A stretch of DNA of 64,000 nt, taken from Acidobacteriota bacterium. Its GTDB lineage: Bacteria > Acidobacteriota > Terriglobia > Versatilivoradales > Versatilivoraceae. The position numbers and the translations under genes are program-made. The stretch is from positions 1 to 64,000 of the forward strand of contig JAJDUG010000026.1 in assembly GCA_022826755.1 (NCBI GenBank), read 5' to 3'. Within the stretch, counting starts at the first letter, position 1, and each line of letters begins with the position of its first letter. The notes under the pieces were generated by a model. That model had not been told where the DNA came from. It made no database searches and was given only the letters and a program-made list of their open reading frames with translations. Of the stretch, positions 1 to 64,000 are shown piece by piece.

Positions 1-3000
1 GATGCGGCGACCTTCAGCCATACGTCAGCCAGCGCCGATACGGACTACAACGGAGCTACGGTTTCGGACGTGGACGTGACCATCACCGACGACGAGACGG
101 CCGGGGTATCGGTTACCCCGACGGAGCTGACTCTCTCCGAAGGAGGCAGCAGCGGCTACGAGGTTGTCTTGGCCTCGAAGCCGTCCCACGACGTGACCAT
201 CACCGTCACTCGCAGTGGCGACGGGGACGTCGGCGTCGATGACCAGGAACTGACCTTCACCGGCTCGGACTGGAGCCAAGCGCAGACAGTGACGGTTTCG
301 GCCGCCCAGGACGACGATGCCCGGGATGATGCGGCAACCTTCGGTCACGCCGTTTCCAGCTCCGACGGAGACTACAGCGGGATCACGGTTTCGGACGTGG
401 ACGCGGCCGTCACCGACGACGAGACGGCCAGCGTGTCGATCACCCCGACGGAGCTGACTCTCTCCGAAGGAGGCAGGGGCGGCTACCAGGTAGTCCTGAC
501 CTCCCAACCCGCCCACGACGTGACGGTCATGATCAGTCACGATGGAGATGCAGAAATCGACAGCAACGCGGACAGGCTGACATTTTCGTCTTCCGACTGG
601 GACGCGTTGCAGACGGTGACGGTCCTGGCCTTGCAGGATGACGACGCCATCGATGACACGGGGACATTCAGCCACACGGCAGCCAGCACCGATGCGGACT
701 ACAACGGGGTCACGGTTCCGGAAGTGAACGTCACTGCCACAGATGACGAGACGCCCAACGTGTCGATCACGCCAACACTGCTGGCCCTCTCCGAAGGAGG
801 CAGCGACAGCTACCAGGTGGTCCTGACTTCACAACCCGCCCGCGACGTGACCGTCACCATCACCCACAGCGGGGACCCGGACATCGGCATCGATGCAGGC
901 TCCTTGACCTTTACGGCAACCAGTTGGAACGAGCCTCAGGCCGTAACGGTCGAGGCCTCTCCCGACGACGATGCGGTCAATGACACCGCAACGCTGGTCC
1001 ACTCCTCCACCAGCTCGGATGGGACCTATGACGGCCTGGTTTTGAGCGACGTGCGGATCTCTGCGAGTGATGATGACACGGCCGGCGTCAGTTTCACGCC
1101 CGCCACCTTGTCGATTCCTGAAGGCGCATCGAAAACCTACACCGTTGTGCTGAAGAGCAGACCCGCAAACACCGTCTATCTGGCAGTGAACAGTGACAAC
1201 CGGGATCTGACTCCTTCGCCGGTCTCGCTGACCTTCGATCCGAAAGAATGGAACTATCCTCAGACGGTGCGGGCACGGGCGGCTCAAGACGATGATGCCC
1301 TCGACGACAAGGCCCGGTTCAGCCATGCCGCCGCCAGCGCGGACCCGACCTACGAGGGAATTCCCGTGCGCCAGGTCGAAATCACGGTCAGCGACAATGA
1401 CTCGGCCGGTGTGAGGGTCACCCCGACCCGGTTGGAAATACCCGAGGACGCCTCCACAACCTATACGGTGGCCCTGACCTCCAGGCCATCCCGGCCGGTT
1501 GTCGTCGAGCTTAGCCACAGCGGCGATCCGGACATTTCCGCCGATGTGGCCCGGGTCACCTTCGAGCCTTCGGAATGGGACAACCCGGGTACCGTGACCG
1601 TTCAAGCCTCCCCGGACCCGGATGCGGTCGACGACACCGCTACCTTGACGCACTCGGCCAGCAGTTCCGATTCGACCTATGACGGGGCGCCGGTCGCCCC
1701 GGTGCGGATCACGGTCGGCGACCTGGATTCCGCGGGCGTAATGGTCACTCCCCTGGACCTCACAATTGACGAGGGAGCTTCCCGAGGCTACACCGTGGTA
1801 CTGACCTCGAAGCCGTCCCATGACGTTGTCGTCGGGGTGAATCGAGGCGGAGACGAGGACGTGGTTCCCCAGCCCGATTCCTTGACCTTTGATGTCTCGA
1901 ACTGGGATGAGCCCCAGACAGTCACCGTGCAGGCCTTGCAGGATCCGGACGCCGTCGACGACAACGCCACCCTGCTCCACTCGACCACCAGTTCGGACGG
2001 CGCCTATGACGGTTTGGCCGTCTCGGATGTTTCGGTTTCAGTCATCGATGACGACAACGTCGGGGTAATCGTCTCTCCCCGGGAACTCACCATTCCGGAG
2101 GGAACCTCCAAGACCTTCAGGGTAAGGCTGGCAAGCAAGCCCTCGGCGGAGGTCCATCTCGCCCTGGGCAGCAACAACAACGACCTCTCGCCATCGCCGG
2201 CCTCGCTGGCCTTGGGTCCCGCAACCTGGTCCGCGGTTCAAGAGGTAAGGGTGTCGATTGCCCAGGACGACGATGCCACCGACGAGGTAGCCACCTTGAC
2301 CTTTGCAGCCACCAGTTCCGATGCCGCCTATCACGGGATTCCCGTTCCTGACGTTTCGGTGGATATTACCGACGACGACAACTCCGGCGTCAGAATCGTG
2401 CCCAATCCGCACATGAGTGTTGCGGAGGGCGAATCCGCAACCTATACCGTCGTTCTGCTCTCTCAGCCCATGGCAGCCGTGGCTGTCGCAATCTCGAGCT
2501 CCAATCCCCGGAAACTGGCTGCCGCCCTGGATGAGGTGACCTTTACCCGGGACAACTGGAGCGTGGCTCAAACGGTGGCATTCGATACCTTCCAGGACGA
2601 CAATACCCTGGATGAGAATGAAGTGTTCAGCCATGACGCCAAAAGTCTCGATCCAGGATACAAGAGTATCTCCGTGAGGCCGCTCCTGGTTACCATTACC
2701 GACCGCACCGCCGAAGAACTCACCCACACGCTTCCAGTGCTTCTGTCGGCCATGTCGGGGGCGCTGGCGGAGAGCATTCAAACCGCCGTTGAATCCCGTT
2801 TCGAACGCCGCCGCCAGTTGCAACGCATGAAGCAGGAACAGGGTTGGTGGATGCCGACCTATGATCAGGATCAGTCCCGGCATTCGCCGGAATTCGATCC
2901 TTCCGGCGGACCTGAGACGGAACCGATCCTTTCTCGGGCTTCATTCGGCTTCCCGCTTGCGGGCAATTCCTTCCGCGGAAGCTACTGGAGACCCGTGTTG

Positions 3001-4089
3001 TGGGGCCATGGCGATTCCCAGCATTTCAACCGCAACAGCTCCCCGGTCGACTTCCGAGGAAGACTGAGAGCGACCCACGTCGGTATGGATCTCTTCTCCA
3101 ACCGCCAGGTGCTGGCCGGCCTTTCCTTTGCGCGAAGCTGGGGTGCGATGACTTATAGCGATGATCGAGAGGGGCGACTGGCGGCCAGTTTCGACACGCT
3201 GCACCCTTATCTCTACTGGCAGCCGCACCGTCGCCTGAGCCTTTGGGGGATCGGCGGCACGGGAAGCGGCACTGTCGATCTCATGGACCCCCGACTGGCG
3301 CACGTCTTCGATGCCGACTTCCGGATGTGGGCCGCGGGGCTGCGCTCCCTTCTGACCAGGCCGGGCAGGAATGAGCTGGCAATTCGTCTGGATGGATTCA
3401 TGTCCAACTTGGGGATCGACCCTATTGAGCGTATCAGCGAGGTGCATGGGAGCGCGTCGCGAGCGCGGGCCATGCTGGAAGCGGTCCACCAGAGCGGCGG
3501 AAGGAAGCGCTCCTTCAGCCTCAAGGGTGAGCTCGGCGGCCGTCTGGATCGAGGGGAAGCGGTGCACGGTACGGCCTTGGAAACCGGTCTGCGCCTGGGT
3601 TTCATCGACAACCCCACCGGCCTGGACCTGGCCCTGCAGGGTCGAGTGCTGCTCTTTCACGACGGGGGCTACCGGGACTGGGGAGCCGGACTGCAGGCAA
3701 GCTGGGATCCGGGAAACAAGCGGCGGGGTCTGCGGATGTCAGCCCTCGCTTCTCATGGACAAAATGGCGGGGGTAGGGCGGCTTTGTGGGACTATGCCTA
3801 TGCGTCTGGCCGGGGAAGGGATTACCAGGGCAATACTGTTCCTGTGAACCGGATCGACAGCGAAGGCGCCTACGGCGTAGAGGTACTGCGGGGAAGGGGA
3901 CTGCTGACGCCCTTCAGCCGTCTCCGCTGGTCCGGACATGGGAAGGAAATAAGCGTTGGGGGAGAATTCGGCCTTCAGCCGTCTACCCCTGACACCAACC
4001 CCTTGAACCTGGAACTGGAAGGCACTCGAGGGAAAGGCAGCCGCGGCGCCGACATGGGCGTCCGCTTCCGCATGTCCATTCCATTCTGA
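1..4089 (+). CDS. Repeat-rich secreted protein with C-terminal autotransporter-like barrel (5' end outside window)
   Basis: The reading frame is already open at base 1, so the N-terminus and signal peptide lie to the left. Eight tandem repeats of about 108-109 residues run from about base 100 to 2710. Each begins with a GVxVTPxxLTLxEG-like strand, has a Y-x-V-x-L-x-S-x-P segment and a central S-x-W-x-x-x-Q-x-V-T-V strand, and ends in an acidic D-D-D/T-D-D turn, as in Calx-beta-like adhesin repeats. A short helical linker (about 2710-2850) leads to a 380-residue region rich in alternating hydrophobic and aromatic residues that ends in phenylalanine, typical of an outer-membrane barrel. I infer an autotransporter-style surface adhesin whose repeats are displayed outside the cell. 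Aspartates in the turns suggest calcium binding, which is inference. The gene stands alone; the next gene is on the other strand. Confidence 0.75.
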   Translation, partial: DAATFSHTSASADTDYNGATVSDVDVTITDDETAGVSVTPTELTLSEGGSSGYEVVLASKPSHDVTITVTRSGDGDVGVDDQELTFTGSDWSQAQTVTVSAAQDDDARDDAATFGHAVSSSDGDYSGITVSDVDAAVTDDETASVSITPTELTLSEGGRGGYQVVLTSQPAHDVTVMISHDGDAEIDSNADRLTFSSSDWDALQTVTVLALQDDDAIDDTGTFSHTAASTDADYNGVTVPEVNVTATDDETPNVSITPTLLALSEGGSDSYQVVLTSQPARDVTVTITHSGDPDIGIDAGSLTFTATSWNEPQAVTVEASPDDDAVNDTATLVHSSTSSDGTYDGLVLSDVRISASDDDTAGVSFTPATLSIPEGASKTYTVVLKSRPANTVYLAVNSDNRDLTPSPVSLTFDPKEWNYPQTVRARAAQDDDALDDKARFSHAAASADPTYEGIPVRQVEITVSDNDSAGVRVTPTRLEIPEDASTTYTVALTSRPSRPVVVELSHSGDPDISADVARVTFEPSEWDNPGTVTVQASPDPDAVDDTATLTHSASSSDSTYDGAPVAPVRITVGDLDSAGVMVTPLDLTIDEGASRGYTVVLTSKPSHDVVVGVNRGGDEDVVPQPDSLTFDVSNWDEPQTVTVQALQDPDAVDDNATLLHSTTSSDGAYDGLAVSDVSVSVIDDDNVGVIVSPRELTIPEGTSKTFRVRLASKPSAEVHLALGSNNNDLSPSPASLALGPATWSAVQEVRVSIAQDDDATDEVATLTFAATSSDAAYHGIPVPDVSVDITDDDNSGVRIVPNPHMSVAEGESATYTVVLLSQPMAAVAVAISSSNPRKLAAALDEVTFTRDNWSVAQTVAFDTFQDDNTLDENEVFSHDAKSLDPGYKSISVRPLLVTITDRTAEELTHTLPVLLSAMSGALAESIQTAVESRFERRRQLQRMKQEQGWWMPTYDQDQSRHSPEFDPSGGPETEPILSRASFGFPLAGNSFRGSYWRPVLWGHGDSQHFNRNSSPVDFRGRLRATHVGMDLFSNRQVLAGLSFARSWGAMTYSDDREGRLAASFDTLHPYLYWQPHRRLSLWGIGGTGSGTVDLMDPRLAHVFDADFRMWAAGLRSLLTRPGRNELAIRLDGFMSNLGIDPIERISEVHGSASRARAMLEAVHQSGGRKRSFSLKGELGGRLDRGEAVHGTALETGLRLGFIDNPTGLDLALQGRVLLFHDGGYRDWGAGLQASWDPGNKRRGLRMSALASHGQNGGGRAALWDYAYASGRGRDYQGNTVPVNRIDSEGAYGVEVLRGRGLLTPFSRLRWSGHGKEISVGGEFGLQPSTPDTNPLNLELEGTRGKGSRGADMGVRFRMSIPF

Positions 4090-4229
4090 ATCCGGCCCCA
4101 CCGGGCGGAAAGCTCAAAACCGTTTCACTCAACTCGTCCAGTGACTGCCAGTCGCTTGCCATGGTCGATCTCCACGCCCGGGCATCCGGTTGCTGCAAAC
4201 CAGGACGCCCGCTGCCGCCCGGCCTCGGC

Positions 4230-5762
4230 TCAATCCTTCCCCTTCCCGTCCCACAGGGTCAGGCCCCGCAGCCGGGCCCTGGAAGGAGCGGGGAACGCCA
4301 GGCTGATCAGGTAGCCCGGAATGACCGTGCCCGCGAAGCTGATGAAGGTCAGCCAGAACTTGGAGACCTGCTCGACGGTGGCGGCGGTGTAGGGGTCGGG
4401 TCCTCCCGGCAGCAGCAGCCACTGACCGTCGATCTTGAACAGCCAGTACCTGGTCACCAGCACCAGTCCGTAGCCGACCACCGCTCCCATTGAGGTCCCC
4501 CAACCCGTGGCCCGCCGGGTGGCGGTTCCCAGCACGAACATGCCGACCGCGCACCCGAAGAACGGGGCCGCCACCGTAGCCATGGTGCCCACGATGGTGT
4601 CCTGTCCGGTCAGGGTCTGCGCCAGCACCGCGATGACGACGGCCCAGACCAGCGTCAGCCCGCGAGCCAGCTTCAGGCAGTGGCCGTCGGGAGCATCGGG
4701 CCGGATCAGCCGCTTGTAGTAGTCTTCCACGCAGACCGTGCTGATGGTGTGGGTCCCCGAATCGATGCTCGACATGGCGGCTGCGAATATGGCGGCCAGG
4801 ATGAGGCCCGCCAGGCCGCCCCGCATTTCGTTCAGGACGAAGTGGGGGAAGGCCCGGTCGGCGCTCCCGATCCCCACGGCCAGTTCCGGGTTCAACTGGT
4901 GGTGGGCGTAGAGAGCCAGCCCCAGGCCGTAGATCAGCACGGTGACCGGGATCGACAGGAAGGGCTTGAACCACACGGCCCGCCGGGCCTCTCGCAGCGA
5001 CCCGCAGGAGAGGTAGCGCTGCATGCTGACCTGGTCGGTCAGGTTGGCGACGCCGTTGACGGCGCCCGCGGTCACGGCCATCCAGACGGTGATGCGGGTT
5101 GTGGGATCCAGGCTGAAGTTGAACATCCTCAGCTTGTCGTCGCGGACCATCACGGCCAGCAGCTCGGAGGCCGGGTCCTTCCAGAAGATCAGGGCGACCG
5201 CCGCGGCCAGGCCCAGGGTGAAGAGGAAAAACTGCAGGACGTCGGTCCAGATGATGGCCTTCATGCCCCCCACCAGGGTATAGGCGGTGGCCACCGCCGT
5301 GGTCAGGACGATGGAGACCGCGGGCTCGATCCCGGTGAGCTCCTCGATGGCCAGGGAGACGGCCACCACGATGGTGGCCATCCAGGCCAGGCGGGAGATG
5401 ATGAAGACCGCGCTGGCCAGGAGCCGGGTGGGATAGTTGAACCTCCGTTCCAGGTATTCGTAGATGGAGGTCAGGTTCAGTCGATAGAAGAAGTCCAGGA
5501 AGAAATAGATTGCGAGGGGCACGCACAGAAAGCCGCAGATGCTGAAGAGGAGATACTGCAGGTCGTAGCCGTAGGCCTCGCCCGGGGTTCCCAGGTAGCT
5601 GATGGCCGACAGCAGGCTGGCCAGTTGGGAGATGCCCACCGCCGCCCAGCCCATGGATCGTCCCGCCAACAGGTAGTTGGCCGAGCTTCCCTGCTGGCGC
5701 GAAAATCCGAAGCCGATCGCCATCACCAGCAGCGCGTAGACCAGGATCAACCCGTAGTCCAT
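4230..5762 (-). CDS. Sodium:solute symporter, SSS family
   Basis: A 510-residue polytopic membrane protein with about a dozen hydrophobic segments. It begins MDYGLILVYALLVMAIGF and contains the SSS-type early segment with SMGWAAVGISQLASLLSAI and the YEYLERRF motif after the fourth helix. Family members couple sodium entry to uptake of sugars, amino acids, organic acids or similar solutes; the substrate cannot be read from the sequence. I chose ATG at 5762. An in-frame TTG at 5795 has a GGGAG element about nine bases upstream and would add 11 residues before the first helix, so it remains possible. The gene diverges from the hydroxyacid dehydrogenase at 6018, which may point to an organic-acid substrate, but that is speculative. 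Confidence 0.85.
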   Translation of the reverse strand: MDYGLILVYALLVMAIGFGFSRQQGSSANYLLAGRSMGWAAVGISQLASLLSAISYLGTPGEAYGYDLQYLLFSICGFLCVPLAIYFFLDFFYRLNLTSIYEYLERRFNYPTRLLASAVFIISRLAWMATIVVAVSLAIEELTGIEPAVSIVLTTAVATAYTLVGGMKAIIWTDVLQFFLFTLGLAAAVALIFWKDPASELLAVMVRDDKLRMFNFSLDPTTRITVWMAVTAGAVNGVANLTDQVSMQRYLSCGSLREARRAVWFKPFLSIPVTVLIYGLGLALYAHHQLNPELAVGIGSADRAFPHFVLNEMRGGLAGLILAAIFAAAMSSIDSGTHTISTVCVEDYYKRLIRPDAPDGHCLKLARGLTLVWAVVIAVLAQTLTGQDTIVGTMATVAAPFFGCAVGMFVLGTATRRATGWGTSMGAVVGYGLVLVTRYWLFKIDGQWLLLPGGPDPYTAATVEQVSKFWLTFISFAGTVIPGYLISLAFPAPSRARLRGLTLWDGKGKD

Positions 5763-6017
5763 CCCCTGCAGTTGAATCTGGCAGAGCAAAGCCAACGGCG
5801 AGGCTCCCTGGGGTGGTCGTCACCCGAACGTCGATCACGGAAAGCAGGAACGGCATTGTACACCCTGTTTCGCAGGTTCGGGCACTGAACCTGAGGGTGG
5901 GGCGATCGGGCGGGGCCGCGGCCAGGTGAACATCGCCGGGCTTGACGGTCGCCCGGCGGTGCGGTAACTTCGGTCGAATTTTATTGCCAATCCAAACAAC
6001 CATGGGGGCTCAAATCC

Positions 6018-6974
6018 ATGAAAGTTGTCCTCGACAGCGAAGCCGACCGCGAGTTTGTCGCGGAACTCAGGAAATCTTTTCCATCAGTCGACTTCTGTGA
6101 GGCGCCCACCCAGGCCGATCAGATCCGGGAGATCCCCGACGCCGAGGTGCTGTTCGGGGCCATCACCCCGGCCGTCTTCGAGGCGGCCGGGAAGTTGCGC
6201 TGGTGTCACTTCGTAGGGGCGGGATTCGATCCGCTGGTGCGGGGCAATCCCAAGTTCGTGGCCAGCGACGTGGTCCTGACCAACGCACCCGCCACCCATG
6301 CGATCGCCATGGCCGACCACGTCATGGGCATGATTCTGATGCTCGCCCACCGGATGGTGGACATGCTGGACGATCAGCGGGCCCACCGCTGGGACGTCGA
6401 CAAGTACCGGGCCCAGATCACCGAGCTCGAGGGCACCACCATGGGGATTCTGGCCCTGGGCGCCATCGGGCGAGCCGTGGCCGTGCGGGCTCAGGCCTTC
6501 GGCATGCGGGTCTATGGCGTGGACGTGAAGCCCATGGAGCCGCCGCCGGGAGTGACCGAGGCCTGGACTCTCGACGGCCTGGAGCGGTTGCTCGAGGTCT
6601 CCGACTGGTTCGTGGTGACGGCGCCCCTTACCGACGGCACCGAAGGTCTGCTGAACCGGGAGAGGATCGGCCGGCTCAAGCAGGGCAGCCGCCTGATCGT
6701 CATCTCCCGGGGCGGCATCGTGGACGAGGCGGCGGTGGCGGACGGGCTGAGGTCAGGGAGTATCGCCGGGGCCGGCTTCGACGCCACCAGGCCCGAGCCC
6801 CCGGCCGACGACAGCCCGCTGTGGGACATGCCCAACGTCCTGATCTCCCCCCACGTCTCTGGTGATTCACCCCAGACCTGGGAGCGCCGCTACCGGATCT
6901 TCAAGGACAACCTGGCCCGCTACCTCAAGGGAGAGCCCCTGCTGAACATCTGCGACAAGCGGGCCGGATTCTGA
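6018..6974 (+). CDS. D-isomer-specific 2-hydroxyacid dehydrogenase, NAD-binding
   Basis: A 318-residue protein of the usual length for this family, which reduces 2-oxoacids to D-2-hydroxyacids with NAD(P)H. The Rossmann segment is visible near residues 138-160 (GILALGAIGRAVAVRAQAFG followed by a V-Y-G-V-D strand). The catalytic regions are present: the arginine of VISRGGIVDEAAV near residue 236, and the histidine of ISPHVSG near residue 280. The N-terminal substrate domain carries the WCHFVGAGFDPL segment. The ATG at 6018 is preceded by a GGGGG run that can serve as a ribosome binding site. It diverges from the SSS symporter across about 220 bases. The exact substrate is unknown. Confidence 0.88.
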   Translation: MKVVLDSEADREFVAELRKSFPSVDFCEAPTQADQIREIPDAEVLFGAITPAVFEAAGKLRWCHFVGAGFDPLVRGNPKFVASDVVLTNAPATHAIAMADHVMGMILMLAHRMVDMLDDQRAHRWDVDKYRAQITELEGTTMGILALGAIGRAVAVRAQAFGMRVYGVDVKPMEPPPGVTEAWTLDGLERLLEVSDWFVVTAPLTDGTEGLLNRERIGRLKQGSRLIVISRGGIVDEAAVADGLRSGSIAGAGFDATRPEPPADDSPLWDMPNVLISPHVSGDSPQTWERRYRIFKDNLARYLKGEPLLNICDKRAGF

Positions 6975-7032
6975 CGGTCGCGGGACCGACGGTTCCCGCC
7001 CGGCCTCACGATACAGGGGAGGCGAGGTGCTA

Positions 7033-10000
7033 ATGTCACAAGGACGCGAAGTAGTTGCTGTTGAATCGGGTCCTCAGTGCACCTCCCGTTCTGGTAGACG
7101 GGAGTGGCCTCGGCTCCTCCATGCCGCGCCTCCGACAGTGCTGATCGGCCTTGTGGCGCTGCTGGGGAGCCTGTTGCCGGCCGCCGAGGCCCGAGCTCAA
7201 GGTCTTGCAGCCGACAGGGCGGCTCTGGTGGCGCTCTACAACGCCACCGATGGTCCCAATTGGCGCAATAGGAGAAACTGGTTGAGCAACCTGCCGCTGG
7301 ACCAGTGGAATGGCGTAGCCGTCCGCAATGGGAGGGTTACGGGGTTGCTTCTTATCGGCAATCGACTGAAGGGGCGCATTCCGCCGGAGTTGGGCAATCT
7401 CTCCGAGCTCGAGCGGCTGTCTTTCTCCGGCAATCAACTGAGGGGGTCCATACCGTCCCAACTGGGGAAGCTCGCCAACATCAAGTGGCTGATTCTCTCC
7501 AGCAACCGGCTGACGGGGTCGATACCGTTGGCGCTGAGCCGTCTTGCCCAACTTGAAAGGCTGATTCTGGGCAGCAACCAACTGACGGGATCCATACCGC
7601 CGCAACTGGGCAATATCGGCAAATTAAGGGAACTGGATCTCGGCTTCAACAGACTGACGGGTTCGGTGCCATCCGAGTTGGGCCGTCTGGCCGGCCTCGA
7701 GCTGCTCATTCTGGTTGCCAACCAATTGACAGGGTCCATACCGCCGGAGTTGGGCAATCTCGCCAGTCTGCGGGAGCTCAGTCTCGAACAAAATCAACTG
7801 GCGGGGCCCATACCACCGGAGTTGGGCAATCTCGCCAACCTGCAGAGGTTGGCTCTCAGCAACAACCCACTGAGGGGGCCCATACCGCCCGAGCTGGGCA
7901 GTCTCGCCAACCTGCTGACGTTGGGTCTCACCTCCAGCCAACTGACGGGGTCGATACCGCCGGAGCTCGGCAGTCTGGCAAAACTTGAGACGTTGTCTCT
8001 CATGGGCAACGAACTGACGGGGCACCTGCCGCCGGAGTTGGGCAACCTTTCCAACCTGCGGCACTTCTTTCTCGTCGGCAACCAACTGACCGGATCCCTG
8101 CCGCCGGAGTTGGGCAATCTCGTCAGCCTCGAGCTGCTTTGGTTGTCCGAAAATCAGTTGACCGGGCCCATACCGCCGGAGTTTAGCAATCTCACCAAGC
8201 TTCGGCAGTTGGCTCTCGGCACCAACCAGCTAACGGGGTCCATACCGCCGGAACTGGGCGATCTCGCCAACCTTGAGACGCTGACTATGGGTGGCAACCG
8301 ACTGACGGGGTCTATACCGTCGCAGTTGGGCAATCTCGTCAGCCTTCAGGTGCTGTCTGTCGACACCAACCGACTGACGGGGCCGATCCCGCCCGAGCTG
8401 GGCGATCTCGCCAGCCTCGATACGCTGTATCTGGGTGACAACCGACTGACGGGGTCTCTGCCGTCGGAGCTGGGCAAACTCGGCAACCTTCGGGCACTGA
8501 TTCTCGACACCAACCAGTTGACAGAGCCCATTCCCCTGTCTTTCGCCAACCTGGAAGCGTTGAGCCAGTTCCGGTTCTTTTTGAACCCTGGTCTGTGTGC
8601 CGGGGCGGACAGAGTCATCCGGAACTGGCTTGATGATATTGGAGAGGCTCTGGGTCCGGACTGCTCTCCTTCGCTCACTCTGTCGGTCACTCCATCCGAT
8701 CTGGTCGAGGGTGGCGGCGCAACCTCCGTTATGGTGACGGCCAGGCACACACCGGTGAGCAGGTTGACCAGGGTTCATCTGCTCATCGGCGGCACGGCGA
8801 TGCTGGGAGAGAGCCACGACTACACGCTTGTCGGTTTCTCCGGGTCATTCGACACTATGCTCAACATTCTGACCATCCCGGCCAATAGCTCCAGCGGAAC
8901 CACGGTCCTGACTTTTGTTCCGCGGTCCGACAGCCTGATCGAGGGCACGGAATACATCCTTCTCCAGGCCTTTGTCGGGGGCAGGCTGCAAGACCTCCAG
9001 GGAGCGAAAATCGGAGGTTCAGCCTTCCTTGACCTGAACGACCGGGTGTCGTGCGCAGCCAGGGACCGGGCGGCACTGGAGGCTCTCTACGAATCGACCG
9101 GCGGGACCGAATGGACCAACGGCATGAACTGGTTGAGCGTCAGGCCTCTGTCCGAGTGGTACGGGGTCACTGTCGACTTCAACGGATGTGTGACGCAGTT
9201 GGATCTCTCCAACAACCATCTGACTGGGACCCTCCCTTCCCAGTTGGGCGACCTGGTCCATCTCGAAGGACTGGATCTTCGGGGCAATCGACTGACCGGG
9301 ATGGTTCCCCCATCGTTCACCAACCTCGAAGCATTGCTACACTTCCGGTTCCACCGGAACTCCGGTCTCTGCGCTCAGGCGGACACCTCCATCAGGACCT
9401 GGCTCAATGGCATCGGGGATGTTCGAGGTCCGGATTGCTCTTCCGTCTTCGTCCCCGTCCTTCTGGCCTCGGCCGGACGCAAGAGCTCTTTCTTCACCTC
9501 GGAGCTGACCCTCACCAACCGGGGCGCCGAGGAGGCGGTCCTTCACTACACCTACACTGTCCACGAGGGAGGTCGAAGCGGAACGGCTACCGACGGGCTG
9601 GCCCCCGGGCGCCAGAGAATCCAGTCCGACGCCCTGGGATACCTGATGGGCTTGGGCGTGCCGATTCCGGAGACGGGGAACCGGATCGGGACTCTGAGGG
9701 TGGAAGTTTCAGGGTCTTCATCAGTGAGCGTGGTGGCGCGCACCACCACCGCCGTCCCCGAAGGCCGCGCCGGCCTGGCCTATCCCGGCATCCCCGAAGC
9801 AGAGGGTTTCCACGAACCCGTCTACCTGTGTGGGCTGCGGCAGAACACCCGGGACCGCTCCAACGTGGCCCTGCAGAACATGGGGGTTCCCGGAGACGGC
9901 CCCATCACCCTGAGAACCACCCTCTTTTCCGGGGAGGCCGACGACATCACCTCCCGCCTGGTGGGCGAGGAGACCCTCCCGCCGGGAGGCTTCCACCAGT

Positions 10001-10881
10001 ACTCGGGACTGCTGGGAAGGCTGAGCTCTCCGGCCCAGGGCTACGTCAAGGTGGAAAAGATCGAGGGAGATGCCCCTTTCTACGCCTACGGGGTCATCAA
10101 CGACAACTTCAACTCCGATGGCTCCTTTGTTTTTCCAGTCACTGAATCCTCCCTGGTGGGAGCCAGGGGACAAACCCTGCCGGTCGTCGTCGAAACCGGA
10201 AACTTCCAAAGCGAGCTGACCGTCACCAACTTCTCGACCGCGGACAAGACCATCGATTTCAGTTTCGTGGCGGACGGCGTTGCGACCGCAGATGACACGG
10301 CCGGCTTCAGCCTGGAGATAAAGGCCGGGGAACAGCGCATCTTGCCTAACCTCGTCAGTTGGCTACGCGAGGAGAAGGTGGACGGCATCGGTCCGGCGGG
10401 CCGCACCTACGTGGGAGCCCTGTTCGCCACGCCAGCCGAAGGCGACCTAAGCGGGATTGTGATCGGAGCCCGCACGGGGTCCCCGGACAATCGAGGCGGG
10501 CAATACAGCCTCTTCAATAATGCGGTGCCCTACGGGGCAGCTTCGCTTGAAAGCGCCTGGGTCTACGGGCTGCAGCAGAACGAAGAGAACCGCAGCAACC
10601 TGGCCCTGGTCAACACGGGTGAAATCGACGACAGCCCCAGCACTTTCGAGATCACTATTTTCGAAGGAAGCGGTCAGTCTCAACCGAGAATCAGGAGTGT
10701 GACCCTCGGTCCTCGCCGCTGGCGCCAGATCAACGGGATTCTGGGGCGAATCGGCCAGGGATACGTTCGGGTGCGGAAGACATCGGGCAACAATCCCTTC
10801 GTTGCCTACGGCGTGATCAACGATGGCGGCAGGCCCGGAGAGCGCAGCGGCGACGGCGCCTACCTGCCGGGCAGGGAATAG
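7033..10881 (+). CDS. Secreted plant-type leucine-rich-repeat protein with acidobacterial-type C-terminal modules
   Basis: A protein of about 1282 residues. A hydrophobic export signal lies near residues 34-55 and ends in A-E-A-R-A-Q. About 18 tandem 24-residue repeats follow, with the plant-type consensus LTGSIPPELGNLxxL, preceded by a cap DRAALVALYNATDGPNW. A beta-rich Calx-beta-like domain follows, then a second short LRR block beginning DRAALEALYESTGGTEW and closing with a CAQADxSIRxWLNGIGDVRGPDC cap. The last 480 residues contain two related modules sharing SELTLTN, YGLQQN/CGLRQN, RSNVALQN/RSNLALVN and YAYGVINDN/VAYGVINDG. I chose ATG 7033 over GTG 7027 because GAGGTG then sits at better spacing. 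The role is probably surface recognition or adhesion; the ligand is unknown. Confidence 0.82.
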   Translation: MSQGREVVAVESGPQCTSRSGRREWPRLLHAAPPTVLIGLVALLGSLLPAAEARAQGLAADRAALVALYNATDGPNWRNRRNWLSNLPLDQWNGVAVRNGRVTGLLLIGNRLKGRIPPELGNLSELERLSFSGNQLRGSIPSQLGKLANIKWLILSSNRLTGSIPLALSRLAQLERLILGSNQLTGSIPPQLGNIGKLRELDLGFNRLTGSVPSELGRLAGLELLILVANQLTGSIPPELGNLASLRELSLEQNQLAGPIPPELGNLANLQRLALSNNPLRGPIPPELGSLANLLTLGLTSSQLTGSIPPELGSLAKLETLSLMGNELTGHLPPELGNLSNLRHFFLVGNQLTGSLPPELGNLVSLELLWLSENQLTGPIPPEFSNLTKLRQLALGTNQLTGSIPPELGDLANLETLTMGGNRLTGSIPSQLGNLVSLQVLSVDTNRLTGPIPPELGDLASLDTLYLGDNRLTGSLPSELGKLGNLRALILDTNQLTEPIPLSFANLEALSQFRFFLNPGLCAGADRVIRNWLDDIGEALGPDCSPSLTLSVTPSDLVEGGGATSVMVTARHTPVSRLTRVHLLIGGTAMLGESHDYTLVGFSGSFDTMLNILTIPANSSSGTTVLTFVPRSDSLIEGTEYILLQAFVGGRLQDLQGAKIGGSAFLDLNDRVSCAARDRAALEALYESTGGTEWTNGMNWLSVRPLSEWYGVTVDFNGCVTQLDLSNNHLTGTLPSQLGDLVHLEGLDLRGNRLTGMVPPSFTNLEALLHFRFHRNSGLCAQADTSIRTWLNGIGDVRGPDCSSVFVPVLLASAGRKSSFFTSELTLTNRGAEEAVLHYTYTVHEGGRSGTATDGLAPGRQRIQSDALGYLMGLGVPIPETGNRIGTLRVEVSGSSSVSVVARTTTAVPEGRAGLAYPGIPEAEGFHEPVYLCGLRQNTRDRSNVALQNMGVPGDGPITLRTTLFSGEADDITSRLVGEETLPPGGFHQYSGLLGRLSSPAQGYVKVEKIEGDAPFYAYGVINDNFNSDGSFVFPVTESSLVGARGQTLPVVVETGNFQSELTVTNFSTADKTIDFSFVADGVATADDTAGFSLEIKAGEQRILPNLVSWLREEKVDGIGPAGRTYVGALFATPAEGDLSGIVIGARTGSPDNRGGQYSLFNNAVPYGAASLESAWVYGLQQNEENRSNLALVNTGEIDDSPSTFEITIFEGSGQSQPRIRSVTLGPRRWRQINGILGRIGQGYVRVRKTSGNNPFVAYGVINDGGRPGERSGDGAYLPGRE

Positions 10882-10997
10882 GCTTGGGGAGAGAGAGTGG
10901 GACCATCGAGTCCCAATCCGGAAGGAGTGCCTGGCGGGCGTGACCTCGCCAGTGTCGGAAGCCCTTGCGCGCCCCATTGCGGCGCTGAAGAGATACG

Positions 10998-12884
10998 ATG
11001 ACCGATGAAAGCAAACTGGGACGTAATGATCCTCCGGCGCCGGAGAGTTTCGGTGGCGACGGAGCGGCATCGAGCCCGACCGGTTTCGTTCCGCCCCATC
11101 CGGGTTCCAGGAAGATGCCGCGCTGGAACCCCGGCGAGCTGATCGACGCCCCCAGGTTCGTGCGGAAGCACTGGTATGCCTTCCTGGGGCCCGGCCTGGT
11201 GGCGGGGGCGGGAGCCATCGGGGGCGGCGAGTGGCTGCTGGGTCCGCTGGTGACGGCCCGCTACGGGGGAGCGCTGCTGTGGCTGGCCACCCTCAGCATC
11301 CTGGCCCAGGGGCTCTACAACATCGAGATCAGCCGCTACACCCTCTACACCGGCGAGCCCATCTTCACCGGGAAGTTCCGGACGGCGCCGGGCCCGAGAT
11401 TCTGGCTGACGGTCTACCTGATCCTGGATTTCGGGTCGGTCTTTCCCTACCTGGCCGCCACCGCGGCCACCCCGGTGACGATCCTCCTGCTCGGCGGCCA
11501 GATGCCCGACCCGGACTCGGTGCCCTTGCACTGGTGGATGCACAAGCTCACCGCCACCGGCATATTCGTGGCCTCGGTGATTCCGCTCATCTTCGGAGGC
11601 AAGGTCTACAACTCGCTGAAGGCGGTGATGTCCGTCAAGCTGGTCACGGTCTTCGGCTTCCTGCTGATTGTGGCGGTGCTCTATTCCACTCCCTCGACCT
11701 GGGTCGACATCGGGAGCGGCTTCTTCAAGTTCGGGACCGTTCCCGTGCTCAGCGGCGAGGACCGCAACGGCAACGGACGGCTGGACCCCGGCGAGGACTG
11801 GGACGGGGACGGCCACCTGGACGTGGTCGAACGCAGGCTCGAGCCTACCGTCGACTCCGACGGCGACGGCCGGCCCGACACCTGGGAGCGGGGCCCTCGG
11901 GGGCAACTGCTGAAACACGAAGACCTGGACGGGGATGGGTTTCTGGACGGCCCCAACGTGGAGAACGTGTTCGTATCCTGGTTCGGCAAGGGTGCTCTCC
12001 CAACCATCGATTTTACCCTGATCGCCTTCATCGCCGCCATGGCCGCCATCGCCGGCAACGGAGGGCTGAGCAACACTCCCATCAGCAACTTCACCCGCGA
12101 CCAGGGCTGGGGCATGGGACACCATGTGGGCGCCATCCCCAGCATGGTGGGAGGCCAGGGCATCACGCTCTCCCACGTGGGGTCCGTCTTCGAGGTGAAC
12201 CGGGAATCGCTGCCGCGCTGGCGGCGCTGGTACCGGCACGTGGTGCGCGACCAGTGCGCCATCTGGATTCCCGCCTGTTTCATCGGCCTGGCCCTGCCCA
12301 GCATGTTGTCGGTGGAGTTCCTGCGGCGCGGCACCGAGGCCGACCGCTGGAACGCGGCGGCGCTGACGGCCGAGGGGGTGGGCAGGCAGGCCGCCAACCC
12401 TCCCGAGGGCGTGCTGGCATCCATGACGGGTCTCTCGGAGATCCTGGGAGGCGCCGCCTGGGGGAACCTCTTCTGGGCTTCCACCCTCTTTTGCGGGTTT
12501 CTGGTGTTGGCTCCCACCATGGTGGGACACATCGACGGAGTGGTCCGCCGCTGGCTGGATACCATCTGGACCTCCAGCTCCAGGCTGCGGAAGGTGGACC
12601 CGGCCAGGATCGGCAGGATCTACTTCGGGCTGATCATGGGCTACTCCGTTCTGGGCCTGGCCATGCTCTGGCTGAACGCGCCGACGGCGCTGATCAAGTT
12701 CGCCACCATCAGCTACAATTTCGCGCTGGGCATCAGTTGCTGCCACACCCTGATTCTCAACACGGTCCTGCTTCCGCGGGAGCTGAGGCCGGGCTGGTTC
12801 GTGCGGATCGCCATGATGCTGGGAGGCGTCTTCTTTTTCCTGCTGGGGCTGGCGGCGACCCTGCGGGAACTGGGGCAGATTTGA
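10998..12884 (+). CDS. Nramp-like membrane transporter with an EF-hand/TSP3-like insert
   Basis: A 628-residue polytopic membrane protein. After a hydrophilic N-terminus of about 55 residues comes the Nramp-type first helix GPGLVAGAGAIGGGEWLLGP, where classical Nramp proteins have a DPGN metal-binding motif; that motif is absent. Between two transmembrane halves (residues about 252-315) lies a hydrophilic insert with three calcium-loop-like segments: DRNGNGRLDPGED, DSDGDGRPDTWE and DLDGDGFLDG. The C-terminal half has the NGGLSNTPISNFTRDQGWGMG motif found in the Nramp-related branch. The substrate could be a divalent metal or a different solute. A lipoprotein gene follows 74 bases downstream on the same strand. 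Confidence 0.72.
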   Translation: MTDESKLGRNDPPAPESFGGDGAASSPTGFVPPHPGSRKMPRWNPGELIDAPRFVRKHWYAFLGPGLVAGAGAIGGGEWLLGPLVTARYGGALLWLATLSILAQGLYNIEISRYTLYTGEPIFTGKFRTAPGPRFWLTVYLILDFGSVFPYLAATAATPVTILLLGGQMPDPDSVPLHWWMHKLTATGIFVASVIPLIFGGKVYNSLKAVMSVKLVTVFGFLLIVAVLYSTPSTWVDIGSGFFKFGTVPVLSGEDRNGNGRLDPGEDWDGDGHLDVVERRLEPTVDSDGDGRPDTWERGPRGQLLKHEDLDGDGFLDGPNVENVFVSWFGKGALPTIDFTLIAFIAAMAAIAGNGGLSNTPISNFTRDQGWGMGHHVGAIPSMVGGQGITLSHVGSVFEVNRESLPRWRRWYRHVVRDQCAIWIPACFIGLALPSMLSVEFLRRGTEADRWNAAALTAEGVGRQAANPPEGVLASMTGLSEILGGAAWGNLFWASTLFCGFLVLAPTMVGHIDGVVRRWLDTIWTSSSRLRKVDPARIGRIYFGLIMGYSVLGLAMLWLNAPTALIKFATISYNFALGISCCHTLILNTVLLPRELRPGWFVRIAMMLGGVFFFLLGLAATLRELGQI

Positions 12885-12958
12885 GACTTCATGGCACCGA
12901 GAGCGACCCGCCGAGACGTGGGGGTCGAGTGAAACTGTAAGAAAGGGAGGTACTGACG

Positions 12959-13966
12959 ATGACATTCAAGGGACGCGGCCGCAGGCGGTTGCTGGGAGCC
13001 GGTTTGGGGAGTTTGGCGGGGTCGGCCCTGGCGGGTCTGGCCGGATGCGCCAAACCTGAGGAGAACGCAAATCCCTGGAAGTCCGCCCTCCAACTGGATG
13101 CCTCCAGAAAGCCGATCTCGGGAAGCGGGGAGGAACTGGTTGGAGCCATCCGCCGGGGGGCGGACTTGCGCATCCGGACGGAGTTCAAGAACAACGAACA
13201 CATCGATACCAGTTCCGACAGCGCCGAGGTCATCGAGGAAGTGGCGGAGTTTGCCGGCACCTACCTGATCGAGGACCGGTGGGTGGCGGGAATCATGACC
13301 CTGCGCCAGCCCATCAGCCTGCCGGACGGCTTCGGGTCCCGGCCCTCCATGTCCTTTTTCCTCTACAACCAGGACGGCCGCCAGGCCATCGCCCGCCCCT
13401 ATCTGGACGGGGGAGAGGTCACGGCCGAGCCGGGCCCGTCGGAGCCGGCGGACCACAGCAGCATGCCCAAGTACCACCAGATGGACGGTTGGGACCAGGG
13501 GACCAATGCGCCCAGCAGCAACTTCATCTACGATTTCGATCTCTTCAAGTACCTGGTGAGGGATGATTGGGAGGAGGTTCTGGCCCACACTGCCGAGGGG
13601 AAGGTGCTCTCGGGCTCAGCCGTGGAGCTGGGCCGCCAGGTGGCGGACGGAAAGGAAGTCAAGGTCGCCGTTCGTGGCCTCTGCGCCGACCTGGCGGGCA
13701 AGGACGAGGAGAGCGTCGACCACGAGGTCTTCGTCAAGACCGGGTCCTGCTACTACTATACCGAGCAGCGGCTGTTCATCGCCGGGACCCATCCCCTGGT
13801 CCGGGTCAAGCCGGGGGTGCCGCTGCAGTACGAGAGCCGGGGGTGGGACTTCGGATGGCTGATGGCCCGCACCGACGGATATGTGGCCCGCCTGCTGCTC
13901 AACCCCTACACCCTCAAGTTCGATCGCAGCCAGGGTCACTACCCCATCCGCTGGTTCGTGCGGTGA
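12959..13966 (+). CDS. Exported lipoprotein-like protein of unknown function
   Basis: A 335-residue protein. The N-terminus MTFKGRGRRRLLGAG contains twin arginines followed by a small-residue hydrophobic stretch and a lipobox-like LAGC near residue 28, so it is probably exported, perhaps by the Tat route, and lipid-anchored. ATG 12959 has a strong AGGGAGG site eight bases upstream. The mature part is rich in charged residues and contains an N-terminal segment about an axial D-T-S-S-D-S-A-E-V, and many aromatic residues near the C-terminus (SCYYYTEQRLF, YESRGWDFGWLMARTDGY). I recognise no catalytic motif. Its position after the Nramp-like transporter suggests the two may be expressed together. 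Confidence 0.7.
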   Translation: MTFKGRGRRRLLGAGLGSLAGSALAGLAGCAKPEENANPWKSALQLDASRKPISGSGEELVGAIRRGADLRIRTEFKNNEHIDTSSDSAEVIEEVAEFAGTYLIEDRWVAGIMTLRQPISLPDGFGSRPSMSFFLYNQDGRQAIARPYLDGGEVTAEPGPSEPADHSSMPKYHQMDGWDQGTNAPSSNFIYDFDLFKYLVRDDWEEVLAHTAEGKVLSGSAVELGRQVADGKEVKVAVRGLCADLAGKDEESVDHEVFVKTGSCYYYTEQRLFIAGTHPLVRVKPGVPLQYESRGWDFGWLMARTDGYVARLLLNPYTLKFDRSQGHYPIRWFVR

Positions 13967-14015
13967 GGGGGCGTGTCAAGGGATATGGGGAACAACAACC
14001 CAACATGGACGCGGG

Positions 14016-15971
14016 TTAACCCCGTAATACGGAAGACTTCCTGTCCGATTCTTCCAGAGTTCTGGAAAGTTCCTCCCACTCTCTGATCATTTCATCCAAC
14101 CGCTTGCGATTGTGCTCCACCAGTTTGACCAGGCGGATGGATTCCTTTGCACTCTTGAAAGTGCCCAGATCCAACTCCTGCGTGGCGATTTCCACTTCAC
14201 ACCGGGTGATTTCTTCCTCCAACCCCTGGTGACGCTCCTTCATTCTCCGGACAAGAACGGGATTTATCTTGTTCCGCCGCAACGGTGTTCCACTCCGGTC
14301 GCCGGATCTCCCTGAATTCTCTGCGCACGGCGGCTCCTCCCGATCATCCTGTTGTTGCGTGACCGGGTTTTTTTGCCGCAAGTAGTCTTCATAATTGCCG
14401 GAATAGTCCTGGAACTTGCCGCCATCGATCTCGAAGATTCGCGTTGCCAGCTTGTCAATGAAGTAACGATCGTGGGAAACAAAGACCACCGTCCCGCTGA
14501 ACTCTTGCAGTGCTTCGAGCAGTACGTCCTTGGCTCGCAGGTCGAGGTGGTTGGTGGGTTCGTCGAGCAACAGAAAATTTCGAGGTCGCAGCAACATGCG
14601 GAGGAGCGCATAGCGGTTGCGCTCGCCACCCGAAAGAACGTGAATCTGTTTGAAGACCTCGTCACTGGAAAACAGGAAGCAGCCGAGCAGCGTGCGCAGT
14701 TGCGTCTGGTTGCTCAGGGCGCTGGGTGCGATGCTGGAGACATCGTCGATCAGGCGTGCGCCAGGGTCGAGTTCCTTGTACTGGTCCTGTGCAAAATGGT
14801 CGACTTTCACGTTGTGTCCCAGCCGAAATTCACCTGCCGTCGCCGGCTCGCTTCCAGCCAGTATCTTGATCAGCGTGGATTTCCCCGCTCCATTCACTCC
14901 GACCAGGCCTATGCGGTCCCCGCGGTTGATGACGAAGCTCATGCCGTGGAATACTTGTTTGCCTTCATAGCTCTTGGCGACCCCGCGAAACTCGGCCACC
15001 ATGCGTCCGCTCCTGGACGGCTGAGGAAACTCGAATCGGATCGTCTTTTCCCGGGCAGGCAATTCGATCCGTTTGATCTTCTCGAGTTCCTTGATTCGGC
15101 TCTGCACCTGCTTCGCCCTCGTGGCTTGGTAGCGAAAGCGATTGATGAAGAGTTCAAGGCGTGCAATCCTTTCCCGCTGGTTGCGATGGGCCGCCTGAAG
15201 TTGCGCTTGGCGCACGGATTTCTGTGCCAGGTAGCGTTCGTAGTTGCCGCTGTAGAAGTAGGCGCGACGATTCCACAACTCGAGAATCTTGTTCACTGTG
15301 GCATCCAGCATGTAACGGTCGTGGGAGACCAGCACGAAGGCGTGCGGATACTCATTCAGATACTGTTGCAACCAGTTGCGGGCCTCGAGATCGAGGTGAT
15401 TGGTCGGCTCGTCCAGCAACAGGAGCTGGGGCTTGACCAGCAAGAGCTTGGCCAGCGCCAGGCGCATTTGCCAGCCGCCGGAGAGTTCTTCCGTCGGACG
15501 GTTCAAATCTGCGGGCGCAAAGCCCAGGCCATTCAGCACCGTGCCGGCCTGCGCCTCCAATGAGTAGCCGTCCCGACCCTGAAATTCGGTCTCGATCCGG
15601 TGATAACGCTCCGTGATCCGGTCGTACTCATCGCTGCGCGGATCAACTTCCGCCATCTGGTGAGTCAGGGCGTTCATTTCTTCCTCGAGTTCGAGCAGAT
15701 CGCCAAAGACAGAGAGGCATTCTTCCAGAACCGTGCGCCCTGACAGTGACAGGCCATCCTGAGGAAGGTATCCGGCAGTAAGTTCTTTCGGCGCCGAAAA
15801 CAGACCGCCATCCAGGGGCTCCATCCCCCCCAGGATCTTCAGCAGTGTTGTCTTGCCTGTCCCGTTCCCGCCCACCAGTCCAATGCGGTCCGTCGACGTG
15901 ATGAGCCAGTCGAGATCTTCGAACAGGCTCTTGGAGCCAAAGTGTTTTCTGGCCGCGGAAAGTCGAATCAT
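14016..15971 (-). CDS. ABC-F family ATP-binding protein (Uup/YheS-like)
   Basis: A 651-residue soluble protein with two ABC ATPase domains and no membrane segment, the layout of ABC-F translation factors that act at the ribosome. Domain 1 has Walker A GGNGTGKTTLL, signature LSGGWQMRLALAK and Walker B LLLLDEPTNHLD. A charged helical linker rich in R/K follows (RNQRERIARLELFINRFRY). Domain 2 has GVNGAGKSTLI, LSGGERNRYALLRMLL and LLLDEPTNHLD. The last 90 residues form a predicted coiled coil (RMKERHQGLEEEITRCEVE), as in Uup/YheS types. The ATG at 15971 starts the conserved MIRLSAARKHFG strand. The open frame reaches further upstream to 16022, but those residues do not look conserved. Confidence 0.9.
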   Translation of the reverse strand: MIRLSAARKHFGSKSLFEDLDWLITSTDRIGLVGGNGTGKTTLLKILGGMEPLDGGLFSAPKELTAGYLPQDGLSLSGRTVLEECLSVFGDLLELEEEMNALTHQMAEVDPRSDEYDRITERYHRIETEFQGRDGYSLEAQAGTVLNGLGFAPADLNRPTEELSGGWQMRLALAKLLLVKPQLLLLDEPTNHLDLEARNWLQQYLNEYPHAFVLVSHDRYMLDATVNKILELWNRRAYFYSGNYERYLAQKSVRQAQLQAAHRNQRERIARLELFINRFRYQATRAKQVQSRIKELEKIKRIELPAREKTIRFEFPQPSRSGRMVAEFRGVAKSYEGKQVFHGMSFVINRGDRIGLVGVNGAGKSTLIKILAGSEPATAGEFRLGHNVKVDHFAQDQYKELDPGARLIDDVSSIAPSALSNQTQLRTLLGCFLFSSDEVFKQIHVLSGGERNRYALLRMLLRPRNFLLLDEPTNHLDLRAKDVLLEALQEFSGTVVFVSHDRYFIDKLATRIFEIDGGKFQDYSGNYEDYLRQKNPVTQQQDDREEPPCAENSGRSGDRSGTPLRRNKINPVLVRRMKERHQGLEEEITRCEVEIATQELDLGTFKSAKESIRLVKLVEHNRKRLDEMIREWEELSRTLEESDRKSSVLRG

Positions 15972-16154
15972 AGGTATGCCCGAAGTTCTCCACGCGATTC
16001 CTTGCACAGAGCATGCCGGCACTCTTCGCTGTTACTATATCAACCAGGATTTCCTTTGATTCAACAACGTCCCCCGGTTTCCCCCAATACACTCATCCGT
16101 ACCGCCCTCCCTCTGGAGCCTTTCAGTCGATCCTACATGAGAGAGTTTGATACA

Positions 16155-16172
16155 ATATCAGTATTACGATAT
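16155..16172. promoter_or_regulatory. Inverted repeat, candidate VapBC operator
   Basis: ATATC and GATAT form a perfect inverted repeat separated by eight bases, about 20 bases before the proposed antitoxin GTG start. A TACAAT hexamer at 16151-16156, close to a minus-10 consensus, overlaps it. VapBC pairs usually repress themselves through such a site. This assignment rests on position and symmetry only. Confidence 0.35.
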
Positions 16173-16191
16173 CTCTATCGATGGAGGCCCC

Positions 16192-16398
16192 GTGCAAACA
16201 GTAACCATTTCGCCCAAGTATCAGGTAGTCATTCCGAAGGAGATCCGTGAGCGGCTCCGCCTCCTGCCGGGCCAAAAGGTCCTGGCGATTGCCTATGGCG
16301 GCCGCATTGAGCTCATTCCTGTGCGCCCGGCCCGGCAGATGAAGGGTTTCCTGAATGGAATTGACACGAACGTCGAACGCGAGGGGGATCGGGCATGA
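16192..16398 (+). CDS. vapB: AbrB/SpoVT-fold antitoxin (VapB-type)
   Basis: A 68-residue protein starting at GTG 16192, with GGAGG five bases upstream. Starting here removes 15 upstream codons that do not look like protein. The sequence begins QTVTISPKYQVVIPKEIRERL, the swapped-hairpin AbrB DNA-binding core, followed by LPGQKVLAI and the second strand GRIELIPV. The C-terminal tail (KGFLNGIDTNVEREGDRA) is the kind of flexible region that wraps and inhibits the PIN toxin. Its stop codon overlaps the toxin start as ATGA, so the two are translationally coupled. The expected role is neutralising the toxin and autorepressing the operon. Confidence 0.85.
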   Translation: MQTVTISPKYQVVIPKEIRERLRLLPGQKVLAIAYGGRIELIPVRPARQMKGFLNGIDTNVEREGDRA

Positions 16399-16772
16399 AC
16401 GTCGTCGATTCCAGCGCGTGGCTGGAGTATTTCGCCGATGGGCCGAACGCTTCCTTCTTTGCGGAGCCTATCTTAGACATCGACGCGCTTGTGGTTCCCA
16501 CGTTAAGTCTCTTCGAAGTATTCAAACGGGTGCTCCAGCAACGAGACGAGAGCACTGCGCTTGAGGTGGCAGCGGTCATGCAGCAAGGGACCATTGTGGA
16601 GCTGGAAGCAACGATTGCTTTGAACGCGGCCCGCCTCAGCGTCGAGCTGCGTCTGCCACTGGCTGACAGTGTCATTCTCGCCACCGCCCGCCAATACGGC
16701 GCGGAACTTTGGACACAGGACTCAGACTTCGACGGGATCGACGGAGTTCGGTATCGGAAGCGAAAACCCTAG
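16395..16772 (+). CDS. vapC: PIN-domain ribonuclease toxin (VapC-type)
   Basis: A 125-residue single PIN domain. The acidic residues expected to hold the catalytic metal are present: Asp5 in NVVDSSAWLEYF, the glutamate of LSLFEVFKR near residue 42, the aspartate of LADSVILATAR near residue 92, and the aspartate of TQDSDF near residue 110. Family members cleave RNA, often tRNA, to stop growth; the target here is unknown. The start overlaps the antitoxin stop by four bases. Length and order match ordinary type II toxin-antitoxin modules, and the module sits alone between the ABC-F gene and the aldolase operon. Confidence 0.88.
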   Translation: MNVVDSSAWLEYFADGPNASFFAEPILDIDALVVPTLSLFEVFKRVLQQRDESTALEVAAVMQQGTIVELEATIALNAARLSVELRLPLADSVILATARQYGAELWTQDSDFDGIDGVRYRKRKP

Positions 16773-16948
16773 CAAGGCGGCGAGAGATCACACGGATTTG
16801 AGGATCAACTCTCGGTCTTGCGTCAGAAACGGCAAGCTTGCCGTGTCCATAATGTACAGCAAGGGTAAGTTTTCCAGCACTTCGGTTGCGAACGTAGTCC
16901 GGACCGGCTCTTCTGCAAACCCTAACGGAACTGTGGGCTTGGCGCCCT

Positions 16949-17710
16949 TCACCCCCGGGCGCCGCTCAGGAACTCCTGCATCGATTGCTTCATGAGCGAC
17001 TCCAGGTTGATGCTGATGTAGCGTGCCCCTCGGGCGCGCCACTGGCGGGCCGCCGCGGGGGTGGCCGCCATGATCCCCAGGGCCACCGGCGAGTTGCGCA
17101 GTCCGGCCAGGATTTCCTGGAGGCACTGCCGCATGCGGGGGTGCTCGGGCTGTCCGGGCACGCCCAGCGAGTGGGAGAGATCGGTGCGGCCCACGTTGAC
17201 CACGTCGACGCCCTCCACCGCCAGAATCCGCGGCAGTTCCCGCACCGCTTCCGCCGTCTCCACGTAGAGGACCACCAGGGTCTCCCGGTTGGACTGGAGC
17301 GCGTGGTCCGCAAAGGAGAGCCTCTGGCCGTAGTCGGCCGCCCGTGATCCCGACAGTCCCCGATTGCCCCTGGGGGCGAACTTGACGGCCGCCACCGCCC
17401 GTTCGGCTTCTTCGGCCGAGTTGACCTGGGGAACGATGATGCCCTGGGCGCCTGTATCCAGAAATCGCAGGATGATCGAGGGGGAGTTGGTGGTCACCCG
17501 CACGATGGGGGTGACGCCGTTCGACTCGGCCGCCCGCACCATCTCCTCGCAGGTGCGCGGGTCCAGCCGGCCGTGCTCGCTTTCAAATACCATGAAGTCC
17601 CACCCGAATGGGGCGAGCAGTTCCACCAGGGTGGGGTCGGGGTAGCGCACGAAGCAGCCGTATACCGCCTCTCCTCTCTTGAGCTTGGCCTTGGTTCTGT
17701 TGGCTCGCAC
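16949..17710 (-). CDS. HpcH/HpaI-family class II aldolase
   Basis: A 253-residue TIM-barrel aldolase or lyase, typical of enzymes that cleave 4-hydroxy-2-oxo acids to pyruvate plus an aldehyde using a divalent metal. Visible family motifs are the catalytic histidine in VFESEHGRLD near residue 47, TPIVRVTTNSP near residue 68, the GAQGIIVPQVNSAEEAE strand with its conserved P, the APRGNRGLSGSRA loop, the glutamate of YVETAEAV near residue 152, and VGRTDLSHSLGVPGQ near residue 175. It is the last gene of a minus-strand operon after an SMP-30 lactonase and an AGCS symporter. This suggests catabolism of an imported sugar acid or similar compound, which is inference. Confidence 0.85.
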   Translation of the reverse strand: MRANRTKAKLKRGEAVYGCFVRYPDPTLVELLAPFGWDFMVFESEHGRLDPRTCEEMVRAAESNGVTPIVRVTTNSPSIILRFLDTGAQGIIVPQVNSAEEAERAVAAVKFAPRGNRGLSGSRAADYGQRLSFADHALQSNRETLVVLYVETAEAVRELPRILAVEGVDVVNVGRTDLSHSLGVPGQPEHPRMRQCLQEILAGLRNSPVALGIMAATPAAARQWRARGARYISINLESLMKQSMQEFLSGARG

Positions 17711-17724
17711 GCCGAGATCTTCCT

Positions 17725-18615
17725 TCAGGGATAAATCAGCCAGCCCTTCCGCCCGGTCTCGATTCGGTACAGCCGGCCGCAGACGGAAGTGAGGTAGAGC
17801 GTCCGCAGGTCATGGCCGCCCCAACTGCAGTTGGTGGGACGCTGGCAGGGGGTCGGATGGCGTTCCAGGATGCGCCCCCGAGGGTCGAAGACGTAGATCA
17901 TGCCGCCCGGGCCGCTCTTCTCCCAGCCGGCCGCCGCCACCAGGTTGCACTCGGCATCCAGGCACATGCCGTCGATGCCGCGGTGGGGCGCAAAGTCGTG
18001 CAGAACCTCGCAGGGGCCCAGGGTGCCGTCTCCCAGAATGGGATAGGCTCGCAGTTGGCGGTCTCCCTGGAAGTCGCTCTCGGCCACGTAGAGTGTCCGG
18101 AGGTCGGGTGTGACCAGCAGGCCGTTGGGACGGGCGGTGTCATGGGTCATCCGTTGAATGGACCAGCTTCCGTCGCTTCGGGGATCCAGCCGATAGATCG
18201 ATTTGTGTTCCAGCTCCGGCGGACCGATAGCCTCGGCCCAGTGGCTGCTGTAGTCGGGGTCGGAGAACCAGATGCGGCCCTCGGTGTCGATGGCCAGGTC
18301 GTTGGGGCTGTTGAGCCGCTTGCCTTCGAAGGAGTCGGCGATGACCGCGCGGGCCCCGTCCGGGTGGTAGCAGGCAATGCACCTTCCAGCGGCTTCGCAG
18401 GCGAAGCGGCGGCCACCCCTGTCCAGCATCAGGCCGTTGGCCATGCGGGTGCCGCGGCGCCAGGTTTCCGTCTTGTGGGTCTGAGGGTGGTATCGCAGGA
18501 TGCGGCTGTTGGGGAGGTTGCTGAACAGCAGGGCCTCGCCGTCCCAGGCCGGACCCTCGGTCAGCCCGAAAGGGCCGGCGACCTGCCGGAATTGCCATCT
18601 GGTGGGAGCTGTCAT
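17725..18615 (-). CDS. SMP-30/gluconolactonase/LRE family lactonase
   Basis: A 296-residue six-bladed propeller protein. Metal-site regions are recognisable: the glutamate of FGLTEGPAWDGEAL near residue 17, the asparagine of LNSPNDLAIDTEGRIWFSDP near residue 105, the asparagine of ARPNGLLVTPDLRTLYVAES near residue 158, and the aspartate of GIDGMCLDAECNLVAAA near residue 208. Related enzymes hydrolyse sugar lactones or similar esters. It lies 14 bases upstream of the aldolase and 12 bases downstream of the symporter gene, so the three are almost certainly co-transcribed. The substrate is not determined. Confidence 0.85.
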   Translation of the reverse strand: MTAPTRWQFRQVAGPFGLTEGPAWDGEALLFSNLPNSRILRYHPQTHKTETWRRGTRMANGLMLDRGGRRFACEAAGRCIACYHPDGARAVIADSFEGKRLNSPNDLAIDTEGRIWFSDPDYSSHWAEAIGPPELEHKSIYRLDPRSDGSWSIQRMTHDTARPNGLLVTPDLRTLYVAESDFQGDRQLRAYPILGDGTLGPCEVLHDFAPHRGIDGMCLDAECNLVAAAGWEKSGPGGMIYVFDPRGRILERHPTPCQRPTNCSWGGHDLRTLYLTSVCGRLYRIETGRKGWLIYP

Positions 18616-18627
18616 TGGCGCCGGCCG

Positions 18628-19971
18628 CTACCGCCGCGCGGCAAAATAGCCTTGGGTCTCGGCCGCCACGATCCCGCTCAAGCCCAGCAGGCCGATCAGA
18701 TTGGGCAGGACCATGCTGCCGAGGCACACGTCCAGAAACGTCCACACCGTCTCCAGGGAAAGCATGGAACCCAGAAAGGTCAGGCAGACCCAGATCAAGC
18801 GGTAGTAGGGCACGAAGCGGCCGTGGCCGAACAGGTATTCCAGGGCCTTCTCCGCATAGTAGTTGTTGCCCAGGATGGTGGTAAAGGCGAATAGGGGCAG
18901 CGTCAAGGCGACGATCACATCCCCGTGCAGCCACAAGGGAAGTCCTTCCCGGAAGGCGGCCGTCGTCAGGGCGGCTCCGCTGGCTCCGCTCTTCCAGGCC
19001 CCGGTTCCCAGGATGATGAAGCCGGTTACCGAACACACCACCAGCGTATCGATGAAGGTCTGAGTCATGGAGACCAGGGCCTGCGTCACCGGATGGCGGG
19101 TCTGGGCGGCGGCGGCGACGATTCCGGCCGTGCCCATGCCGCTCTCGTTGCTGTTGACCCCGCGGGCCACCCCGTAGCGTATGGTTCTCAGGACGGTAGC
19201 GCCGGCGAATCCTCCCACGGCGGCAGCCGGCGTGAAGGCCGTCTCGAAGACCTCCGCCAGCACCACGGGTATCGCCTGCCACTGAGAGGCCAGCGCCAGG
19301 GCGCCGGCCAGGCAGTAGACGACGATCATGGTGGGCACCAGCGCGCTGGCTGCCCGGGCGATGCTGCGGATGCCGCCCAGGATGACCACCGCGGTGGCGC
19401 CGGCCGTAACGGCGCCGGTCCAGAGGGTGGGGACTCCCAGCCCGGCCTGCATGGCGTCGGCGATGGAATGGGACTGCGTCATGTTGCCGCCGACGGTGAG
19501 GGTGAAGGCTGCCAGAAAGGCATAGAGGGCGGCCAGCACGGGTTGATTGAATCCACGGCTCAGGTAGTACATCGGCCCGCCCGACATCTCTCCGCGCGTC
19601 CCCAGGATGCGGAATTTGACCCCCAGCAGGGCTTCGGCGAACTTGGTGGCCATGCCCACCAGTCCCGTGACCCACATCCAGAACAGGGCTCCCGGGCCGC
19701 CCGAGACGATGGCGGTGGCCACCCCGGCGATGTTTCCCGTGCCCACCGTGGCCGACAGGGCGGTCATCAGGGCTTGGAAGTGGGTGACGTCGCCTCGGGC
19801 TCCACTCTCCCTGCGGGTCACCAGGGCCAGGTAGAGGGAGGACCAGAGCCTTCGGAACTGAAGTCCCCGCAACCGAACGGTCAGAAACAGGCCCGTGCCC
19901 ACGGTCAGGGCCAGCATCGGGGGACCCCACACCAGGTTGGCCAGCGTTTCCAGGAACTCTTGCAGGTGCAC
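18628..19971 (-). CDS. Sodium:alanine/glycine symporter (AGCS family)
   Basis: A 447-residue polytopic protein. It carries the AGCS features of an early [13 protein letters not shown] segment, the [17 protein letters not shown] helix, [17 protein letters not shown] near residue 100, [11 protein letters not shown], and a late [13 protein letters not shown] segment. Family members take up alanine or glycine with sodium. I place the start at GTG 19971 because AGGAGAG sits five to seven bases upstream; the longer TTG frame at 20004 has no such site. It is the first gene of a three-gene minus-strand operon with a lactonase and an aldolase. Confidence 0.85.
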
Positions 19972-20056
19972 GGGCACTCTCCTTGACCCCCGGCGGAGCC
20001 TCAAGGTAAATTATAAGCTGCGTTTCCCGCCTGATCCTCTGACTCGGGAGCTGCCG

Positions 20057-21946
20057 GTGCTTGTACTCCCCCGCCGTCCAGGCTTCTCCAATGCCACCCC
20101 CTCCAAGTGCTCTTGGGGCGCCCGAATGTGGGCGCTGGCTGTGTTGGGGTGGGTGCTTTGTTCCGCGTTGGCGCCCGATTGGGGCATGCAGGCCGGTGAG
20201 GCGCTCGCGGAGCCTCCGGCGCCGGAGTTGCGCTCCCTGTTTCCGGTCAGTGTACAGCGGGGAAGGGTACTCGAGTTGGAAGTCCGGGGCAAGGACCTCG
20301 AAAAATGCTATGGGGTGTGGTTCGGGACCGCGGGACTGAGCGGCGAGGTCACCCGGATCGAGGAAATGCAGTTCCAGGAGAAGAAGAACCTGCGGGCGCC
20401 CAAGCTTTGGGTTCAGGGGCAGCGGGTGACATTGCAGGTGCGGGTGGCACCGGAGGTGCCGCTGGGGAAGCACGAACTCCGATTGGTTACTCCGGCCGGG
20501 GTTTCCAACCCCCTGGGGATGGTCGTGGTCGACGAGCCGGTCAGCCTGGAGGCGCCCGGGCCCCATGGTCGTCCGGCCCAAGCCCAGTCCGTCGAGATCC
20601 CGACTCTGCTCAACGGCAAGCTGAGCCGGAACGGCGAGGTCGACTTCTACTCGTTCAGGGCTTCCAGCGGCGACAGGCTGGTCATCCAGGCTCTCTCCAA
20701 CACCACCGTCACCAAGTCCGACGGGGTTCGCCTGACGCTCTACAAGGAAGGCGGCAGTTGGTTCGACCCGGAGCGGCCCGACCGGCTGCTGTTTTCACCG
20801 CGGTCCCGAATCACCCACCTGTGCCGGGACTCAGGTCGTTACCTGGTTGAGGTCAGTTCCAACCTGGGCGTGGGAGGACCCGATTTCTTCTACCAGCTTC
20901 GGGTGGCGACTTCCGAGCAGGCAGGCTCCGGGGCGCCGGAGGTTGCGCTCATCCCGCCATCGGCCCTGGCTGAAATCGAGGGGCCGTTTCGTCGAAAGCT
21001 GGACGCGTCCCGGCTGGACTGGCTGGAATCGCGAACCGTCCTGGCCGAGAAGGTCCAGGAGAATGGCGGCCCGCAAGCCGCGGCCGGAGCAGGCTCGACC
21101 GGCGCTTCCCCCGGGTCGGCCGTCTCATCCGGGAGGGAGATGCCCGCCACTGCCCCCGGGACCCGACTCCTGCAGGAAGTGGAGCCCAACGACCTGCCGG
21201 AGCAGGCCGCCCCGATCCGTTTGCCCCAACTGCTGGAAGGAGCCATCCAGAGTCCCGGCGACGTGGACTGGTTCCGGTTCGAAGTGGAGGCCGGGACCTC
21301 TCTGGCCCTGGAGCTGGAGATGCCCGAGATCGCTCCCCCCCGGTTCAATCCCCGAGTGGCCGTGCTCGACGCAACCGGCCAGGAAGTGTTGACCAACTAT
21401 TTCAGAAAGATCGCGGGTGACGGCGACGACTGGGTGCGGCTCATCCAGGCCAAGACCCTCTACACCTTTGACAGGGCGGGCCTCTACAAGTTGCAGTTGC
21501 GCGACATCACCCCCCGATCGGGAGATCCGGCTTTCCGCTACCGCCTGCTGCTGCGGCCCCAGGTTCCCCACGTGGGCCGGATCGAGGCCACTCCGGAGGT
21601 GGTGAACCTGCGGCCGGGGCAGGCCAAAAAGGTCACCATTCTCTCCGATCAGGAGGAGGGCTTCGGCGGTGAAATCCTCTTAAGCGCCGACGGCCTGCCC
21701 AGTCAGGTGCAGTTCCTGCCCGGCGCCGAGGTCGAGCCCCACAAGGAGCCCCCGCTTCCCGAGATTCACAAGGAGCGGTTCGTGCCCAAGAATCAAACGA
21801 CCACCGTGCTGCTGGCGGCTGCGCCGGGGGCGCCGGCGACCCGGATGCCGAGATTGGTCCGCCTCAGAGCCCGTCCAGTGGTTGGGGGGCGGGTGGGCGC
21901 CGCCATTGCAGCCGGCGACTTGTTGGTGATGGTGTTGGGAGATTGA
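20057..21946 (+). CDS. Exported PPC-type beta-sandwich protein
   Basis: About 629 residues. The start is uncertain. GTG 20057 has CGGGAG six bases upstream and gives a signal peptide with several arginines before the hydrophobic MWALAVLGWVLCSALA core; ATG 20126 would begin at that core with no positive charge. The mature region contains an IPT-like strand set (LRSLFPVSVQRGRVLELEVRG) and two domains resembling the bacterial pre-peptidase C-terminal fold, marked by GKLSRNGEVDFYSFRASSGDRL and EGAIQSPGDVDWFRFEVEAGTSL, plus a third beta domain. It is followed seven bases later by a DUF1549/DUF1553 gene. This combination of exported proteins is widespread in Planctomycetes and Acidobacteria, with no proven function known to me. 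Confidence 0.75.
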   Translation: MLVLPRRPGFSNATPSKCSWGARMWALAVLGWVLCSALAPDWGMQAGEALAEPPAPELRSLFPVSVQRGRVLELEVRGKDLEKCYGVWFGTAGLSGEVTRIEEMQFQEKKNLRAPKLWVQGQRVTLQVRVAPEVPLGKHELRLVTPAGVSNPLGMVVVDEPVSLEAPGPHGRPAQAQSVEIPTLLNGKLSRNGEVDFYSFRASSGDRLVIQALSNTTVTKSDGVRLTLYKEGGSWFDPERPDRLLFSPRSRITHLCRDSGRYLVEVSSNLGVGGPDFFYQLRVATSEQAGSGAPEVALIPPSALAEIEGPFRRKLDASRLDWLESRTVLAEKVQENGGPQAAAGAGSTGASPGSAVSSGREMPATAPGTRLLQEVEPNDLPEQAAPIRLPQLLEGAIQSPGDVDWFRFEVEAGTSLALELEMPEIAPPRFNPRVAVLDATGQEVLTNYFRKIAGDGDDWVRLIQAKTLYTFDRAGLYKLQLRDITPRSGDPAFRYRLLLRPQVPHVGRIEATPEVVNLRPGQAKKVTILSDQEEGFGGEILLSADGLPSQVQFLPGAEVEPHKEPPLPEIHKERFVPKNQTTTVLLAAAPGAPATRMPRLVRLRARPVVGGRVGAAIAAGDLLVMVLGD

Positions 21947-21953
21947 TTCTCGA

Positions 21954-24497
21954 ATGAAGCCAAGACGCAGCCCGATTCTACTGCTGGGAATCCTGGTCGC
22001 AGCCGGCTCCTTCGCGCTCGGGGCCGAGACTTCCGAACCGGAGTTGCTGTCGGTCCGGATCGTGCCCGAGACGGTGGAGCTGGAACGGGCGGGAGCCGCC
22101 CGCCAGCTTCTGGTGATGGGCGGCTACAGCGACCGGTTGGAGCGGGATGTGACCTCGCTCATCCGATGGGAATTCTCCAATGGCGCCGTGGCTAGAGTCT
22201 CCACCGAGGGGCGGGCGGAAGCCCTGGCCGAAGGCGTCACCGATGTGACGGCTCGCCTGGGGGCTCGGTCGGCCACGGTGCGGCTGCGGGTCAAGGGCGG
22301 GGGCCGCCGGCCGCCGCTGAGCTTCGCCTGGGATGTCGAGAAGATATTGACCCGGCGGGGCTGCAACGACACCCATTGCCATGGAGGGGTGAAGGGAAGA
22401 GGAGGGTTCAAGCTGTCTCTCTACGGCATCTACCCGCGGGAGGACTATCGCTGGATCGTCAAGGGGGGAACCTACCAGGTGCTGTCGCCCGATCCGGGGA
22501 CGGAGATCCCGCGCATCGACCTGAAAGAGCCTGAAAAGAGCCTGTTGCTGAGAAAGCCGACCCTGGCCGAGCCCCACCAGGGTGGCCTGCAGTTGCCGCT
22601 GGAATCGGAAGATTACCGGACGCTGCTCCGGTGGGTGAAGGAGGGAGCGCCTTTTCAGCCGGAGGCATCCTCGAAACCCGGGGTCAGGACCATCGAGGTC
22701 TATCCGGCCGAGGCGGTGCTGGAGGTGGGGGGCGGGCAGCGGCTGTTGGTCAGCGCGCTGCTCGAGGATGGGACCCGCAGGGACCTCACCGGCCAGGTGC
22801 GCACCCTGGCCGACAACAGCGAGGTGGTGGAGGTCGGACCCGATGGCCGGCTGCGGGGATTGCGTCCCGGCGAGACCTTCGTGACCGTGCGGACAGCCGG
22901 GTATTCCACTACCGCCCGGGTCAGCGTCATCGGGGAGACCCTTGCCCGATATCCCAGTCTTCCCGCCCATAACTTCATCGACCGCCTGGTGTTCGACAAG
23001 CTGAGCCGGCTGCACCGGATCCCCTCCGAGCTTTCCGGCGACGCGGAGTTCCTGCGTCGGGTCTGCCTGGACTTGACCGGAACGCTGCCCCCGCCCCGAA
23101 GGACCAGGGAGTTTCTACAGAGCACCGACCCGGACAAGCGGGAGAAGCTGGTCGATACGCTGCTGCAGACCCCCGAGTTCGTGGACTATTGGACCTATCG
23201 CTTGTCCCAGCTCTTCAGGGTGGCCCTCTTCGAGAACGGCATCAACCTGCCGTGGACCGAAGCTTACTGGGAGTGGATTCGCGGCCACGTTGCAAGCAAT
23301 ACGCCCTACGACCAGGTGGCCCGGGAGCGCATCGCGGCCATCGGCTACAGTCCGCCTTCCAGGCACTTCCTGCCCAATGGGGAAGTGCGCTATCCGCAGA
23401 ACAAGATGGCCGAAGAGGTCAGGGTCTTCATGGGGCGCCGGCTGGACTGCGCCGAGTGCCACAACCACCCCTTCGAGGCCTGGAGCCAGGATCAGTTCTG
23501 GGGACTGGCCGCCTTCTTTGGGCGCATGAACCTGGTGGGAGGGCGAGGGGAGGAGCCCGGCACGGTCATCTTCGAGGATCCGACCGGCCAGGAGGTGGAC
23601 CTGTTCGTCAAGGGCAGGAGCCGGAAAGTGCTCCATCCCCGCACCCGGGAGGAGGTGTTTCCGTCCTTCCTGAACGGCGCCCTGCTGCCGGAGGCGGAGC
23701 GGGCCGACCCGCGGGTCAGCCTGGCCGAGTGGATTACCGCCCATCCCTATTTCGCCGAGGCGGCGGTGAATCGGCTGTGGAGCTATTTTTTCGGGCGAGG
23801 CATGGTGGAGCCGGTCGACGATTTCCGCGCGGCCAATCCCCCGACCCACCCCAGGCTGCTGGCGGCGTTGGCCAAGGACTTCCGGGAACACAACCATGAT
23901 CTTCGCCGCATGATCAGGACCATCGTCGGTTCCAGGACCTACCAGCTCGGCAGCCGGCCCAACCGAACCAATCGGGAAGACCGCACCCACTACTCTCATG
24001 CGCTGCCGCGGGCTTTGGATGCCGAGGTGCTGTTCGACGCCATTGCCTCGGTAACGGGGGTTCCCCTGATCCTGGAGCAGGAGAGCTACGGCGACGGCGA
24101 GGGCAGGCTGCCGCCCGGCACCCGGGCCATCAACGTCAAGCTGCCCGACATCTTCCGCTCCCGGATTCTGGACAACTATGGCAAGGCCCCCCGGTCCATG
24201 CTCCCGGAGAAGCGGCCTCGTCCCAACCTGGGCAGGGCCCTGCACACGCTGGCCGGGTCGACCTTTACCGAGCATCTGGCCCGGGAGGGGGGCGTGGTCG
24301 ACCGCTTGATCCAAGGAGGCCACTCGGACCGGCAGGTCATCGAGGAGCTTTACCTGAGAGCGCTGGTGCGCTTTCCCGGGGAAGAGGAACGGGAGCAACT
24401 GGCAGCCATGGTCGGCAGGAGCCCCTCCCGCCGCCAGGCCTTGGAGGACCTGTTGTGGGGATTGCTGAATTCCCCGGAGTTTTACCATAATCATTAA
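21954..24497 (+). CDS. Exported DUF1549/DUF1553 protein with Big-2 domains and a CXXCH motif
   Basis: An 847-residue protein with signal peptide (MKPRRSPILLLGILVAAGSFALGA). In order: a Big-2-like beta domain (residues about 30-115), a segment RRGCNDTHCHGGVKGRGGF resembling the planctomycete cytochrome-like domain, a second Big-2-like domain (about 240-325), DUF1549 (HNFIDRLVFDKL through LTGTLPPP), then RRLDCAECHNHPFEAW with a CAECH heme-binding-type motif, and DUF1553 (LAEWITAHPYFAEAAVNRLW to the C-terminus). The first Cys-His motif is CX4CH rather than CXXCH. It sits between the PPC protein and the DUF1501 protein in one operon. Electron transfer or substrate degradation is possible, but neither is established. 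Confidence 0.85.
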   Translation: MKPRRSPILLLGILVAAGSFALGAETSEPELLSVRIVPETVELERAGAARQLLVMGGYSDRLERDVTSLIRWEFSNGAVARVSTEGRAEALAEGVTDVTARLGARSATVRLRVKGGGRRPPLSFAWDVEKILTRRGCNDTHCHGGVKGRGGFKLSLYGIYPREDYRWIVKGGTYQVLSPDPGTEIPRIDLKEPEKSLLLRKPTLAEPHQGGLQLPLESEDYRTLLRWVKEGAPFQPEASSKPGVRTIEVYPAEAVLEVGGGQRLLVSALLEDGTRRDLTGQVRTLADNSEVVEVGPDGRLRGLRPGETFVTVRTAGYSTTARVSVIGETLARYPSLPAHNFIDRLVFDKLSRLHRIPSELSGDAEFLRRVCLDLTGTLPPPRRTREFLQSTDPDKREKLVDTLLQTPEFVDYWTYRLSQLFRVALFENGINLPWTEAYWEWIRGHVASNTPYDQVARERIAAIGYSPPSRHFLPNGEVRYPQNKMAEEVRVFMGRRLDCAECHNHPFEAWSQDQFWGLAAFFGRMNLVGGRGEEPGTVIFEDPTGQEVDLFVKGRSRKVLHPRTREEVFPSFLNGALLPEAERADPRVSLAEWITAHPYFAEAAVNRLWSYFFGRGMVEPVDDFRAANPPTHPRLLAALAKDFREHNHDLRRMIRTIVGSRTYQLGSRPNRTNREDRTHYSHALPRALDAEVLFDAIASVTGVPLILEQESYGDGEGRLPPGTRAINVKLPDIFRSRILDNYGKAPRSMLPEKRPRPNLGRALHTLAGSTFTEHLAREGGVVDRLIQGGHSDRQVIEELYLRALVRFPGEEEREQLAAMVGRSPSRRQALEDLLWGLLNSPEFYHNH

Positions 24498-24516
24498 ACC
24501 GGAGGAGGTTGCACCC

Positions 24517-25848
24517 ATGAGAAACATCGGGTGTCTGGCAAGTGACGATCCGATTCTGCGGCGGCGGGACTTCCTGCGAGTGGGATCCCTGAGCCTGCTG
24601 GGCGTGAGCCTGAGCCAGTTCCTGAGGCTTCAGGAGGCATTGGGAGGAACGTCGGCCTCGGGCAAGGCCCGGGCCTGCATCCTGCTGTGGCTGGAAGGGG
24701 GCCCCAGCCAGATCGACATGTGGGACCCGAAGCCCAACAGCTCGTTCAGGCCCATCGCCACCAACGTGGCCGGAATTCAGGTTTCGGAGATGCTGCCCAA
24801 GACCGCCAGGCACATGGACAAGCTGGCGATCATCCGTTCCCTCCACACCCTGGAGAACAACCACCCCCAGGCCACCCACTACGCGGCCACCGGGCACCTG
24901 CCCAACCCGGCCATGCGCTTTCCCAGCCTGGGGTCGATCGTGGCCAAGGAATTGGGTCCGAGGAACAATCTGCCGCCCTACGTCCTGCAGCCGGACACCG
25001 GCAACGACACCTTTTTCATCGACCATTTCGGGGCCGCCTTCGTCGGCAACCAGTATGACCCCATGGTGCTTCCCGACCCCAGTCAACCCGACTTCGAGGT
25101 TCCCGACCTGCGGCTGCCCAAGTCGATCACTCCGGAGCGCCTGCAGGATCGGCTCTCCTTTCGGAAAGTGGTGGAGAAGGTCTACCGGGACAAGGTGCAG
25201 AAGGCCGAATCGGGGCGCATGGACACCTTCACCCAACAGGCCCTCAAGATGGTGTTGAACCCCGCGGTCAAGGACGCCTTCGATCTCTCCAAGGAGTCCA
25301 CCAAGACCAGGGAAACCTACGGATTGCACGGATTCGGACAGAGCGCCCTGCTGGCCCGGCGGCTGGTGGAGGCGGGGAGCCGCTTCGTGACGGCTGCCGG
25401 ATACAAGTACAACGAGTGGGACACTCACAGTGACAACGACCGGCGGCACCGCGACATCCTGGTTCCACCCTTCGATCAGACTTTCTCGGCCCTGCTGGAG
25501 GACCTGGACCAGCGCGGGCTGCTCGCGACCACCCTGGTGATCGCCATGGGAGAGTTCGGCCGAGGTCCCCAGGTGAACCCCGGAAACGGGCGCGATCACT
25601 GGCCCCAGTGCTGGTCGGTGGTGCTGGGCGGCGGCGGCCTTGCCGGAGGCCAGGTGGTGGGCGCCAGCGACGAGCGGGGAGGCTACGTTGCCGATCGGCA
25701 GGTCACCATCGGGGACCTGTTCGCCACCCTCTACAAGGCCCTGGGTGTCGACTGGGAAAAGACCTACATGACCCCCATCGGCCGGCCGATCAAGATCGCC
25801 AACTCCATCGGCGACGCCACCGGGATCCCCATCAAAGAGCTGATCTGA
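24517..25848 (+). CDS. DUF1501 family protein, Tat-exported
   Basis: A 443-residue protein. RRRDFLRVGSLSLLGVSLSQF near residue 15 is a twin-arginine signal. DUF1501 belongs to the alkaline-phosphatase/sulfatase-like superfamily. Characteristic stretches include ACILLWLEGGPSQIDMWDPKP, RSLHTLENNHPQATHYAATGH, the GLHGFGQSALLARRLVEAG segment, TLVIAMGEFGRGP near residue 345 and GRDHWPQCWSVVLGGGG. A GGAGGAGG site precedes ATG 24517. The gene directly follows a DUF1549/DUF1553 gene, its standard partner. The substrate is unknown. Confidence 0.88.
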   Translation: MRNIGCLASDDPILRRRDFLRVGSLSLLGVSLSQFLRLQEALGGTSASGKARACILLWLEGGPSQIDMWDPKPNSSFRPIATNVAGIQVSEMLPKTARHMDKLAIIRSLHTLENNHPQATHYAATGHLPNPAMRFPSLGSIVAKELGPRNNLPPYVLQPDTGNDTFFIDHFGAAFVGNQYDPMVLPDPSQPDFEVPDLRLPKSITPERLQDRLSFRKVVEKVYRDKVQKAESGRMDTFTQQALKMVLNPAVKDAFDLSKESTKTRETYGLHGFGQSALLARRLVEAGSRFVTAAGYKYNEWDTHSDNDRRHRDILVPPFDQTFSALLEDLDQRGLLATTLVIAMGEFGRGPQVNPGNGRDHWPQCWSVVLGGGGLAGGQVVGASDERGGYVADRQVTIGDLFATLYKALGVDWEKTYMTPIGRPIKIANSIGDATGIPIKELI

Positions 25849-25889
25849 AGGCGCTAAACCCGCATTTCCCTGCATTGTCAGAGACTGCA

Positions 25890-26828
25890 ATGCATCCTTC
25901 TGAAACGATGGACGAATCGTCAACTCCCAAGGTGCTGCTGAACGACCGCCTGGTGGAGAAGAGCGAGGCGGTGATTCCCCTGGACACCGTGGCCTTCAAG
26001 TATGGGGCCATGGTCTTTGAAGGACTGCGCGCCTACTGGAACGAGCAGACCCGGCAATTGAACGTCTTCCGGCTGGATGACCACTCCAGGCGCCTGGAGC
26101 AGTCGGTCCGGGTCATGCGGATGGATACGGCCTTGACCGCCGGAGACTACAGCGCCGCCGTGGAACGCGCGCTGCGGTCCAACCGGGTCCAGGCCACCTC
26201 GCACATTCGGCAGATGGTCTACGTGGACGGACCGGGCGAGGCTTTCGTGACCGGTCCGGTCAGCCACGCCGTCATCGTGACCCCCAAGGGGGGATGGTTC
26301 GAGGGAAAGGAATTGGGAATCCACGCCTGCATCAGCGCCTGGCAGCGGATCTCGGACAATTCCATTCCCCCAAGAGTCAAGTGCGCGGCCAACTATCAGA
26401 ACGCCCGCCTCTCGCTGCTGCAGGCCCGCCTGGACGGCTATGACAGCGCCCTGCTGCTCAACGCGGCCGGCAAGGTCGCCGAGGAGCCCAGGGGGTGTGT
26501 CTTCCTCTGCCGGGGCGGCCAGGTGGTGACGCCGACCGTCTCCAGCGACATCCTGGAGAGCATCACCCGCGCCACCCTGATGCAGTTGTTTCGGGAGGTG
26601 CACGGGGTGGAGGTGATCGAGCGGGAGGTCGACCGCACCGAGTTCTACCTGGCCGACGAGGCCTTCGTCTGCGGCAGCGGCCTGGAGGTGGCTCCCATCC
26701 TGTCGATTGACCGCTTTCCTTTGGGCAAGGGGAAGGCCGGAGAGCTGACCCTGGCCATTCGCAATACCTACCTGCAAGTTACCCGGGGGGAGTTACCCGA
26801 GTACCGCCACTGGTTGACGGCCTGCTGA
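25890..26828 (+). CDS. ilvE: Branched-chain amino acid aminotransferase (class IV)
   Basis: A 312-residue fold-type IV PLP enzyme. It shows the N-terminal VAFKYGAMVFEGLRAYW motif, the arginine-rich RLDDHSRRLEQSVRVM segment, the probable PLP lysine in RVKCAANYQNARLSLLQA near residue 170, and a C-terminal EVDRTEFYLADEAFVCGSG with the usual TGT-like turn replaced. The usual EGxGxN loop reads AEEPRGCVFL here. Such enzymes interconvert leucine, isoleucine and valine with their 2-oxo acids. ATG 25890 lies 41 bases after the DUF1501 stop; ATG 25908 is an alternative start. No strong ribosome binding site is visible for either. Confidence 0.83.
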   Translation: MHPSETMDESSTPKVLLNDRLVEKSEAVIPLDTVAFKYGAMVFEGLRAYWNEQTRQLNVFRLDDHSRRLEQSVRVMRMDTALTAGDYSAAVERALRSNRVQATSHIRQMVYVDGPGEAFVTGPVSHAVIVTPKGGWFEGKELGIHACISAWQRISDNSIPPRVKCAANYQNARLSLLQARLDGYDSALLLNAAGKVAEEPRGCVFLCRGGQVVTPTVSSDILESITRATLMQLFREVHGVEVIEREVDRTEFYLADEAFVCGSGLEVAPILSIDRFPLGKGKAGELTLAIRNTYLQVTRGELPEYRHWLTAC

Positions 26829-27136
26829 CCGGTGTTGGGGCTGCCGGCTTTTCAAGGAACCCGACGGGCAGTTGGTCATTCCTGATCCCTTTCGGCGTCA
26901 CAGGGCATGACGCCACACTTCAAGTGTCTCACTTCCCATTTTTGAGCATTCTCACCGTTGCTGTCTTGCCTGCTGCGCGGAATCGACAGGTGGACGGAGT
27001 CGACATGGTCTAAAAATAAACCAAAAATGAACTATAACTGACGTTACAGTTAACGTAGTTAACTATTTTTAAATACAATGAGATCACGAAATATAGATTC
27101 GAATTACACTGAAAATAATCTCAAAACAAACTCCAC
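26829..27136. other. AT-rich intergenic region upstream of the Fic gene
   Basis: 308 bases with no supported gene. The first half is GC-rich, and the second half (from about 27010) switches sharply to AT-rich sequence. That half contains two overlapping perfect palindromes described separately. The composition change and palindromes suggest a regulated promoter and perhaps the edge of acquired DNA. Confidence 0.5.
27041..27064. promoter_or_regulatory. Two overlapping palindromes, candidate operator for the Fic gene
   Basis: ACGTTA-CAGT-TAACGT at 27041-27056 and AGTTAAC-GTA-GTTAACT at 27048-27064 are both perfect inverted repeats and overlap by nine bases. They lie 73 bases before the Fic start in AT-rich DNA. 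The position and symmetry fit a repressor binding site, but no regulator gene lies nearby. Confidence 0.45.
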
Positions 27137-28366
27137 ATGACTCCCGAAAACGTCAGCAGATATGCAGTCCCCCAGCCGTGGATTGGCTACGATGCCGTAG
27201 CGCTGTTGGACCTGCTGGTTCAGGCCAGAACCGCCGCCGGCGTTCTGAATCGGATGCCCTACCTGCCTCAGTGGATCGAGCAGGCCCGCCAGGAGCAGTT
27301 GCGGCTGGAAGCAGCCGGCACCTCGCGCATCGAAGGCGCCGTGTTCACCCAGCGCGAACAGGAAGAAGCTCTGGCTCCCGATGCTCCCGCGCCTACCGAC
27401 ATGACCCGTTCCCAGAGGCAGTTGCGGTCCGCCGACGCCACCTACCGCTGGCTGCGCTCGCAGCCGTCCGAGCAGCCGGTGACCTCCGAGTTCATCCTGG
27501 CCATTCACCGGCGCATCGTGACCGGCTGCGATGATGACCGGTGCCAGCCCGGAGGCCTGCGTCCCGACGGGTGGAACGTTACCTTCGGGACCCCGCGCTG
27601 TCGAGGGGTTGAAGGCGGTCGTGACTGCCGCACCGCCTTCAACGCACTTGGCCGGGCTATTACCGGGGAGTTCCGGAAGCACGACCCCATCATCCAGGCC
27701 ATGGCGGCCCACTACCATATCGGCGCCATGCACCCCTTCGGCGACGGCAATGGCCGCACCGCCCGGGCGCTGGAGGCGTTCATGCTGCGCCGGGCCGACG
27801 TCAATAACCTGGTGATGGTCAGCTTGTCCAATTATTACTACGACCGCAAGGAGGAGTACCTGGCGGCGCTGCACGCATCCCGGACAAGCGGACACGACCT
27901 CACGCCCTTCCTCCGGTTTGCGCTGAAGGGGGTGGCTGAGAGGTGCAATGCGGTCGCGGCGGCCATCGTCGCCAACCATCGGCGGACGCTGTTCCGGGAA
28001 TTCGCCCGATCCCTGTTCGGGCGACTGCACAGCCCCCGCCGCCGGGTTCTGGCGGAACGGCAACTGCAAGTCCTCGATATCCTGCTGGACGGTGGTCCGA
28101 TCGGCGGTTCCGATCTGATCAATCAGACCCATGTCCATTACCAGGGCCTCAAGTTTCCCGCCAACGCGCTGGGTCGGGATCTAGGTGACCTCTTTGGACT
28201 CAGAGCCATCGCCATTGATGCCGGACGCATCTCCGTCAACCTGGACTGGCCGCAGCAATTTTCGGAGTCGGAATTGTTGGAACGAATTGAGAATATGCCT
28301 TCTGCCGCATCGACCAGGCATCCGGCCATGGCGGAGTTGTCCCGGTTGCTGGCCCGCCGCCGCTAG
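27137..28366 (+). CDS. Fic family protein (probable AMP transferase)
   Basis: A 409-residue protein with an N-terminal Fic_N helical region, the Fic domain, and a C-terminal winged-helix-like part. The full Fic active-site motif HPFGDGNGRTAR lies near residues 199-210, so a nucleotidyl-transfer reaction, normally AMP from ATP onto a protein hydroxyl, is expected. The N-terminal segment TSRIEG near residues 63-68 fits the [ST]xxxE[GN] inhibitory motif of class II Fic proteins, so activity is probably autoinhibited. The target is unknown. It stands alone, and AT-rich palindromic DNA precedes it. Confidence 0.9.
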   Translation: MTPENVSRYAVPQPWIGYDAVALLDLLVQARTAAGVLNRMPYLPQWIEQARQEQLRLEAAGTSRIEGAVFTQREQEEALAPDAPAPTDMTRSQRQLRSADATYRWLRSQPSEQPVTSEFILAIHRRIVTGCDDDRCQPGGLRPDGWNVTFGTPRCRGVEGGRDCRTAFNALGRAITGEFRKHDPIIQAMAAHYHIGAMHPFGDGNGRTARALEAFMLRRADVNNLVMVSLSNYYYDRKEEYLAALHASRTSGHDLTPFLRFALKGVAERCNAVAAAIVANHRRTLFREFARSLFGRLHSPRRRVLAERQLQVLDILLDGGPIGGSDLINQTHVHYQGLKFPANALGRDLGDLFGLRAIAIDAGRISVNLDWPQQFSESELLERIENMPSAASTRHPAMAELSRLLARRR

Positions 28367-28562
28367 CCCGCGTTTTTCAACAGGGCGCGCCCAGCGCAGT
28401 CTTTAGCCTAAATTCCCTTCAATGACCCCAATCAACGTACTGGTCATGGCTTGAAAAGCGAGTGATGAGCTTGGTAAGGTGCCCGCCGACAGGACCCATT
28501 ACGGTAGACTTACCGCCCGGCGATGCGGCCGACGGGATGCGTGTGCCATGGAGGAGGTTCGG

Positions 28563-31445
28563 ATGAAGCGGGGTGGACAGTGGGCGGCGTTGTTGCTCAT
28601 GACCTTGGCCGGCGGGTCCTTGGGGGCGCAGGCGGCCGGGGAAATCGGTGGATCGGCGACGGACGAACAGGACTTGGCGGTGCCCGGCGTGACGGTGACG
28701 CTTGAGGGCGATGTGCTGATCGCACCCCTGGTGGCCGTGACCTTGGCCGACGGCTCCTACCGCTTCCGGGCCCTCGGGCGCGGGTCGTACGACCTGACCT
28801 TCGAGCGCGCCGGGTTCCGGACTCTGATTCGAAGAGGGGTGATCGTGGAAGGGAGCCGCGCCATCCGGATCGACGCGGCGCTGGAGGTGGCAGCCGTGGC
28901 CGAGACGGTCACCGTGACGGGCGAGGCTCCGGTGTTGGATATGAAGCGGACCGCGCTGGTGAACGACTTCGGCGTCGCCGAATTGCAGGAGGTGCCTTCA
29001 GCCACCGATGTCTGGGCGGTGCTCGGCCAGACGGCCGGTGTCCGGATGCGCGGTTTCGATGTCGGCGGCTCGCACAAGAGCCAGCAAACCGGCTACGAGA
29101 GCTTCGGCATCCGCGGCCAGAACCGGATCCTGGCCGACGGCGTCGACACCACCGAGAGCGATGAAGGCACCGGATTCTACTTCGATTATTATTCCGTCGA
29201 AGAGTTCACCACCACGGCGGCCGGCGCCGACGTTGAGATGACCGCACCCGGGTCGCTGGTCATGATGACCATGAAAAGCGGAGGCGACGACTTCAGCGGG
29301 ATGCTGCACGCCGATTACGAGCACGAGAGATTCGTCGGCGACAACACTGACTCCGACCTGGAGTCCCGCGGCTACACCGGCAACCCGAACCTGCTCTTCT
29401 TCGAAACCCACGCCGACTTCGGCGGACCCATCGTGCGCGATCGCGCCTGGTTCTACGCCTTCTACAACCACTTCCGCATCGACAAGGCCGTTTCGGGCGT
29501 CGATCGCTCGGTGGCCACCGACCTGGGCGATTTCGATCAACTCGGGGGCAAGGTGACGGTGCGGCTGACCGACCGGGACCGCTTGATCGGGTACACCAAC
29601 TGGGGGCTGAAAGAGAAGCCCAAGCGGGGGCTTTCCACCGACGTCGGTCCCGACTCGGTTCTGGCCCAGGCCAGTTGGAGCTGGGCGCACAAGGCGGAGT
29701 GGCAGCGGATATGGAACGACCGCACCTTCATGACCGTGGCCGCCAAGCATTTCGGGTTCAGTTGGCCCATGGTGCCTCAAGTCGATCCGGGACGGCAGCC
29801 ACCGCGCCTCGACACCTCCAGCAGCCGGCTGAGCGGCGCCGGCTGGTTCCCCGGCCTCAACGGCCCGCCGCCGTTTACCTTCGTTCGCTGGAAGCCGCAG
29901 ACCTCCGCGGCCGCCCACCACTACGTCCCGGACTTCGGCGGCAGCCACGACTTCAAGTTGGGGTACGAGTTCCAGATCGACAGCAGCCGCTTCGGCTCCA
30001 ACGCCAATTCCGGACACATACGCTACCTCGACGACAGCGCCAACGATCGCCCGTTCCACGTGGACCGGATCATGCTCTTCAACATGCCTGCCACGGGGGA
30101 GATCGCCTCCGACAACCGGAACCGGCACCACGCGGTGTTCGTCCAGGACACCTGGCGACCGCTGGACTGGCTGTCATTGAACCTGGGGGTCCGCTACGAG
30201 CAGCAGCGCACCTACTTTCTGGACGCGGTCTCCGCGCCCTTCCTGGCCGATTTTTTCCCCAGCGGAACCGTCAGGGGTCGGACGAACGCTGTCTGGAACA
30301 CCTGGGCGCCAAGGCTGGGTGTGGCGTTCTCGCTGGCGTCGCGAACGGTGCTGAGGGGCCACTACGGCCGCTACTACCTGAACCTGGCCGACGCCCACGA
30401 GGACGCCAATCCGGCCAGCACCGCCTGGATCCGGTACGCGTTCCTCGACCCGAACGGCAACGGGGTCTACGACGGCCCCGACGAGCTGGGCGCCAAGCTG
30501 GACGAGCAGGGCGCCACCGGCGCCGATCTCGGCTCTGAAGGGACGCCCGTGGACCCGGACCTGGCGCCGGAATACGTCGACGAAATCAACCTCTCGCTGG
30601 AGCACGAGTTGGTCGAAGACACCTCCATTCGGGTCTCCTACGTGCGCAAGGACCTGAGCGGCGACAGCGGCATCTGGAACGTGTCCCAGCAGTCCGCGCT
30701 CCTGGCGGGGCGCGGAATCGCGTGCAGCGCCGATCCGGATTGGGATTGCCCTGTGAACGCTCTCAGCGGCGCCCCGCTGAACGTCCAGCGCGTCCCGGAC
30801 GAAGTGGCGGGGGCGGTGGACAACCGGATTGCCGCCCTTCCCGGAATGGAGGCCGCGTACGACACCTTGCAGGTAGCGGTGAACCGGCGTTTCACCGGAG
30901 GCTTGCTGCTGCAGGCCAGCTTCGACTACCAGTGGCGGGACGAGTTCCGGGCGGCGGCCGGCGAAAACCGCAGTCCGCTCTTCGCCGACCCGCTGGTTGT
31001 CGGCTCCGGCGGGCATGGGCGCATCTGGCAGAACCACAGCCTCGACGTGGCCGCCCGGCAGGCCACCACCAACTGGGGCGGCCGCCTGTTGGCCCGCTAT
31101 ACCCTGCCGCGAGATGTCGGCCTGTCCGCCAACCTCCGGCACCAGAGCGGCTGGCCCTACGCCCTGATCCAGCGGGTGGACATCCCGGGCACCGGCACCA
31201 ACCAGCCGATCTTTCTCAGCGACCTGTCCGAAAACCGTTCCGAAAACGTGACGATCATGGACTTCCGCCTGGACAAGGCGTTCTCGGTCGGCGCGGACCG
31301 CCGGCTCACCCTGTTGCTGGACGTCTACAACCTCTTCAACTCCAACGCGGTGACGAACTTCTCGCTGCGGACCGGCGACCGGGAGCGCATCATTGCCGCT
31401 CTCGATCCCATCGTGATGAAGCTGGGAGTCCGGTTCCGGTTCTGA
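28563..31445 (+). CDS. TonB-dependent receptor-like outer-membrane protein with carboxypeptidase-regulatory domain
   Basis: A 960-residue protein. The ATG at 28563 has a GGAGGAGG site five bases upstream, which decides it against ATG 28548. A signal peptide (MKRGGQWAALLLMTLAGGSLGAQA) is followed by an Ig-like carboxypeptidase-regulatory domain (GEIGGSATDEQDLAVPGVTV to about residue 95). Next come a plug-like region with VTVTGEAPVLDMKRT, the NRILADGVDTTES segment, and VEMTAPGSLVMMTMKSGGDDFSG, then a long beta-barrel ending in VRFRF. Such receptors import bulky substrates across the outer membrane with TonB energy; this plug-less 'Oar-like' group is abundant in Acidobacteria. The substrate is unknown. 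Confidence 0.87.
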   Translation: MKRGGQWAALLLMTLAGGSLGAQAAGEIGGSATDEQDLAVPGVTVTLEGDVLIAPLVAVTLADGSYRFRALGRGSYDLTFERAGFRTLIRRGVIVEGSRAIRIDAALEVAAVAETVTVTGEAPVLDMKRTALVNDFGVAELQEVPSATDVWAVLGQTAGVRMRGFDVGGSHKSQQTGYESFGIRGQNRILADGVDTTESDEGTGFYFDYYSVEEFTTTAAGADVEMTAPGSLVMMTMKSGGDDFSGMLHADYEHERFVGDNTDSDLESRGYTGNPNLLFFETHADFGGPIVRDRAWFYAFYNHFRIDKAVSGVDRSVATDLGDFDQLGGKVTVRLTDRDRLIGYTNWGLKEKPKRGLSTDVGPDSVLAQASWSWAHKAEWQRIWNDRTFMTVAAKHFGFSWPMVPQVDPGRQPPRLDTSSSRLSGAGWFPGLNGPPPFTFVRWKPQTSAAAHHYVPDFGGSHDFKLGYEFQIDSSRFGSNANSGHIRYLDDSANDRPFHVDRIMLFNMPATGEIASDNRNRHHAVFVQDTWRPLDWLSLNLGVRYEQQRTYFLDAVSAPFLADFFPSGTVRGRTNAVWNTWAPRLGVAFSLASRTVLRGHYGRYYLNLADAHEDANPASTAWIRYAFLDPNGNGVYDGPDELGAKLDEQGATGADLGSEGTPVDPDLAPEYVDEINLSLEHELVEDTSIRVSYVRKDLSGDSGIWNVSQQSALLAGRGIACSADPDWDCPVNALSGAPLNVQRVPDEVAGAVDNRIAALPGMEAAYDTLQVAVNRRFTGGLLLQASFDYQWRDEFRAAAGENRSPLFADPLVVGSGGHGRIWQNHSLDVAARQATTNWGGRLLARYTLPRDVGLSANLRHQSGWPYALIQRVDIPGTGTNQPIFLSDLSENRSENVTIMDFRLDKAFSVGADRRLTLLLDVYNLFNSNAVTNFSLRTGDRERIIAALDPIVMKLGVRFRF

Positions 31446-31590
31446 GCGCTGGCGTCCCGTCGGGTTGAAGGCACGCAGGTTGGGCATCGGCAACGGGTTT
31501 CAAGGGTCGTTCCCGCAGCGTCGGCGAAGTTCGGATTGCAGGGTCTTTCAATTCATGCAATCGTGGTAGAACTATCGGGGGAATCGGGAA

Positions 31591-33102
31591 ATGACCCAGC
31601 GACTGGCCAGACAGGTGGAAAGGATTCTGGACGAGGGGTCCGGAAGTCACCGCAGTGTCATCGTGCGAATGAAGCTCCCGGAAAAGGACGAGGAGACGCT
31701 CCTTGGGGTGGTTGCCGGCGCCATTCAGCGGCGTACGCTCCTGCTGACGGCTCGGGACATTTTGCCGACCCACCTGGACCTGGTGGCCGGACCGGGTAGA
31801 GGGACCCCCTCCGATCGAGCCAGGGAAACACTCGGGGAAGAAGGCGGTCTGGCCGCCCAGGTAGCTGCCACGGCCATACCACAGGTGAGCAAGCGGGTGC
31901 TTCGGTCCAGGGGTCTGAGATCACTGAGACCCCTCTACTCGGGTTTGCTCAAGCTCGGTCGGCGAGCCGACGGCGCCAGGTCTTTCTGGACGTCGAGATG
32001 TGCGGTCCTGCAAACCACCAGGGATGACCTGGCAAAGTTGAATCAACTGGTGGAGGAGTCGCTGATCGGAGACATCTACCCGAACCGGGTGCTGCACGTT
32101 CCCCGCCTGGTGGAACTGAAGGCTCTTCCCTCGAGGGTGGTCGAGAACAAGGCCAGCGCCTGGGGGATTCATGCGGTTGGAGCCCTGGCCGCCCGGGGGG
32201 CTTACGGAGCCAGTGGGAAAGGGGTCAAGGTCGGAGTCCTGGACACTGGTGTGGACGCCGGCCACCCCGACCTCGAGGGCAAGGTGGCGGACTGGGCTGA
32301 ATTCGATTCCAATGGAGAAGAGGTCCCCGATTCACAGCCGCACGACACGGGTCAGCATGGAACTCACGTCGCCGGCACCATTGCCGGGGGGAAGGCCAGC
32401 GGGCGTTGGATCGGCATGGCCCCGGCTGCCAGGTTGGCGGTTGCCATGGCCTTGGACGGAGCCAAGGGGGGGACGGACGCTCAGGTGCTCGCCGCTATCG
32501 ACTGGGCGGTCGAGCGCGGGGTCGATGTGTTGAACATGTCATTGGGAGGACTGACGTTGGGCCCCGAGGTCCCGAGCACCTATACCGAGGCGATTCTGAC
32601 GTCGCTGAGGGCCGGAATCCCCGTGGTGACCGCCATTGGCAACGACGGTCAACAGATCACCGGGTCTCCCGGCAACGATCTGCTTTCCTTTTCCGTGGGG
32701 GCGACCGACTATCGAGACTGCGCGGCCGCTTTCAGCGGAGGTCGAACCCATGTCATCCGGGAGTCCAACTTCGTTTCTCCGGATAATCTGCCCCTTGTCT
32801 ACTCCAAACCGGAGATCTCCGCTCCAGGGGTGGCGGTCTACTCGTCGGTGCCGGGCGGCAAGTGGGCCGCTTTCAACGGAACCTCCATGGCCACCCCTCA
32901 TGTCGCCGGCGCCATGGCGCTGCTGCTGAGCGCGACTTCCATCAAGAAGCGTGTGGCGCCCACCAACCGTGCATTCCTGATTCAGGACCTGCTCACCGGA
33001 TCGGTTGAAGAACTGGGAGAAACCGGACAGGATCACCGTTTCGGGTTCGGGCGGCTCGACATCCTGCAGGGCATCGGCTTTGCCAGGGAAAAGGGATTCT
33101 GA
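31591..33102 (+). CDS. S8 family serine peptidase (subtilase) with N-terminal domain, no signal peptide
   Basis: A 503-residue protein. The catalytic triad is complete: Asp in GVLDTGVDAGHPD near residue 217, His in GQHGTHVAGTIAGG near residue 255, Ser in GTSMATPHVAGAM near residue 432, with the oxyanion asparagine in AIGNDG near residue 351. The first 200 residues form a separate domain that begins HRSVIVRMKLP and ends GDIYPNRVLHVPRLVELKAL. It resembles a subtilase propeptide set apart by a long insert. No signal peptide is visible, so the protein may act inside the cell or leave by an unusual route. A small gene encoding a similar N-terminal-type domain follows 40 bases later. Confidence 0.88.
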   Translation: MTQRLARQVERILDEGSGSHRSVIVRMKLPEKDEETLLGVVAGAIQRRTLLLTARDILPTHLDLVAGPGRGTPSDRARETLGEEGGLAAQVAATAIPQVSKRVLRSRGLRSLRPLYSGLLKLGRRADGARSFWTSRCAVLQTTRDDLAKLNQLVEESLIGDIYPNRVLHVPRLVELKALPSRVVENKASAWGIHAVGALAARGAYGASGKGVKVGVLDTGVDAGHPDLEGKVADWAEFDSNGEEVPDSQPHDTGQHGTHVAGTIAGGKASGRWIGMAPAARLAVAMALDGAKGGTDAQVLAAIDWAVERGVDVLNMSLGGLTLGPEVPSTYTEAILTSLRAGIPVVTAIGNDGQQITGSPGNDLLSFSVGATDYRDCAAAFSGGRTHVIRESNFVSPDNLPLVYSKPEISAPGVAVYSSVPGGKWAAFNGTSMATPHVAGAMALLLSATSIKKRVAPTNRAFLIQDLLTGSVEELGETGQDHRFGFGRLDILQGIGFAREKGF

Positions 33103-33142
33103 GTCGCAGCATAACGAGGAAGACAGCTCAGCGAGGACTGTC

Positions 33143-33520
33143 GTGAGCAAGACCGATCGCCTGGCGAAAATCCAGGGCGAAGAGCTTCAGCGCATGGCCA
33201 GAGAAAAGCCGGAACAAAAGGCCAGCGTCATCATCGAACTCGACGTTCCCCCCCAGAAAGTCGGACTGAGAGAGTCGACCGCGGCGGGCGCCGGAGGCCA
33301 CGCGCCCGACAGGGTCATGCCCCAAGCCCCCCGGGACCTCTCGGACCTCGAAGAGAAGGCCGCCCGGACCCGTGCGTTCCTCGAGACGGTTCTCGAAGCC
33401 CCCCCGCGCTGGCTGCGAGCTTCAAGAGCCTTTGCCGCCGAAGCCACCGGCGCCCAGTTGTCCGTCATCGCCCGCTCATCCCACTTCAAAGCCATCCGCC
33501 TCAACCGCCGACTGAAATAG
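33143..33520 (+). CDS. Small protein resembling the subtilase N-terminal domain (candidate inhibitor/chaperone)
   Basis: A 125-residue protein starting at GTG 33143, with GAGGA about seven bases upstream. Its QKASVIIELDVPP segment aligns with HRSVIVRMKLP of the preceding subtilase, and its C-terminal QLSVIARSSHFKAIRLNRRL aligns with LNQLVEESLIGDIYPNRVL. So it looks like a standalone copy of the protease prodomain. Known subtilase propeptides act as folding chaperones and tight inhibitors, which makes the same role here a reasonable inference. The open frame reaches back to 33005, but that overlaps the protease and lacks a ribosome binding site. The integrase frame follows immediately after its stop. 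Confidence 0.62.
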   Translation: MSKTDRLAKIQGEELQRMAREKPEQKASVIIELDVPPQKVGLRESTAAGAGGHAPDRVMPQAPRDLSDLEEKAARTRAFLETVLEAPPRWLRASRAFAAEATGAQLSVIARSSHFKAIRLNRRLK

Positions 33521-33586
33521 AGGAATTTAAATTCTTGTGGAACATCAGCCCGTCCGGGCAAATACGAAGACGGCTACGGACTCCGC

Positions 33587-34732
33587 TTGGTGGTCTCGAA
33601 GTCCGGCGCCAAGAAGTGGGTCTTGCGGTACACCCTCCACGGTCGACGCCGGGAAATGGGGCTTGGCAGCTATCCGAGTGTCGGTCTGGCTGATGCCCGC
33701 ACCCTGACCTTGAAGTGCAAAAGGCAGGTGGCCAAGGGCTCAGATCCCATCGAGGCCCGACGAATGGAGTCGAAGAGAATTCCTGCCTTTACCGCCTGCG
33801 CGGCACGCTATATCCGAGGCCATCGGCACGGCTGGCAGAATGCCAAACACGCACGGCAATGGGTCAGTACGCTCAAGACGTATGCGCGCCCTGTCATCGG
33901 CAAAAAACCAGTGAATGCCATCACGACTGAGGACATCCTTCAGATCCTCTCACCGATCTGGGCCACCAAGACCGAGACAGCCAAGCGGGTGCAGGGGCGT
34001 ATCGAAAACATTATGGATTTCGCGGCAGCCCATCAGTACCGCGACCCCTTGAACCCGGCGCGGTGGCGCGGCCATCTGGACAAGCTGCTTCCCAGGCCCT
34101 CTCGGGTGAAGAAAGTCGCTCACCACCCTGCCATGCCGTATGCCGAAGTGCCCTCGTTCTTTGATGAGCTATCCCGAAATGGGAGCGTGTCGGCGCTGGC
34201 GCTGAAGTTTTTGATCCTGACCGCCAGCCGTACCCTGGAGGTATTGCACGCCGAGTGGAGGGAAATCGACGTGCCGGCCGGCGTATGGACTGTTCCAGCC
34301 TCGCGGATGAAGACCCGCCGGGAACATCGAGTACCCTTGTCGGATTCTGCCATGAGGGTTCTGGAAGCGCTGCCCCGCATCCAAGGCTGTCCGTTTGTTT
34401 TCCCGGGATCACGAAACGGTCGGCCTCTGTCGAACATGGCCTTGCTGCAATTGATGCGCGGCATGGGCTACGGCGTCAACAGTTCGCGTGGAGACTACGT
34501 GCCCCACGGATTCCGTTCCGCCTTCCGGGACTGGTCCGGGGAGGTCTCCAGCTTCCCCCGGGAGGTAGCGGAAATGGCCCTGGCCCACGCCATCGAAAAC
34601 AAGGTGGAAGCGGCCTACCGTCGCGGCGACCTGTTTGAAAAGCGTCGCAAGATGATGCAGGAGTGGGCCGATTACCTAAAGCATTCAAAGTCAGCCGAGG
34701 CCAATTGGCCAGAGGCAGCAAGAGACTCCTAG
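33587..34732 (+). CDS. P4-type tyrosine integrase, 5' end apparently eroded
   Basis: A 381-residue tyrosine recombinase. Catalytic residues are all visible: the first Arg in LTASRTLEVLHAEW, HRVPLS (His/Arg box), HGFRSAFRDW, and the nucleophile Tyr in KVEAAYRRGD near residue 345. The N-terminal DUF4102 domain (MGLGSYPSVGLADARTL) is recognisable. Its homology begins upstream of the first usable start: the same frame reads SARPGKYEDGYGLRL from about 33548, yet no ATG, GTG or TTG lies between the previous stop at 33520 and TTG 33587. The usual LTDTAxRN start is missing. It is either expressed from TTG/GTG with a shortened N-terminus or is an inactive relic marking the island edge. Confidence 0.82.
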   Translation: MVVSKSGAKKWVLRYTLHGRRREMGLGSYPSVGLADARTLTLKCKRQVAKGSDPIEARRMESKRIPAFTACAARYIRGHRHGWQNAKHARQWVSTLKTYARPVIGKKPVNAITTEDILQILSPIWATKTETAKRVQGRIENIMDFAAAHQYRDPLNPARWRGHLDKLLPRPSRVKKVAHHPAMPYAEVPSFFDELSRNGSVSALALKFLILTASRTLEVLHAEWREIDVPAGVWTVPASRMKTRREHRVPLSDSAMRVLEALPRIQGCPFVFPGSRNGRPLSNMALLQLMRGMGYGVNSSRGDYVPHGFRSAFRDWSGEVSSFPREVAEMALAHAIENKVEAAYRRGDLFEKRRKMMQEWADYLKHSKSAEANWPEAARDS

Positions 34733-35622
34733 CATTCAGATCAAACACATTGTGGAATTCATACTTACTGACTCTGGTGATTCCCCAAACGCCGGCGACT
34801 CAGGATGACAAATCACTAAGTCCTATCTAAGCCGGTCGCTTCGGCCGAGGCGCGACGTTAATTGCAACTCAAGGGTGGGAATTGCCCAAATAATCGCAGT
34901 GTTCGAGATTGGAAAAGTGGGAAATTCGGAGAATTTCCGAGGTGGCGGAGCGACCAGTTTGTCCACAGCCAGTTTCTCCCCACCGTCGAAACGGTTCTGG
35001 ACTAACAGGTCCCAAGGCACTGTTCGAACAAACACATTTGCAGTTGATCTGCCGCGCCTTAATGCCGTGCCGGGCGTGTGCTTAAACGACAAACTGCTGC
35101 TCCCTCAGGCATCCATCCCAATACTTCCCATTTAGACTCTGCACCAGGTCACTCCGAATCGGCTTTCCGCCTGTCATGCCTGCGTCCGCAGTGCCGAGAT
35201 CGTCGAATGAAGTCCAAAGCACGCGTGTTGCGAATCGTAGAGCTACGACTATATCTGTGTTGGGCTAGAAGCAGAAACGCACCCGTGTGGGGACGCCGCT
35301 GTACAGTCACATCGCCAGCGTTGCATTCCGATTCGTGGCCCGTCCAGCCGAGCGGCGCCAATTCCATTGAACATCACATTCGTTCGTGTCCCTGTACCCC
35401 TCCAGTTACCCATCTTGCGTCTGTGAAGGAAGAGGTGGCGTCATGGGATTGATCGCTTAGGCACAAAATGGGTGGCAGGCTCCTGGCTAGCGTAAATATC
35501 GTGTATGCCCCCATCAAAGAGTTAGTGTCCTGCCGCGCCCCAGGATAGACTCGTCAATTCTTTCCTTCATTGGAGATCAATGATATCGTGGCGCGACGCC
35601 TTAAGACGTTTACGATTTTGCC
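34733..35622. other. Gene-poor region between the integrase and the DUF4338 operon
   Basis: 890 bases in which only short open frames of 60-125 codons occur on both strands, with no recognisable motif. Composition becomes more AT-rich than in the flanking core genes. The region probably carries the promoter of the downstream operon and decayed mobile DNA, but I cannot identify a specific remnant. Confidence 0.5.
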
Positions 35623-36561
35623 ATGCCGGAGCACGCCTCAGTTACTCTTCGCAAACTTTCAGAAGGGGAAATACCTCTGAATATCCGGGGACGTTTGTGG
35701 GGAATCGAAGAGCTTTCCGTTGTTGCTGAGATCGTAGAGGAATATTGGACGTCGGGTCGAACCAAGATTTCAGAAGTGATTTGCGAGCGTCTAGATTGGC
35801 GACAGCCAAACGGGTGGTTGAAGGATCGGGCGTGTCGTGACCTTCTGCTTAGACTCGACTCCCTTCGGATTCTGAGACTACCACCTCGTCTGTCCGACGG
35901 TGGAGGCACTCCTCCCAAGCCCAACCAGGGACCTGATCGCCTCAGTCGGTTCGACCTAACTACGGAGATCCGGGAAGTACGAGCTTTTGGGCTGTCTCTC
36001 GCAAAGGGGAACTCCTTTGAGCCGGTGTGGAATCAAACGATCGAACGGTTTCACTACCTCGGCCATCGGAGCGGGGTTGGAAGGTGTCTGAAATACCTGG
36101 TCACTGCAGAGCATGACCTTCTTGGAGCGATTTCTTTTTCGTCCCCTGCTTGGATGATAAAGTCACGTGACCGTGCCCTGGCGAGTGTGGGTATCACTCC
36201 CACTCAGATAGCCGATCGCGTGATCAATAACAACAGGTTTCTTATTCTCCCGCACGTGCGCGTACAAAACCTCGCTTCCAGAATTCTGGCAGCTGCAACC
36301 TCACAGGTAGTCTTCGACTGGAGTATGTATTATGAATTGACACCATCAGTCGTTGAAACCTTCGTCGAACCAATCCGTTTCAGCGGGGCATCCTACCGCG
36401 CCGCCAACTGGGTGCAGGTTGGGACGACCCGGGGCTATCTCAAAAGGGGGAGTAGTCACGCGAACTCACAAGTGCCGAAGCTAATCTTCCTCTACGGGCT
36501 CCAGCGCCGTTATCGGCGTCGTCTCGCCACGTTGGACGCACGTTCTCATGTCGGTACATGA
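35623..36561 (+). CDS. DUF4338 (DruA-like) protein
   Basis: A 312-residue protein. The DUF4338 core is clear: RFHYLGHRSGVGRCLKYLV near residue 143, LLGAISFSSPAWMIKSRDRALA, the VINNNRFLILPHVRVQNLASRIL stretch near residue 200, VVETFVEPIRFSGASYRAANW and VGTTRGYLKRG near residue 267. DUF4338 is the domain of DruA in the Druantia anti-phage systems, where its molecular activity is not established as far as I know. The N-terminal 100 residues include a winged-helix-like SEVICERLDWRQPNGWLKDRACRDLLLRL, found in many DUF4338 proteins. It is the first gene of a three-gene operon and overlaps the NurA-like gene by 14 bases. Codon use is more AT-rich than in the flanking chromosome. No clear ribosome binding site precedes ATG 35623. 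Confidence 0.87.
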   Translation: MPEHASVTLRKLSEGEIPLNIRGRLWGIEELSVVAEIVEEYWTSGRTKISEVICERLDWRQPNGWLKDRACRDLLLRLDSLRILRLPPRLSDGGGTPPKPNQGPDRLSRFDLTTEIREVRAFGLSLAKGNSFEPVWNQTIERFHYLGHRSGVGRCLKYLVTAEHDLLGAISFSSPAWMIKSRDRALASVGITPTQIADRVINNNRFLILPHVRVQNLASRILAAATSQVVFDWSMYYELTPSVVETFVEPIRFSGASYRAANWVQVGTTRGYLKRGSSHANSQVPKLIFLYGLQRRYRRRLATLDARSHVGT

Positions 36562-37606
36562 TTCACTTCGTTGGGCGAAGGAATTCATCCGTGACCAGGA
36601 CGGTTCTGTCGCCCCTCTGCCTCTTTCCGAAGAGGAATTCAACCCGGACATCCAAGACGACCTGTCGTTGCAGGCGGTGCTTGTTGAGTCCAAGCAAGTT
36701 AGCCGTATACCGTTTGACTACCCTGCTGACGCTAGTGAATCAGAATTCCGATTCTTCGAAGATGGCCGTCAGCAAACGATTCAGATCGGACATATCCCGG
36801 TTGAATTCTCTGGCGACCATCGACTCCTTATCCCTGTCCATTACTTCGTGGTCGCTGCCGCAATTCTTGAGCGCAAGAACCGACGTTTAGCGCTGTGGGG
36901 AAGCCCAATAATTAGGGAGGGCATTTTAGTCGCTAAAGATTTAGTGCCAGACCAGCGCGTCTTAAAGAGAATCGAGGATACAGGGCTAAACGTTATCGAC
37001 ACTAATCCCATCGAAAGCGACTATTACAGACTGCGACGTAGAGCTCTCAATAGGGCGAAGGATGAGCGCCTCACTGTCGAGCAGCATCTGATCCGCGACT
37101 GGCGCCGTAGCAAAGAGGCCCACGACCATTTTCTGGTCATTGACGGTACGTTGATGAATCTGCGAGACGAGGAGAACGTTGAGAGGTGCATCGGGGTTAG
37201 CAAGAGTTTTGGATCCCGCTATTTTAATGTTACTGACCATAACCGAATTATGGCTATGACCGAGTTCGAGCGGTCTTGGGCCTTTCGGTTTCACTCCGAC
37301 GACTCGGACCTACGGATGAGGGGACGTGAGAGGTTAAGTTGGTATTTGAGATTGAGGTCGGGTGAACGAAGAGAACCCGAGTACGGATTGGTCCGGGTCG
37401 AGATTGGAAGACAACACGCACCGCGCGTTTCCGAACTTGCAGATCGCTTCTCTCGATCTCTACTCGCGGACCGCTTGCCAACGTCATACCCAGCCCCTCG
37501 CTGGGACAAGCACCTTTACCCAATTCGAGCCTGCGAGAGATATCTGACGAGCGTCATGCCGTCAAAGGGAACGATTGCCGCAACAATGGGAGGAGGTTGG
37601 GCATGA
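36548..37606 (+). CDS. nurA: NurA-like nuclease
   Basis: A 352-residue protein. Features of the NurA 5'-3' nuclease fold are visible: an acidic RFFEDGRQQTIQIGHIP segment near residue 69 where NurA has its first metal-binding Asp, a DHFLVIDGTLMNL segment near residue 194 matching the second acidic strand, and CIGVSKSFGSRYF near residue 213. A basic WYLRLRSG strand and the EYGLVRVEIGR strand come later. NurA partners normally form a complex with hexameric HerA to resect DNA. That fits the next gene, which overlaps by four bases (ATGA). The catalytic assignment is by pattern only. The operon also contains a DUF4338 protein, which is unusual for NurA-HerA pairs. Confidence 0.72.
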   Translation: MSVHDSLRWAKEFIRDQDGSVAPLPLSEEEFNPDIQDDLSLQAVLVESKQVSRIPFDYPADASESEFRFFEDGRQQTIQIGHIPVEFSGDHRLLIPVHYFVVAAAILERKNRRLALWGSPIIREGILVAKDLVPDQRVLKRIEDTGLNVIDTNPIESDYYRLRRRALNRAKDERLTVEQHLIRDWRRSKEAHDHFLVIDGTLMNLRDEENVERCIGVSKSFGSRYFNVTDHNRIMAMTEFERSWAFRFHSDDSDLRMRGRERLSWYLRLRSGERREPEYGLVRVEIGRQHAPRVSELADRFSRSLLADRLPTSYPAPRWDKHLYPIRACERYLTSVMPSKGTIAATMGGGWA

Positions 37607-39360
37607 CGGACCAATTGACTAGAGCTGATTCTATACCTCGTCTTAACGGATCGCCGGTCCTGCAAGATCAGGTCCATTCCGCAGAGGTAGAGGCGCCGGT
37701 GATGTTCGTCTCTGACTCTGGCAAATCTCTCGGTCGAACTGCGTCTACGAAGTTCGAACCCAACACGTCCAGTCGATTCCTGTTTTGGATCGCACGCGAA
37801 GAGGAGGATTTGGATAGAGGCAAACTCGAAATCGGTAACATCGTAGCGGCAGTAGCTGACGATGCATCAGACGTCACATTCGGGACAGTCGTTGAGATGA
37901 GATCTTATTCGGATGTAGACAGCTTCATCGCCGACTACCTAAGCCACGACTTCGGTAACGCTAATCTCCAAGTCCCGACAGACATCGCGGAGATCGTGGT
38001 TGTGACGTGCGATGTGATGCGAAATCTGTCCAACACCGCCCGGCCCGTAGGCCGATCGAGGGTATACTTCCCGAGTTCGCTGGGGATTCAATTCGCATAT
38101 GGGCTCGTAGACCGAAGTGGTGAGAGCATCTTCACCGGCGCGGCGATTCCAATCGGAATCTTTGAGAACGGTGATGGTACGACTGCGGCCGTGAGCATAG
38201 ATGAGGACTTTGTGATTGGCCCGGAGGGGGCTCACGTAAACGTTTCCGGTATCTCTGGATTGGCATCAAAAACGTCGGCGATACAGTTTGCTGTCAAATC
38301 GATCTTGACGCACACTTCGAAGAAGATTGGAGTCGTGTTCTTCAACGTCAAGAGTCGGGACCTACTTTATATAGACGAGCCTAACCCACAAGCACTAGAA
38401 GACCAGTGGTCGGTTCGTGTTTACAAAGAGCTCGGTATTCCGGTTGAGCCTTTCACTCAGGCTAGGTATTTCGCTCCACGAGATCCCGAGAAACCTGGAT
38501 CCACTCAAAGTCACCGGACGAAGGAGATCGAACCGTTCAGCTGGGATCTCCCGATGATCGCTGACGACATCCCTCAATTGTTCAATCCGCTTGATTGGGA
38601 TGACAAGCTAGAAGGTGCGTGGCTACGCGTCCGGGATGAAATAGACAATACGCCGCTATCTTCTTATGGTCAGATGTGGAAGTGGATCAAGCGCCTTATC
38701 AATGAAGCTAGTGCAGCCAATAATCAATGGCCCCAGGGGAGCCACATACAGACTTGGAGAAAACTAAACTCACGACTAGAACGCTTTCCCAAGTCGTATC
38801 AGGGACTAATTGAGACCCGGGGTAAGGGACAGGACATCCCTTGGAATGAATTGGCAGGTGAGTCGTTGTTCGTCGTTGACATGGAAATGCTGGGGGATCG
38901 TGGCAAGCGACTCGTTTTCGGCAGAGCGGTTCGTAAGTTAAGTGACATGATGGAACAGGAAGGGGCGGACCTCGATGCGGTCGTAATCTTCGTTGACGAA
39001 CTAAACAAGTTTGCTCCGTCGGGTAATTTGCGGACTCCGCTCAAGAGTCGCCTCGTTGATATTACTGCGCGCGGGCGCTCGATCGGGCTGGTCTTGTTTG
39101 GAGCCGAGCAGTTCTCATCCTCTGTCGAGAACGAAATCATAGAAAACAGTTCCACGTTCCTATATGGACGAACAGAGAGTAATGAGCTTCGGGCACCGGG
39201 ATATGCTTCGCTGTCGAGCGAAGTGAAGGCGAAACTCACCATGTTAACTCAGGGTCGTCTCCTGGCGAGATTCGCGAAATTCCCGCAACCGATATTCCTT
39301 CGCTTTCCGTATCCACCTTGCCTCCCGGGTGACAAATACGGCGAGGCGCCGGACGGTTGA
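37603..39360 (+). CDS. herA: HerA-like ATPase
   Basis: A 585-residue protein. The ATG at 37603 overlaps the NurA stop as ATGA and has GGGAGGAGG six bases upstream; the longer TTG start is unlikely. The N-terminus has a HAS-barrel-like region (LGRTASTKFEPNTSSRFLFW, LEIGNIVAAVADD, TFGTVVEM). The ATPase core follows, with a P-loop-like segment NVSGISGLASKTSAIQF near residue 220 and Walker B AVVIFVDELNKFAP near residue 462, then the RSIGLVLFGAEQF sensor strand. In the P-loop the residue before the lysine is Ser instead of Gly. HerA-type hexamers translocate DNA and load NurA-type nucleases. I infer a nuclease-translocase complex directed by the DUF4338 protein. Confidence 0.83.
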   Translation: MTDQLTRADSIPRLNGSPVLQDQVHSAEVEAPVMFVSDSGKSLGRTASTKFEPNTSSRFLFWIAREEEDLDRGKLEIGNIVAAVADDASDVTFGTVVEMRSYSDVDSFIADYLSHDFGNANLQVPTDIAEIVVVTCDVMRNLSNTARPVGRSRVYFPSSLGIQFAYGLVDRSGESIFTGAAIPIGIFENGDGTTAAVSIDEDFVIGPEGAHVNVSGISGLASKTSAIQFAVKSILTHTSKKIGVVFFNVKSRDLLYIDEPNPQALEDQWSVRVYKELGIPVEPFTQARYFAPRDPEKPGSTQSHRTKEIEPFSWDLPMIADDIPQLFNPLDWDDKLEGAWLRVRDEIDNTPLSSYGQMWKWIKRLINEASAANNQWPQGSHIQTWRKLNSRLERFPKSYQGLIETRGKGQDIPWNELAGESLFVVDMEMLGDRGKRLVFGRAVRKLSDMMEQEGADLDAVVIFVDELNKFAPSGNLRTPLKSRLVDITARGRSIGLVLFGAEQFSSSVENEIIENSSTFLYGRTESNELRAPGYASLSSEVKAKLTMLTQGRLLARFAKFPQPIFLRFPYPPCLPGDKYGEAPDG

Positions 39361-39627
39361 TCGGAAGCTATCCGCATAGATTCCAAGAGTCGCCGTATCG
39401 GCATGGCGGTGGCGTCCCCTATGCCCTGCGGGATGCCTAACTCGTGAGGTTTAGTGAAAAAGCGGATTAGTGCGTTGTCAACTTAACCCGGAAGCGAAAG
39501 TTGGCCGCGCTTGGGACGTCCCGAGCCAGAAGAATATGATCCACTGAGGAAGTATCTAGCCCTTATCCAGTCGTTAATTGCCCCGGCTATCCGAGCCGGT
39601 CTGACTGCCTTCCTGCAAGGGATCACT

Positions 39628-39738
39628 GTGGAGAGAGCGACCCCCGCCGGGGAGGGGAGATGGTGGATTTTGGCGTGCACCATCTCCCCCTGCCCGGTGG
39701 CGCACCAGCGCCGAAAAAATGGGGGTCGCTCTCTCCAC
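39628..39738. repeat. 111-bp inverted-repeat element with two internal hairpins
   Basis: A perfect 18-bp terminal inverted repeat (39628-39645 with 39721-39738, GTGGAGAGAGCGACCCCC) encloses a perfect 12-bp hairpin (39654-39665 with 39678-39689, GGGGAGATGGTG) and a 5-bp hairpin GGCGC-ACCA-GCGCC at 39699-39712. Transcribed from either strand, it would fold as a three-way junction. It may be a miniature inverted-repeat transposable element, a structured noncoding RNA, or an unusually elaborate terminator between two converging genes. No target-site duplication is obvious. Confidence 0.7.
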
Positions 39739-39752
39739 CATCCCCCCCCTCC

Positions 39753-39813
39753 CGTGCGGCGCCACGACGTGCCGTGCGAGGGGGGCACGCGCGGGGCCAC
39801 CGCCGCACGGCAC
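39753..39813. repeat. Adjacent GC-rich sequence with two mutually exclusive hairpins
   Basis: CGTGCGGCG at 39753-39761 can pair with CGCCGCACG at 39801-39809. Alternatively GTGCCGTGCG at 39769-39778 can pair with CGCACGGCAC at 39804-39813. The two right-hand arms overlap, so only one stem can form at a time. It lies 15 bases from the 111-bp element and may belong to the same unit. Confidence 0.55.
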
Positions 39814-39960
39814 TTTACCGCAGAGGACTCGGGCAATCCGTGCCAACTCATGTCCAATGCGGGTTTCCGGGCACAGTCTGGACCACAACGGCGAGGGCTT
39901 CGCCCTCTGATAGTGCAGATTTGTAGTTGTCAAATTGGTGCACCACCTGCGTGCACAACT

Positions 39961-40893
39961 CTACTTTGTAACATGGTCACCAATACGACGGCATCGGCGT
40001 GACCCCCAGAGGCGGAAACTGTCGATCGAACCGCGCCCCTTGGGCACCGGGTTTTCCCGCTCCCATTGGACGAGCTTCGTTAGGGCGGTATTGAGATCTC
40101 CATGGCGTTCGACAGTGTCCCAATCGGCCTCGTCGATGGCCTGACGAAGCACGAGAAACTCTTTTTCGTCGTCGCTCATGTCTCCGACCGTCCAGGATCG
40201 GAGCCTCCGGCCGGCGCGGTCCAGGAGCTTTTGCTCCCAGGCGACCGCAACCACCTCGACGCGCCGGCCGCACTTGCGGAGCCTCTCCCAAAGGCGGCGG
40301 TGGGCCTCTCCCCAGGAGTCCAGTTCCGTACGGGTTCCCATGCCGGGGTCGACGTAGACAAAGACGGCCGACTTCGGGCCAACGGCAACGGGCGTCTTGA
40401 GGGGGAAGTAATGGATCAGCCCCTTGGCACGGCCGGAGTAGATCCTGCGGGGCAGCAAGTCTCGCTTGATCCCGAGCTGCTCGAAGCAGGAGACCTTCTC
40501 CTGATCGGTCGGCAGCCAGGGCAAGTCCAGATGATCCAGAACGAAGTCGAGAGACAGCAGTCGCCTCCGAGTGACTTCAAGCGAGGTCTCCCGGCGGTGA
40601 CGGGAGTGGGGGATCTCCAGCTCCCGGTAGATCTGTTTGCCGAAGATGCGACAGATGAGCCGGCCATCAGCGACTCGTTCGTCGGCGAACGGCCGGGACG
40701 AGACCCGGCAATCGAGCAGGGCTTTGACGCATCGCCGGACGTAGAAGCGATTGGCCCCCTGTAGGAAGAAGGCGAGCTGGTCTCGGGTGAACAGACCCGA
40801 GTGAAGGCAGACCAGGGTGATCCATTCGGCCTGTTGCCGGGGGAAGCCAACAATCTCCAGCAGTTTTTCTCGTCCCTTCAGGTGGGCAATCAT
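39961..40893 (-). CDS. Conserved-looking protein of unknown function
   Basis: A 310-residue, strongly basic, soluble protein. The N-terminal third (residues 10-90) looks like a winged-helix DNA-binding region: EWITLVCLHSGLFTRDQLAFFLQG, then RRCVKALLDCRVSSRPF and a GRLICRIFGKQIYRELE beta wing, similar to replication-relaxation or mobile-element-associated proteins. The middle contains SAVFVYVDPGMGTRTELDSWG, and the C-terminus VVAVAWEQKLLDRAGRRLRSW. I cannot assign a family with confidence. It lies in the island beside the inverted-repeat element and converges with the HerA-like gene, so it could belong to a mobile element. Confidence 0.6.
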   Translation of the reverse strand: MIAHLKGREKLLEIVGFPRQQAEWITLVCLHSGLFTRDQLAFFLQGANRFYVRRCVKALLDCRVSSRPFADERVADGRLICRIFGKQIYRELEIPHSRHRRETSLEVTRRRLLSLDFVLDHLDLPWLPTDQEKVSCFEQLGIKRDLLPRRIYSGRAKGLIHYFPLKTPVAVGPKSAVFVYVDPGMGTRTELDSWGEAHRRLWERLRKCGRRVEVVAVAWEQKLLDRAGRRLRSWTVGDMSDDEKEFLVLRQAIDEADWDTVERHGDLNTALTKLVQWERENPVPKGRGSIDSFRLWGSRRCRRIGDHVTK

Positions 40894-41476
40894 GGTTTCC
40901 CTGATCTTGGGTATGGGGTCTCCATGCCGACAGCTTCACGCTTGCTGGTGGTGTTGTTCCGTGCCTCAAGGCTAGCACACTTTCTCGGAGGCACAGCCTC
41001 GCCTTCTGTGGGGTTGGTCCCGCGGATGTGAGCTATACTGGCGACCAGCCAAAGGTCAGGGTATCAACCAACCAATGTGAAGCCATGCAGCGGAAGCAAG
41101 GCAAGGACGGGTGGTTTCCCATCTGGGGTGTATTCTCCAGTGAAGCGAAATTGGGAGCGGGTCAAGCACGTCAGGTAGTCAGGGAGGAGCGAATCCGTGC
41201 ACGCCGGATCGGGAAATCAGGGAGCGGCGGGATGCAGAAGCCTTTAGTTTGGCAGGGCTTGTGGTAATCGGCAGCGGCCGGTGGCGTATTGTGGGGAGCT
41301 TGGTCGTGCTTGCGTCCTGCAGGTGAATTCAGAGACCGCAGGCCTCAGCCGCGAATAGCCGCGATTTTGGGTCACAGCGCATTCCATCGTCCGAATGCTC
41401 ACGCAGACCGGCAACACCGGCCGAAGGTCCTTGCGAACGACCTCGGCGTTTTTGCCGTGCGGGAGAAACTGATTCT
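40894..41476. other. Intergenic region with no supported gene
   Basis: 583 bases between the unknown gene and the 3' end of the PHP-SMC ATPase, both on the minus strand. Short frames on the plus strand (for example 41028-41267) show no family signature, and the region may be decayed. It must contain the promoter for the unknown gene near 40900-41030, but I see no clear promoter elements. Confidence 0.45.
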
Positions 41477-44293
41477 TCAGAACCCGTATTTTTCTTTTCT
41501 CAGATTAAAGGCAGCCTCGCCGCCTTCCATGATCCGCTTAATCGCGTCCCGGACTTTATTAACGTCGATCGCACCTTCGCCGGCGATTGTGCCTCGCGAT
41601 TGATCTCCGGCCGTCCGGTAGTCGCACCAAGCGACAAGCTCCGCGTCGCCATTCACTACAAGGTTCGCATTGTGGCTGGCGAAGACAAGCTGGCGCTTCT
41701 GTTTCGCCTCCCAGACTCGTTCAACGATTTGCAGCATCACAGGGTTGTCCAAGTCCTCTTCAGGTTGGTCGATGATCAGAGGTGGACCCGGCTGGTTCAG
41801 CAGCGTTTTCAAGAGTGCCGTAGCTTGCTGTCCCGCCGACGCGTTCCGAAACGGGATGTATTCCTGTTCCCGAGCCTGGTATTCGAACTCTGGCTCGCTC
41901 TTGATGGGCGTAAGTGACAGCGTCAGCCAATCATCCGGTCTTAGACTTCGACCGATCCCGTCCAAATTAGTTTCCGTCAGTCCGGCTCCCGATAACACGG
42001 GCGCCTCAGGCCGTTTATCGGCGCCATCCCTTTCTTCATCAAACTCTGCCAATTTCTCCAAGTCAGCAAGTATCCTTCTCCACAACGTTCTTGCTGCTTC
42101 CGGGGTATCGGCACCCGAAATACTTTCAGCCAGACGTTCGATCTTGTTGCCCGGCACACGAGACCCGGTCACTGCCTGCTTCAGACCTTCTATGAAATCC
42201 CTCCCGTCTGCGTATCGGTTCACCCTCGCCCGAATCGCCGCGCCTGAGTCCGAAGTGAGCTTCACACACTGCTCATCCAGTGCATCATTCCGCTCCTCCA
42301 TCAAGTCTTCCCACGCTTCTCGCTCAGCCCGGTGTGTTGCCTCCGCGCCCGCCAGCAACCTCAACTCTTCTCTTACACGCCCTGTTTCCCTGACATGTGC
42401 CTGATGCTGTTGTTCAATCGCCTTCAGTTGTTCCATCTTTTGCCGGTGCGCCGACGAACGCTCCACGGCAGCGTTATATGCCGCTCTGAACTCTAGCCGT
42501 TTTTCAGCCCATCGCCGCCACGGGCGGTGCTCATCCATGGTTTCGGGCTCGCGCATCATTGCATCGGCACGGTCGATCAGTGGATCGAGATTGGCCTTCG
42601 CATCAGAAAGCAGCACTTCATATTCCTCGAACGCTTCTTTTAGGATCTCCCGTTCCGGCTCCACCGGTGGCGCCTCGGCGCCTGACAGATGTGATTCAAC
42701 CGTTCTGCGCAGGCTATCTGCGCCCTCCCGGAAGCTATTGATCCCCTCACGCCACAACTCAACCGCCTGATCCGCACCGGAGAACACCGTCCCCCTATCG
42801 AGGAGCGCACGGTCCTCTTCTGAAAGCCCTGTTAGCCCTCGCCGTAGGGCTTCGGCCTGTTCTGAGAGTGACACTTCAGTGAGCCGCCTTTCCTCAAGTG
42901 TCCGAGACAGCGCGCGCCGTCGCCGCACCGTTGCGTATGTTTCTTTGATTCGCTCCGTTCTGTCGGATAGTCGCTTCTCGATGTCGTCCAACGTGGCGCG
43001 GATCGGGGACGTGATGAAACGTGAAAGTTCATCTACGCGCACACTTACATCGCTGAGCTGCTTCTGGCTGTATGCTTGGATAGGGAGCAGCCTCCGCACT
43101 TCTTCCTCAGAACACGGCCGCATATCGTCACCGCCGATTTTCATGAGCAGCTCGCCGTTCTGACTCTCTCGCCGAACCGTATGGGGCACGCCATGTATGT
43201 CAAGCTTCACTTCTACCGTCGCATTAAGCGGCCTAAGTGTCTGGTCAATGAGACGCCGACGGCGCTCCAGATAATTTGGCGCGTCGTCTTCGTCCACACT
43301 CGGGGGCGGCTGGTCGCACAACCCCCATCTGAGGTATTCTAGAATCGTTGATTTGCCCGTGCCACGGCCCCCAATAAGCGCGTTGTATTGCGAATTGAAT
43401 TCCACGTCGAATGGGCCAAGGAATTTGCTATTACTGAGCGAAATGCCATTAATCGCCACCGCTGGCAGCCGGGGATCTTCCTGCGAAACCCTTGATTCCT
43501 GAGCCAGACACGCTTGCCGTAGTGCCTCGGCTGTCGGCGTCGCCCACTTCACCCACGTCGATACACTCCCCAGCTCTGCATGGTCTTCGCTCCGACTATC
43601 CGAAGTCTGAAACACCGCAATACGCTTGTTCCCGTATTCACGTGCCTTTCCATTAATAATGCGCAGGTTTCCTTGTCCGAGCTGCGCAATTGAGCCATCA
43701 ACATACCCGCCGACGCAGGGCATTGCTTTGTATTTTGGTCCCGCCCCTCTCCGCAAAAGAGTGGTGGAACCGCCTTCACTGACATTTGGCAGGATGATAT
43801 ACCTTCTTCGCAGGAACTCGTGCTTGTCCAACTCGTCCCGCAGCTGACCAAGCGTCGTTATTTGCTCCAAACGCGCGACCTCGGCCGTTGTGGGTTCTGA
43901 TGAATGTCGCGCGGTTATTGCCAAGGCAGTCAGCGCCAATGAAAACAGGTCTTCCGGTAATTCGGCATCGAAAATGAGCAACGCTTGACACGGAACGTTG
44001 AGCGTCAATTCAATACCTGGAAAAACGATAATCTGCTTATTTTCAGACACAGGGCTTCCATCATCATCAATCTCTGTTTTTGCGGCCTCTCTGATGTACT
44101 TAGTGAATGCCAGATCGTGATGGTCCGTAATTGCAACTGCATCCAGTCCCTTCTCTCGACATGCTTGGATGAACCGTACCGCATAGTCACTCCGGTCCTC
44201 GTCGGAAACGTAATGCGTTCCGGTCCACTGAATGTCTCTCGGCGTGTGAACCTGCAAATCACAGCGGTAGAAATGTGCTCCCTTGTCCATCAT
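41477..44293 (-). CDS. PHP-domain and SMC/RecN-like ATPase fusion (TrlF type)
   Basis: A 938-residue protein. The N-terminal 280 residues are a PHP-type phosphoesterase domain: DLQVHTP near residue 12, the AITDHHD metal motif near residue 55, FPGIELTLN near residue 92. The rest is an SMC-like ABC ATPase: Walker A GGRGTGKSTIL near residue 312, a long coiled coil (about 430-700), then the ABC signature region FRNASAGQQATALL and Walker B PPLIIDQPEEDLDN near residue 862, closing with VFASHNANLVV. This domain order is that of TrlF-like proteins that recur in defence loci. PHP cleaves phosphate esters, possibly nucleic acid, and the ATPase probably senses DNA. Its role in this island is inferred. 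Confidence 0.85.
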   Translation of the reverse strand: MMDKGAHFYRCDLQVHTPRDIQWTGTHYVSDEDRSDYAVRFIQACREKGLDAVAITDHHDLAFTKYIREAAKTEIDDDGSPVSENKQIIVFPGIELTLNVPCQALLIFDAELPEDLFSLALTALAITARHSSEPTTAEVARLEQITTLGQLRDELDKHEFLRRRYIILPNVSEGGSTTLLRRGAGPKYKAMPCVGGYVDGSIAQLGQGNLRIINGKAREYGNKRIAVFQTSDSRSEDHAELGSVSTWVKWATPTAEALRQACLAQESRVSQEDPRLPAVAINGISLSNSKFLGPFDVEFNSQYNALIGGRGTGKSTILEYLRWGLCDQPPPSVDEDDAPNYLERRRRLIDQTLRPLNATVEVKLDIHGVPHTVRRESQNGELLMKIGGDDMRPCSEEEVRRLLPIQAYSQKQLSDVSVRVDELSRFITSPIRATLDDIEKRLSDRTERIKETYATVRRRRALSRTLEERRLTEVSLSEQAEALRRGLTGLSEEDRALLDRGTVFSGADQAVELWREGINSFREGADSLRRTVESHLSGAEAPPVEPEREILKEAFEEYEVLLSDAKANLDPLIDRADAMMREPETMDEHRPWRRWAEKRLEFRAAYNAAVERSSAHRQKMEQLKAIEQQHQAHVRETGRVREELRLLAGAEATHRAEREAWEDLMEERNDALDEQCVKLTSDSGAAIRARVNRYADGRDFIEGLKQAVTGSRVPGNKIERLAESISGADTPEAARTLWRRILADLEKLAEFDEERDGADKRPEAPVLSGAGLTETNLDGIGRSLRPDDWLTLSLTPIKSEPEFEYQAREQEYIPFRNASAGQQATALLKTLLNQPGPPLIIDQPEEDLDNPVMLQIVERVWEAKQKRQLVFASHNANLVVNGDAELVAWCDYRTAGDQSRGTIAGEGAIDVNKVRDAIKRIMEGGEAAFNLRKEKYGF

Positions 44294-44453
44294 TCCTCTT
44301 CTCCAGCCACGGTGTTCGGCATCGTCCCGTGGCCTCCTGTTGAATATGCAGTATCTTTCCGCTTTAGCATGCCTATGTAGCTGTCACACTTCACTGTTGT
44401 CTTATCGAATATGAACGAATCGAGGAATCGGCTGGTCATACTCATGGCGCTGC

Positions 44454-46238
44454 TTAGGTGCTTTGGGTACCGGACGAATGAGCGACATCGCCAAATAGAC
44501 GCCCCGTCTTCCGGTCAACACGGTATCCTGCGTTTCGCAGGGCGATCAGCACGTCTCCCAGATGCAGGTCGTCCAGCAATAGACCCTTTTGGATGGCCTT
44601 GCGCAGCGTCCGTGCATAAACGTGGCTCGCATTGCACGGCCTATCATCTGCTAACTCGTCGATTGCTGCCCTGATCAGGGAATCCGTGTCGCCGTTGGCA
44701 AGCGTCACAGCCCTTTCTGTCCCCACACCTTTCGGTGGACGCTGCACTGTCAGAATCAAGTCCACCGTGACGACGCCCTCTGACCCGGAATTCAGGCCTT
44801 TCACTGAACGCTGCCCCTTGTCGAGGAGCGCCACATGCACCGGAGATGCCTTAAACCCGGCATCGCGCAACGCCCGCTGCACTAGGCCCCAGATGCGGCC
44901 ACTGCTGTTGCCAAACACCACCGACATATATCGGCCCGGCTTCAGTACCCTGAACGCCTCGGAGAAGGCGTTGCGCAGGAGCTCTTCATAGCGCTCTGCG
45001 GACCCGTTCTTCCGTTTCCCCGTCGTATGAATGACGGCCTCGCGCGAGTGATCAGTCGTTTCCGGGAGCCACGCTTCCTGAAACAGGTTCATGTCGGAAT
45101 AGAAAATGTTGCTGCCGAAGGGCGGATCGGTGAACACATAATGGGCCGAGCAGTCATCCAAATGTATTAGCTTCTCAGCGGACGCAATCTCGTAACTGAC
45201 ATCCAGAAGTTTCTCGGTGCTGAACAAATCCCAGCCGCCAAAAATAGCCTCATTCGCCCGTATGACGGCATTCACCTTACGGCCGTACAGGTCAAAAACG
45301 TTCCACTCGAAATACACTGGCGCGACGTAATATGTTTGGTTCTGAGCATTTAGCGGCCGCTTCGCGCTCCACTGATACCGCATCGAGGCCCGCGGCAGGA
45401 TGGCGGTGAAGGCGAAGCGCAGGTTCTGGCGTATCGCTTCGTCTTGAACGTTGTTGATCGCGCGCCACAGTTCGACTAGGGCGATGCTGTTGCGCGGCGA
45501 GAAGAACTTCCCAGTTTCCGTCATTCCAGACCGCCCAAGTCCGGAGCGGCTGAACATTTCGCGATCCTCGTCGATTGGAAGGGACGGTACCTTGAGCAAG
45601 CGCCCGTCTCTCAAGGCCTCGCGCATCCTGCGCCGATCGGTTTCGCAGACCTCCTGCGCCACTTGCCTACCGTTCTCCCCCTGAACGATAACTCTCACCG
45701 GAACGTCGTCACCGCGCAGCCAGCTTCGTCGAGCAAACGGGGTACCACAGGACGAGCACCGTTGAGGCACGCCGCCGCGCGCGTTTAGGGCTTCGTAAAA
45801 CACCATCTCATTCCTGCAGGACGGGCACAGATAGGTGAACGACCAGATTGTCCGGATCATCTCGACCTTCGTTCCATCGGAGCCGCGTTTCGTCATATAC
45901 AGCGTGCCGAGAGCCTTGCGGGCAGCCGCCATCGCCTGATTCGCTTCGGCGCGTAGACCCGGCGTAGCCGCATCCATCAAATAGCCTGTGGCAATATGTT
46001 TTCCGAGCACCGAGATGTCGCTAAGCCGTGCGCGCCGGTTCAACATCAACGCGGCGAGGCCCGTCATCCCGGAACCGGCGAAGAAGTCCACCACCACCTC
46101 GCCAGGCTTTGTAAACGTCTCTATGAAGGGCTGGATCGCGCGGATAGGCACCTTTGTCAGGTAAGCATGGCAGTTATAGATCGGATCCGTCCGCGGGACC
46201 GTGATCGTTTCGGGAAGCCGTATCGGGTCCGGGCTCAT
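44454..46238 (-). CDS. DNA adenine/cytosine-N4 methyltransferase of a restriction-modification system
   Basis: A 594-residue methyltransferase. The AdoMet motif VVDFFAGSGMTGLAAL lies near residues 49-64, and the catalytic motif TDPPFGSNIFYSD near residues 373-385. This gives N6-adenine or N4-cytosine specificity with the motif order of the beta group. A zinc-ribbon insert (CPSC at about 137 and CSSC at about 160) and a long central region probably read the DNA target. It diverges from the controller and nuclease genes across about 100 bases, the classic arrangement of controller-regulated type II systems. The product should protect host DNA from the partner nuclease. The target sequence is not readable from the protein. 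Confidence 0.87.
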   Translation of the reverse strand: MSPDPIRLPETITVPRTDPIYNCHAYLTKVPIRAIQPFIETFTKPGEVVVDFFAGSGMTGLAALMLNRRARLSDISVLGKHIATGYLMDAATPGLRAEANQAMAAARKALGTLYMTKRGSDGTKVEMIRTIWSFTYLCPSCRNEMVFYEALNARGGVPQRCSSCGTPFARRSWLRGDDVPVRVIVQGENGRQVAQEVCETDRRRMREALRDGRLLKVPSLPIDEDREMFSRSGLGRSGMTETGKFFSPRNSIALVELWRAINNVQDEAIRQNLRFAFTAILPRASMRYQWSAKRPLNAQNQTYYVAPVYFEWNVFDLYGRKVNAVIRANEAIFGGWDLFSTEKLLDVSYEIASAEKLIHLDDCSAHYVFTDPPFGSNIFYSDMNLFQEAWLPETTDHSREAVIHTTGKRKNGSAERYEELLRNAFSEAFRVLKPGRYMSVVFGNSSGRIWGLVQRALRDAGFKASPVHVALLDKGQRSVKGLNSGSEGVVTVDLILTVQRPPKGVGTERAVTLANGDTDSLIRAAIDELADDRPCNASHVYARTLRKAIQKGLLLDDLHLGDVLIALRNAGYRVDRKTGRLFGDVAHSSGTQST

Positions 46239-46271
46239 GGGCTACAGAAGCTCCCAGATGTGTAACGTAAA

Positions 46272-46292
46272 GTCTGTAGACATACAGTATAC
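46272..46292. promoter_or_regulatory. Candidate controller-protein binding site
   Basis: Between the divergent methyltransferase and controller genes, GTCTGTAGAC at 46272-46281 is an imperfect palindrome, directly followed by ATACAGTAT (46282-46290) and the overlapping GTATAC (46287-46292). Paired short dyads in this position are the usual layout of C-boxes that set restriction-modification expression. A CATAAT hexamer at 46313-46318 could be the minus-10 element of the controller-nuclease promoter. Confidence 0.4.
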
Positions 46293-46339
46293 ATGGCCGT
46301 TACTCTACCCTCCATAATTTTGAACACTAGGTCGTCACC

Positions 46340-46567
46340 ATTCCTACGCCAAAAGAGACTTTCGCTTACAATCTGAGGCGCCTGCGATCCTCTGCGGGTA
46401 TCTCCCAGGAGGAGATGGCCGCCCGCGCCGGCCTGCACCGCACCTACATCAGTTCCGTCGAACGCGCGCAGCGCAATGTCTCGCTTCAGAACATTTTCCA
46501 GATCGCAGCCGCCCTCGGCACGACTCCTGCCGAGCTGCTGAAACCCGTCCCGAAAGGCTTAGGCTGA
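46340..46567 (+). CDS. XRE-family controller protein of the restriction-modification system
   Basis: About 75 residues. The helix-turn-helix is unmistakable: YNLRRLRSSAGISQEEMAA, then RAGLHRTYISSVERAQRN, then the IFQIAAALGTTPAELL helix, ending in a short tail. It overlaps the nuclease gene by one base (TGATG). The frame is open from 46331 but contains no ATG, GTG or TTG before the helix-turn-helix; ATT at 46340 or CTG at 46373 would have to serve. I give ATT 46340 because the upstream residues IPTPKETFAYNLRRLR look like genuine family N-terminus. Translation may be leaderless, which is common for controller proteins. Function: delay nuclease expression until methylation is complete. Confidence 0.75.
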   Translation: MPTPKETFAYNLRRLRSSAGISQEEMAARAGLHRTYISSVERAQRNVSLQNIFQIAAALGTTPAELLKPVPKGLG

Positions 46568-48051
46568 TGGGTTTTAAGGCTGACACCAGCTTTCTGCGGT
46601 TTCTGAGTATGGGTGCCGTCGGCGTCCATCGCACGATGCAGCGATTGCGCGACCGCGGCTTCGAGCCGATCGAGCTTGAACGCTATTGCGGTTCCAACAA
46701 GATCTGGACCACCAAAGTCAAACGACTGCGCCTCCCAGACCTTCTCTGCATCAGGACTGGAATGCGTGCCGAAGTTCGCGCAAAAACCGACCTCAAAATC
46801 CGCATGAGCGACGCACCCGCGAACCCGGTAAGGATCTGGGACGCCGGTTTACGTGATGACGATCTTGTTGCCCTGATCACCTGTTTCGATACAGATGATG
46901 GCCTGAAGCCTGCCGATGACGCGGTTTACTTCACTGTCGGCGCGCTGCGCGCCTCCGTACACAGATCTAGGCTGGGTCCGCCGAAATCCGCATCCGAAGG
47001 CGCTGAGCGCGACAGGACATGGCCCGCCATCGTCCCGACTCGCGACGGCACCGTGCTTAGAGTCACGAACAAACGTCTTATCGTGCAGATGAAGGCCGAT
47101 GCTGAACGCTCGGCTCGTCGGCAGACCTACACGTTGGGTAGCAAGACCGTCTATGTCTCGCCCGGCGACACCTTTAGGGCGCAAACCACCATTCTCGGCG
47201 GCGAACCACCGGGCCTTGCCAATTTGTCGGCCTATCAGCAACGTCGCTATGCGCCGCTGGACGATCTACAGGTAGACACGGCGGTAGATCGCTACGCCGC
47301 GGTCAAAGCCCTGCGCTTCCGTGACGATCCGCGTGATCAGGTCATACCGGCGCTAGAAGACCTCGTCCGTCGGGAAACCGAAGAACGTGTCGCCCTCGAA
47401 GCGGCTGGTTCCGCTGCCGCTCTCGGTTCCGAATTCGGGCAGGAACAGATCACCCGTTTCGTCTGGGAAAATGACGACCGGCCTGACTTGCGTATGGAAG
47501 CAGTTTTCATCCTAGCCGAAATTGGCCGGAGTCTCTTTACTCGTGAACAGCTGAACCGGGTTCTTACTGATCCTCTTTTCGAAGGAGATGAGCTGCGACA
47601 GGCTGCTGTCTGGGCGCTCGGCAAAGCCGGACTCCAATGCTATGAAGATGTCCTCCGCTTCATCGACGACGTTGACGAGAACCTCGCGTTGCACGCCATA
47701 AGCGCTTTTGGTGCCAATACGCCCCGTCCGATCATCGACTGTCTCGTCCAGGACCTCATCGTCGGTGACCCGCGCCGCGCACCGGCGGCATCCGAAGCCC
47801 TCCGGATCATTGCTTCAGACGAGGTCTTGCAAGCACTCGTCGCGGCCGCCAATGCTGGCGAACCCGTTGCGGACTGGATTATCGCCACACTCGGCCGCTT
47901 ACCGCCGGACGGAGTGCGCGCGGCCCTTCGAGACTCGCCGTTGCTCGATCAGATTACTCCCATGTTGCTCATTGCCCAGGGCGCACACTGGCTTGCTTCC
48001 GAATCCATCTCTACCGATATTGCCTTCCTCCTGAAACAGAACCTCTCCTGA
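46567..48051 (+). CDS. Restriction nuclease candidate with C-terminal HEAT-like repeats
   Basis: A 494-residue protein overlapping the controller stop by one base. The N-terminal region (residues 15-85) reads GFEPIELERYCGSNKIWTTK, then LRLPDLLCIRTGMRAEVRAKTDLK. The acidic PD and the E-x-x-x-K around residues 57-72 fit a PD-(D/E)XK-type nuclease core, although the last lysine position deviates. Residues about 230-470 form alpha-helical HEAT-like repeats (EALEDLVRRETEER-like helices, LRMEAVFILAEIGRSL, ELRQAAVWALGKAGL, LALHAISAFG). Position with a divergent methyltransferase and controller makes a restriction enzyme the best reading. The family is not one I can name. Confidence 0.65.
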   Translation: MGFKADTSFLRFLSMGAVGVHRTMQRLRDRGFEPIELERYCGSNKIWTTKVKRLRLPDLLCIRTGMRAEVRAKTDLKIRMSDAPANPVRIWDAGLRDDDLVALITCFDTDDGLKPADDAVYFTVGALRASVHRSRLGPPKSASEGAERDRTWPAIVPTRDGTVLRVTNKRLIVQMKADAERSARRQTYTLGSKTVYVSPGDTFRAQTTILGGEPPGLANLSAYQQRRYAPLDDLQVDTAVDRYAAVKALRFRDDPRDQVIPALEDLVRRETEERVALEAAGSAAALGSEFGQEQITRFVWENDDRPDLRMEAVFILAEIGRSLFTREQLNRVLTDPLFEGDELRQAAVWALGKAGLQCYEDVLRFIDDVDENLALHAISAFGANTPRPIIDCLVQDLIVGDPRRAPAASEALRIIASDEVLQALVAAANAGEPVADWIIATLGRLPPDGVRAALRDSPLLDQITPMLLIAQGAHWLASESISTDIAFLLKQNLS

Positions 48052-48716
48052 CGCCTAAGAATCTGCCACAATCCAATCACCTACAGGAGGAAGTCGACAT
48101 CTGCCTCCAATATGCAGGTGCCCGCGCGCAATCAATGGCATGTAATCCCGTGGGTGTGGCCCCCAGCTTTGTAGTTCTGTCATCCCGATTCGACATTGGG
48201 ACATACTGTGAAATGTGGTTGATCTCGAGACGTCCCGGCTTATCGGCGAACAAGTCCTCCCGGAACAAGCGGCACCCGCGGTGCGGGCATGCGCGTCGGA
48301 GTTCTAGTTCTTATTGAGGGGCTGGAGGACCAAAGTTCCAAATACCATTTCAATTTTGAGTAACCTGCAATAGTTACTTGGCGGAGAAAGAGATCCCCAA
48401 GTTTGTTTGCGCATCTTCCAAGGCTACTCTGTTCTTCTTTCGAACTCTAGACACACGGGTGCTCCTTGGGCAGCATGTCGTGGAATTGTTCCACGAACTA
48501 ATTGCTCTGCGCCTGGCAGGCCCGGGTAGTACAGTATTTTCTGTCCGGGCAGTAATGGCTGAAAGACAGGTGTGCCAGCTCAAAATGCTAGAAATCAGAC
48601 ACATTGACTAGGTCTTGGAGCGGTCAACGACGTAACAGTTGGGGGACTGTATGGGGGATCACTAAGAGAGATATAGAATGTAAAACGATGATATATAATG
48701 GTTTACATACAAAATC
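48052..48716. other. Intergenic region between the nuclease gene and tRNA-Ser
   Basis: 665 bases with no supported gene. Frames of 60-77 codons occur on both strands near 48374-48611 but show no motif. A TGGCGGAGA copy at 48379-48387 repeats the first nine bases of the tRNA-Ser 3' end as read on the plus strand, and could be an old attachment-site remnant. The last 90 bases before the tRNA are AT-rich. Confidence 0.4.
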
Positions 48717-48806
<90 letters not shown>

Positions 48807-48915
48807 GAGGGGGCGGGACTTTGGACCGACCTTATAGCATGTTCGTTTCGGCGAAATCCAGTTGAATGCAGGAGAGCGATGGGACGGATGATTGCGGTTG
48901 ACCGCCGGCCGGTGG

Positions 48916-50172
48916 TCAGTGGATGGTCTTGACCTTGTTCTGCATGTAGTCCAGCAGCAGGTATTGGCCCAGGGTGTAGGGAGTGGTGAAGTAGGCCTTG
49001 CCCCTGCAGATCTCGGTGACCTTCTTGACGAAGCTGACCAGTTCGTAGTCCCTGGCCAGCATGAAGGTGTTGATCATGATGCCGGACCGGCGGCAGGCGG
49101 CCACCTCTCGGATGGTCTCACGCACCACCTCCGGGTCCAGCCCGAAGGAATTCTTGTAGATCCTGCCGTCTTCCCGGGTGAGGGCCGAAGGCTTGCCGTC
49201 GGTGATCATCACAATCTGCTTCATGTCCTTGCGCTGCCGGGCCAGGATGCGCTGGGCCAGGCGCAGCCCCTCGCAGGTGTTGGTGTAGTAGGGGCCCACC
49301 TGGACCCGGGCCAGTTGGCTCAGGGGAAGCTCTTCCGCCGAGTCGTGGAACAGGACCAGGTTGAGCGAGTCCCCGGGGTATTGGGTCCGAATCAGATGGG
49401 CCAGCGCCATGGCCACGCGCTTGGCCGGGGTGAAGCGGTCTTCCCCGTAGAGAATCATGCTGTGGCTGCAGTCCAGCATCAGGACGGTGGCGCAGGAGCT
49501 CTGGTACTCCGACTGATGGATCAGGAGGTCGGGATAGTCCAGCTCCAGGGGCATTCCCAGTCCTTCGCGCCGGACGGCCTGCAGCAGCGTGCCGCTGACG
49601 TCCAGGTTCAGGGTGTCTCCGAATTCATAGTGTCGGGAGGCTCCGCTGGCTTCGATTCCCGAGGACATCTCCCGGGTGTCGTGCCGTCCGAACTGGCTGC
49701 GGCCCAGGGAGCCCAGCAGGTCCTTCAATGTCCTGTACCCCAGGAAGTCGAGGCTCTTGTTGGTGAGCTCGAAACGAATCTGGCCGGACTGGTCGCTCTC
49801 ATGGCCCGGCCCTGGACCTGGAAGGCCGCCCTCTGCCTGCCGGTCCTCGGAATAGGAGAGGTATCCCTCTTCCGCGAGGCGTTCGATCAACTTCTGAACC
49901 AGCTCGGATAGCCGGGCTTCCAGGTCCTCGCCGGAGCCCTCCATCAGCTTTTCCAGCATTTCCTCGGACAGCATGTCCTGGTTGAGCAGGGCCTCCAGGA
50001 TGGCGTCGTGGAGATTCTGCAGGTTGTGGTCGCGGTCGAAGGGGTCCTGGCCGTAGGGGTTTTGAAAGAAACCACTCTGCAGCAGGAAGTCGGAGAGGTG
50101 GTTGAGCAGCTCCTCCAGACTCAGGGAGTCCCAATCCAGGCCCGTATATTTGGAGTATTTAATGCTCTTCAC
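48916..50172 (-). CDS. VWA-domain protein, partner of the MoxR-type ATPase
   Basis: A 418-residue protein. The C-terminal 200 residues are a von Willebrand A domain. The MIDAS motif reads [15 protein letters not shown] near residue 233 (DxSxS conserved), a threonine lies in [13 protein letters not shown], and the final acidic segment is [13 protein letters not shown] near residue 310. The N-terminal half is acidic and helical ([21 protein letters not shown]). MoxR-type ATPase and VWA pairs act as chaperone-like complexes that assemble or activate other proteins, as in chelatases. The gene is two bases downstream of the ATPase gene, so the two products almost certainly work together. Confidence 0.85.
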
Positions 50173-50174
50173 GG

Positions 50175-51662
50175 CTAGTTGAAGGATCGCCGCCGCCGGG
50201 CGGGCTGGTCGTCGATGAAGGTCTGCGGCCTCTTTTTTTCCGAAGCGAAATAGCCCTTGTCCTCACTGCGATCGATTTTGCGCAGGGCATGAAGCCCGTC
50301 CAGGATGAACTCGCAGCCGGAAACCAGGAATGCCGTATCCTTGCGTCCTCTCCGCCGCGGCTCCAGAGAGGCTGTCTTTTCCACCAGTCCCTGAATCTGG
50401 TTCAACTGATCGAAGGTTTCGCCGGTCGGGGCAGTGTCGGAAAGCTTGAGGGCTCCTCCCAGATCGAACCAGTCCACGATGTGCTTGAGGTTCGCCGGGT
50501 CGTAGTAGCGGGAAAAAACCTTTCCCACGGCGCCGCGAATCAGATCCCGGGCCACCTTCTCGGCCCCCCGCAACTCCCCCTCGTATTCCAGTTCCAGCTT
50601 GCCGGTCATGGAGGGCAGGGCGGCGTAAACGTCGCTGATGCGAGGAACCACCTTCTTTTCTCCGCCGGCGATGCAGCGGCGCTCGGCATTGGAGACGACG
50701 TTCTCCAGGACCGTGATGGGCAGCCGCTGACTCACTCCGGAGCGCTTGTCCACCTTCTTGTCCCGGCGGGCCATAAAGGCGATGGTCTCGACCACTTCCT
50801 GGATAAAGCGGGGAATCCGCAATCGGTTCGCACTCCCCGGCCGGTTCAGCCAGGCTTCCTGCTCGGTAATCCGGATGCCCTGCTCGAGAGCGACCGGATA
50901 GTGGGTTCTCACTTCGGCCCCAATGCGGTCTTTCAAGGGAGTAATGATTTTTCCGCGGGCGGTGTAGTCCTCGGGATTGGCCGTAAACACCATCACCACG
51001 TCCAGCTCGAAACGCACGGGGTAGCCTTTGATCTGGACGTCCCCCTCCTGCAGAATGTTGAAAAGACCCACCTGAATCTTCCCGGCCAGGTCGGGGAGCT
51101 CGTTGATGGCAAACAGGCCCCGGTTGGCTCGCGGAAGCAGTCCGTAGTGGATGGTCAACTCGTCGGCGAGGTTGAGCCCGCTGCGAGCGGCCCGGATGGG
51201 GTCGACGTCCCCGATCATGTCGGCGATGGTCACGTCGGGCGTGGCCAGCTTCTCCACGTAGCGGGCTTCCCTGGACAAAAAGGAGACGGGCGCCTGGTCT
51301 CCCATCTCTTTCACCCTGTTGCGGCAGGCCCGGCAGTCGGGACCGAAGGGGTTGCAGTTGATCTCGCAGCCGGCCATGACCGGGATTTCCTCGTCCAGGA
51401 ACTGGGTGAGCCCCCGCAGAATCCTGGACTTGGCCTGACCGCGCAGCCCCAGAAGGATCAGGTTGTGACGGGAAAGAATGGCGTTGACCACCTGGGGAAC
51501 CACCGACTCGTCATACCCCACGATACCCGGAAACATCCGGGTTCCGGCTTCCAGTTGGCGGATGACGTTGGCCCGCATTTCCTCCTTGACCGTGCGTTTC
51601 CGCATCCCGGGAGCCGCCCATCGGGTCCTCTTCAACTCACCTAACGTCTTGGGTCGACTCAT
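50175..51662 (-). CDS. MoxR/magnesium-chelatase-like AAA+ ATPase
   Basis: A 495-residue AAA+ protein. A modified P-loop LLGLRGQAKSRILRGL lies near residue 75. A cysteine-containing insert CEINCNPFGPDCRACRN (about 98-114) could bind metal. The helix-2-insert-type segment GLLPRANRGLFAINELPDL near residue 178 contains the Walker B-like acidic pair, and the pre-sensor-1 strand ELDVVMVFTANPEDYTARGKI is typical of the chelatase I clade. The C-terminus is basic (RRGRKDTAF, ARRRRSFN). It precedes the VWA gene in a two-gene operon, and such pairs remodel or insert cofactors into client enzymes. The client is unknown. Confidence 0.85.
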   Translation of the reverse strand: MSRPKTLGELKRTRWAAPGMRKRTVKEEMRANVIRQLEAGTRMFPGIVGYDESVVPQVVNAILSRHNLILLGLRGQAKSRILRGLTQFLDEEIPVMAGCEINCNPFGPDCRACRNRVKEMGDQAPVSFLSREARYVEKLATPDVTIADMIGDVDPIRAARSGLNLADELTIHYGLLPRANRGLFAINELPDLAGKIQVGLFNILQEGDVQIKGYPVRFELDVVMVFTANPEDYTARGKIITPLKDRIGAEVRTHYPVALEQGIRITEQEAWLNRPGSANRLRIPRFIQEVVETIAFMARRDKKVDKRSGVSQRLPITVLENVVSNAERRCIAGGEKKVVPRISDVYAALPSMTGKLELEYEGELRGAEKVARDLIRGAVGKVFSRYYDPANLKHIVDWFDLGGALKLSDTAPTGETFDQLNQIQGLVEKTASLEPRRRGRKDTAFLVSGCEFILDGLHALRKIDRSEDKGYFASEKKRPQTFIDDQPARRRRSFN

Positions 51663-51797
51663 GGAGGTGTCCTGCCGGGAAGGCTTCGTCCATGCCGTCC
51701 GGGTTCCGCTTTTTCCGATCGATGGTATTGATTATAGCGCCATCCCGGGGGCTGACAACCGCATTGTCGAGAGACGAATTCTCCGCTGACCGACGGT

Positions 51798-53648
51798 CTA
51801 TTCCACGGTAACGCTCTTGGCAAGGTTTCGCGGTTGATCCACGTCGCAGCCGCGGCGGACCGCGATGAAATAGGCCAGCAGTTGGAGTGGAACGGCCTCC
51901 AGGATGGGAAGCAGGAGATCCTTGCTCGAGGGGACTTCAATGTGAAAGTCGGAGGCATCCCTGGCTTCGGTGTTGGAAGGAGTCACCAGGGAGACGACCT
52001 GTCCGTCTCTGGCCTTGACCTCCTTGATGTTGCTGAGGGTCTTTTCGTAGAGACGCGTGGACCGGGGATTGCCGGCTTCGCTGGTCGCGATCACGACTAC
52101 CGGCAGGTCTTCGTCAATCAGGGCGTTGGGGCCATGTTTCATTTCGCCTGCCGGGTAGCCCGAGGCATGAATGTAGGAGACTTCCTTCAACTTGAGCGCG
52201 CCTTCCAGAGCGATGGGAAAGTGGATGCCGCGTCCCAGGAACAGGAGGTGCACGCTTCGAAACAGACTCCTGGCAAGGGTCTCCAGACGGGATGCCTGTC
52301 CGATGCACGACTCCATCATGTGCGGCACCCGGGCCAGTTCTTCGATCAGGGTCCGGGTCTGCTCCTGACTGACGGTTTTCCTTACACCGGCCAGGTACAG
52401 CGCAAACAGGAAGAGAGTGGTCAACTGGGTGGTGAAGGTCTTGGTCGCGGCCACGCCGATTTCCGGCCCGGCATGGGTGTAGAGAACGCCGTCGGCCTCC
52501 CGGGTGATCATGCTTCCCACGCCGTTGCAGATGGCGATGTTGGGGGCTCCCAGCGCCCGGATTTCCCGTTGGGCCGCCAGGGTGTCTGCGGTCTCTCCCG
52601 ACTGAGTGATCAGGATACCCAGAGTGTGGGGAGGAACGATGGGGTCCCGGTAGCGGTACTCGGAGGCATACTCCACCTCGACCGGCACCCGGGCCAGACC
52701 CTCGATCATGAACTTTCCGGCCAGGGCGGCGTGCCAGCTTGTTCCGCAACCGATCAGGCGAATCTGCTCCACTCGCCGGAAATCCTCCTCCGTCAACTTC
52801 ATTTCGTCGAGGATGATTGTCCCGGTATCTCGCGAGATACGCCCCATGGTGGCCTCCCGAACGGCTTGGGGCTGTTCGTGAATTTCCTTCAGCATGAAAT
52901 GCTTGAAGCCACCTTTTTCCGTCATGACCGGGTTCCAGGTGATGCGCTGCACCCCGGGTGTCACCGAGCGGCCCCGGGAATCGGTGACCTTGAGCACGGT
53001 CGGGCCGATAGCGGCCAGATGGCCGTCGCCCAGAAAAACGATGTCCCGCGTATGTCTCAGGATCGCCGGGATGTCCGAGGCGACAAATGACTCCCCATTG
53101 CCAACGCCGATGACCACCGGCGAGCCCTGGCGGGCCGCAACCAGCCTGCCGGGGTCATGCAGGGAGAGCACCACCAGAGCGTAGAGGCCGGTCATTTTCC
53201 CGACGGCCTTGCGAACCGCTTCCTCCAGGCAACCCTCATAGTGTTTTTCGACCAGGTGGGCAATGACCTCGGTGTCGGTTTCGGTGACGAAACGATGTCC
53301 ATCGGCCGCCAGGGCTTTCTTGAGAGGCAGGTAGTTTTCGATGATTCCGTTGTGGACCACCACGAATTCCCCCCGGCAGTCGCGGTGGGGGTGGGCGTTT
53401 TCTTCTGTCGGTCTGCCGTGGGTCGCCCAGCGGGTGTGGCCTATGCCGATAGTCCCCTCGCAGGGGTTGTCCCTGACCGCCTCTTCAAGGTTTCCGACCT
53501 TGCCCGACGCCCTGCGGATGTGCAGGCGATGGTCCCCGATGACCGCGATTCCGGCTGAATCGTACCCCCGATACTCCAGGCGTTTCAGCCCATCCAACAG
53601 CACGGGGGCAGCCGGCTCGGTTCCTGCGTATCCAATGATTCCGCACAT
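51798..53648 (-). CDS. glmS: Glutamine--fructose-6-phosphate aminotransferase (isomerizing)
   Basis: A 616-residue, full-length GlmS. The N-terminal MCGIIGYAGTEPAAPVL carries the catalytic Cys1 after methionine removal. The glutaminase motifs RRLEYRGYDSAGIA-like, HTRWATHGRPTEENAHPH and HNGIIENYLPLK are present. Two SIS isomerase domains follow, with GCGTSWHAALAGKFMIE, ITQSGETADTLAA and the C-terminal PRNLAKSVTVE tail. It converts fructose-6-phosphate and glutamine to glucosamine-6-phosphate, the first step to UDP-GlcNAc for peptidoglycan and lipopolysaccharide. It lies 12 bases downstream of a GlmU-like uridyltransferase gene in the same operon. Confidence 0.97.
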   Translation of the reverse strand: MCGIIGYAGTEPAAPVLLDGLKRLEYRGYDSAGIAVIGDHRLHIRRASGKVGNLEEAVRDNPCEGTIGIGHTRWATHGRPTEENAHPHRDCRGEFVVVHNGIIENYLPLKKALAADGHRFVTETDTEVIAHLVEKHYEGCLEEAVRKAVGKMTGLYALVVLSLHDPGRLVAARQGSPVVIGVGNGESFVASDIPAILRHTRDIVFLGDGHLAAIGPTVLKVTDSRGRSVTPGVQRITWNPVMTEKGGFKHFMLKEIHEQPQAVREATMGRISRDTGTIILDEMKLTEEDFRRVEQIRLIGCGTSWHAALAGKFMIEGLARVPVEVEYASEYRYRDPIVPPHTLGILITQSGETADTLAAQREIRALGAPNIAICNGVGSMITREADGVLYTHAGPEIGVAATKTFTTQLTTLFLFALYLAGVRKTVSQEQTRTLIEELARVPHMMESCIGQASRLETLARSLFRSVHLLFLGRGIHFPIALEGALKLKEVSYIHASGYPAGEMKHGPNALIDEDLPVVVIATSEAGNPRSTRLYEKTLSNIKEVKARDGQVVSLVTPSNTEARDASDFHIEVPSSKDLLLPILEAVPLQLLAYFIAVRRGCDVDQPRNLAKSVTVE

Positions 53649-53660
53649 GGCGAGGTTGCC

Positions 53661-54449
53661 TCAAACGGATCCAGGCTCTATGCCGGCGGGTGCGTGGGAT
53701 TTCCGATGTCCCGGGCGGCGTTCCCGGAGGACTTTTTCCATGCGAGCCAGATCGATGGGGCTGTTGACTCCCATGACCTCCAGCCAATCGTCGCAGACCA
53801 CGGCCTCCACCGCTTTCCCCAGGCGGCTCAAGAGGCCCACGCAATCGGTAAGGTAATACTCCTTCTGGCGATTGTCGGCGGTCAATCGGTCGATGACTTC
53901 GGACAGGTCGGGAATTCGAAAGCAATAGAGCCCGGTGTTGACCTCCTTGACCTGCAGCTCGGAAGGACCGGCCTCTTTCTGTTCGACGATACCCCGAACC
54001 CTCCCGTCTTCCGCCCGGATCACCCGGCCGTAACCGGTGGGATCGGCCAGCCGGGTCGAAAGCAGCGTGAGGCCGGCACGGGTTCGATCGTGCGCCTGTA
54101 TCATTTTCCGGAGGGTCCCGGCGGAAATCAATGGCACATCGCCCGACAAAATCAGGAGGTTGCCGGGCTTGCCGCACCACCAGTCCCTGGCAACCTGCAC
54201 GGCGTGTCCGGTTCCCAGTTGCGGAACCTGCTCGGCGAACTCGACGGCCCGGTGCCTCAGCCTCGACTTCACCATGGCGGCCTGATGCCCCACCACCACC
54301 AGAGTGTGCCGGGGGTTCAAGTCCTCGACGGTCTGCAGAAGGTGTTCCACCAGCGGCTGCCCCGCCAATGGGTGCAGCACTTTCGGCAGGGACGACTTGA
54401 GGCGCGTGCCCTTTCCGGCCGCCATGATCAGGACGTGGGTGGGATTCAT
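53661..54449 (-). CDS. GlmU-type UDP-GlcNAc pyrophosphorylase, uridyltransferase domain only
   Basis: A 262-residue nucleotidyltransferase. ATG 54449 starts the conserved [30 protein letters not shown]. Other GlmU motifs are [12 protein letters not shown], the [11 protein letters not shown] metal site and [22 protein letters not shown]. The C-terminal left-handed beta-helix acetyltransferase domain of bifunctional GlmU (about 200 more residues) is absent, so acetylation of glucosamine-1-phosphate must be done elsewhere. The start overlaps the stop of a YvcK-like fragment by ATGA, and glmS follows, so amino-sugar synthesis is grouped here. The longer frame to 54530 is not conserved. Confidence 0.88.
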
Positions 54450-54772
54450 GGTTGAGCGGAGGCCGAAGCCGGCAGTTGCGGCTGGAGGCCATCGAGGGCC
54501 ATGCGGGCATCGAATATCGCAAACATGCACATGCGGATGTCACCCGGCGGCAGTATCCGAAACTCCCGCCTCAGGCGATCCGAGGAGCCGCCGTCATCGG
54601 TGACGGTCACTACCGCGGTCAGCTGCTCGATGGCGGGAGTCGGAGAAGCGGGCTTGGAATCGGCGCTCCGAACAAAATGCTTGAGCCCGGAAAGGAGGCG
54701 GGAGAGCCCCGTCCCTCCTCCGATGGAGACGATTCCGATGGCTGGGGAGATTGGGTCGATCTTGGAAAGCAC
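54446..54772 (-). pseudogene. Truncated YvcK/CofD-like N-terminal fragment
   Basis: A 108-residue frame from GTG 54772. It carries the YvcK phosphate-binding N-terminus [36 protein letters not shown] and [14 protein letters not shown], which in full YvcK proteins continues for about 200 more residues. Here it ends after a short unrelated tail ([20 protein letters not shown]). The stop overlaps the uridyltransferase start as ATGA. Full YvcK controls cell-wall precursor supply, so a link to the glm genes is plausible. The fragment may be a deletion relic retained because it drives translation of the next gene. Confidence 0.75.
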
Positions 54773-54786
54773 TCGGTGCGAACCGC

Positions 54787-55494
54787 CTACGATGTTGCTT
54801 CGGGGGGTTCCTCCGGAAAGACCAGCGAGGCAAACCGGGAGTCTCTCGTGAGCGGCTCGAAGTCGGCATCTCGTTGGGCCAGGAAACGGTTTCCCACCTT
54901 CAGGTCGATAGCAAGCCTGAGGTGTTTCAGCGCGCGGTCCCTGTTTCCCAGTCGACAGTAGCACACCGCCAGGGCGTAGATCACGTAGTCACACTTGGGG
55001 CTCCGCTTCAGCGCTCGGTTGAGGTGCCTTATCGACTCCTGGAAGCGGCCGTCGTTGATCAGGGTAATGGCGACATTGTAAAGTTCTTCGGTGGTCTTGG
55101 GGACAGGTTGGCGGCGAGCCATCTTGTTTTGGCACAGCCTGATATGGGTCAGAGCCCGTTCGTATATCTCTCTGTCCCGACCGTCGGCGGAGATCACTTT
55201 CTCGAACGCTTCTTTCGCCTGCTCGAATTGTTGACGATAGAGCAGGCGAACCGCCGCCTCGTACCGCTTGATCAGGGTGCTTCGGCCCGTGCGGGCCGAG
55301 CCGGCTCGCGGCTGGGCTGTCTTGGTCCTGGAACGCCGTGAAGACCGGGGACCGCCGGCTTTGGCGGAAGGGGTCTGCCTGGCGGTCGCGTCCCCGGTGG
55401 ACCCGGCGGCCTTTGAACCAGGGATCGGGTTGAGCTCGGGCGGCGGCGTTTCCGTCGAAGTCCTCACCTTGGCTTTGGGCTGAGTTCTGGGCAT
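54787..55494 (-). CDS. TPR-repeat protein
   Basis: A 235-residue protein with a disordered, basic, proline-rich N-terminus (residues 1-70) and three or so tetratricopeptide-like helix pairs: [50 protein letters not shown] and [30 protein letters not shown] proteins scaffold protein complexes. It lies 14 bases upstream of the truncated YvcK fragment in the same direction and may be the first gene of the glm cluster transcript. No partner is identifiable. Confidence 0.78.
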
Positions 55495-55935
55495 GTCTCC
55501 CTTGATTGGCAGGTCAGCGGCGGCGGCCGGTCGTAACTGAAAAACCGCTTCCCCGGAAGGTTGTCCTTGCAGCCGGCCCCCTTACCTCTCTTTCCGGGAT
55601 TTGGGGCCGCAGGGATGTCGTCGGCCTCGGCCCGGCGCCCACTGGTTTTGATTCGTCAGATGCGGCAGGATGAACGATACCAGGCAAGCAGCAGTGAGGG
55701 TGGGCTGACATAGCTTGAAGTGGACAATACTCATATCAGAAACCGTCCCGGCCCGTCAACCGGGGCTCCGGCTGATGTGTTTAAGCCGGGCAATGGGTCT
55801 GATACACTGGGAACAGGCAGGTTGACCCGGGGTTCGGGGGAAGCTCGAGCAAGCCCACGGCTTCTCCAATCGGCCCGGCGATCGTCTCCGGGCCAAGGCG
55901 CGGCATTAAAGCGCGGCATTAAAGGAGGTCAGGCG
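55495..55935. other. Intergenic region between divergent TPR and M16 genes
   Basis: 441 bases that should hold two divergent promoters. The coding frame of the M16 protein is open back to GTG 55720, but the residues there are low-complexity and basic, and the true start is probably TTG 55936. The right end carries a tandem 13-base duplication and a strong ribosome binding site. Confidence 0.5.
55898..55923. repeat. Tandem duplication of a 13-base unit ahead of the M16 gene
   Basis: GCGCGGCATTAAA occurs twice in direct succession (55898-55910 and 55911-55923). The second copy runs straight into the AAAGGAGGT ribosome binding site at 55921-55929. It may be a recent slip duplication. Confidence 0.7.
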
Positions 55936-57405
55936 TTGCAAGGTTACTCCGGCGGGTTGTCCCCGAGACCGATCACCCGGCGGATCGGGTCCGATCGAAG
56001 GAGGCGCGCGGCTGCCGGCAGGTTGGTCTGGCTGGGGGCGGTGTTGGCGAGCGGTCTCCTCCTGGGCGCCCTGCCGGAATCGGGTTTCGGGCAGAGCAGG
56101 GATCGTGAGGCCGGGGGGAACGCAACCGTCCAGCGCTTCCAGCTTCTCAACGGCTTACGCGTCCTGCTGCTGCATCGCCAGGGTGGGGACCGGTTGTTTG
56201 TCAATCTTCTGATCAGGTCGGGATCGACCCTTGACCCGGCCCACAAGCCCGGACTGGCGCGCTTGTCGGCGAGCCGGCTGCTCGTCCAAACTCCCGATGA
56301 CACCAAGGAACTCCAGGTGCTGGGTATCGAGCTGGAGGTGGACGTCCAGCCCGATGCCACCATTCTCCGGGCCGACATGCCTCCCCGCCGCCTGCGCACC
56401 TTCCTTGACTTGCTGGGAGCCGCCCTGGCTCCGCCGCCGTTTGAGGACAAGGTCGCGCAGGCCACCGCGCCGGTAAAGGATGATTCGCCCGGAGAGAGCC
56501 CGGACGGTCTGGCCCACGGCCGCTTCAGAAGAGCGATCTTCGGAGACCATCCCTATGGGAACGGTTCCGGAAGGAGGAGAGGCGCGGAGGCCATCCTGCA
56601 CGGTGATCTGGACGACTTCCGGCGTCGCCACTACATTCCCAACGATGCCTCCCTGATTGTGGTCGGCCCCATTCCCGGGAGTGAGCTGATGGATGTGGCC
56701 CGGGAAAAGCTGGGGCCTTGGACCAAGGGGGTCCCTCAGGAACCCGGTTATCCCGAGTTCCCGCGGTTGGATCGTCTTTCGATCCAGCTCGTGGGTGAAG
56801 ATGAGGGAGGCTCGGAAGCGGGAATCGTCTTCGGCCACAGGACCCCACGCCGATCGAGCGGCGACTTCTACAGCCTCGAGGTTCTGAACCTGCTCTTGGG
56901 AGGGCTGGGTACCGGTTCCCGTCTCAGCCGCGTGTTTCTGACACACCGGATCAACTATCGATTTCTTGACAGTCGGATTCGGTTTTTCCGGATCGGAGGC
57001 ATGTTGCAGGTGTTGGCCAAGGTTCCCGCGCAGGCTGCGGCGGGTGCGCTGACGGCCATCCTGGAGGCTGTAGAAAGCCTCAAGCAAACTCCGGTTTCGG
57101 AGGCTGAGCTGGAGTCGGCAAAGACACGGCTCATCGCCAGTCATTGGGAAAGAATGCGATCCCCCGAAGCCGTTGCCGATGAGTTGACGCAGATGGAGCT
57201 GTTCTCTCTTTCCAAGGATTTCTTGCACCGGTTCGGCGACCATGTCCGAACACTGACGCCGGAAGACATACAGGGAGCCGCCAAGGCCCACCTCAGCACG
57301 ACCAGGGCGGTTGCGGTAGTGACGGGTTCGAATCCGAAGGTCCGTTCCCGGTGGGACCGGTTCGGTACCGCTGAAGTGGTTGCCCTCCCAGTAAGTTCCG
57401 AGTGA
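55936..57405 (+). CDS. M16-family peptidase-like protein lacking the HxxEH zinc motif
   Basis: A 489-residue protein. TTG 55936 is chosen because AAAGGAGGT ends six bases upstream. A signal peptide with arginines and a hydrophobic run (LVWLGAVLASGLLLGALPESGFGQS) follows. The M16 fold is seen in FQLLNGLRVLLLHRQGGDRLFVNLLIRSGS, then KPGLARLSASRLL where active enzymes have KxGLAHxLEHMxF, and later FRRRHYIPNDASLIVVGP and LNLLLGGLGTGSRLSRVFLTHR. With no HxxEH motif it should not cleave peptides, and it probably acts like the non-catalytic subunit of an M16 pair. No catalytic partner lies beside it. Confidence 0.83.
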   Translation: MQGYSGGLSPRPITRRIGSDRRRRAAAGRLVWLGAVLASGLLLGALPESGFGQSRDREAGGNATVQRFQLLNGLRVLLLHRQGGDRLFVNLLIRSGSTLDPAHKPGLARLSASRLLVQTPDDTKELQVLGIELEVDVQPDATILRADMPPRRLRTFLDLLGAALAPPPFEDKVAQATAPVKDDSPGESPDGLAHGRFRRAIFGDHPYGNGSGRRRGAEAILHGDLDDFRRRHYIPNDASLIVVGPIPGSELMDVAREKLGPWTKGVPQEPGYPEFPRLDRLSIQLVGEDEGGSEAGIVFGHRTPRRSSGDFYSLEVLNLLLGGLGTGSRLSRVFLTHRINYRFLDSRIRFFRIGGMLQVLAKVPAQAAAGALTAILEAVESLKQTPVSEAELESAKTRLIASHWERMRSPEAVADELTQMELFSLSKDFLHRFGDHVRTLTPEDIQGAAKAHLSTTRAVAVVTGSNPKVRSRWDRFGTAEVVALPVSSE

Positions 57406-57564
57406 CAATTGGATATCTGGACCGCGGTGGGTTCCACGGAAAGCGGACCGATGTCGAGTCCCGCCGGTTGATACAAACCCTTGGCGCAGGCGGCATACTT
57501 TAGAGGGTTGGTTTCTTCCGCTGCCGTGCCCCGGGCCTGTCGGTCCGGTCCAGGTTTCGGGTTC

Positions 57565-58164
57565 ATGTTGACAGACAAACAGCTCCATACCAGGACCGAC
57601 GAAGAGTTGATGGAAGAGCTCAAGCGGGGTCGCCAGGAGGCTCTGGGCTTTCTGTTTGACCGTTACTACCGCCTGGTCTTCAGCGTGGCTCTCAAGATTC
57701 TTCGTGATCGGGGCGAAGCGGAAGATCTCATGCAGGAGGTATTCATTGAGATTTACCGGCGGATCGAAGTCTTCAATCCCGACAAGGGGAGCGCCAAGAC
57801 CTGGATCCTTCAGTATGCCTATCACAGGAGTCTCAACCGGCAGAAGTACCTGACTCTGCGCAACTTCTACGACCAGACGGAAGAAACGGACCTGGAAAGC
57901 CATGAATTCGCCCACTCCATGAAGGGGTGGAACGGCCTCACCTATCAGGATTGGGGTCAGATGATCGAAAAGGGATTGCAGACGTTGACGGAAAGGGAAC
58001 GCCGGACATTGGACCTGGCCTATTTTCAGGGGTTGCTCCTGAAAGAGATTGCCGTCCAAATGAACGAACCCTTGTCCAATATACGGAACCACTACTACCG
58101 GGGTCTCAAAAAGTTGCGGTCCTTCCTGCAGGCCCACGGCTGCATGAACCGGACCACGGGTTGA
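57565..58164 (+). CDS. Sigma-70 family (ECF-like) RNA polymerase sigma factor
   Basis: A 199-residue sigma factor. Region 2 (residues about 25-90) has EALGFLFDRYYRLVFSVALKIL then RGEAEDLMQEVFIEIYRRIE and TWILQYAYHRSLNRQKYL. Region 4 (about 130-185) has LTERERRTLDLAYFQGLLLKEIAVQMNEPLSNIRNHYYRGLKKL. There is no region 1.1 or 3, as in ECF types. ATG 57565 is the first methionine of the conserved frame. The anti-sigma candidate follows 18 bases downstream, a standard pairing that holds the sigma factor inactive until a signal arrives. The TonB receptor at 59695 may be a target gene, but that is only proximity. Confidence 0.92.
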   Translation: MLTDKQLHTRTDEELMEELKRGRQEALGFLFDRYYRLVFSVALKILRDRGEAEDLMQEVFIEIYRRIEVFNPDKGSAKTWILQYAYHRSLNRQKYLTLRNFYDQTEETDLESHEFAHSMKGWNGLTYQDWGQMIEKGLQTLTERERRTLDLAYFQGLLLKEIAVQMNEPLSNIRNHYYRGLKKLRSFLQAHGCMNRTTG

Positions 58165-58182
58165 TGCCCAGGGGATGTCACC

Positions 58183-59520
58183 ATGTCCAAGTGTGATGAA
58201 TCGAACTGTGAACGATTCGAAGAGTTGTGTGCCCTGGCGGCACTAGGCCAGATCTCTGCAGGGGAGTACGTCGAACTTCGCTCCCGACTGATCGTGTGCG
58301 AGGATTGTCGGAAAAGTCATCAGGATTACCTGGAGATCCTTCACGAGCACCTGCCGCTGGTTGCCGCGGGAGAGCCCGCCGATTCCTCCTCCAAGGTTGC
58401 CCTGCATGAATCGAGCTACAGGCAGCGATTTCTGCAGCGCACCGAGCGTCAGGATGGCTTCCCTGCTGCTCCCGCCAGAGCCGGAAACGCAACCCGCTCA
58501 GGGGTTGGGGCGGGGCCATGGTATCGGCCGAACCGAGTGGCGCGGTACGCCCTGCCTGTGGCGGCCGGTCTCCTGGTGGCGGCGCTGGGGCTGAACGGGT
58601 TCCAGTGGTACCGGGGCGGAGAGCGCTTGTCCAGCGCCGCGGCCAGGGTGAGCCAACTCCGTGAAGAGATCAGCCGGCTCAACCGTCAAATTTCCGACGA
58701 GTCCCTGGCGGGTCTGTCACCGGCTCCCGCCACTCCCGCGGTCCCCGATCGGTCGGGGGCGGAAATGGATCGGCTAGTTGAGGAACTGTCTCAGGCGCAA
58801 AGCCAGCGGCGCATGGCCCTGGCCAGGTTTCAGAGTCAGAGCCGGAAGCTGGTGGAGACCCGGGCGGATACCGATGCCTTGAATCGGACGCTGGAGGAGG
58901 CCAGGAATTCGGAAACGCAGTTGTCGGAGAAATTGGCAAGGGTGGAGAGGGCTCTTCAGGCTCGCAACAGCGAGTTGGAGGCTCTGCGGAAGCAGGGGGG
59001 CACCCGGGAGGTGACCCTGGCGCTTCAGGAAAAGCAGATCGGCGAGTTGGCTCGGAAGGTGAACGAGCAGGCAGAGACCATCCGGCGGGATCATGAGTTG
59101 CTGGCGGCGGACCGGGATATTCGAGACTTGTTGACGGACCGCAACCTGCGTGTGAGTTACGTCGAGGACCATGATCCGGAAGGAGAGCGAATCGTGGATG
59201 CGCACGTGTTTTATGCCCAGGGCAGGCGCCTGCTCGTCTATGCCCACGAGACGCCAAGGGGGGAAAAGTCGCTGGATAATTTCTCGCTCCAAGCATGGGG
59301 GAAACGCAGTTCCGCCCTCACGGGTTCACCCAAGAGCCTGGGCATCTTCTATGCGGACGCCAGGAACGACAAGGGCTGGATCCTCAAGTTCGACGATCCC
59401 GAAGTGCTCTCCCAGATCGATGCCGTCTTCGTTACGCTGGAGCCCAAGGAAGGCAGCCTGAAGCCGGGAAGCGAACCGCTTCTGTATTCCCACCTGACCA
59501 CCGATGACGATCTCCCGTGA
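58183..59520 (+). CDS. Transmembrane anti-sigma factor candidate with coiled coil and anchored outer domain
   Basis: A 445-residue protein. The N-terminus NCERFEELCALAALGQISAGEYVELRS followed by CEDCRKSH fits a zinc-binding anti-sigma (ZAS/zf-HC2-like) domain, although the spacing is not standard. One transmembrane helix lies near residues 122-145 (ALPVAAGLLVAALGLNGF). A long coiled coil (about 150-300) with many E/R/Q residues follows, then a C-terminal globular domain with VFYAQGRRLLVYAHETPRGEKSLD. The cytoplasmic domain probably binds the upstream sigma factor, while the outer domain senses an envelope signal. The coiled coil and outer domain are longer than in simple anti-sigma factors. 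Confidence 0.72.
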   Translation: MSKCDESNCERFEELCALAALGQISAGEYVELRSRLIVCEDCRKSHQDYLEILHEHLPLVAAGEPADSSSKVALHESSYRQRFLQRTERQDGFPAAPARAGNATRSGVGAGPWYRPNRVARYALPVAAGLLVAALGLNGFQWYRGGERLSSAAARVSQLREEISRLNRQISDESLAGLSPAPATPAVPDRSGAEMDRLVEELSQAQSQRRMALARFQSQSRKLVETRADTDALNRTLEEARNSETQLSEKLARVERALQARNSELEALRKQGGTREVTLALQEKQIGELARKVNEQAETIRRDHELLAADRDIRDLLTDRNLRVSYVEDHDPEGERIVDAHVFYAQGRRLLVYAHETPRGEKSLDNFSLQAWGKRSSALTGSPKSLGIFYADARNDKGWILKFDDPEVLSQIDAVFVTLEPKEGSLKPGSEPLLYSHLTTDDDLP

Positions 59521-59694
59521 TTCGTTCACCTTCCCAATACGTGGATCCGAACCCCAGGATCCACCCTGTCCGGTACCGGTCGTTCCGTTCAGTCACATCG
59601 CCTGATCCCAGTGACGCAGCAGGAAACCCGCGGTGGCATACTCGGGTGTGAGCCGGGCTGCATCCTTGCTCCACAGGGGAGGTGGATACACACC

Positions 59695-62600
59695 GTGCGT
59701 TTGATTCCAGTCCCAACCTTGTTGCTGGCATTGGCCGGCTCGCTGCTGGCCAACCCCACGGCGACGCTCAGCGGCCGGGTGACCGACAGGCAGGGGCAGG
59801 TTCTGTCAGAGGTCCAGGTGACCGCCACCCAAATCGAAACCAACCAGAGGTTTCGGACCAGGACCAACCGGTTGGGGCTCTATCGGCTCTCCAACCTGCC
59901 GCCGGGACACTACCGGGTGATTATCCGCCTGCTGGGTTACCGCACGATCGTGAAGCCGGATCTGGAGCTCCACGTCCAGGATGCCGTGGTTCTGAACTTT
60001 TCGATGCAGGTGGGATCGGTCATCGCCAGCGTCACCGAACTGGGGGGAATCCCGCTCATCCGCACCGAGTCCGCCACATTGGGCACCACCATCAGGCCGC
60101 AGGTCATGACGGAGCTGCCCTCATTGACCCGCAATCCCTACGATTTTGTGGGGGTCAGTTCAGGGGCCACTCAGGCCAGCGTGAGGCGCGGCATCGGCTT
60201 TGCCCTGAACGGCCAGCGGGCCGAGAGCGGGGGCTTCCTGCTGGACGGAAGCGCCAACAACGATCCCTACAACTCCGGCCCGGGCCAGATCGTTCCCCTG
60301 GACGCCGTGCAGGAATACCGGTTGCTCACCAACAACTTCACCGCCGAGTATGGCCGCAACGCGGGATTTATCGCCAACGCCATCACCAAGAGCGGCGTGA
60401 ACGAGTTTCACGGGAACGCCTACTATTTCGTGCGCCACTCCGGACTGGCGGCCAATACGTTCGAGAACAACTCCAGGGGGCTGCCCCGGCCGGTCTTCAA
60501 CCGCCGGCAGCTCGGGGGCACGCTGGGCGGGCCCGTCTACCGGGACAAGATCTTCTTCTTCGCGGCCTTCGAGCCCATACTGGTGCGGAGTTCCGCCCCT
60601 CTCAGCTACTACGTCCCCACCCCGCAACTGCTTTCGGTCAGCTCACCCGGAACCAATGCCATCTTCGACCGCTTTCCCCTGCCCGCCAACCTCTCCGACA
60701 CCGACATCAGCACCCGGACCGTCTGTCCCTTCGGAAGGGCCTGCGGGTCCAGGTTCGGGGCGGGTTTCGTCACACTGCCGGCATTGGCCTCCACTTCGCG
60801 TACCGGGCCGGTGGATGCCGGAGCCGGTCCGCCCCAGGACACCTACCTCTGGACGGCGCGGGTCGACACCAGCCTCGGTCCCCGCACGGTGCTGAACACC
60901 CGTTACGCCTTTCAGGATCATGTCCGGCAGGCAACCGTGGATCAGCCCTATTCCCCCCTGCTGGACCGGTCCTTTCACTTGAGGAATCAAACCATGACGG
61001 TCAACCTGACGCGATTCTGGTCGGGCAATCTTCTGACCGAATCCCGCCTGGTCTTCAACCGTCTCTTTCAGCAGAGGGCGATCCAGCTCCCTGGAGGCTT
61101 CCCCTCTTTCGTCATAACCGGGGATGAAATCAGCGGCGCCGTGGGAGCTCTGGCATTGCCCTCCGGACGGAATGGTGACGGCGGCGCCCAGAACGAGTAC
61201 CAGTTTCAACAGATGGCGAACTGGGTGAGAGGCCGGCACAACCTCAAGTTCGGCGCCAGCCTAGTCCATCTCCGGGACAACCAGACCCCCGCCGAGTCCG
61301 TCCTGACTCGCCACAACCACGTGGAGTTCAGGGACCTGCAGCGGTTCGTGAACGGCCGGGCGTCCTCCTTTCAGATTCACCTGGATCCGAGAGGCAAGGT
61401 TCCCGGAGAGCTGTTGGTTCCTCCGTTCGGTCCCTTCAACCCGCGGCGCCACTATCGCTTTAACGACTTGGCCGGTTTTCTGCAGGACTCCTGGAAGGTG
61501 ACGCCCCGGCTGACCTTGTCGCCGGGTGTACGGTATGAATATTTCGGTTCCGGCCACCGCATAGGCCAGGAAAAGCTGTTGGAAGCCAGCTTCTATCGAG
61601 GGGACGGGACCACGGCCCTGGAGCAGGTGGCCAACGGGCGTTTGCTCCGCACCGTCGACGCGCCCGGCCGGTACCGCAACCGCTTCTTTCCGCCCGGCAA
61701 GACCAACCTCTCCCCCAGAATGGGTCTTGCCTATGATTTGACCGGAAGAGGCCGACTGGTCATGCGGGCCGGGATCGGGCGCTTCTTCGAGCGACTGCCC
61801 GGCTTTGTCTACGAGAACCTGAATCCGCCCGCATTCAGCGTCGTCCGTATTTCCGGAGTCCCGTTGTCGCCGGCCCTGTTTGAAGATCCCTACCCCCTGT
61901 TGTTCTCGCGTCCCTTGTCGTTGCCTCCCAGTGCCGTCAGCCACCTGGACCAGGATCTTGCGACCGCCTCCACCTGGGCCTGGAATGCCACCCTCCAACA
62001 CGACTGGGCCAACAAGCTGCTGCTGGCTGCATCCTACGTGGGTTCCGGGGGCGGGAATCTCTACCGGCCCATCAACGCCAATCGACTGGGGAGTGGCCGG
62101 TTTCTTGGGCGCCCGGGCGAAAGACTGCTCAACCAGGTCGCGGCATTGATCACCGTGGGGAACCGGGCCCGTTCTTCCTATCACGGGATGCAGCTCAGGA
62201 TTGACAGCCTTCGCCTGCGCAGATTCGGGTTGCAGTACGGTCTGAACTACACCTGGAGCCACTCCCTGGACAACGTGAGCTCGCTGGTGGGTGACGACAG
62301 CGTGAGCGGTGGCGGCGGGCTGCCCCTTGACGCCTTTGACCCCGATCTGGACAAGGGCCCCTCCGATCACGACGTTCGCCACCGCATGGTCGGCCATGTC
62401 GTCTGGCAGATTCCGGGTGCGGCTCGAACCAGGGGAGTGACGCGCCTCTTGTTGGCAGGCTGGCAGTTCAGCGGGATCGTATCCGTTCAGAGCGGCCAGC
62501 CCTTCAGTCTTTGGGACGGCCGGGTCATCGATCGAGAGTTGTCCGACAACACCCGGCCGAGACTCATGGGAAAGGCGCCGGAAATGCTCGGTACCGGGGA

Positions 62601-63042
62601 GCGCCAGGTCGATGTCAGAACGCCGAACGCCTTTCTTGTGCTGCCCGTCAACCGGGTCCGCAACCCCAATGGGAGCTGTATCGCCGATGCCGAGCCCTTT
62701 GGCTGTCAACTCTCCGTCAACGGACCGTTTGACGGGTCTTTGGGTCGCAACACCTTCCGGCGGCCGGGCACCCACTTCCAGAACGTTGCGTTGGCGAAAA
62801 ATATCGATCTCCCCGAGATGGGTGGGGTGGAAGGATCGCAGCTTCAACTCCGGGCGGAGTTCTACAATCTCTTCAACCACTCCAACCTGTATGTGAAGCC
62901 GGCGACAACCAACGTGGCGGCCTCGTCCTTCAACACCGACCTGGGGTCTCGAGTTCCGGGAGTGGTGGCCGCCTTCGGGACGCCAGCGGGTTTTCCGCAG
63001 GAAGCCCGCCAGATCGTCCTGGCCGCCAAGTTGATCTTTTGA
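59695..63042 (+). CDS. TonB-dependent receptor-like outer-membrane protein with carboxypeptidase-regulatory domain
   Basis: A 1115-residue protein from GTG 59695, which follows a GGGAGGTGG site about ten bases upstream and starts MRLIPVPTLLLALAGSLLA, a signal peptide. ATLSGRVTDRQGQVLSEVQVTA begins the regulatory-like domain (to about residue 115). The plug-like region includes LDGSANNDPYNSGPGQIVPLDAVQEYRLLTNNFTAEYGRNAGF, then NAITKSGVNEFHGNAYYF, and a long barrel with FLQDSWKVTPRLTLSPGVRYEYFGSG ends in KLIF. It is an Oar-like importer or surface protein and differs from the receptor at 28563. The substrate is unknown. Its upstream neighbours are a sigma and anti-sigma pair. Confidence 0.87.
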   Translation: MRLIPVPTLLLALAGSLLANPTATLSGRVTDRQGQVLSEVQVTATQIETNQRFRTRTNRLGLYRLSNLPPGHYRVIIRLLGYRTIVKPDLELHVQDAVVLNFSMQVGSVIASVTELGGIPLIRTESATLGTTIRPQVMTELPSLTRNPYDFVGVSSGATQASVRRGIGFALNGQRAESGGFLLDGSANNDPYNSGPGQIVPLDAVQEYRLLTNNFTAEYGRNAGFIANAITKSGVNEFHGNAYYFVRHSGLAANTFENNSRGLPRPVFNRRQLGGTLGGPVYRDKIFFFAAFEPILVRSSAPLSYYVPTPQLLSVSSPGTNAIFDRFPLPANLSDTDISTRTVCPFGRACGSRFGAGFVTLPALASTSRTGPVDAGAGPPQDTYLWTARVDTSLGPRTVLNTRYAFQDHVRQATVDQPYSPLLDRSFHLRNQTMTVNLTRFWSGNLLTESRLVFNRLFQQRAIQLPGGFPSFVITGDEISGAVGALALPSGRNGDGGAQNEYQFQQMANWVRGRHNLKFGASLVHLRDNQTPAESVLTRHNHVEFRDLQRFVNGRASSFQIHLDPRGKVPGELLVPPFGPFNPRRHYRFNDLAGFLQDSWKVTPRLTLSPGVRYEYFGSGHRIGQEKLLEASFYRGDGTTALEQVANGRLLRTVDAPGRYRNRFFPPGKTNLSPRMGLAYDLTGRGRLVMRAGIGRFFERLPGFVYENLNPPAFSVVRISGVPLSPALFEDPYPLLFSRPLSLPPSAVSHLDQDLATASTWAWNATLQHDWANKLLLAASYVGSGGGNLYRPINANRLGSGRFLGRPGERLLNQVAALITVGNRARSSYHGMQLRIDSLRLRRFGLQYGLNYTWSHSLDNVSSLVGDDSVSGGGGLPLDAFDPDLDKGPSDHDVRHRMVGHVVWQIPGAARTRGVTRLLLAGWQFSGIVSVQSGQPFSLWDGRVIDRELSDNTRPRLMGKAPEMLGTGERQVDVRTPNAFLVLPVNRVRNPNGSCIADAEPFGCQLSVNGPFDGSLGRNTFRRPGTHFQNVALAKNIDLPEMGGVEGSQLQLRAEFYNLFNHSNLYVKPATTNVAASSFNTDLGSRVPGVVAAFGTPAGFPQEARQIVLAAKLIF

Positions 63043-63072
63043 AGTTTGAAGTGTGAAGTTTGAAGTGTGAAG
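63040..63072. repeat. Short tandem heptad-like repeat after the TonB receptor
   Basis: Starting at the receptor stop codon, TGAAGTT and TGAAGTG units alternate (TGAAGTTTGAAGTG twice), about 33 bases in all. Such short TGAAGT repeats may be slip-prone. I see no gene in the following 190 bases. Confidence 0.6.
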
Positions 63073-63260
63073 GGTGGAGAGTGGGGAGGGGTCAGCCGGG
63101 GGTTTTCGGAACAGGCAAGCGCCGTGTGACGTGGATGCGCTTGAACGGTTACACCGAGACCGACAAGATGCTCAACCTGTCGATCAAATGACTATCCACT
63201 TCTCGCCTGGCCGCACCGGCGTCACACACGACGGGGTGGTTGATACAGGGTCTAACAGGA

Positions 63261-64000
63261 ATGTTTGAGACCAGCCTGATGCCATTGTATCGCTGGGAAT
63301 TTGTTCCGAAAGCTGCCCTGGGCTGGGTTGTCCTGATTGGAGCCGGCGGTGGCATGTCTCCGCTTGCGGCCGGAGAGCTTGCGCCGGGGGGTTCGGGTCC
63401 GCGCCCGTTCGTCAGGACCCGCGGGACGACGCCCATTGCTGCAACCGGGATTCTTCCGGATGCGCTGCAAGCGGTCCGCAAGGCCGAGGTGCGGCAGACC
63501 TATGCCGAATTGCCACTCGGTTTCGAACCGAACCGGGGCCAGGCCGGGGACCAGGTTCGATTCCTTTCCCGGGGGCCCGGCTACAGCTACCTGCTGTTCG
63601 ACCGCGAGCTGGTCTTTCAATTTCAGTCCGGCGGGTCCCGAAGAGGGTCCGCGGCGCCCGGGGCGGCGGGGGAAATCTCGGCTTTGAGGATGCGGCTTGT
63701 CAATGGCAAGCCTCGGCCCCGGATCCACGGTGAAAACCGGCTTCGGAGCAAGAGTCACTACTTGCGGGGCACCGATCCGCGGCAATGGCAGGTGAACGTT
63801 CCGGCTTTCTCCGGAGTGCGCTACCGTCAGGTCTACCCGGGGATCGACCTGATCTTTTACGGCAACGGCCGGCGCTTGGAATTCGACTTTTGGCTCGATG
63901 CGGGTGTCGACCCCGGCTCCATCCGCCTCCACTTTGAGGGGATGGCAGGCATTCCAGCCCATCTCGGGGTGTCGCTGGATGAACAGGGGAACCTCGTTCT
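63261..64000 (+). CDS. SBBP-type secreted protein, N-terminal part (runs off the window)
   Basis: 246 residues are visible and the frame is open at the right edge. After a hydrophobic N-terminus (AALGWVVLIGAGGGMSPLAAG) comes the conserved N-terminal domain of SBBP-repeat proteins: PLGFEPNRGQAGDQVRFLSRGPGYSYLLF, LRMRLVNGKPRPRIHG, KSHYLRGTDPRQWQVNVPAF and RYRQVYPGIDLIFYGNGRRLEFDFWL. Full members carry beta-propeller SBBP repeats after this domain and are exported. ATG 63261 is the first start; ATG 63279 or TTG 63240 are alternatives, none with an ideal ribosome binding site. The function is not established. Confidence 0.78.
   Translation, partial: MFETSLMPLYRWEFVPKAALGWVVLIGAGGGMSPLAAGELAPGGSGPRPFVRTRGTTPIAATGILPDALQAVRKAEVRQTYAELPLGFEPNRGQAGDQVRFLSRGPGYSYLLFDRELVFQFQSGGSRRGSAAPGAAGEISALRMRLVNGKPRPRIHGENRLRSKSHYLRGTDPRQWQVNVPAFSGVRYRQVYPGIDLIFYGNGRRLEFDFWLDAGVDPGSIRLHFEGMAGIPAHLGVSLDEQGNLV

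What the first reader, a model, noticed from the sequence alone, without database searches (positions are those of the whole stretch)
35623..39360. Three-gene operon DUF4338 (DruA-like), NurA-like nuclease, HerA-like ATPase as a candidate undescribed defence system
The sequence shows three genes with overlaps of 14 and 4 bases, so they act as one unit. It sits in an island with an integrase, a restriction-modification system and a PHP-SMC ATPase, and its base composition is more AT-rich than its surroundings. NurA-HerA pairs resect DNA, and DUF4338 defines DruA of Druantia. I know no characterised system with exactly these three parts. DUF4338 may recognise or mark foreign DNA that NurA-HerA then degrades; that division of labour is inference.
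Basis: partly seen in the sequence, partly recalled or inferred. Interest (0 to 1): 0.85.

Follow-up and report, generated by a model that had tools for sequence, protein, structure and literature searches.

The report
Mom-like enzyme with NurA-HerA nuclease operon
Three overlapping genes in a bacterial defence island join a DNA nuclease motor (NurA-HerA) to a relative of the DNA-marking enzyme Mom of phage Mu, a rare but recurring set that probably works like an undescribed kind of restriction-modification system.

Summary
Three overlapping genes (35623-39360, +) encode a DUF4338 protein, a NurA-family nuclease and a HerA-family ATPase. They sit in a 15,168-bp island at tRNA-Ser whose empty site is seen in three relatives. 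The set recurs: all six genomes found with a close NurA relative have the DUF4338 gene directly upstream and HerA directly downstream, and the three proteins co-diverge (Mantel r 0.73-0.84). It is rare. I found no paper or PADLOC model describing it.

The interpretation needs correcting. The first protein is not Druantia's DruA: the PADLOC DruA models miss it but catch true DruA proteins. It belongs to a DUF4338 branch homologous to the phage Mom DNA-modification family (profile-profile E 1.6e-12, structural Z 10.3 at the top of the list). Residues at the positions of Mom's H48, Y49, R101, S114 and Y149 are kept; D139 is D/E/Q.

Cousin NurA-HerA operons carry a type IIG restriction enzyme or a DNA methyltransferase beside NurA-HerA, often in the DUF4338 slot. 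I therefore propose a restriction-modification-like system in which the Mom-like enzyme marks self DNA and NurA-HerA degrades unmarked DNA. Homology, synteny and the empty site are shown; activity, protection and target are inferred.

The parts
33547..48714 (.). Genomic island (15,168 bp) inserted at the 3' end of tRNA-Ser(GCT); window 33546 joins 48715 directly in the empty sites of relatives
   Evidence: blastn of same-genus loci L073, L074, L075; no direct repeat of 7 bases or more between the borders
33587..34732 (+). P4-type tyrosine integrase next to the left border; its arm-binding domain matches only from profile position 27, so the N-terminus may be shortened
   Evidence: Pfam Phage_int_M, Arm-DNA-bind_3, Phage_integrase
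35623..36561 (+). DUF4338 (Pfam DruA) protein, 312 aa: a GNAT-fold domain (about 118-297) homologous to the Mom DNA-modification family; residues 28-88 look like a winged helix-turn-helix (by eye, not tested)
36548..37606 (+). NurA-family nuclease, 352 aa; conserved D72-G73, E178, D199-G200, K219, R268, E285, H322
   Evidence: profile hit to D. radiodurans NurA 7f6d; 10-row alignment
37597..39360 (+). HerA-family hexameric ATPase/translocase, 587 aa (from ATG 37603: 585 aa); P-loop GISGLASKTS, Walker B VVIFVDELNK
   Evidence: D. radiodurans HerA 7f6d, 1e-33; tree
48717..48806 (-). tRNA-Ser(GCT), the insertion site
   Evidence: ARAGORN; empty-site comparison

Best explanation
A mobile anti-invader operon that works like a restriction-modification system. 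The HerA hexamer pumps double-stranded DNA into a NurA dimer, which degrades both strands (the known activity of HerA-NurA). The DUF4338 protein, a GNAT-fold relative of phage Mu Mom that keeps Mom's active-site residues, modifies bases of the host's own DNA so that HerA-NurA spares it; unmodified incoming DNA is degraded. Shown here: gene order, co-divergence, homology to NurA, HerA and Mom, conserved catalytic-type residues, island insertion, and the slot being held by restriction or methylase enzymes in cousins. Inferred: that DUF4338 modifies DNA, that the mark protects self, and that the operon stops phages or plasmids.
For: (1) Order and strand are kept in 6 of 6 close relatives, gaps -14 to +10 nt, and the three proteins co-diverge (Mantel r 0.73-0.84; 1-6 of 720 permutations). 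(2) DUF4338 family against Mom family: hhalign probability 97.7, E 1.6e-12 over 168 columns; reversed Mom 0.38; ordinary GNATs 0.01 or weaker. VIA-align puts Mom first (8bv8, Z 10.3, 165 residues; GNATs follow at 8.8-10.1). PHROG 'Mom-like DNA modification' matches single proteins at 2e-4 and 2e-5. (3) Mom S114, which I take to be S124 of 8bv8 (an inactive S124A mutant) from the 10-residue numbering offset, aligns with S219; H48/Y49, R101 and Y149 align with H144/Y145, R205 and Y258, all invariant in five aligned triplets. (4) Cousin operons put a type IIG restriction-methylase (PADLOC, 1740 bits) directly before NurA in L009, L010, L011, L035, L037 and L043 (after HerA in L036), or a methyltransferase after HerA in L011, L012 and L039. 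(5) T. kodakarensis HerA-NurA cleaves both strands of dsDNA exonucleolytically and its authors propose an antiviral role (PMC12977600). Jumbo-phage Mom domains fused to nucleases are already read as restriction-modification (PMC7824862). (6) It sits on an island with TrlF and a methylase at a tRNA.
Against: No activity or phage data exist. HerA-NurA is end-dependent, so it is unclear how a base mark would protect a circular chromosome that mostly lacks ends. The clearest DUF4338 relatives elsewhere are fused or next to transposases, so Mom-type chemistry need not mean self-marking. Only one of the six loci (the window) lies in a clear defence neighbourhood. Mom's D139 is D, E or Q in DUF4338. 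The closest non-triplet HerA in the tree (L034) sits with a metallophosphatase and an SbcC-like ATPase gene, a repair-like setting, though on a long branch.
Confidence: 0.45

Rival explanations
1. Invader marking or sensing: DUF4338 recognises or modifies foreign DNA (through its possible N-terminal winged helix plus GNAT domain) and thereby recruits or triggers NurA-HerA; the host is spared because it is not recognised.
For: The N-terminal region looks like a DNA-binding winged helix (sequence and helix pattern). HerA-based defence such as DUF4297-HerA is promiscuous and must be triggered (PMC11291478).
Against: Cousin operons hold self-modifying methylases or type IIG enzymes beside NurA-HerA, not sensors. 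The active-site residues of a modifying enzyme are kept.
Confidence: 0.25
2. Abortive infection: NurA-HerA destroys host and phage DNA when released, and DUF4338 is its regulator, acylating protein (NurA or HerA) rather than DNA.
For: GNATs commonly acylate proteins; the authors of PMC10853773 suggest this for the DUF4338 domains fused to DndF. DUF4297-HerA degrades host and phage DNA.
Against: The sequence relationship is to Mom, a DNA base enzyme, and not to protein GNATs.
Confidence: 0.15
3. DNA repair or element maintenance: NurA-HerA processes DNA ends as in archaea and Deinococcus, and DUF4338 is a transposon-derived passenger; the set is an accessory repair or mobility module.
For: DUF4338 is fused to DDE transposases in L089, L090 and L105; other NurA-HerA pairs lie beside a metallophosphatase and an SbcC-like ATPase, read here as Mre11-Rad50 (L034, L041, L042, L045); L033 has an integron-type integrase next door.
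Against: Patchy, island-borne distribution (absent from six same-genus genomes); strict three-gene order; the triplet HerA clade is separate from three of the four repair-linked rows.
Confidence: 0.13

Closest known systems
Bacterial and archaeal HerA-NurA complex (D. radiodurans 7f6d; T. kodakarensis, PMC12977600)
   Same: The last two genes are homologues of both subunits, with P-loop, Walker B and NurA D/E/D/H-type residues kept
   Different: Those act alone or with Mre11-Rad50 and have no DUF4338 partner; they were studied as repair enzymes
Phage Mu Mom / momylation systems
   Same: The first protein is homologous over the whole GNAT domain and keeps Mom's key residues; phage Mom fused to nucleases is already seen as restriction-modification-like (PMC7824862)
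   Different: Cellular operon; DUF4338 has an extra N-terminal region; the nuclease arm is NurA-HerA, not a REase-fold domain; activity unknown
Type IIG or methylase + NurA-HerA operons (L009-L012, L035-L037, L039, L043)
   Same: NurA and HerA adjacent and in the same order, with a DNA-modifying partner gene beside them
   Different: The partner is an N6/N4 methyltransferase or type IIG enzyme instead of a Mom-like GNAT; NurA is only 21-25% identical
DUF4297-HerA (PMC11291478) and other HerA defence pairs
   Same: A HerA-family hexamer drives a nuclease in anti-phage defence
   Different: The nuclease is a PD-(D/E)XK fold, abortive, with no modification gene
BREX-Related Capture systems (PMC12839542)
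   Same: Combine a HerA/FtsK translocase with a GNAT proposed to modify DNA
   Different: Seven components with PglZ and a BrxC-like protein; no NurA; the GNAT occurs in only a subset
Druantia type I (DruA-DruE)
   Same: DruA shares Pfam PF14236 with the first gene
   Different: No DruE helicase; a different DUF4338 subfamily missed by PADLOC's DruA models

Membership tests
Druantia | DruA recognised by the PADLOC DruA models | tested here: not met
   No match at E<=1 for the window protein or at E<=0.01 for L018; the same models hit L080-L082 at 1e-123 to 1e-175
Druantia | DruE (YprA-like helicase with DUF1998) in the operon | tested here: not met
   None of the identified island proteins is a helicase/DUF1998 protein; the other triplet loci show only NurA and HerA downstream
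PF14236 (DUF4338) | Score above Pfam's gathering score | tested here: met
   96.4 bits against cut-off 27
Mom / GNAT DNA-modification family | GNAT fold with Mom as a close structural match | tested here: met
   AF2 model pLDDT 68.7; Foldseek hits are GNATs; VIA-align top row Mom 8bv8 Z 10.3 over 165 residues, tied with GNATs within 1 Z
Mom / GNAT DNA-modification family | Sequence-profile homology to Mom proteins | tested here: met
   hhalign E 1.6e-12 against 0.38 for reversed Mom; PHROG Mom-like 2e-4 and 2e-5. Pfam Mom (PF25680) was not listed for the window protein at E<=1, only sub-threshold for L089 and L105
Mom / GNAT DNA-modification family | Conserved Mom residues H48, Y49, R101, S114, D139, Y149 | tested here: met
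   Five of six near-invariant in 24 DUF4338 proteins; D139 is D/E/Q
Mom / GNAT DNA-modification family | Adenine modification activity | not testable with these tools
   Needs mass spectrometry
NurA | Homology to a characterised NurA | tested here: met
   Profile hit to D. radiodurans NurA 4e-6; Marinitoga virus protein annotated as Rad50/Mre11-associated exonuclease at 6e-10, next to a gene annotated HerA
NurA | Acidic and histidine catalytic-type residues | tested here: met
   D72, D199, E285 and H322 present in all or nearly all of 10 rows; E178 nearly invariant. T. kodakarensis NurA needs motif D49 (PMC12977600); mapping D49 to D72 is my inference
NurA | NurA (RNase H-like) fold by structure | tested here: inconclusive
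   AF2 model pLDDT 42, not usable
HerA | HerA/FtsK ATPase homology with P-loop and Walker B | tested here: met
   1e-33 to 7f6d HerA with both motifs aligned
Restriction-modification (as a mode of action) | A modification enzyme and a nuclease in one operon | tested here: inconclusive
   Both domains are present by homology; modification and protection were not shown
Known defence system in PADLOC 2.0.0 | The three proteins match models of one system | tested here: not met
   Only weak mad8/HerA matches for gene 3

The most novel reading that the evidence does not exclude
The operon is a cellular restriction-modification system based on a Mom-type base hypermodification, with HerA-NurA as its restriction arm. 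The non-canonical DUF4338 proteins as a whole would then be Mom-family DNA-modifying enzymes, which would also reframe the transposase-associated DUF4338 proteins.
Probability: 0.35. Interest if true: 0.85.

Novelty: new variant of a known kind. Interest (0 to 1): 0.7.

Why it matters
If true, it adds a base hypermodification to the marks cells use for self recognition and gives the puzzling HerA-NurA complex a clear defence role with a testable self-protection partner. Independently of the mechanism, the DUF4338-Mom homology gives the family behind Druantia's DruA a concrete biochemical hypothesis. It also separates canonical DruA, in which I could not see the Mom residues, from the larger non-canonical group that keeps them.

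Tried and rejected
Druantia membership: rejected. Phage and plasmid copies: no plasmid holds a NurA relative; the only phage hit is a distant NurA in Marinitoga virus 1; seven viral-contig scans gave no locus. AF2 of NurA with five sequences failed (pLDDT 42), so the NurA fold rests on sequence. Direct repeats flanking the island: none of 7 bases or more. Pfam, PADLOC and NCBIfam give no direct name to the middle protein. A single Mom sequence against the five triplet DUF4338 proteins is inconclusive (E 0.085); the link appears only with deeper alignments. Canonical DruA (three sequences) against Mom: not significant (E 0.014), so I do not extend the Mom claim to Druantia DruA. Paper searches for DUF4338 or DruA together with NurA/HerA or Mom found no describing paper, but only open-licence papers are held. 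My reading of R101, D139 and Y149 as functional Mom residues is from memory, since the Mom paper was not held; S124 rests on the title of 8bv8, and its equation with GenBank S114 on the 10-residue length difference.
Full report
Observation. Three genes lie on the + strand at 35623-36561, 36548-37606 and 37597 (or ATG 37603)-39360, with overlaps of 14 and 10 (or 4) bases. Their GC is about 0.53 against 0.60-0.66 nearby. Gene 1 scores 96 bits to Pfam DruA/DUF4338. Gene 3 matches D. radiodurans HerA at 1e-33, with P-loop and Walker B aligned. Gene 2 has no direct family match in Pfam, PADLOC or NCBIfam. A profile of it and nine relatives matches D. radiodurans NurA at 4e-6, and D199, E285 and H322 are invariant in the ten rows, with D72 and E178 nearly so.

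Island. The genes flanking the region, a subtilisin-like protease (31591-33102) and a VWA protein (48916-50172), are about 650 bp apart in same-genus genomes G516, G530 and G555. In two of these, window base 33546 joins 48715 directly, and in the third the join falls within a few bases of that. The island is therefore 33547-48714, at the 3' end of tRNA-Ser(GCT). It carries a P4-type integrase, the triplet, a 310-aa protein without family, a TrlF-family PHP/ATPase, a DNA methylase and a HEAT-repeat protein. A fourth genome, G543, has about 3.4 kb of other DNA at the same place, so the site may be a hotspot. The NurA gene is absent from six same-genus genomes searched.

Recurrence. Searching 396 same-phylum genomes with the middle protein gave one close relative, in another class, and it has all three genes. 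A scan of 84,980 species genomes with two NurA motifs, which does not look for DUF4338, gave three more loci, from MAGs labelled Gammaproteobacteria, Anaerolineae and Chloroflexi; all three have the full triplet. A sixth came from a Chloroflexota sample. Order and strand are identical in six of six, with gaps of -14 to +10 nt, and the distance matrices of the three proteins correlate (Mantel r 0.84, 0.81, 0.73; 3, 6 and 1 of 720 permutations). The triplet HerAs form one clade (100/99). DUF4338 genes as such occur in 19 of 199 same-phylum genomes, so the adjacency is not chance. The triplet is rare: well over a thousand genomes were searched with a NurA protein or profile, and 369 genomes of the L018 class gave no second copy. 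MAG labels, above all for the 4.8-kb contig L018, may be wrong.

What the first gene is. The literature calls the DUF4338 domain a GNAT acetyltransferase (PMC10853773). The AF2 model of the window protein (pLDDT 68.7) matches GNATs, and among 1000 re-aligned chains phage Mu Mom is first (Z 10.3, 165 residues), within 1 Z of other GNATs. A 24-sequence DUF4338 alignment against an 11-sequence phage Mom alignment gives hhalign probability 97.7 and E 1.6e-12 over 168 columns. The reversed Mom alignment gives 0.38, and ordinary GNATs from the same genome give 0.01 or weaker. PHROG's 'Mom-like DNA modification protein' matches single triplet proteins at 2e-4 and 2e-5. Aligned pairs are H48-Y49/H144-Y145, R101/R205, S114/S219, D139/E249, Y149/Y258 and N153/N262. 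All but D139, which becomes D, E or Q, are near-invariant in both families. The PDB title of 8bv8 calls Mom S124A inactive; I equate S124 with S114 here because the GenBank protein is 231 aa while 8bv8 is numbered to 241. Canonical Druantia DruA proteins (L080-L082) are found by PADLOC's DruA models whereas the window protein is not. Canonical DruA shows no significant match to Mom.

Modular relatives. More distant NurA-HerA pairs fall into types. Type IIG restriction-methylases sit directly before NurA, often with a 4-nt overlap (L009, L010, L011, L035, L037, L043), or after HerA (L036). Methyltransferases follow HerA in L011, L012 and L039. An HSP90-like ATPase follows HerA in L013, L038 and L046. 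Genes that read as Mre11-Rad50 lie beside the pair in L034, L041, L042 and L045; that naming is from sequence by eye, not a family search. In the triplet, DUF4338 therefore stands where most of the restriction-type cousins have their DNA-modifying enzyme. The HerA tree separates the triplet clade, the restriction/methylase clade and three of the four repair-type rows with good support.

Mechanism. T. kodakarensis HerA-NurA degrades both strands of linear dsDNA, needs the motif D49 of NurA, and is proposed by its authors to be antiviral (PMC12977600). Mom domains fused to nucleases in jumbo phages are already read as modification plus restriction (PMC7824862). I therefore judge it most likely (0.45) that the Mom-like enzyme marks host DNA and NurA-HerA removes unmarked DNA. 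Rivals are foreign-DNA marking or sensing, an abortive system with protein acylation, and a repair or mobility module. How a base mark would protect against an end-dependent nuclease is unresolved.

Comparison and novelty. It is not Druantia. It works like, but is not shown to be, a restriction-modification system. It shares HerA-driven degradation with DUF4297-HerA (PMC11291478) and the GNAT-plus-HerA pairing with BREX-Related Capture systems (PMC12839542). No held paper describes DUF4338 with NurA-HerA or links DUF4338 to Mom; the search covers only open-licence papers. I class it as a new variant of a known kind.

Noticed in passing
L013:7514-13953 and L038:6397-12716: NurA-HerA followed by an HSP90-like ATPase (HATPase_c_3) and then a gene that by eye looks like a B12-binding radical-SAM enzyme, in the same order in two distant genomes: possibly another undescribed NurA-HerA system.
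   Followed up: partly
L009:6488-12780, L010:6839-13032, L011:3979-11589, L035:2-5301, L037:274-6301, L043:2735-8885: Type IIG restriction-methylase, NurA and HerA in one operon with genes overlapping or nearly so: restriction enzymes with an attached exonuclease motor.
   Followed up: partly
L089:1207-3513, L090:1-2280, L105:1444-2883: DUF4338 (Mom-like subfamily) fused to DDE transposases (Tn5-type in L090); Mom-like enzymes may travel as transposase partners.
   Followed up: partly
window 48717-48806; L076:2253-5655: The tRNA-Ser site holds other DNA (about 3.4 kb) in another genome of the same genus and is empty in three: a possible integration hotspot.
   Followed up: partly
window 39961-40893 (-): 310-aa island protein with no Pfam, PADLOC or NCBIfam match; by eye resembles a winged-helix mobile-element protein.
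   Followed up: no
window 41477-44293 (-): TrlF-family PHP-domain ATPase (NCBIfam NF045780, 1e-162), next to a DNA methylase and a HEAT-repeat gene at 44454-48051.
   Followed up: partly
L008:7853-8598: XisH and XisI genes directly upstream of the triplet.
   Followed up: no
L033:9050-10132: Integron-type tyrosine integrase divergent from the triplet in a Chloroflexota-sample genome.
   Followed up: no
L021:3518-6226: Marinitoga camini virus 1 carries its own NurA-HerA pair.
   Followed up: no
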